Source: a virus. From it: a stretch of 23,688 nucleotides of DNA. A program made the translations under genes and the position numbers. Each line of letters starts with the position of its first letter. Positions within the stretch are counted from its first letter, which is position 1. Shown here one piece after another: positions 1 through 23,688 of this stretch. The notes below the pieces were generated by a model. That model was not told where the DNA came from, ran no database searches, and worked only from the letters and a program-made list of their open reading frames with translations. The stretch covers positions 1 to 23,688 of the IMG/VR virus record IMGVR_UViG_3300011184_000002. One strand, written 5' to 3'.

Positions 1-9
1 CTAAAAAGA

Positions 10-240
10 ATGGGCTACATTAATGATACTGAGATAAAAAACATGATTGCAATGTTAGAATCTTCAGATCAAGAGAACCTACATATGGTTACTCTATCAA
101 TTAAAAGCTTTAGAGATCTAAGAGTTAAAGAACATGGTGAGTACAGTAAAGTAAACCAAGCCTATTGGAAGATTGCCAAGGACTATCCACATGAAATTCT
201 TAACCATGAGGTATTTATGCAAACAATGGCAGCTAAGTAA
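10..240 (+). CDS. Small SSDxEN-module protein (unknown function)
   Basis: A 76-residue, probably all-helical protein of unknown function. Residues 8-34 contain a motif of the form L/I-K-N-M/L-I-x-M-h-x-SSD-x-EN-h-x-h, which recurs in the genes at 8272-8673 and 11051-12346, so the three are probably related by duplication or domain shuffling. Here the motif reads SSDQEN (residues 18-23) and is followed by a helical stretch rich in charged and aromatic residues. The reading frame is open upstream to the window edge (CTA AAA AGA), but the motif starts about as close to this ATG as in the 8272 paralogue, so the ATG at 10 is a reasonable start. An A-rich leader precedes it. The stop overlaps the next start as TAATG, suggesting translational coupling. 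I cannot assign a role. Confidence 0.75.
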   Translation: MGYINDTEIKNMIAMLESSDQENLHMVTLSIKSFRDLRVKEHGEYSKVNQAYWKIAKDYPHEILNHEVFMQTMAAK

Positions 241-407
241 TGGCAAATGTAGTAGTAGAGCACATAGTAAAAGAAATAAGGATAGATAATAAGGACATAG
301 AAATAATGAGTCCCAAAATTATAGCTGGCTATGTGATGTATAAATACAAATGCAGTCCTTATTTAGCTAAACAAATTGCTAAAAAATTAACAGATGACAG
401 AAAATGA
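240..407 (+). CDS. Small basic protein, unknown
   Basis: A 55-residue reading frame whose ATG overlaps the stop of the preceding gene (TAATG) and whose end overlaps the start of the next gene by 14 bases. This is the spacing seen throughout the window and the main reason to believe it is real. The C-terminal half, from SPKIIAGYV through SPYLAKQIAKKL, is predicted helical and basic and could be a small DNA-contacting helix pair, but no family is recognised. Without this gene the interval 241-393 would be an unusually long non-coding gap for this genome. Existence fairly likely; function unknown. Confidence 0.55.
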   Translation: MANVVVEHIVKEIRIDNKDIEIMSPKIIAGYVMYKYKCSPYLAKQIAKKLTDDRK

Positions 408-654
408 TTTAATAGACCTTGGGTTTAATAAAGTAGAAATCAAAGATTCAGATAGCCAAAATGGTTATGATTATTATTATTATGTTTTAGATGTATTTAA
501 TAACTTAACACTTATGTCTAAAGAAAGCGATAGAGTAGAAAATGAAGAGGATTGGTCTGTAGTTAATTTAGATTGGCCAGAAAAGTTTAGACTTCATTCA
601 AAACTTGAACTGCTTGATTTTCTTGAAATTATAGGACATGAATCAAGAGCCTAA
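394..654 (+). CDS. Small acidic protein, unknown
   Basis: An 86-residue acidic protein, starting inside the end of the previous gene (14-base overlap). Visible features are a run of four tyrosines near residue 27, a DWSVVNLDW segment in the middle, and a C-terminal helix (KLELLDFLEIIG). The pattern of alternating hydrophobic residues around residues 25-45 suggests a small alpha/beta fold. I do not recognise the family. It sits in a cluster of small genes at the left edge and has no informative partner. Confidence 0.7.
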   Translation: MTENDLIDLGFNKVEIKDSDSQNGYDYYYYVLDVFNNLTLMSKESDRVENEEDWSVVNLDWPEKFRLHSKLELLDFLEIIGHESRA

Positions 655-679
655 TTTTTAACATTATAAACAACATTTT

Positions 680-1054
680 ATGTTTACTGTAAAATTAGTA
701 AAACAAGATGGTAAATTGGTTTATCCTGATGATAAATCAAAACTAAATTACCAGATATTTTTAGATAAGTTACCCGAAGGACAACAAGTTGAGATATTCA
801 TGGGGCTTACATCAGATGATGGTTCTGTAGCGCAATTAGCTAAAGTACATGCTTGTATAAGAGTACTAGCTAAAGAATCAGGATACACTTTTGATGAAAT
901 GAAAACTATTATAAAACAACAATCTGGTCTATGTTATGACGCAGGTGATGTTGAATACTGTAAGTCTTTTGCAGACTGTAGTAAAGATGAATTAGTACTA
1001 GCTATTGAAGCTTGTATACAAATTGGTAAAGAGTTTAATATTAATCTTGAGTAG
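680..1054 (+). CDS. NinB-like putative recombination protein
   Basis: A 124-residue protein whose second half resembles the NinB family of phage recombination proteins (lambda NinB/Orf group, which bind single-stranded DNA and assist RecF-pathway recombination). What is seen: a helix KVHACIRVLAKESGYTFDEMK (about residues 55-75, the family's conserved helix followed by a strand or turn), then a KSFADCSKDEL segment (95-105) leading into a long helix and a short terminal FNINL strand, the order expected at the NinB C-terminus. The first 40 residues are less typical. The resemblance is by pattern only, so a generic phage hypothetical is the alternative. Its last 14 bases overlap the end of the converging minus-strand gene. 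Position near uracil-DNA glycosylase and upstream of the Sak4-like gene fits a recombination role. Confidence 0.5.
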   Translation: MFTVKLVKQDGKLVYPDDKSKLNYQIFLDKLPEGQQVEIFMGLTSDDGSVAQLAKVHACIRVLAKESGYTFDEMKTIIKQQSGLCYDAGDVEYCKSFADCSKDELVLAIEACIQIGKEFNINLE

Positions 1055-1355
1055 GTTCTACAAAACCTTCATCCCCAGGTTCAAGAATAGTTTCTTCAGT
1101 AAATAAACCTTCTGTAGCAGCAACCCTTTCAATTTCTGCAATGATGTGAATTAATGTTTTAAAAGTTAATTCATATTCATTAAGAGGCGTATAGATTTCC
1201 TGGGTTATAGATTTTCTTAAAATCTCTTCTTTTTTAGCTTCATCTTTTTCTAGTGTGAATACATAGTAAAGTGAAGCTTTAATTAGATCATAAAAGTTCT
1301 TGCTGATTTCAATTTTGACAACAGCATCATCTTTTAGTTTTTTTACCTTGACCAT
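1041..1355 (-). CDS. Lone minus-strand small protein, unknown
   Basis: A 104-residue protein on the strand opposite its neighbours. It is believed real because the plus strand has no competing frame across 1055-1381, the start sits behind an A-rich leader, and the composition is protein-like: a basic start (VKVKKLKDD), a strand plus amphipathic helix (KIEISKNFYDLIKASLYYV), a lysine/glutamate helix, a helix FKTLIHIIAEIERVA, and an acidic proline-containing tail. It converges on the NinB-like gene with a 14-base tail-to-tail overlap and diverges from uracil-DNA glycosylase across 26 bases. Its strand matches the giant gene at 18702-23688, so it may belong to the late/virion programme rather than to the early genes. 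No family named with confidence. Confidence 0.7.
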   Translation of the reverse strand: MVKVKKLKDDAVVKIEISKNFYDLIKASLYYVFTLEKDEAKKEEILRKSITQEIYTPLNEYELTFKTLIHIIAEIERVAATEGLFTEETILEPGDEGFVEPTQD

Positions 1356-1372
1356 TGTATTATTCTTTTTAA

Positions 1373-1380
1373 CAAATATA
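1373..1380 (-). promoter_or_regulatory. Possible Bacteroidota-type -7 box for the minus-strand gene
   Basis: Read on the minus strand, these bases are TATATTTG, an exact match to the Bacteroidota housekeeping -7 consensus TAnnTTTG, 17 bases before the ATG of the 1041-1355 gene. No TTG-type -33 element lies at the usual 19-21 base distance (the nearest TTG triplets are 12 and 27 bases upstream), so this is a partial promoter match. It lies in the 26-base gap between two divergent starts. Confidence 0.3.
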
Positions 1381-1381
1381 C

Positions 1382-2089
1382 ATGATTATGAGCAATATAT
1401 TAGACTGCAATGATTATAAACAAAAAATATTTACTAAACTTGAACCTAGCGGTTGGGGTAGAGTTCTTAAACCTTTTATATTTAGTTTAGAATTTGAAAA
1501 AATTCTTACTGATTTATATAACTTATCTAATGATGGTAAAAGGTTTACTCCTGTATTAAAAGATGTCTTTAGAGCATTTGAGGAGTGTCCTTATGACGAG
1601 TTAAAAGTTGTAATGGTTGGACAAGACCCATATCCTACGTTAGGTGTAGCAGATGGAATTGCATTTAGTTGTAGCAAATCTGAGAAAGAACAACCTTCTT
1701 TGAGATTTATTCTTGATGAAGTACAAAAACTGTATCCTTTTTATGATAGACCATTAGATCTAAAAAGATGGTCTAATCAGGGTATACTTATGCTAAATAC
1801 AGCGCTTACAACTGAAGTGGGTAAGATTGGTAAACATTATGAAATATGGGCTCCATTTGTAGCTTATATTTTTGATTACCTTAAGAATTTTCATCCAGGA
1901 CTTGTATATGTATATATGGGTAAAAAATCTCAAGAGTGGGCAGACATGTGTGGAGAAAATTGTACTAAATTTATGGTTTCACATCCTGCAAGTGCTGCTT
2001 ATAATGGTAGCAAATGGGATTCTAAAGGTGTATTTCAAGAAGTACAAAGCACTGTTAAACATTTATATAACTATACAATTCATTGGTAA
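1382..2089 (+). CDS. ung: Uracil-DNA glycosylase, family 1
   Basis: Removes uracil from DNA by hydrolysing the N-glycosidic bond, starting base-excision repair. The protein has 235 residues, a normal length for family 1. The catalytic water-activating loop is visible as GQDPYP at residues 80-85 (catalytic Asp82; the canonical last residue is His, here Pro), followed by the ADGIAFS segment that lines the uracil pocket. The LMLNTALTTEVG segment (136-147) corresponds to the conserved LLLN..LTV region, and SHPASAAYN (200-208) is the His-containing minor-groove loop, changed from the usual HPSPLS. Two start codons are possible (ATG at 1382 and 1388). The stop overlaps the next start as TAATG. First gene of the plus-strand replication run, so it is likely co-expressed with helicase and recombination genes. 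Confidence 0.93.
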   Translation: MIMSNILDCNDYKQKIFTKLEPSGWGRVLKPFIFSLEFEKILTDLYNLSNDGKRFTPVLKDVFRAFEECPYDELKVVMVGQDPYPTLGVADGIAFSCSKSEKEQPSLRFILDEVQKLYPFYDRPLDLKRWSNQGILMLNTALTTEVGKIGKHYEIWAPFVAYIFDYLKNFHPGLVYVYMGKKSQEWADMCGENCTKFMVSHPASAAYNGSKWDSKGVFQEVQSTVKHLYNYTIHW

Positions 2090-2676
2090 TGCAAGAAGTA
2101 TTCAGTAAAATATTACAACAAAAACTTACACCTAATGGTATGTATGTTTTGTTTTGTATTAAAGAGAAAGTAAAATGCTCTGATTCTGTAAATTTTAACC
2201 TTGAAGTTTTAAAACTTAAATCAGGTAATTACTTAACTGAAGATTTGCAATTGTCCGATAATACTCTTAAATTTATAGAAGAAATTGAAGGTTACTTCAA
2301 GAAATCTAAGAAGAAAACATCTAAAAACCTTATGGGTGATGATTTTCTAGACAATATTAAAACTTATAATGAATGCTTTCCGGCAACTAAATTGCCAAGC
2401 GGTGTTTATGCAAGAGTTAATATAAAAAGTTTAGAAAATGCATTTAGATGGTTCTTTGAAACATTTGATTATTCATGGGAAACAGTAATTCAAGCCACTG
2501 AAAAATATGTAGAAGAGTATTCTATTAATAGATACAACTACATGCGTAACTCTCAGTACTTTGTTAGAAAGCAGAATACAGATAAAACCTGGGATTCTAC
2601 ACTAGCAACTTATTGTGATATGATTTCACAAGATGATTATGAAGCACCAGTTTTCTTTAAAGAAAAGATAGTATGA
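2089..2676 (+). CDS. Unknown replication-module protein, possible helicase loader
   Basis: A 195-residue protein beginning at the ATG overlapping the uracil-DNA glycosylase stop (TAATG); a TTG six bases upstream also opens the frame but is less likely. The first 50 residues (LTPNGMYVLFCIKEKV onwards) look like a small winged-helix domain. A lysine-rich linker (about 70-82, KKSKKKTSKN) follows, and then a helical C-terminal domain with conserved-looking aromatic residues (AFRWFFETFDYSW, YNYMRNSQYFVRK). A winged helix plus linker plus helical domain, encoded two genes before a DnaB-type helicase, resembles the DnaD/DnaT-like loader layout, but I see no diagnostic motif. Function is therefore inference; existence is well supported by coupling on both sides. 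Confidence 0.75.
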   Translation: MQEVFSKILQQKLTPNGMYVLFCIKEKVKCSDSVNFNLEVLKLKSGNYLTEDLQLSDNTLKFIEEIEGYFKKSKKKTSKNLMGDDFLDNIKTYNECFPATKLPSGVYARVNIKSLENAFRWFFETFDYSWETVIQATEKYVEEYSINRYNYMRNSQYFVRKQNTDKTWDSTLATYCDMISQDDYEAPVFFKEKIV

Positions 2677-2843
2677 TTAGATTTAAATTATTTTTAGTTG
2701 CTGCAATAGGAACTCTTGTTTCCTGGTTGTTTATAAAGACTCTACTTATTGAAGTGTCTTTAATTCAATTTTTAGCAATTGAATTAATAGTGGGTTTATC
2801 TCACTACATCTATAATGATGTAAAAAGTAAGTTAACAACTTAA
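2673..2843 (+). CDS. Small two-helix membrane peptide
   Basis: A 56-residue frame starting by ATGA overlap with the previous gene and ending 9 bases before the helicase start. After a short basic start (MIRFK) there is a hydrophobic segment (residues 6-22, LFLVAAIGTLVSWLF) and, after a short break, a second (about 27-44, IEVSLIQFLAIELIVG), then a polar tail NDVKSKLTT. This predicts two membrane-spanning helices with a short connecting turn. No family is recognised. A membrane peptide inside a replication operon could anchor replication, act as a superinfection or lysis accessory, or be unrelated; nothing in the sequence decides. Confidence 0.6.
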   Translation: MIRFKLFLVAAIGTLVSWLFIKTLLIEVSLIQFLAIELIVGLSHYIYNDVKSKLTT

Positions 2844-2852
2844 TCCAAATGT

Positions 2853-3848
2853 ATGGCAGATTTATTTAACGGTGCCCGGGCTCTGAAGCCTGTGAGTGAA
2901 AGAGACGCTCTTAGAAAAGCCCTTCTTAAGATGAAGGCTAGAAGATCTGGTGAGCTAAAGTCACTTAAAAGTTCATGGCCCAAATTTAATGATGCCTTCT
3001 GTGATGGATTGGAATGGAGAACTATCACCGTAGTAGGTGCTAGGCCTGGCACAGGTAAGACTTTATTTATGGAACAGTTAATTTCTGATATTATTCAGGA
3101 GAATCAAGACCATAAGTTTAGAGTACTTAAGTTCCAGTTTGAAATGCTTGATGAGACCAATGGTATCAGAAAGCTGAGTCTGAATACTGCTTCTGATTAC
3201 AATACATTAATGAGCAAGGGTGAGCCCGTGGATAAGGATCTATATGCAAAATGTGTTCAGTATTATGAGGAAACTGCTAATACTGATGTCATAGATGTAG
3301 TATATGATCCGTGTACTGTGGATGAGATGTGTGCAACTATACATTATTATATGGAAGCTCACAAAGATGAAGATGGGAACTACACAAATGCTCTGGTTAC
3401 TATTGACCACTCCGCTTTACTTAAAGTAGGGAAAGGTCAGAGAGATAAGTTTGAAGTATTATATGCATTAGGGGAAGCTCTAACATATATGAAGAAACAT
3501 TATCCTGTGGCATTTCTTGTTTTAAGTCAGTTGAATAGGAATATAGATAATCCAGACAGATCCAAAGATGGTGACTATGGGAATTATGTATTAGATTCTG
3601 ATTTATTTGGAGCAGATGCTCTATTACAACATGCTGATGTAGTACTTGGTATTAACAAACCTTCTATCAGAAAGATTAGGTTCTATGGTCCTGAAAGATT
3701 TATAGTGAATGATGAAGATTTACTTGCATTTCACTTCTTAAAGTCTAGGAACGGAACAACTAGGTTAAGCTTCTTTAAGCTAGATAGGGGTAACATGAGG
3801 ATAATTGAAATAGAAACACCTCCGCAAGCAACAAAAATTAAATTATAA
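2853..3848 (+). CDS. DnaB-like replicative helicase (SF4, RecA fold)
   Basis: Ring-forming ATP-driven helicase that unwinds the phage replication fork. The 331 residues correspond to the C-terminal RecA-like domain of DnaB; the usual N-terminal primase-binding domain is absent or reduced to about 50 helical residues. Visible motifs in order: Walker A GARPGTGKT (62-70), catalytic glutamate region FQFEM (94-98), Walker B LVTIDHS (181-187), the LSQLNR motif (224-229), a HADVVLG segment (260-266) and the basic KSRNGTT motif (297-303) that normally supplies the arginine finger. The start at 2853 is followed by a helical stretch rich in Arg and Lys. Primase is encoded 2 kb downstream, so the two replisome parts are in the same block but not adjacent. 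Confidence 0.9.
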   Translation: MADLFNGARALKPVSERDALRKALLKMKARRSGELKSLKSSWPKFNDAFCDGLEWRTITVVGARPGTGKTLFMEQLISDIIQENQDHKFRVLKFQFEMLDETNGIRKLSLNTASDYNTLMSKGEPVDKDLYAKCVQYYEETANTDVIDVVYDPCTVDEMCATIHYYMEAHKDEDGNYTNALVTIDHSALLKVGKGQRDKFEVLYALGEALTYMKKHYPVAFLVLSQLNRNIDNPDRSKDGDYGNYVLDSDLFGADALLQHADVVLGINKPSIRKIRFYGPERFIVNDEDLLAFHFLKSRNGTTRLSFFKLDRGNMRIIEIETPPQATKIKL

Positions 3849-3850
3849 TT

Positions 3851-4435
3851 ATGACAAGAAAAGAAAAAGAAAAAGAGTTCTTTGCTTATCACATGGATAA
3901 GTTTAGAAAAGCTGAAATCTCTAATCCATTCTTTACTCTGAAGACTGCGTTCTTTCAGAAGGGTAAATATGGTAGACAAGTTCAGCTGTTTGAAGGAGAG
4001 TTAAAAAGAGGTGAAGATATCTTTATTGAATTTATTGATGTTAACAGAGATGTTAACGGTAAAGAAATTGGGATTGAATCAGCTTTTGAAGAAAGACCTC
4101 TATTCAAGTACAAAAGCAATCCTTACTTTGCTGAAGAATATGATGTAAAGGAAGGTACAAACTCTATGGGAGAAAACTATTTTGCTTATACAATTCCATT
4201 GTCTGAGTTAATGGTAATTATGCCGGACGGTTCTGAGATTACTTATAATCTTTATGAGAAAAGAAAAGCTGAAGCTCCTAAAGAGCAAATAAGCCTTTCT
4301 GTATTTCCTGACTTTGAAGATGAATTTGTTCCAAAGCTTAAAGATGTAAGCTTAGATGCTGAGGATTCAGTTTCTGATATTCTTTTAAGAATTGCTAAAG
4401 ATTTTGAAAAACTAGCACAAACACTAAAAGCATGA
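3851..4435 (+). CDS. Unknown protein between helicase and Sak4-like gene
   Basis: A 194-residue protein of unknown function. The first 130 residues have alternating charged and hydrophobic residues typical of a beta-rich fold (QVQLFEGELKRGEDIFIEF, YFAYTIPLSELMVIMPDGS), followed by a basic stretch, a flexible acidic segment (FPDFEDEFVPKL) and a C-terminal amphipathic helix (ILLRIAKDFEKLAQTL). It lies 2 bases after the helicase stop, and its stop overlaps the Sak4-like start (ATGA), so it is co-translated with both. A role in replication or recombination is an inference from position only. Two loose clamp-binding-like pentads are present (QVQLF at 43-47 and QISLSVF at 146-152). Confidence 0.8.
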   Translation: MTRKEKEKEFFAYHMDKFRKAEISNPFFTLKTAFFQKGKYGRQVQLFEGELKRGEDIFIEFIDVNRDVNGKEIGIESAFEERPLFKYKSNPYFAEEYDVKEGTNSMGENYFAYTIPLSELMVIMPDGSEITYNLYEKRKAEAPKEQISLSVFPDFEDEFVPKLKDVSLDAEDSVSDILLRIAKDFEKLAQTLKA

Positions 4436-5154
4436 GTATAGTACTTCCAACTACAAAAGTAAAGGCTGAGAGAGTTAATCCAAAAAGATTAATTATCTAT
4501 TCTAAGCCAAAGACAGGTAAAACAACAGCATTTGCTGGTCTAGAGAATAATCTTCTTATAGATTTAGAAAATGGTGCTGATTATGTAGAAGCTCTTAAAG
4601 TAAAAATTACAAGCCTTCAAGAACTACTTGATGCTGGTAAAGCTATTAAAGCTGCAGGCAATCCGTATAAGTATCTTACTATAGATACTGTAACTGCATT
4701 AGAGGATATGGTGATGCCTTTAGCCATCAAGCTATACCGTAACACCAGCATGGGTAAGAACTATGATGGGGACAATGTATTGTCTTTAGCAAATGGTGCA
4801 GGTTACTTATATTTAAGACAAGCTTTCTTTCAAGTTTTAGATTTTATTGATACTTTAGCTCCCCACATTATTTTGTCTGGCCACATCAAGGACAAACAAG
4901 TTGATGACAAGGGAGAGATGGTTCTTGCAGCAAATATAGATTTGACTGGTAAGATTAAATCTTTAATCTGCGCTAATGCAGATGCAATTGGTTATATGTA
5001 CAGAAAGGGTAACAAAACTATTTTGTCATTCAAGACAAATGAAGAAGTTACTTGTGGTGCAAGACCAGAACATCTAAGAAATGAAGAGATAGTAGTTACA
5101 GAGATGAATGAACAAGGAGAACTTGAGTTCCACTGGGACAAAGTATTTATTTAA
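4432..5154 (+). CDS. Sak4-like RecA-fold ATPase (single-strand annealing/recombinase family)
   Basis: A 240-residue P-loop protein of the phage nucleotide-binding group that includes Sak4, a RAD51-like core protein promoting single-strand annealing. Seen: P-loop SKPKTGKTT (24-32) just after the first strand (RLIIY), LLIDLENGADYV (41-52), Walker B YLTIDTVTAL (81-90), and a late ILSGHIKDK segment that matches the motif-3 position, then a short C-terminal beta region. The first Gly of the canonical GxxxxGKT P-loop is Ser here. Family knowledge: Sak4 proteins are often encoded beside a single-strand-binding protein that stimulates them, and that arrangement is found here. Coupled to the upstream gene by ATGA. 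Confidence 0.8.
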   Translation: MSIVLPTTKVKAERVNPKRLIIYSKPKTGKTTAFAGLENNLLIDLENGADYVEALKVKITSLQELLDAGKAIKAAGNPYKYLTIDTVTALEDMVMPLAIKLYRNTSMGKNYDGDNVLSLANGAGYLYLRQAFFQVLDFIDTLAPHIILSGHIKDKQVDDKGEMVLAANIDLTGKIKSLICANADAIGYMYRKGNKTILSFKTNEEVTCGARPEHLRNEEIVVTEMNEQGELEFHWDKVFI

Positions 5155-5173
5155 TTATTAAAAACAAAAGAAA

Positions 5174-5857
5174 ATGGCATTAAGCACAACTGATTTGGGC
5201 ACAGCAGGCTCAGGACTACCAAAGACAATTACACCAGGTAATCATGTATTAAAGATTAATAGCATTGAACTTGAAGAATTCAAGTTTATTCCTGGAGCAT
5301 ATCATCTTATGTTACATGTAGAAACTGCACCTATTGAAGGTTTTGAAGGTTTTATGATTGACAAAGATGATGAGAGCAAAGGAAGATACCAGGGTCAAAT
5401 TGGTAGAGTTAAAGCAAGTCAATATGCATTTGCTGATGGTGAAACTAAGACTGGTATTAAGATTCAGAGAGATAGATCTATCTTGATCTTCTTAAGAACT
5501 CTTGCTCATACATTACAACTTGATTCTTGGTTTGTTGAACAAGATGGTAAACATGAGACTATTGAAGACTTTGTTAAAGAATTCAGTAAAACTGCAGACT
5601 TTAGAGAAAAGTATCTTGAGTTTTGTGTTGCTGGTAAAGAATATGAGGGTAAAACAGGTTATACTAACTATGACATGTGGTTACCAAAAGCAGAAGGAAA
5701 GAAGTATGCATTTGGTGCTGAACAAGATGATGTAGTCATTGTATATAATGAAACTAAACATCTTAAGAAATTAGAAGTTAAAGAAGTTAAATCTTTTGGT
5801 GATGAGGATGATGTATTTCATAAACCAAAGACATCTTCTGATTTTAGCTTAGACTAA
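5174..5857 (+). CDS. Probable single-stranded-DNA-binding protein
   Basis: A 227-residue protein directly after the Sak4-like gene. A beta-rich body with strands HVLKINSIELEEF and YHLMLHVETAP and several aromatic residues (residues 24-50), then IGRVKASQYAF and YEGKTGYTNYDMWLPKA (157-173), fits an OB-fold-type DNA-binding protein. The end is acidic and carries a short hydrophobic/acidic tip (GDEDDVF then SSDFSLD), the type of tail that SSB proteins use to recruit partners. No sequence signature proves the fold; the call rests on layout, tail and the Sak4-SSB gene pairing known in other phages. It is last in its transcription unit, 17 bases before a strong terminator hairpin. Confidence 0.6.
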   Translation: MALSTTDLGTAGSGLPKTITPGNHVLKINSIELEEFKFIPGAYHLMLHVETAPIEGFEGFMIDKDDESKGRYQGQIGRVKASQYAFADGETKTGIKIQRDRSILIFLRTLAHTLQLDSWFVEQDGKHETIEDFVKEFSKTADFREKYLEFCVAGKEYEGKTGYTNYDMWLPKAEGKKYAFGAEQDDVVIVYNETKHLKKLEVKEVKSFGDEDDVFHKPKTSSDFSLD

Positions 5858-5874
5858 TAACTACTCTTATAATG

Positions 5875-5910
5875 AGGGAGTTCAGTCTTGGGCTCCCTTT
5901 TTATTTTATT
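5875..5910 (+). terminator. Rho-independent terminator after SSB-like gene
   Basis: A 9-base-pair stem (AGGGAGTTC pairing with GGGCTCCCT, including two G-T wobbles) with a six-base loop AGTCTT, followed by a T-rich tail TTTTTATTTTATT. It closes the first replication run. The hairpin also contains a TTG (5888) that opens the primase frame but is an unlikely start. Confidence 0.85.
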
Positions 5911-5914
5911 GGCT

Positions 5915-6892
5915 ATGATTTCAACTAAGAACTTAGTATCTGATTTACAGGATGTACCCAGAGAATGGGTATTTGAATACTATTTAAACTTAAAAGAGAA
6001 ACTTATTGGTCAAGACATAAAGATGCTTTCCGCATTTAATGTAAAGGACAAAGTTCCAAGCATGTTTATATACCGCAATGGGGATCACTACAAGTTTAAA
6101 GATTTCTCTTCTGGCTTTCAAGGTGATCAAATTGAACTTGTTAAATGTTTATTTAACTATGATACAAGATTCAAAGCAGTTAATAGAATACTAACTGACT
6201 ATCAGGAATATCTTAAGTATAATGCACCTGCAGAAAGAGGACCAATTCAATTTCATGATAAGTTCAAGGTAACAGATTACCAAATGAGACACTGGAATTC
6301 CCAAGACTCTAAGTTTTGGATGAGTTTTAAGATTTCTTCAACTGTGTTGGAGAGATATAATGTTGTCCCATTGGAGTTCTTTACTATGGAAAAGACTGCT
6401 ATTGATGGTACTATAGTATCTTATAGGTTTACAAGATCTTATGTTTATGGTTATTTTAGACAGGACGGTGAATTGTATAAGATTTATATGCCTAAAGTCC
6501 CAGAGAAGAAGTTCATTAAGATCCAGAACTATACACAAGGTATGGATCAACTGCAATATGATTCTAAGTATTTACTAATTGTTTCTTCACTTAAAGATCT
6601 TATGTCTTTTAAGAAGCTTGGTATTGGTAACATAGAATGTATTGCTCCGGACAGTGAGAATACAATGATTGGAGAATCTGTTATAAATAAACTTAGAGAG
6701 AAGTATGCTAAGATAATTGTACTGTTTGATAATGATGAGCCTGGCATTAAAGCTGCTCAGAGATATCAGGATAAGTACAATATTCCATATGTATTACTTG
6801 ACATGTCTAAGGATTTATCAGACTCTGTCAGAGATCATGGTATTGAACCTGTGAGAGATAAGTTATTATCTTTACTAAAACAGATAGTATGA
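5915..6892 (+). CDS. DnaG-like TOPRIM DNA primase, zinc-less
   Basis: Synthesises RNA primers for replication. I start it at ATG 5915 (325 residues); the upstream TTG at 5888 lies inside a terminator stem. The N-terminal part (residues 48-71) keeps the outline of a DnaG zinc domain (PSMFIYRNGDHY, then KDFSSGFQGDQIELV) but has no metal-binding Cys/His set. The TOPRIM domain follows: LLIVSSLKDLMSF (220-232), where the usual Glu of motif 1 is replaced by Ser; then IVLFDNDEPGIKA (268-280) with the DxD pair at 272/274; and KDLSDSV (299-305). No helicase-binding C-terminal domain is visible. Its stop overlaps the next start by ATGA. Confidence 0.85.
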   Translation: MISTKNLVSDLQDVPREWVFEYYLNLKEKLIGQDIKMLSAFNVKDKVPSMFIYRNGDHYKFKDFSSGFQGDQIELVKCLFNYDTRFKAVNRILTDYQEYLKYNAPAERGPIQFHDKFKVTDYQMRHWNSQDSKFWMSFKISSTVLERYNVVPLEFFTMEKTAIDGTIVSYRFTRSYVYGYFRQDGELYKIYMPKVPEKKFIKIQNYTQGMDQLQYDSKYLLIVSSLKDLMSFKKLGIGNIECIAPDSENTMIGESVINKLREKYAKIIVLFDNDEPGIKAAQRYQDKYNIPYVLLDMSKDLSDSVRDHGIEPVRDKLLSLLKQIV

Positions 6893-7314
6893 GTTGGTTA
6901 TATAAAGGTGAAGTATTTAATGACAGCAAAATTCCAGATGGTGCTGTAGGTTTCATTTATGAAATGGAAGCAATCATTGATGGTAAAGCAGTCCGTTATA
7001 TTGGCAAGAAGAATTTTCATTCTATAGTTAAGAAAAGACTTGGAAAGAAAGCTATTGCTGCAATGACAGATAAAAGAGCATCTAAATACACTTTTATTAC
7101 TAAAACTAACTATGAAAATTATTACAGCAGTAATCAAGTGCTACAGGATGCACATAAAGCAGGAATTCCTATAAAGAGATTTATGGTTAGGATATGTTTC
7201 TCAAAGACAGAGCTAACATATCATGAAACTAAATCACAATTTGTAAGAGAAGTGCTTGAAAAAGAAGAATATCTAAATGCCAATATCCTTGGCAGGTTTT
7301 ACAAAATCAAATAG
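6889..7314 (+). CDS. GIY-YIG-fold nuclease
   Basis: A 141-residue protein with the two hallmark elements of GIY-YIG endonucleases: GFIYEM (21-26, the GIY strand) and RYIGKKNF (36-43, the YIG strand). After these come a lysine-rich helix, NYYSSNQVLQDAHKAG (matching the YYGSS.. segment of phage members), ELTYHETKSQF (108-118) with the candidate metal-binding Glu113, and a YLNANILGRFY finish (128-138) containing the conserved Asn. Many phage proteins of this type are homing or freestanding endonucleases; others (T4 endonuclease II) degrade host DNA. There is no extra DNA-binding domain, which argues against a large homing enzyme. Target unknown. Confidence 0.72.
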   Translation: MSWLYKGEVFNDSKIPDGAVGFIYEMEAIIDGKAVRYIGKKNFHSIVKKRLGKKAIAAMTDKRASKYTFITKTNYENYYSSNQVLQDAHKAGIPIKRFMVRICFSKTELTYHETKSQFVREVLEKEEYLNANILGRFYKIK

Positions 7315-7315
7315 T

Positions 7316-7732
7316 ATGAAAGAAATGGATATGATTGGAACCCTTGTTAGATTAGCTGACTTGGGAGTAACTGGTATTAAAGTAACTTATGAAGGCTCTG
7401 GTGATTCAGGTGCAATTGAAAATGTAGTTTATACTGCAGAAAAATTGAAAGAAAATGAAGAAGATGCATTTGAAGATTTAAATGACCTTGATGTGTGGGG
7501 AACAGATATACTGAATCTTAGTACACTAGATTCGGGTCTTGAATCAGATATTGCACATTTTGTTGAAGAACAGTTACTCAATGATATTGAGGATTGGTGG
7601 AACAATGATGGTGGTTATGGTAATGTATGTATTCTTGTACCATCAGGTAAGTATAAAATTGTAAATGATATTAGAGTTACTGAAGTAGAAACTTTTTATC
7701 ATGAAGGTTCTTTAATTCAGAAAACCTTATAA
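7316..7732 (+). CDS. Small accessory protein, DUF6878-like
   Basis: A 138-residue acidic protein taken from ATG 7316, just after the preceding stop; an earlier in-frame ATG (7277) would overlap the nuclease gene by 38 bases and adds residues that do not resemble the rest. Visible: LADLGVTGIKVTYEGSGDSGAIE (about 11-33, a glycine-rich strand-turn), an acidic helical middle, a WWNNDGGYG motif (about 99-107), and a strand-rich end with FYHEGSL. This pattern of GSGDSG, WWNNDGG and a late HEG matches a family of small phage/plasmid proteins that I associate with DUF6878; function unknown. Confidence 0.65.
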   Translation: MKEMDMIGTLVRLADLGVTGIKVTYEGSGDSGAIENVVYTAEKLKENEEDAFEDLNDLDVWGTDILNLSTLDSGLESDIAHFVEEQLLNDIEDWWNNDGGYGNVCILVPSGKYKIVNDIRVTEVETFYHEGSLIQKTL

Positions 7733-7733
7733 C

Positions 7734-7925
7734 ATGAAGTCAGAACAAGAAAAAGCTGATCAATTATATACTAGGTATACAGAATTATCAGGAAAAGAAC
7801 AGGGTAAAGAAGAAGCAATTAAGGTTGCAGAACAAATTTGTGCTTTGGCTCCTATAAGTCAAGGAATAAACATGCCGGGATTTGCTTATTGGCAAGAAGT
7901 AGTTAACATTCTAAAAAATAAGTAA
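7734..7925 (+). CDS. Small helical protein, unknown
   Basis: A 63-residue, highly charged, helical protein (KSEQEKADQLYTRYTEL; KEEAIKVAEQICALAP) ending in a FAYWQEVVNILKNK helix. It begins 2 bases after the previous stop and overlaps the next start (TAATG). No family is recognised. The coupling on both sides and lack of alternative frame support it as a real gene. Confidence 0.65.
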   Translation: MKSEQEKADQLYTRYTELSGKEQGKEEAIKVAEQICALAPISQGINMPGFAYWQEVVNILKNK

Positions 7926-8272
7926 TGGCACATCCATATCAACATGCTGTATCTTCAGCTAGAAAGTTTGGAGGAGCTCCCGTAGATTATTTATATATCC
8001 ACCAATGGTTTGATGAGACTAAATCTTGGGTAGGTCATAGTAAACATAGAATGTTCCGTCACCATAGTGAGGGCATTTTTGAATGTGAGCAAAGATTTGG
8101 TATATCATTTACTAACTCTGATGGCAAAACTGTATACACAAGATATGTTGGTGAACAACATGTAAAAGAAGATTGCAACGGATATATTCCAAGTGCAAAA
8201 GAATGGGTAGATATGATTGCATCTGGTGAATTAAAGGAATGGGCTATTAAGACCCTAAAAATTGAAGACTAA
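7925..8272 (+). CDS. Histidine-rich DUF6915-like protein
   Basis: A 115-residue protein with a highly recognisable layout: start AHPYQHAVSSARKFGG, then YLYIHQWFDETKSW, then KHRMFRHHSEGIFECEQRFG (residues about 40-59) with several histidines, ISFTNSDGKTVYTRYVGEQH, and a final PSAKEWVDMI helix. This matches the DUF6915 family as I know it, found in phages, plasmids and bacteria, often beside accessory genes. The clustered His residues could bind a metal but that is untested inference. Coupled upstream and downstream by TAATG overlaps. Confidence 0.72.
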   Translation: MAHPYQHAVSSARKFGGAPVDYLYIHQWFDETKSWVGHSKHRMFRHHSEGIFECEQRFGISFTNSDGKTVYTRYVGEQHVKEDCNGYIPSAKEWVDMIASGELKEWAIKTLKIED

Positions 8273-8673
8273 TGACAAGAGATGAATTAAAAAATCTGAT
8301 TAACATGTTTCAATCAAGTGATGCTGAAAATCATGTAGTTGCATTTCATGCAATTGAGAACAGTCCACTTGATAATAATGAGCTAGTATTATTGTATAAA
8401 TTTTCAGGGCAAGTATTTGCAAAATGGAAGCATGAAATTCCAATGACTGCACAGAGAATTGCTGATGTAATTGGTGATGAAGCCATAGCATTATCATCTG
8501 CACGTGTACTTGGTATTATTACTAATAATAAAGCAGACAAACATGTAATAGAAACATTCCTGGAGTTTTTCATTCGGGACTTAACCAGTATGTTAGGAAG
8601 CATAGGGTATCCAATGGACAAAGTAGACATCAATGTAAAAATAAGAGATTATGGACAAAGCACAGAGTCTTAG
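8272..8673 (+). CDS. SSDxEN-module protein (paralogue), upstream of VWA gene
   Basis: A 133-residue, mostly helical protein. Residues 5-31 repeat the module seen at the left edge of the window: ELKNLINMFQ then SSDAEN (15-20) then a hydrophobic helix ending NSPL, followed by LVLLYKFSGQVFAKWKHEI. The C-terminal half (ALSSARVLGIITNN, FLEFFIRDLTSMLG) is a second helical unit not present in the 76-residue paralogue. It overlaps the metallopeptidase/VWA gene by 23 bases, so it is likely co-translated with it. Candidate partner or regulator of the MoxR/VWA pair; no biochemical function can be assigned. Confidence 0.75.
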   Translation: MTRDELKNLINMFQSSDAENHVVAFHAIENSPLDNNELVLLYKFSGQVFAKWKHEIPMTAQRIADVIGDEAIALSSARVLGIITNNKADKHVIETFLEFFIRDLTSMLGSIGYPMDKVDINVKIRDYGQSTES

Positions 8674-9829
8674 TAAAATAAGTAAAGATTTAATGTTGAA
8701 AGAGCCCTATTACGGGTTCTTTCTCATTATGTTGAATAAAGTTTGGAGAAAAGATCTCCCAACTGCAGGAGTAAGCAAACAGAATATTAATTATCAATTA
8801 GCCATCAATGAGGAATTCTGGACTGGTCTAAGTGATGATCATAAAATGGGCTTACTGAAACATGAATTGCTCCATATTGCATTTGGACACCTTGTAAGTT
8901 TTAGTTCTTTCAGTAACAAAAAGCTTGCTAATGTTGCCATGGATATGGAAATTAATCAGTATATTGAAGACTCTTGGCTGCCAGAAGGAGGTATCAAACT
9001 TGAAGACTATGCGGATCTCAAACTAGATAAAAAGGCTGGTTGTAGATATTACTATGACCAGCTTCTCCGCCTTCAAGATGAGAAGGATAAGAATGGTACC
9101 ACAGGTAATACACCTATGGATAATCTTCTTGATGACATTGCTAATGGAAATGTTCCAGATCATAGCACATGGGAAGAGTTTGAGGACCTGACTGATGCTG
9201 AGAAAAAACTAATTGAAAAGCAAGTTCAGAAGATTCTACAAGATGCAAAAGAACAGACTGTTAAAAAACGTGGTAATATGCCAGGTGAAATTGAGGGTCT
9301 AATTGTAATTGAAGAGATTACTAGAGCTAAGTTTGATTGGAAAGGTTACATCAGAAGATTTACTGGCGTAAGCACTAAGGTGTTTACAAAGAAGATTAGA
9401 AGGAAAGAAAACCATAGATATGAAGATAATCCAGGTCTAAAGATTAAGATGCGTCAGCATATGTTGCTTGCTATTGATACTTCAGGTTCAGTAAGTGACA
9501 CAGAACTTACTGAGTTTATGAATGAGATTCATCATATCTATAAAGCAGGAGTAGATATTACTATAGTACAGTGTGATACTTCTATCAAATCAATTCAGCC
9601 TTATAAAGGCAAGAATGAAATTAGTGTATTAGGAAGAGGTGGGACAGAATTTGATCCCGTCCTAGATTATTACAATGCAAACCTAAAGAAATATACAAGC
9701 TTGGTATATTTCACTGATGGTGAATGTTATACATCTGTAAAACCAAGGAGTAAAGTTCTATGGGTTTTGTCAGAAAGATCAGGCATGAATGAAGACCTAC
9801 CAGGTCAAGTGATTAAATTAGAATTATAA
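8651..9829 (+). CDS. Metallopeptidase-like / von Willebrand A protein (DUF2201-type)
   Basis: A 392-residue two-domain protein. The N-terminal domain has a zinc-metallopeptidase motif HELLHIAFGH (71-80; HExxH with a third His at 80) followed by NVAMDMEINQYI (94-105), as in DUF2201-type VWA proteins. A charged helical linker with KKRGNMPGEIEG (205-216) leads to the VWA domain. Its MIDAS metal site is complete: IDTSGS (275-280), the downstream Thr in GRGGTEF (328-334) and the Asp in YFTDGE (353-358). VWA proteins of this kind work with MoxR AAA+ ATPases, often as chaperone-like systems that insert metals or remodel complexes; the MoxR partner is the next gene, 12 bases downstream. Whether the peptidase domain cuts anything is unknown, although all three His and the Glu are present. 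Confidence 0.87.
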   Translation: MDKAQSLSKISKDLMLKEPYYGFFLIMLNKVWRKDLPTAGVSKQNINYQLAINEEFWTGLSDDHKMGLLKHELLHIAFGHLVSFSSFSNKKLANVAMDMEINQYIEDSWLPEGGIKLEDYADLKLDKKAGCRYYYDQLLRLQDEKDKNGTTGNTPMDNLLDDIANGNVPDHSTWEEFEDLTDAEKKLIEKQVQKILQDAKEQTVKKRGNMPGEIEGLIVIEEITRAKFDWKGYIRRFTGVSTKVFTKKIRRKENHRYEDNPGLKIKMRQHMLLAIDTSGSVSDTELTEFMNEIHHIYKAGVDITIVQCDTSIKSIQPYKGKNEISVLGRGGTEFDPVLDYYNANLKKYTSLVYFTDGECYTSVKPRSKVLWVLSERSGMNEDLPGQVIKLEL

Positions 9830-9841
9830 AAAACAAACATT

Positions 9842-11011
9842 ATGAACACAGTACAATTGAATGCAGAAGAGTTAAAAGGTTTTATCAACCACATGGTAAA
9901 GAATAATCAGCACATCCAAGCTCAGGGTAAAGTTCCTGTAGCTGTCAATATTGAGGGTGATGCTGGTCTTGGTAAGACTTCAACTATTTTACAATTGGGT
10001 AAAGAGTTAGGAATGGATGTTGTAAAACTTAATCTATCTCAGATTGAGGAATTAGGTGACCTTGTTGGTTTTCCTGTTAAAGAATTTCTTGTTAAGAATC
10101 AAGAAGGTAAACAAAGATGGATTACTGAAGCTCAAGTACCGGCTGCAATGAAAGCAGGTTATACAGTAGCTGATAAAAGAATGTCCCATGCTGCTCCTGA
10201 GTGGATTCAAGGTAAAGGTGAGGGTGGTTTCCTAATCTTGGATGACTATACTCGTGCTGACCACAGATTTATGCAAGCTACTATGGAGATTCTTGACCGT
10301 CAAGAGTATGTATCATGGAAGCTTCCTAAGAACTGGCATGTTATTTTAACTTCAAATCCAGACAATGGTGACTATAATGTCACTAGCCTTGACGTAGCTC
10401 AGAAGACCAGATTTATTTCTGTTGAGATGAAGTATGATGCACCAGTATGGGCTAAGTGGGCTGAGACTGCAGGTGTTGACGGTAGATGTATCAACTTTAT
10501 GTTGATGCACCCAGAGCTTGTAACTCAACGTGTTAATCCAAGAGCTATCACTACATTCTTTAATGCTATTAGTTCTATTCCTAAGTTTGAAGAAAAGTTG
10601 CCATTGATCCAAATGATTGGTGAGGGTTCTGTTGGAGCTGATTTTTCTAGCATGTTTACTATGTTTATTAATAATAAACTAGATAAGATTATTTCTCCTG
10701 AAGATATCCTTACTAAGGATGAAGCATATGTAAAAGGTGCTATTGTAGCTTCAGTAGGACAAGGTGATGATTTCCGTGCGGACTTATCCAGTGTCATTGC
10801 AACACGTGTTATTAACTATGCACTTACTGTTGCTGACAAAGGTGGAGTTCCGAAGGCTATGATTGAAAGATTGGCTAAATTAACTACTGAGTTTGATGGC
10901 TTTACAAATGACTTGAGATACTATATGGTCAAAGAGATTGTAAATGGTAATAAAGTTAAGTTTGCTGCTTTGATGCAGGATACTAACGTAGTTAAGATGG
11001 CAATTCAGTAA
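9842..11011 (+). CDS. MoxR-type AAA+ ATPase
   Basis: A 389-residue AAA+ protein. Seen in order: Walker A GDAGLGKTS (39-47), a LNLSQIEELGDLVG segment (63-76), an inserted loop with KQRWITEAQVP (90-100), Walker B FLILDDYTRAD (130-140), the MEILDRQEY segment (148-156) typical of MoxR proteins, sensor-1 LTSNPDNG (169-176) and a candidate arginine finger in QKTRF (187-191). C-terminal helical lid follows. MoxR ATPases act with VWA proteins; the VWA gene lies directly upstream, giving the classical pair. Last gene of its transcription unit, just before a strong terminator. Compared with neighbours the coding sequence is richer in G-ending and C-ending codons only locally, so no sign of recent transfer. 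Confidence 0.88.
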   Translation: MNTVQLNAEELKGFINHMVKNNQHIQAQGKVPVAVNIEGDAGLGKTSTILQLGKELGMDVVKLNLSQIEELGDLVGFPVKEFLVKNQEGKQRWITEAQVPAAMKAGYTVADKRMSHAAPEWIQGKGEGGFLILDDYTRADHRFMQATMEILDRQEYVSWKLPKNWHVILTSNPDNGDYNVTSLDVAQKTRFISVEMKYDAPVWAKWAETAGVDGRCINFMLMHPELVTQRVNPRAITTFFNAISSIPKFEEKLPLIQMIGEGSVGADFSSMFTMFINNKLDKIISPEDILTKDEAYVKGAIVASVGQGDDFRADLSSVIATRVINYALTVADKGGVPKAMIERLAKLTTEFDGFTNDLRYYMVKEIVNGNKVKFAALMQDTNVVKMAIQ

Positions 11012-11016
11012 TAACT

Positions 11017-11042
11017 AAGGGGGTGTAAAAGCCCCCTTTAAT
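11017..11042 (+). terminator. Rho-independent terminator after MoxR gene
   Basis: A 7-base-pair stem AAGGGGG pairing with CCCCCTT around an eight-base loop, followed by TTAATTTA. The T run is short but the stem is GC-rich against an AT-rich background. It begins 5 bases after the MoxR stop and lies 9-13 bases before the next start. Confidence 0.75.
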
Positions 11043-11050
11043 TTATAATT

Positions 11051-12346
11051 ATGAAAAGAGCAGTATTTTTTGATAAGGAAGATGAATCATTCAGTGTAGA
11101 TGTAAGACATGTACTTGAAGATTCTTCAAAGTTTGAACTATTTAATTTAAGTAAAGGCTATACTCCTGCACAAGGAGATACAATTTATCTTATGCCGGGT
11201 GTTAATATCCCAAGAGCAAAACTAAAAGACTTAGCACTTAATCAAGGTATTAAGGTGGTTAGAGATCCTGACAATGCCAATGTAATAATTACGGGTAAAG
11301 CTACTCCAGGTAGATTATTATACGGTAATTGGTATTATACGGCACCTATTGCTAAGATTGAAGAGTATCTTGATAAAGTAACAGTAGATGAGTATTATAA
11401 AGATAATCTACGTACAGCTATGTTGTCTTCAGAATCTGACAATGTATATTTTAATTATAGTACTAAGGTTAGTATAACTAGTCATGTAGTTACTAGTGTA
11501 TTTACTGGAAGTTCTCATCATTATTATTATATACATGATGAGTGGAAACAGTTAATTGATGACTGTCAAAACAAAACAGTTTATGATGAGTCTGAGTTGC
11601 TTGCTATGATTAATGGTGATGATGCTGTAACAATTACCAATGAAGTATATACCCAGTTGCGTGAGATGTTTAAGAGCTCAGACCAGGATAATCATATCAT
11701 GGCTATGGAAATCATGGCAAACTCTAATTATGTAGAGAGTGCATTGTATTTGCTTATGATGTTAGAGGAGTATGGTCATAGAATAGCAAGTTGTCATACT
11801 AAGAATCATGTGAACTTCAAATCTATGGTAAGTTATTTTGGTCTTAGAGTAAGAGATGTGGACTGCTTAGATCCAGATGATGTTTCTAAGAAATTAACTT
11901 CATTAGGTCTTCTTACTACAGAATGGTTAAATATTCTTTTAGAATCCAGACTTAATTGGTTTATTACAAACATTGCTAGAAGTTCTACTTTTAATGTAGC
12001 AAGTATTGTTCCAACACCAGACGTTGCAGTAGCAATTGACTCTGACTATAGAGCAGAGATTAACTTTGATGATGAGGAACATCCAGTCTTAGACTTTGCT
12101 ATAGGTCTTGATGAAGTCTCTGAAGAAATAGAAGAAGTACATCAGGATGATTTAAGTGCACCAGTTCTAGAAGAATTAAATGATTTGGGTCTTGAAGGAC
12201 CAGAGGGACCAAAGGGACCGGAAAATGATTCTAATCAAGTAGAAGCTGAGACAGAAGTATTAACTGAAGAATTACTTATTGTACCTGTATCAAATAACAA
12301 TCAAATAAAAGAAACTAATGAGCCCACTGACATTGACTGGTTCTGA
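11051..12346 (+). CDS. Large protein with embedded SSDxEN module and acidic tail, unknown
   Basis: A 431-residue protein of unknown function. Residues 1-95 look alpha/beta (MKRAVFFDKEDES, DTIYLMPGVNIP, ANVIITGKATPGRLLYG). A central helical region (198-262) contains the third copy of the SSDxEN module, here QLREMFK then SSDQDN (209-214) and a helix HIMAMEIMANS. The last 100 residues are acidic and low complexity, with a short collagen-like Gly-x-y run (residues 380-390, GLEGPEGPKGP) and a hydrophobic tip DIDWF. Family unrecognised. It follows the MoxR terminator and overlaps the PD-(D/E)XK nuclease gene by 29 bases, so it may link the MoxR/VWA block with DNA processing; this is inference. Confidence 0.75.
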   Translation: MKRAVFFDKEDESFSVDVRHVLEDSSKFELFNLSKGYTPAQGDTIYLMPGVNIPRAKLKDLALNQGIKVVRDPDNANVIITGKATPGRLLYGNWYYTAPIAKIEEYLDKVTVDEYYKDNLRTAMLSSESDNVYFNYSTKVSITSHVVTSVFTGSSHHYYYIHDEWKQLIDDCQNKTVYDESELLAMINGDDAVTITNEVYTQLREMFKSSDQDNHIMAMEIMANSNYVESALYLLMMLEEYGHRIASCHTKNHVNFKSMVSYFGLRVRDVDCLDPDDVSKKLTSLGLLTTEWLNILLESRLNWFITNIARSSTFNVASIVPTPDVAVAIDSDYRAEINFDDEEHPVLDFAIGLDEVSEEIEEVHQDDLSAPVLEELNDLGLEGPEGPKGPENDSNQVEAETEVLTEELLIVPVSNNNQIKETNEPTDIDWF

Positions 12347-13337
12347 TGAACTAGAATTATTTTACAAGAAACCATTCTGGTTTAGCTACAGTAGCATTAA
12401 TAAGCTATTGTTTTCACCTAGAATGTTTTACAGTCATTATGTTTTGAATCAGAGAGAAGACAGTACAGACGCGCACCTGGTAGCAGGGCGTGTCTTACAC
12501 TGTCTTTTATTTGAGCCAGATCATTATGACAAAGAATTTATCAGTATGCCTGGTAAATTTCCTACAGATAGTCAAAGAAAAATTATTGATACTATTTTCA
12601 AATATCATTGCACAATTGGAAATGATACATTATCTTTGGACTTCTACTCTCAAGAAATACTCTCAGAATTACTTACAGCAAATCTATATCAATCTCTTAA
12701 AACAGATCAGCAAAGATTAGATAAAGTTCTCACAGAAGAAAACAAATCCTACTTTAATTTTCTAAAAGAAAGTCTTGATAAGACAGTAGTTGATTCAATA
12801 ACTCTTGCAAATTGTAAAGAGTCACTTATTGAATTAAAGTCTAATCAAGCAGTAAGATCTCTTTTACAATTGGATAAAACTCCTAATGATGTTCACATAA
12901 AAACATTTAGTGAGCATATGATTAGTGTTAATCAGGAGCATTTACCATTTGGTTATAAAGGTATCTTAGATAATGTGGTGATGGATTATGATTCCAAGAC
13001 CTTATTTATCAATGACTTGAAGACTACAGGTAAAGATATTTCATCTTTTCCGGAGTCTGTAAGCTATTATAAGTATTGGATTCAGGCTGCCATTTATCAC
13101 AAGCTTGCCTGGGAGAATTTCATTAAGCCGCTTCCAGATGCTGTTGAATGGAATATAGTAATTACATTCATAGTAATTGATAAGTACAACCAAGTGTATC
13201 CTTACCAGGTAAGCAAAGAAACATTAGAACTATGGTTAGCTGACTTTGAAGACATAGAAGATAAATTAAAATATCACTATGAGAACAGAGAATATAAACT
13301 ACCATATGAATTGGCTTTAGGTAATGTAACACTTTAA
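12318..13337 (+). CDS. PD-(D/E)XK nuclease (RecE/Cas4-like)
   Basis: A 339-residue exonuclease-like protein. Motifs: WFSYSSINKLLFSPRMFYSHY (about 21-41), AGRVLHCLLFEP (56-67, the GxxxH/E helix), GILDNVV (215-221) with metal-binding Asp218, INDLKTTG (231-238) giving the D-x-K catalytic pair at 233/235, and YWIQAAIYHK (253-262), the Q-x3-Y helix of RecB/RecE-type nucleases. This order and spacing fit the RecE-C-terminal/PDDEXK exonuclease group that pairs with single-strand annealing proteins; the Sak4-like ATPase at 4432 is a plausible partner, though encoded about 8 kb away. The start at 12318 lies inside the previous gene (29-base overlap). Resection of DNA ends for recombination is the likely role. 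Confidence 0.85.
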   Translation: MSPLTLTGSDELELFYKKPFWFSYSSINKLLFSPRMFYSHYVLNQREDSTDAHLVAGRVLHCLLFEPDHYDKEFISMPGKFPTDSQRKIIDTIFKYHCTIGNDTLSLDFYSQEILSELLTANLYQSLKTDQQRLDKVLTEENKSYFNFLKESLDKTVVDSITLANCKESLIELKSNQAVRSLLQLDKTPNDVHIKTFSEHMISVNQEHLPFGYKGILDNVVMDYDSKTLFINDLKTTGKDISSFPESVSYYKYWIQAAIYHKLAWENFIKPLPDAVEWNIVITFIVIDKYNQVYPYQVSKETLELWLADFEDIEDKLKYHYENREYKLPYELALGNVTL

Positions 13338-13340
13338 ATT

Positions 13341-13907
13341 ATGCATGTACACGCGCTTTATACAAAGTATTTTCAAAAATCCAAGGTATTTATTTATCCG
13401 CTCCTTGGAATTAAAAAAGGTAGTAGTGTTGTCCCAAAAGAAACATATCTTTCATGGGGAACATTTTACAAACCTGAGGATAAAAAATTAATCTGTATAT
13501 ATTACAAAAGAACTGATCCTGAATATATAAAATTTGAAAAGGATTTTCTTTTAAAACATAACAGATTGTGTGATTACATAGAAACAGACAATGAAAGCGC
13601 AGTATTTATATTTAATTTTTCTGATTTAGAGGAAGACTGGAATTATCTTATAACCGGTAAGTACAGTAAAATGAGCAAAAAAACAAAAGAAACAATTCTT
13701 AATTTCTTTGATAAAACAAGTGGTAACTATATCTATATGCATAGTTATTTGTATCCTGAAAAATTCTTTTCTAGATATGCAGAATTACTTGGTGTTGAAG
13801 AATCTTTACTAAAATCTGTTGGTGAACTTTGTACTAAACCAGATTTAGAAAAAGAAATGTTAATGATTGAAGTAGCTGATTTGGAAAACTTAAAGATTAT
13901 AAGTTAA
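13341..13907 (+). CDS. Hypothetical protein
   Basis: A 188-residue protein I do not recognise. The N-terminal 60 residues appear to form a beta-rich fold (VFIYPLLGIKKGS, YLSWGTFY, LICIYYKR), the middle has an acidic FNFSDLEEDWNYLITGKY segment, and the C-terminal part is helical (KTKETILNFFDKT, YPEKFFSRYAELLG, EKEMLMIEVADLENL). No signal peptide or membrane segment. It starts 3 bases after the nuclease stop, so it is in the same translation chain and may act with it, but nothing specific points to a function. Confidence 0.75.
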   Translation: MHVHALYTKYFQKSKVFIYPLLGIKKGSSVVPKETYLSWGTFYKPEDKKLICIYYKRTDPEYIKFEKDFLLKHNRLCDYIETDNESAVFIFNFSDLEEDWNYLITGKYSKMSKKTKETILNFFDKTSGNYIYMHSYLYPEKFFSRYAELLGVEESLLKSVGELCTKPDLEKEMLMIEVADLENLKIIS

Positions 13908-13928
13908 TTTGTATTAAAAATAACCAAC

Positions 13929-14270
13929 ATGGAAAAAAATATGATGCTTGTTGCCTCAGAATGGAATGGCAAACCAAGCTTTAGAACAGTGCCAATGACG
14001 GCAGATTGTCCTTATGTAGAATGTATCTTTGACCCAGAAAGTAAAGTATTTGTAGTAATCTCTAAAACAAAGAGAAATACATTACAGATGCTTCCTAAGC
14101 TTGATGAGTATGGTCAACCTATCTCAGGAACAAAAGGTGTTAAACAAGAAAGACATAAACTTGAAGTATTTCAAGAGTATTACATTGCTGATGTAGAATC
14201 TATTAAAAGTTTTATTAATCTAATTGCAGTTAATGCAGATTTTGATTATCTTAGCTTTATAAATGCATAG
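13929..14270 (+). CDS. Hypothetical protein, end of unit
   Basis: A 113-residue protein of unknown function. It is beta-rich at the start (MMLVASEWNGKPSFRTVPM; VECIFDPESKVFVVISKTK), has a flexible basic middle (GTKGVKQERHK), and ends in a strand-helix (FQEYYIADVESIKSFINLIAV). It lies 21 bases after the preceding stop with an A-rich leader and about 23 bases before a strong terminator. No catalytic motif is visible. Confidence 0.75.
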   Translation: MEKNMMLVASEWNGKPSFRTVPMTADCPYVECIFDPESKVFVVISKTKRNTLQMLPKLDEYGQPISGTKGVKQERHKLEVFQEYYIADVESIKSFINLIAVNADFDYLSFINA

Positions 14271-14293
14271 CATTTAGAGAGAAACAGCAAAGG

Positions 14294-14320
14294 AAAGGTA
14301 GCTATTGCTACCTTTTTTTA
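14294..14320 (+). terminator. Rho-independent terminator before DNA polymerase
   Basis: A perfect 9-base-pair stem AAAGGTAGC / GCTACCTTT with a TATT tetraloop followed by a T run (CCTTTTTTTA). It separates the nuclease unit from the polymerase unit. The remaining 40 bases before the polymerase start contain a G7 tract but no recognisable promoter. Confidence 0.88.
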
Positions 14321-14361
14321 TGGACAAAAAGGGGGGGACAGCTTAACTGAACACCAATATT

Positions 14362-16260
14362 ATGAGAACACATTGGGTAATGGACTATGAAACTCTTAGT
14401 AATTGTTTCATAGCAGTATTTGAAGACATTAAGTCTGAACATAGAGAGATCTTTGTAGTACACGAATCACAGAATGATATCTTAGAACTTGTAGAATTCT
14501 TGCAAGGTAATATTGCAAGAGAAGAATGGCACGTATCTTTTAATGGTCTTGGATTTGACAGTCAGATTACTGAGCATATTCTAAGAAATAGAGATACTGT
14601 TATTCATAATACAGGAGAATCTATTGCTAGATGGCTTTATGGTAAAGCTCAGGATATTATTGGTAGACAGAACCGTCAGGAGTTTCTTGAGTTTTCTCCA
14701 AGAGATATCCAAATTAATCAAGTAGATGTCTTTAAACTAAATCACTGGGATAATAATGCTAAGAGAAGTTCTTTAAAGTGGATTCAGTATACAATGGATT
14801 GGCCTAACATAATGGATATGCCTATTCATCATACTAGTAAGATTACTGCAGAACAGATTCCTGAAGTTATTAGATATTGTATTAATGATGTTAAGTCTAC
14901 TAAACAAATCATGCAGCTCAGTAAGAGTCAGATTGAATTGCGTAAGAATCTAACACAAGAATATGGGATTAATCTCTTTAGTGCTTCTGAGCCAAGAATT
15001 TCCAAGGAGTTATTCTTAATGTTCCTAAGTCAACAGACTGAAATTAGAAAATGGGATCTGAAACAAATGCGTACTCACAGGAGTATTATTAAAGTTGAAG
15101 ATATCATATTGCCTTATATTGAATTTAAGACGGCTACATTTCAGAATCTACTTAAGAAGTTTAAAGAAGTAGTTATCTATCCGGGTCAGACTAAAGGAGG
15201 ATTTAAGTATTCTGTCCAGTACAAGGGAGTAAAGACTGATTATGGTCTTGGTGGTATTCATGGTGCAAGAAGAAGTAAGGTATATAAGTCTGATGAAGAC
15301 ATGGTTATCATGACAAGTGATGTTACCAGTTTCTATCCTAATCTTGCTATCAGAAATAAGTGGGCTCCGGCACATTTACCACAAGATGAATTCTGCAATC
15401 TGTATGAATGGTTCTTTGAAGAAAGAAAAAAGATTCCTAAGAAGGATCCTAAAAATTATGTATATAAGATTATCCTAAACTCAACCTATGGGTTAAGTAA
15501 TGATGAGAACAGCTTCCTATATGATCCTGAATTTACAATGAGGATTACTATTAATGGTCAGCTAAGTTTATCAATGCTGTATGAGATGATCTGTGAAGAG
15601 ATCCCTAATGCAATTCCACTAATGCAGAATACAGATGGTCTTGAGACAATGATCCCAAGAGAGTATGTAGATAAGTATATGGAGATTTGTAAGAGATGGG
15701 AAGATATGACTAATCTACAGTTAGAACATGATACTTATAGTAAGATTGTTCTTGGTGATGTAAATAATTACATTGCTGTTACTGAAGATGGTAAGTCTAA
15801 GTGTAAAGGTAGATTTGAATATGCAGATCTTGCTCTTCACAAGAACAAGAGTTTCTTAATTATTCCCAAAGCACTACATGCATATTTTGTAGATGGAATA
15901 GATCCTGAAGATTTTATGAAAGCTAACACAAATGTATTTGATTATTGTGGTGGTGTTAAAATTAAAGGAGACTGGTCATTCCATTACCACAAAATAGTTA
16001 GTGGGGAATATTCAGAGACCCCCTTACAAAATACTATAAGATACTATGTATCTAATAATGGTGGTAAGATTGTTAAGAAGAACAATGACGATGCTAGAGC
16101 TATCCAGGTTGAGGCCGGTAAATGGATGCAGGCACTTATGATTGATTATGAAGAAAAAGAGTTTGAGGGATATGATATTAATCTCAAGTACTATCTAGAG
16201 AAAGTAAGAAAAGAAATTGAGAACCTTGAACCTAATACAAACCAATTAAGTTTATTTTAA
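14362..16260 (+). CDS. Family B DNA polymerase with 3'-5' exonuclease
   Basis: Replicative polymerase of 632 residues, short for family B. Exonuclease motifs: MDYETLS (7-13; D8, E10), FNGLGFDSQ (60-68), YCINDVKST (172-180; D176). A YGLGGIHG segment (294-301) bridges to the polymerase domain. Motif A is SDVTSFYPNLA (319-329; D320), motif B is KIILNSTYG (369-377), and motif C is QNTDGLE (422-428) with the catalytic second Asp kept (D425) and the first Asp of DTD replaced by Asn. The distance from motif A to motif B (49 residues) implies very short fingers. The last residues are NQLSLF, an exact match to the bacterial beta-clamp-binding consensus QL(S/D)LF. No protein-priming insertions (TPR1/TPR2) are evident, so RNA-primed synthesis with the primase at 5915 is likely. 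Confidence 0.92.
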   Translation: MRTHWVMDYETLSNCFIAVFEDIKSEHREIFVVHESQNDILELVEFLQGNIAREEWHVSFNGLGFDSQITEHILRNRDTVIHNTGESIARWLYGKAQDIIGRQNRQEFLEFSPRDIQINQVDVFKLNHWDNNAKRSSLKWIQYTMDWPNIMDMPIHHTSKITAEQIPEVIRYCINDVKSTKQIMQLSKSQIELRKNLTQEYGINLFSASEPRISKELFLMFLSQQTEIRKWDLKQMRTHRSIIKVEDIILPYIEFKTATFQNLLKKFKEVVIYPGQTKGGFKYSVQYKGVKTDYGLGGIHGARRSKVYKSDEDMVIMTSDVTSFYPNLAIRNKWAPAHLPQDEFCNLYEWFFEERKKIPKKDPKNYVYKIILNSTYGLSNDENSFLYDPEFTMRITINGQLSLSMLYEMICEEIPNAIPLMQNTDGLETMIPREYVDKYMEICKRWEDMTNLQLEHDTYSKIVLGDVNNYIAVTEDGKSKCKGRFEYADLALHKNKSFLIIPKALHAYFVDGIDPEDFMKANTNVFDYCGGVKIKGDWSFHYHKIVSGEYSETPLQNTIRYYVSNNGGKIVKKNNDDARAIQVEAGKWMQALMIDYEEKEFEGYDINLKYYLEKVRKEIENLEPNTNQLSLF

Positions 16261-16261
16261 A

Positions 16262-17449
16262 ATGCCAAAGAAAATTAAAGAATATGGAAAGGCACACTTA
16301 ATTAGTGTACCACTACCAGATCATGGAGATACTTATACAGTAATTAGCCATGAATCAGTTATTAATCATGCATATACGGAACTAGCTCAAGCTGGTTTTG
16401 GAATTGTATCTGAAGAGTACAGAGCTACTTCAGATGGTCAAATTGCACAAGGTATATACAAACTTCAGTATCAAAATGATCCTGAGTTGTCTATGATGTT
16501 TGCTTGGACAAATAGTTATAATAAACAAATAAGATTTAAATGTGGTGTCGGTGCCTATATCAATGAAACAGATTCTGTAATGGTTTCTGCGGATATGGGT
16601 AGCTGGGCCAGAAAACACACTGGTACAGCAGATGAAGAAACTGCAGCTATAATAAAAGAACAGATTGCTAATGCTCATATGTACTATGACCAACTAGTAA
16701 ATGATAAGAATTTCATGAAAGAAATTCCTATGACTAAGAGAAAGCAAGCACAGTTACTTGGAATATTATATGCTGAATTTCAAATATTAGCTGTAGATCA
16801 GGCAAGTTCTGTTAGAGTTCAAATGAATAAACCTTCTTTTAATTTAGAAGATAACACATTGTGGACTTTTTATAATTATGTAACTGTTGCACTACAATCA
16901 TCACATCCAAGAACTTGGATGGAAGATCAAAGAGTTCTTCACTATTTTATTTCTACTGTAAATAACTTTCCTAGACAAATTCCAGTTGAGCTTGAGGTAG
17001 GTAATGATGAAGAAGAAAAAGTTGCAGATCCATTATTAAACAATTATGGTCAGCCTGAGAATCAAACTAATCTTTTAGTTCAAATTGCTGAAGTTGAAGC
17101 TTTAGAAGAAGAAGTAGAAGAAGTCAAGGAAGAACAGGTAAACAAGGTATGCGATGAAATAGTAACTTATACTGATCCTATGGGTAATACCTTTGAAACA
17201 CCAGTGTTTGATGTTATTGATCTTAACAAAGATACTAAGATGTCAGTTGTGTTATTTCCTTGTGCAGCACATGATGCTGAAAGTGAATTCATGGATGGTA
17301 TTGATGAGTCTATTGAACCTGAAGTAGTTTCATTAGAACCTACACCAGAAGACCATTTAGTATTTGAAACACAACAAATAAAAACTGAAGATGACTTTGC
17401 ATTTGATTTCTCAGATGAGGATGAAGATGACAATGAAGCATTTTTCTAA
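16262..17449 (+). CDS. DUF932-like protein with acidic tail
   Basis: A 395-residue protein beginning 1 base after the polymerase stop. The first 240 residues resemble DUF932-type phage/plasmid proteins: a YTVISHESVINHAYTEL start, a two-strand region (YKLQYQNDPELSMMFAWTNSYNK), a glycine-containing turn with IRFKCGVGAYIN, then HTGTADEE and a helical half with LLGILYAEFQIL. After about residue 245 it is acidic and low complexity with a coiled-coil-like segment (VEALEEEVEEVKEEQV), ending DEDEDDNEAFF. Function of the family is unknown; one-base spacing suggests translation coupled with the polymerase. The acidic tail with an aromatic tip resembles SSB-type partner-recruiting tails. Confidence 0.6.
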   Translation: MPKKIKEYGKAHLISVPLPDHGDTYTVISHESVINHAYTELAQAGFGIVSEEYRATSDGQIAQGIYKLQYQNDPELSMMFAWTNSYNKQIRFKCGVGAYINETDSVMVSADMGSWARKHTGTADEETAAIIKEQIANAHMYYDQLVNDKNFMKEIPMTKRKQAQLLGILYAEFQILAVDQASSVRVQMNKPSFNLEDNTLWTFYNYVTVALQSSHPRTWMEDQRVLHYFISTVNNFPRQIPVELEVGNDEEEKVADPLLNNYGQPENQTNLLVQIAEVEALEEEVEEVKEEQVNKVCDEIVTYTDPMGNTFETPVFDVIDLNKDTKMSVVLFPCAAHDAESEFMDGIDESIEPEVVSLEPTPEDHLVFETQQIKTEDDFAFDFSDEDEDDNEAFF

Positions 17450-17482
17450 AAAGCCTGATAAGGGGAATATATATCAAAAGAT

Positions 17483-17517
17483 AGGGGATAGTTTAGGCTA
17501 TCCCCTTTTCTTTTTTT
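17483..17517 (+). terminator. Rho-independent terminator after DUF932-like gene
   Basis: A 9-base-pair stem AGGGGATAG / CTATCCCCT around a six-base loop, followed by TTTCTTTTTTT. It ends the polymerase unit, 34 bases after the stop. Confidence 0.88.
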
Positions 17518-17527
17518 AATTTTGAGT

Positions 17528-17914
17528 ATGAAGAAACAATTAGAAGCAGTAGAACAGTTCCATAATGCCTTTGGACAAGAGAACGGTAAATATCCAAGAC
17601 CTTTAGATGAACATGGATTTAATCTTAGACATTCACTTATGCAAGAAGAGAATGATGAGTATTTAGAAGCTTGTTTTAATAATTCACTAGTAGAAATTGC
17701 TGATGCATTGGGTGATCAATTATATATCCTCTGCGGAACTATTCTTAGACATGGCATGCAACATATCATAGAAGATGTATTTGATGAAATACAAGCCAGC
17801 AATATGAGCAAATTAGGGGATGATGGTAAGCCTGTTCTTCGTGAAGATGGTAAAATATTAAAAGGACCTGGTTATTTTAGACCAGATCTTAGTAAATTTA
17901 TAGAAACCAAGTAA
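17528..17914 (+). CDS. MazG-like NTP pyrophosphohydrolase
   Basis: A 128-residue all-helical protein of the MazG/PRA-PH type, which hydrolyses nucleoside triphosphates to monophosphates and pyrophosphate. The metal-binding signature ExxE..ExxD is visible: LMQEENDEYLEA with E41xxE44, then SLVEIADALGDQLYILCG with E57xxD60. The C-terminal stretch after NMSKLGDDGKPV ends in GPGYFRPDLSKF, typical of phage and bacterial MazG-like domains, in which this region closes over the substrate. I take ATG 17528; a TTG two codons earlier opens the same frame. In phages such enzymes can clean the nucleotide pool or lower alarmone levels; which applies here is not shown. It follows a terminator and so starts a new unit. 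Confidence 0.85.
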   Translation: MKKQLEAVEQFHNAFGQENGKYPRPLDEHGFNLRHSLMQEENDEYLEACFNNSLVEIADALGDQLYILCGTILRHGMQHIIEDVFDEIQASNMSKLGDDGKPVLREDGKILKGPGYFRPDLSKFIETK

Positions 17915-17916
17915 CC

Positions 17917-18537
17917 ATGTTTAAAATTAACCAACAATCAGATAAGAGATTCTTTGTAGTAGATAACTTCTATGAAGATCCTATGGCTGTAAGAGAATAT
18001 GCATTAGCTCAAACATACTTTCCAGGTGAAGGTGCTGTTGGTGAAAGGACTCGTGACCAGTTTTTATTTGAGGGCCTCAAAGAAAAGTTTGAAGAGATCA
18101 TGCAGATCAAGATAGCTGATCAAACTGAAGATGGTTTTGGTTGGTACAATACAGGCATTAATGGTAGATTTCAATCTTGTATCGGAGGAGTACCACAAGT
18201 ATTCCATTGTGATGCCCAAAAGTGGGCAGCAGTTTTATTCTTAACACCAGATGCTCCGCCTCAGTCTGGTACAAGTTTTTATAGAAACAAGCAATCTAAA
18301 GTTTATCATAATGAGCAAATAGACTGGTCTGTTGGTGAAAATGGTAATGCATTTTCTAAGCATACATTTCTAGATCCAACTCCATTTGAAAGGCAAGACA
18401 CAGTAGGCAATGTATTTAATAGACTAGTAATTTTTGATGGAGGTCTTATACATTCCGGTAATGATTACTTTGGTCACAATAGAGAAACAGGTAGATTATT
18501 TCAAATATTCTTTTTCAATGAGTCCACATCAATTTAA
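17917..18537 (+). CDS. 2-oxoglutarate/Fe(II)-dependent oxygenase-like protein (DUF6445-like)
   Basis: A 206-residue protein with a double-stranded beta-helix pattern. The iron-binding triad is visible: HCD (H97, D99) in VFHCDAQKWAAVLFLTPDAP, and GGLIHSGNDYFG with H179; the 2-oxoglutarate-binding Arg is probably R193 in GRLFQIFFF. The N-terminal FFVVDNFYEDPMAVREYAL segment (12-30) is the usual lead-in of the family I associate with DUF6445. Such enzymes hydroxylate protein side chains, nucleobases or small molecules, and in phages the substrate is usually unknown. Stop of the MazG-like gene is 2 bases upstream. The substrate cannot be told from sequence; a DNA or protein modification role is inference. 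Confidence 0.8.
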   Translation: MFKINQQSDKRFFVVDNFYEDPMAVREYALAQTYFPGEGAVGERTRDQFLFEGLKEKFEEIMQIKIADQTEDGFGWYNTGINGRFQSCIGGVPQVFHCDAQKWAAVLFLTPDAPPQSGTSFYRNKQSKVYHNEQIDWSVGENGNAFSKHTFLDPTPFERQDTVGNVFNRLVIFDGGLIHSGNDYFGHNRETGRLFQIFFFNESTSI

Positions 18538-18685
18538 AAAACTAATGATAGATGCTTATTTATCAGGTGCAGAAAGTATGATATGCGGGTGTTTACCAAT
18601 GCAAACTAAAAAAGAAGCAAGAGAATGGTTTGAAGAGAATCATCAATTGTTTGATGAAAATGATGAAGAAGAAGGGGAGGATTAA
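18518..18685 (+). CDS. Small acidic-tailed protein, unknown
   Basis: A 55-residue protein starting at ATG 18518 inside the end of the oxygenase gene (20-base overlap). A longer frame opens at 18434 but would overlap the oxygenase by over 100 bases, so the shorter form is preferred. It has an amphipathic helix (FKKLMIDAYLSGAESM), a CGCLPM turn, a second helix (TKKEAREWFEENH) and a strongly acidic tail. Its last codons form the upstream arm of the terminator that follows. Function unknown. Confidence 0.65.
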   Translation: MSPHQFKKLMIDAYLSGAESMICGCLPMQTKKEAREWFEENHQLFDENDEEEGED

Positions 18686-18700
18686 CTCCCCTTTTCTTTT
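18672..18700 (+). terminator. Terminator at the convergent junction
   Basis: An 8-base-pair stem AAGGGGAG / CTCCCCTT with a six-base loop that contains the stop codon of the small plus-strand gene, followed by TTCTTTTTTT. The minus-strand giant gene ends one base past the T run, so the same hairpin could serve both directions, but its minus-strand side (CTTCTTCTTC) is not a pure T run. Confidence 0.8.
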
Positions 18701-18701
18701 T

Positions 18702-21700
18702 TTATTTAATTATAGAAGACTTCTCAATGTTCTTAATTAATGTTTCAGTGTCTCCAGTTACACCTGAATAACCTACTACTTTAAATAAGTTTCTCCAAAG
18801 TTTTAATTCACCTTCTTCCTGGAACCAATATGGACCGGTGTCTCTCTTATAATATGCACCCTCATCCATAGTAATTGTATCTGCTAGATTCTGAAGAATT
18901 TGAGCATATGTTTTACCTGTACTATTAAAAATAGAGCCCGTACTTGTAACAAACTTAACATAGTCATCAAGACCAAACTGTACACCATATAGTTTTGGAA
19001 TAGGTAGAAAGGTAGATGTTTCATTCATTACGCCCATGGTAAGTGCAAGTAAATGATTTTGCATAAACCCATAAGTGTTAAATGTTTCTTCACCTATATA
19101 ACCCCCTGATCTTTGACTAATTTTTTCCCATCTATCTTCATCATCTTCATCATAGCCAAATACCATGGCTGCTACTAAAGCTAATGCAATGATGGTCATC
19201 ATTTGAGTACCAATCTTTTTATATGCTGCTTTTTCTTTTGCAGTCATCCAGTTATAGTATCTTCCTTTTGTTTTAAACAACTTAACCATTGTTTTAAACG
19301 CAGTAATATAGTAACCTAGTTCTGTTGTACCCATGGCCCAGTCATATCTAGCTCTACCAACATTACCTGCTGATGTATCCATACCAAAGTGATTAACAAA
19401 CATAGGAGTGAACCACTTTCTCATGAAGAAGAACATGCGGTAAATCATATACTTGTTACCTTCAGGCTGACCAAATGAATCATAAGCACCATAAAGTTTT
19501 CTTGATAAACCATGGTATCTATTTTTGATTTCATTAAATCTATTTGCTTTGGTAATTACTAGTTCTGTACCATCTTCTAGATCTTTTGTGCTCTCAATTT
19601 TGTTTCTCTCTTTAAGCTTTTCTACTGTGGTATTATACATATTAGCAATATCTTGAAGAGTTTCACCTTGTGTGTAAACGTGATCAATTGCCTTTGTTCC
19701 ATAGTCTGGGTCAATACCTTCTTTCAACTTAATAATACCATTAGGATCCGTTTCCCAAGCATCTAAGTAATCAAGATAAATAACTTTACCATCTGTAGTT
19801 CTTTGTTCTACTTTCTGATGTTTCATAAAACCACCAAATAATTGTAGTGCAGCTTCCATCTCAGCAGACTTTCTAAAGTCAGTAGCCCAAGAACCATTCA
19901 TTAGATCTCTAAATAATGATCTACTTACTGATTGACCAAGTTGGTCTTCTGTTTTAAATACAGCATCAAAGTTTTCAATAATTTGTGCAGTAATTGAAGG
20001 TACGCCTTGTGCATAGATATCTTTAGCGGCCCATTTAATCATAGTGTTAAATGCCCAAGCTCTAGCATTTGCTAAGTCTTTAAGATTTACAAATTCTCCT
20101 CCAGCACCCTCAATAACATTTTGAGCTAACTGTCCATACCTGTTTTTTAAATCAGAAGGAATGTTAAGCGCTAGAGAAGAAAATGAAGCTAACTTAGAGA
20201 AGTTACTCATTAACTTGGTAAGGAACACATACTGATTTGCAGATTGAGATAATTGCACACCATAGTATTCTTTATCAATCAATGATCTTACTTGCTCAAG
20301 TCTGTTGTTTCTAGCATTCTTTTTACTTGCTGCCTTGCCAGTTTGTTTACTAAATTTACCAGTCTTAGTATTATTTCTAGGATCTTCAAGTTGTTTTAGA
20401 ATAGCCTGAACTCTTGGTAAACTATCAATTAAAACTTTTTGATTTTCAATTGACATAAGGTATTCACCAGTAACTTTAAATAAGTCCATGTCAACTTGAT
20501 CCATTTTAAGCTTGTATAAACCTGTAACAGGAACATATGCAATCTCTCTATTTAATGGATCTGTATTTACATAGACATTTTTATCCGGGTCATAGTTAGC
20601 AAAGCCACGGTTAAAGTCATCCTGAGCTCTACCCCATGTAGATTTTAACCATTCTTTTGTAGTACCTGCAAAACGTTTTGCTTTATCTACATACTCACCA
20701 CTTTGGAATTTTTGTACAACATCACTTACACCATATCTTGGCATGTCAAGATAGAGCTTGGCATTTTGTGCGGCTCCTTCTTGGAAATATAAATGATATT
20801 CTTTTAGATACTCAAGTAGTTCATACTGTGCACCACCTTGTTTCTTTAAGTCCCTATAGTCTTTATTGATAAATCTATCACCTGCAGCTGAGTTAACATC
20901 ATTTGGATTATAAGGTCTTGGAAGATATTCTCCTCGGTTATTTATAACCTTACCTATATAATCTTTTCTATCAGCATCATTTGGAATACTTCTATATTCA
21001 CTTTTAACTCTATAGATAGAATGCCTTGCATTAGGCATACCTTTAATAGTGATTGGTTTCCCAGTTGATCTATCTGTAATTTCAGTTTTTAAAATCTGAT
21101 TGTCATCAGATGGAATAGAAACTGAGTAAGCAGCATTTCTTTCAAAGACAGTATATCTTCTACCAAATGTATTATACTTTACTTTAGTTACGTGACTAGC
21201 ACCAAACCATTTTGCAAAGTCCTCATCAGCTTTAAGATAATCTTTAAAATCAGCGCTATTAATAAACTCATCAAGATTCTTAGCCTCTACTGCCGGGATA
21301 TTTTGTTTTTCTAAATAGAAGTTTAATGCTTCCATATAGTATTCAGTAGGTACTCTAGAGTTAAGTTCTGCTAGTTCTGCATATGCACCTTCTAACTGAG
21401 CCTGTTCTAATGTAGATAAACCATCTGATTTACGCATATTAGTGAGCTCTACATATCTTTGCATTTGCTCATTAGTCAAACTATTAGGATTGTTTTTTAA
21501 AGCTAATACATAAGATTTTAATTCTTCTCTTTGGTCTTGACTGAGATTATCATTTCTTTCTTGAGAAGATCTAATGTCATTGATTCTTTGATTGAGATCA
21601 TTGATTTTTAATAGTCTATCAGCTCCTAAAGAACCAGGTATTGGTTGACCTTGCTCATCTCTATAACCATAGAGTAGCTCCATCATTTCTTGGAACAAAG

Positions 21701-23688
21701 GTGCAGTTGAATCTTCTTTACCTTTTTTCTCTTCTAGTCTTCTAATAGTATCAAGAGCGCTTTGTTTAGCTTCATAGTATTCAGGAGCATAGATAATTTT
21801 TACGTTCTGTTTTAGCCACTGATTGTATGCATCCTCAAATCTATCAGAATCTCTTTTAATCCCTTTAGCCTCTTGTTCTAGTACAAACTCATTATAGGCC
21901 GTCTCAAGAGATCCTTCTCTTGGAACAAACTCATAGTACTTTCTTTTAGCTTCTTTGTATTGTCTTATTACAAGGGCTTTACTCAAATCATAGATTCCTT
22001 TTGCAGGGTCATCAACTTTTGGTGTACCATCAAAATAGTTAAGGTCAGATAGTCTTTGATATGCATCCCACTTAGCTTGTAGAATAGAATACTTCTCAAA
22101 TCTTTCAAGCTCATTATCAATACTGTTATTAAATGCCTGGTATTCATCTAGAGCACTTCTCATATCTAACCAAGCTTCCTTACCTACAGGAGATTCATCA
22201 AAGATTTCATCTACTTTATATACTTCAGGAAGATATTCTTGCCAGAAGAAGTCATTAATAAAGTTGTTTAGTTCTTTCTTAGCTGCAGCAATTTGTTGTC
22301 TGTCTCCGGTTTCTTCAGCTGTAGTAACATTATACTTAAGCTTATCAAGCTCGTATCTATAACCATTACCAAACTCATTCATGTAAGTATATACCTCAAA
22401 CTCTACAGGATTACCTTTCTCATCAAAGTCTAAGATTTTATCTTTTGACATTACCATATCAGTAAGTGCAGAGACATTGATTCTGCTAAATCCTACCGCA
22501 TCAAGTAACTGTGGTAATTTAGTTCTATACTCTCTAGATTTTTGAAGAGCATTTTGCTGGGCCTTAGTTCTTTGGTTTTGAATAAAAATAGCTAATCCAC
22601 CTACTATAGGGTCATTAGAAGATGAATATGACTCTAGGAATCTATTACCCCATCTTACATCAGGTGCAACCCCGGTAAGTGAAGCTTTAATTCTATTCTC
22701 ATCTAACTTAAAGAAATTATAATCATCTAAGAATTTACTTACAATATCAATAGGTACGTTCTTATTAGCCAGGGCATTGATCTCATCATTAGTGAGCTCT
22801 CTCTGTAACGCAGTTTTATAAAACTCCTCATACTCTTGATCACTTAAGTACTGTTTGATTGGTTCAATGTTTGATTTAAGTTCTTTTTCTAAGAACTCCT
22901 GCATGTACTTAGTAAGATCTAAATAGAAGTCTACATTACTTCTTTCATAGATATCCGTAATTTTCTTTTCAGATCTTTCTATCTCAGCAGCAATATCATT
23001 TACAAGATTAGTTAAGGCTGATCCCGTGGTTATATTTTCACTTTCAAATACCTCATTAATTTCACGGACCATTAGGTCATATGCTTCTAGCTGTTGCTGA
23101 TAGATATTAATAAGCGCGATTTTTGATCTTGTATCATATCTGCCTTCATTTAAAATACTGTTCAGGTCATTCTTAATATTCTTTACAATCTCTAATGTAG
23201 TTTCTAAAGATGTAATAAAACTTAATGAACGGTTTCTTTCATTCTGCAGTCTTCTTTCTTCTGCAGCTATGGCATCCATAATAATCTCTTCTTCATTGAG
23301 ATCTGTTCTTTGTTCCCCTGTAGCAGTTTGGTATGGTTTAAGAGACCTTGCTATAGTAGGTAAAAGTTCACGGGTACCTTTCTGGAATAATGCTTCTTGA
23401 AGAGCTTTGTATTCTTTTGATTTTGATTTGAATTTTCTTGCGCGTCTTAATAAGTCTAACTGTGTTATATAAGCTGAGTTAATAAGTTGTTGCAAAGAAG
23501 ATTCAGATATATCTTTAGTGAGTTCATCTGCTCTATCTACTGAGAACTTACCAAACATGACCACATCCTCATTTGTAAGGAGCTCAGTCTGGTAGTTGAA
23601 GTCTTTGGTTAAGAGCATATCAGCTAACTCCCCTAACGTAGTATCCACACTCATTTTAGAAACTTCTACCTTATTAGGGAAGATTGAA
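18702..23688 (-). CDS. Giant virion-type protein with LysM and membrane segments, partial
   Basis: A protein of at least 1650 residues, cut by the right window edge: eleven sense codons lie before the first in-window ATG (23654) and no stop precedes them, so the true start is probably outside. Numbering from that ATG, the N-terminal two thirds is long, charged, mostly helical and coiled-coil-like. Around 1323-1367 is a LysM-type peptidoglycan-binding module (YTQGETLQDIANMYNTT...GTELVI), and around 1482-1500 a membrane helix (TIIALALVAAMVFGY); another hydrophobic stretch sits near 1160. After the module come many aromatic and Arg/Lys residues (YMIYRMFFFMRKWFTPMFVNHF). Giant phage proteins with this mix are often packaged virion components ejected into the cell, but no catalytic motif, such as an RNA polymerase DxDxD, is visible. 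It converges with the plus-strand genes at a terminator. Confidence 0.75.
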   Translation of the reverse strand, partial: SIFPNKVEVSKMSVDTTLGELADMLLTKDFNYQTELLTNEDVVMFGKFSVDRADELTKDISESSLQQLINSAYITQLDLLRRARKFKSKSKEYKALQEALFQKGTRELLPTIARSLKPYQTATGEQRTDLNEEEIIMDAIAAEERRLQNERNRSLSFITSLETTLEIVKNIKNDLNSILNEGRYDTRSKIALINIYQQQLEAYDLMVREINEVFESENITTGSALTNLVNDIAAEIERSEKKITDIYERSNVDFYLDLTKYMQEFLEKELKSNIEPIKQYLSDQEYEEFYKTALQRELTNDEINALANKNVPIDIVSKFLDDYNFFKLDENRIKASLTGVAPDVRWGNRFLESYSSSNDPIVGGLAIFIQNQRTKAQQNALQKSREYRTKLPQLLDAVGFSRINVSALTDMVMSKDKILDFDEKGNPVEFEVYTYMNEFGNGYRYELDKLKYNVTTAEETGDRQQIAAAKKELNNFINDFFWQEYLPEVYKVDEIFDESPVGKEAWLDMRSALDEYQAFNNSIDNELERFEKYSILQAKWDAYQRLSDLNYFDGTPKVDDPAKGIYDLSKALVIRQYKEAKRKYYEFVPREGSLETAYNEFVLEQEAKGIKRDSDRFEDAYNQWLKQNVKIIYAPEYYEAKQSALDTIRRLEEKKGKEDSTAPLFQEMMELLYGYRDEQGQPIPGSLGADRLLKINDLNQRINDIRSSQERNDNLSQDQREELKSYVLALKNNPNSLTNEQMQRYVELTNMRKSDGLSTLEQAQLEGAYAELAELNSRVPTEYYMEALNFYLEKQNIPAVEAKNLDEFINSADFKDYLKADEDFAKWFGASHVTKVKYNTFGRRYTVFERNAAYSVSIPSDDNQILKTEITDRSTGKPITIKGMPNARHSIYRVKSEYRSIPNDADRKDYIGKVINNRGEYLPRPYNPNDVNSAAGDRFINKDYRDLKKQGGAQYELLEYLKEYHLYFQEGAAQNAKLYLDMPRYGVSDVVQKFQSGEYVDKAKRFAGTTKEWLKSTWGRAQDDFNRGFANYDPDKNVYVNTDPLNREIAYVPVTGLYKLKMDQVDMDLFKVTGEYLMSIENQKVLIDSLPRVQAILKQLEDPRNNTKTGKFSKQTGKAASKKNARNNRLEQVRSLIDKEYYGVQLSQSANQYVFLTKLMSNFSKLASFSSLALNIPSDLKNRYGQLAQNVIEGAGGEFVNLKDLANARAWAFNTMIKWAAKDIYAQGVPSITAQIIENFDAVFKTEDQLGQSVSRSLFRDLMNGSWATDFRKSAEMEAALQLFGGFMKHQKVEQRTTDGKVIYLDYLDAWETDPNGIIKLKEGIDPDYGTKAIDHVYTQGETLQDIANMYNTTVEKLKERNKIESTKDLEDGTELVITKANRFNEIKNRYHGLSRKLYGAYDSFGQPEGNKYMIYRMFFFMRKWFTPMFVNHFGMDTSAGNVGRARYDWAMGTTELGYYITAFKTMVKLFKTKGRYYNWMTAKEKAAYKKIGTQMMTIIALALVAAMVFGYDEDDEDRWEKISQRSGGYIGEETFNTYGFMQNHLLALTMGVMNETSTFLPIPKLYGVQFGLDDYVKFVTSTGSIFNSTGKTYAQILQNLADTITMDEGAYYKRDTGPYWFQEEGELKLWRNLFKVVGYSGVTGDTETLIKNIEKSSIIK

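Follow-up and report, generated by a model that had tools for sequence, protein, structure and literature searches.

Here, we report that the family B DNA polymerase (PolB) of a crAss-like phage ends in the peptide QLSLF, which is very likely a beta-clamp-binding motif (CBM) that docks the phage replicase on DnaN loaded by the host. Judging from sequence comparison, a tag of the Q-x-x-L-F type is common to about 250 related phage polymerases, and the crAss-like phages that bear this tail probably borrow the host clamp for DNA copying. Few viruses of the human gut are more abundant than crAss-like phages, which are also common in water, and the literature that we checked offers no explanation of how they replicate processively without a recognizable clamp. 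A conserved DnaN hook on the replicase would be a testable answer to this question, and it predicts reliance on both the host clamp and the host clamp loader.

The polymerase and its genomic context

The polymerase is encoded on the plus strand at positions 14362-16260 of the window, by which we mean the whole stretch of 23,688 nucleotides that was analysed (IMG/VR record IMGVR_UViG_3300011184_000002). The ORF starts with ATG, stops with TAA (16258-16260) and encodes a protein of 632 aa that matched the DNA polymerase family phrog_1252 over residues 2-626 in the profile search (E=1.3e-144); the match to Pfam DNA_pol_B was weak and below the cut-off. An AlphaFold2 model, for which the input consisted of 24 own and related sequences, reached a mean pLDDT of 87, and its top PDB matches identified with Foldseek were B-family polymerases only (E about 1e-13). 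In the alignment, exonuclease motif I and polymerase motifs A, B and C, all on the plus strand, are intact and invariant. The exonuclease motif, MDYETLS (14380-14400), which marks the proofreading domain of PolBs, contains the invariant D8 and E10. Motif A (DVTSFYPN, 15319-15342) contains the invariant D320, S323, Y325 and P326, motif B (KIILNSTYG, 15466-15492) contains K369, N373 and G377, and motif C (NTDG, 15628-15639) consists of N423, T424, D425 and G426.

The phi29-type protein-primed polymerases carry a TPR1 insertion between motifs A and B. In the alignment of the present family, motif A (residues 320-327) and motif B (residues 369-377) are about 40 residues apart, which leaves no space for this insertion and places the enzyme outside the protein-primed type, whereas the family match and the intact motifs place it among the crAss-like RNA-primed PolBs. 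Because TPR1 has no space and the window encodes a DnaG-type primase and a DnaB-type helicase, the polymerase is most likely an RNA-primed replicase. The enzyme also falls outside the clade of E. coli Pol II, which was the weakest match in the PDB profile search (E=0.15), whereas archaeal PolBs matched better, down to E=4e-5. By its phrog_1252 assignment and genomic context, the polymerase belongs to the crAss-like PolB group, in the EpsilonN-like clade, described by Kazlauskas et al. 2020 (PMC7544198).

The polymerase is part of a replication module with a gene content like that of crAss-like phages such as cr10_1. The module encodes a UDG, a DnaB-like replicative helicase (2853-3848; PF03796, E=7e-17; phrog_19) with best matches in crAss-like gut phages, a Sak4-like recombinase/AAA_24 ATPase identified by family profile matches (4432-5154), a probable SSB (5174-5857), a DnaG-type primase with a Toprim domain (5888-6892; PF13155, E=3.5e-7; phrog_12622 DNA primase, E=4.7e-22), a VWA/AAA+ pair, and a PD-(D/E)XK exonuclease (12318-13337; PF12705, E=9e-7; phrog_412), in addition to the PolB; the helicase, recombinase, SSB, primase and exonuclease genes all lie on the plus strand. 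The VWA/AAA+ pair (8651-11011) consists of a VWA/metallopeptidase-like protein (DUF2201) adjoining an AAA+ ATPase, an arrangement of the MoxR/VWA type that is also present in cr10_1. The 227-aa protein encoded at 5174-5857 had no family match in profile searches; its low-confidence model is OB-like and no clamp, and most of its best Foldseek matches are ssDNA-binding proteins (PrgE, SSB), none of them below E 0.001. This protein ends in SSDFSLD, and the products of 11051-12346, 16262-17449 and 5174-5857 all have conserved acidic/hydrophobic C-terminal tips (DIDWF, DFF/AFF after an acidic run, and SDFSLD, respectively), which resemble the C-termini of SSB proteins and may serve as protein-docking tails.

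The 23.7-kb window contains no portal or capsid gene. All the near-complete tail-bearing relatives that were tested encode a crAss-like portal (E 1e-20 to 1e-31), and most of them have a weak major capsid match; the same search detected no crAss-like portal or capsid in 9NA and NP1. Thus, through the portal and capsid genes of the near-complete relatives, the polymerase can be assigned to Crassvirales genomes, and the window is predicted to derive from a crAss-like phage with this polymerase as its replicative enzyme.

A conserved C-terminal tail

The polymerase C-terminus reads ...NLEPNTNQLSLF up to the stop codon, with NTNQLSLF as the final residues. The last thumb helix, as delineated in the AlphaFold2 secondary structure (residues 608-622; 16183-16227, plus strand), is followed by a linker, EPNTN (residues 623-627; 16228-16242, plus strand), that connects it to the motif and varies in sequence as well as, between lineages, in length, and then by QLSLF (residues 628-632; 16243-16257, plus strand) directly before the stop codon. 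The original prediction of an exact match to the clamp-binding consensus, NQLSLF at 16240-16260, is confirmed, with the N627 codon starting at 16240 and the stop codon closing the segment. Equally borne out is its placement at the site where clamp peptides usually reside: the motif occupies the extreme C-terminus of the 632-aa ORF, and residues 628-632, with pLDDT below 50, are the least confidently modelled part of the protein and give no indication of packing.

A chance match can be ruled out. Given the amino-acid composition of the related loci, the probability of QL[SD]LF per C-terminus is about 2e-6; an ending of the form Q[LM]xL[FW] was found in none of the 1,388 distinct non-polymerase ORFs from the 80 closest viral loci (0/1,388); and the tail is conserved position by position. 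A motif of the QLxLF type alone would be no evidence, because the polymerases of Salmonella phage 9NA and a Nitrincola phage hold a perfect internal QLDLF, which we rejected as a clamp motif because it aligns with a conserved strand of the exonuclease core.

The tail is conserved in relatives. All 80 of the closest IMG/VR polymerases (76-95% identity) end in Q[LY]xLF, and a second set, about 55-60% identical to the window polymerase, ends in Q[LM]xLF without exception (83/83), in both cases directly before the stop codon. In a third lineage (L207, L213-L292; about 30% identity), Qxx[LI][FW] followed by 0-1 extra residues is present in 79 of 80 sequences, and the single exception (L206) is placed elsewhere on the tree. 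The fourth lineage, Suoliviridae (about 28% identity), carries QLx[LI][FW] within the last ten residues in 7/7 named genomes (cr10_1, cr7_1, cr273_1, cr131_1, cr1_1, Bohxovirus and the unclassified Dulem virus 42) and in all viral contigs with an intact C-terminus. In the two lineages at about 30% identity, 0-5 extra residues follow the motif. The original prediction considered clamp-dependent family B polymerases to be uncommon outside enzymes of the E. coli Pol II type, and this view has to be qualified: in several lineages of crAss-like polymerases, the tail is the rule rather than the oddity of one phage.

Across the relatives, which conform to Q[LMYIT]x[LI][FW], motif positions 1 and 4 are essentially invariant Q and L, position 5 is F, rarely W, position 2 is L, at times M, Y, I or T, and position 3 varies freely (S, K, T, E, R, Q, N, D, A). 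The codons of the motif vary synonymously (CAA/CAG, TTA/CTA/CTT, TTT/TTC), and since the residues are fixed while the codons change, selection acts on the protein sequence of the motif. The distance between YY and the Q is 18, 19 and 27 residues in three lineages, and the linker sequence changes as well. A fixed motif combined with a variable linker is what one would expect if a short binding motif is tethered flexibly, and the tail is conserved far more strongly than the relatedness of the flanks would predict.

Among the peptides that bind the beta-clamp, QLxLF is the best, with the highest affinity, and the consensus is Q-phi-x-[L/M]-[F/L], where the Q is important, position 2 is aliphatic, position 3 is free, and L/F is the best ending (PMC11139829). 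The substitution pattern of the phage tails coincides with this published tolerance, and the Trp found at position 5 in a few relatives fits the E. coli clamp data poorly (PMC11139829).

The identical peptide, QLSLF, is the C-terminal CBM of B. subtilis PolC, a replicative polymerase, where it is essential and has a micromolar affinity for DnaN (PMC12309361; PMC3919608). A QLSLF-type C-terminal motif is present in 98% of PolC sequences, and nearly all DnaE1 sequences, including most of those from Bacteroidetes, bear a related motif (PMC3919608). PolC, however, is a cellular polymerase of family C that shares no catalytic-core homology with the viral family B enzyme described here. E. coli Pol II likewise belongs to family B and carries its beta-clamp motif at the C-terminus (PMC11139829) but, unlike the phage polymerase, it is a bacterial repair enzyme from another PolB clade. 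The P. furiosus Pol-PCNA structure (3a2f), one of the Foldseek matches, resembles the phage polymerase in fold and in having a C-terminal peptide for clamp binding. The peptide of this archaeal PolB is, however, a PCNA-binding PIP box, with PCNA as its partner.

The text of Kazlauskas et al. (PMC7544198), searched for clamp and processivity, does not mention a clamp-binding tail on the crAss-like PolB group, and clamps are not mentioned in Yutin 2021 and 2024, which address polymerase swapping in Crassvirales. We found no report of a clamp-binding tail of crAss-like polymerases in the full-text literature searched, which was mostly without subscription papers. Although clamp-binding peptides are a known kind of element, their systematic use by crAss-like replicases appears to be new.

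Search for a sliding clamp

In agreement with the original prediction that no sliding clamp is visible in the window, profile searches detected no match to any clamp family among the window ORFs. The same result was obtained beyond the window, in the near-complete tail-bearing genomes (97-118 kb), where none of the DnaN domains (PF02768, PF00712, PF02767) reached the cut-off and neither the gp45-type domain PF02916 nor the phrog_947 processivity factor was found. The same phrog_947 search does detect the divergent clamps of NP1, JenK1 and Seurat (Queuovirinae), phages that share the phrog_1252-family polymerase but encode their own processivity factor in an adjoining gene, annotated in Seurat as a sliding clamp subunit, and lack the tail. 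Among the genomes examined, an own clamp and the tail are mutually exclusive within this polymerase family.

Several candidates were considered and rejected. The window protein families of 227, 188, 395 and 431 aa gave no clamp in PDB profile searches. The AAA+ protein at 9842-11011 is not a convincing clamp loader, given that it matched phrog_168 weakly and phrog_1297 far better and that its partner is the VWA protein. In phi14:2, a weak match to phrog_947 (12.5 bits) falls within the ORF of the major capsid protein and is spurious, and a weak PF02768 match in another genome (G010) is below the cut-off and contains an internal stop.

The original prediction allowed for recruitment of either host DnaN or a phage clamp encoded elsewhere, and host DnaN is favoured because the tail is conserved and no clamp was recognized in the near-complete relatives. 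We consider it unlikely that the tail binds a divergent phage-encoded sliding clamp that lies outside the window and is missed by current models. Room for such a protein exists, inasmuch as related contigs measure 100-118 kb, so that some four-fifths of a genome of roughly 115 kb would lie outside the window, many ORFs, several of them of 190-430 aa, have no family match, and phage clamps are divergent. However, the DnaN, gp45 and phrog_947 models are all silent in the near-complete relatives, even though the last of these models is sensitive enough for the Queuovirinae clamps; the main candidate in the replication module resembles an SSB; no dedicated clamp loader is apparent, with AAA+ matches falling in proteins like the one paired with the VWA protein; and the motif is the bacterial DnaN consensus itself.

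Proposed mechanism

In the favoured scenario of docking on host DnaN, the phage helicase and primase would unwind the DNA and supply primers, after which the host clamp loader would set host DnaN on the primed template, and the QLSLF tail would enter the peptide pocket of DnaN and tether the phage polymerase, conferring processivity, much as the C-terminal QLSLF serves Bacillus PolC and the C-terminal tail serves E. coli Pol II. We infer the physical binding, the identity of host DnaN as the partner, clamp loading by the host and the gain in processivity, as well as the absence of a very divergent phage clamp. The crAss-like kin of this phage infect Bacteroidota. Because DnaE1, including that of most Bacteroidetes, carries a clamp-binding motif, the DnaN pocket is likely to be in use in the expected hosts. 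Three polymerases that are 53-56% identical (L098, L099, L100) come from contigs binned as Pseudomonadales and Campylobacteraceae MAGs; this placement is likely a binning artefact or else reflects an unexpected host. Host assignment through homologue-bearing genome contigs was abandoned, as it yielded only MAG contigs of doubtful host.

It is highly improbable that the tail is instead a host-takeover device that fills the DnaN pockets and displaces host polymerases, without a role in phage processivity. DnaN-targeting phage proteins are known, for example Twort Gp168, as cited in PMC11139829, and host DnaE would have to compete with so strong a peptide as QLxLF. However, the replicative polymerase itself carries the tail, at the site where PolC and Pol II have theirs, takeover could equally be exerted by a protein other than the polymerase, and competition may be a side effect of docking on the host clamp. 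There is, likewise, very little likelihood that the tail contacts the helicase, the primase, the SSB or some other partner instead, or that it has a structural or stabilizing role and only resembles a clamp motif: tail-mediated contacts within the phage replisome are plausible because further replication proteins of the phage carry conserved C-terminal tips (DIDWF, DFSLD, DFF), but the substitutions (Q, L, free, L, F) follow the clamp-peptide pattern exactly in three lineages with different linkers, and the tail is the least confident part of the model, where nothing suggests packing.

Tail-less relatives and evolution of the tail

In tail-less members of the family, the protein finishes with the last thumb helix or soon after it, and the motif is absent. 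They include polymerases of Proteobacteria phages, namely, 9NA, Sasha, Vibrio K455, VpaJT_1, Acinetobacter B9, Nitrincola, Klebsiella KB2 and others; in one of them, the polymerase of Rhizobium phage RHph_TM3, an off-consensus YQDLF lies seven residues from the end. Because the tail-less relatives end right after the last thumb helix, and because the model shows disorder and the linker differs in length while the motif stays, the tag is best regarded as an added tail. In the maximum-likelihood tree of 55 polymerases, tail-bearing sequences form three groups with tail-less ones between them, and the presence or absence of the tail requires at least three changes, a count that does not change if the tree is built without the last 30 residues. 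Long branches make some of the deep joins unsure, so these changes may be gains, losses or a mixture of both.

The tail is not universal in crAss-like polymerases. Intestiviridae polymerases (gut crAssphage type) lack the motif, as does a Flavobacterium phage polymerase represented by its C-terminal fragment, and thus this polymerase type does not need the tail in every Bacteroidota phage. Furthermore, many small Proteobacteria phages with a phrog_1252 polymerase replicate with neither the tail nor a clamp, so dependence on a clamp is not a general property. The gut crAssphage PolB and crAss001 family A polymerase (PolA), used as queries, retrieved no new viral contigs.

Putative clamp-binding loops in other crAss-like polymerases

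The phi14:2-type PolBs (Steigviridae; L083, L197-L204) lack the C-terminal tail, and all 8 of those retrieved contain Q[LMG][ND]IFD in a loop insertion, at a distance of about 60 residues from the C-terminus. This loop could possibly represent an internal clamp-binding motif. The crAss001-type family A polymerases are unrelated to PolB. In this type (L303, L305, L306 and L307; Steigviridae), Q[GR][DNS]LF is present in 4/4 sequences, in an internal loop within otherwise variable sequence. Both samples are small (8 PolB, 4 PolA), and neither motif is a perfect clamp consensus, but both agree with the idea that every crAss-like polymerase supplies its own clamp hook.

We only tentatively suggest, as a reading that is less probable than not, that clamp binding is a portable module, with each type of crAss-like polymerase bringing its own hook for host DnaN and thereby allowing an in-place swap of the polymerase. 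If this is the case, the polymerase gene could be exchanged without altering the rest of the replisome, and the DnaN hook would offer a reason for the exchange of polymerases from unrelated families in crAss-like genomes.

In addition to the replication module, the window encodes, on the minus strand (18702-23654), a 1,650-aa protein with a LysM-like stretch and hydrophobic segments near the end, for which no match was found in 50,697 phage records. In two relatives (L186 and L188, on contigs of 179 kb and 147 kb, respectively), the otherwise intact polymerase genes contain four and seven in-frame TGA codons, which suggests that TGA is read as a residue in these phages. The portal genes of two other genomes (G035 and G036) contain 12 and 17 in-frame TAG codons, respectively.
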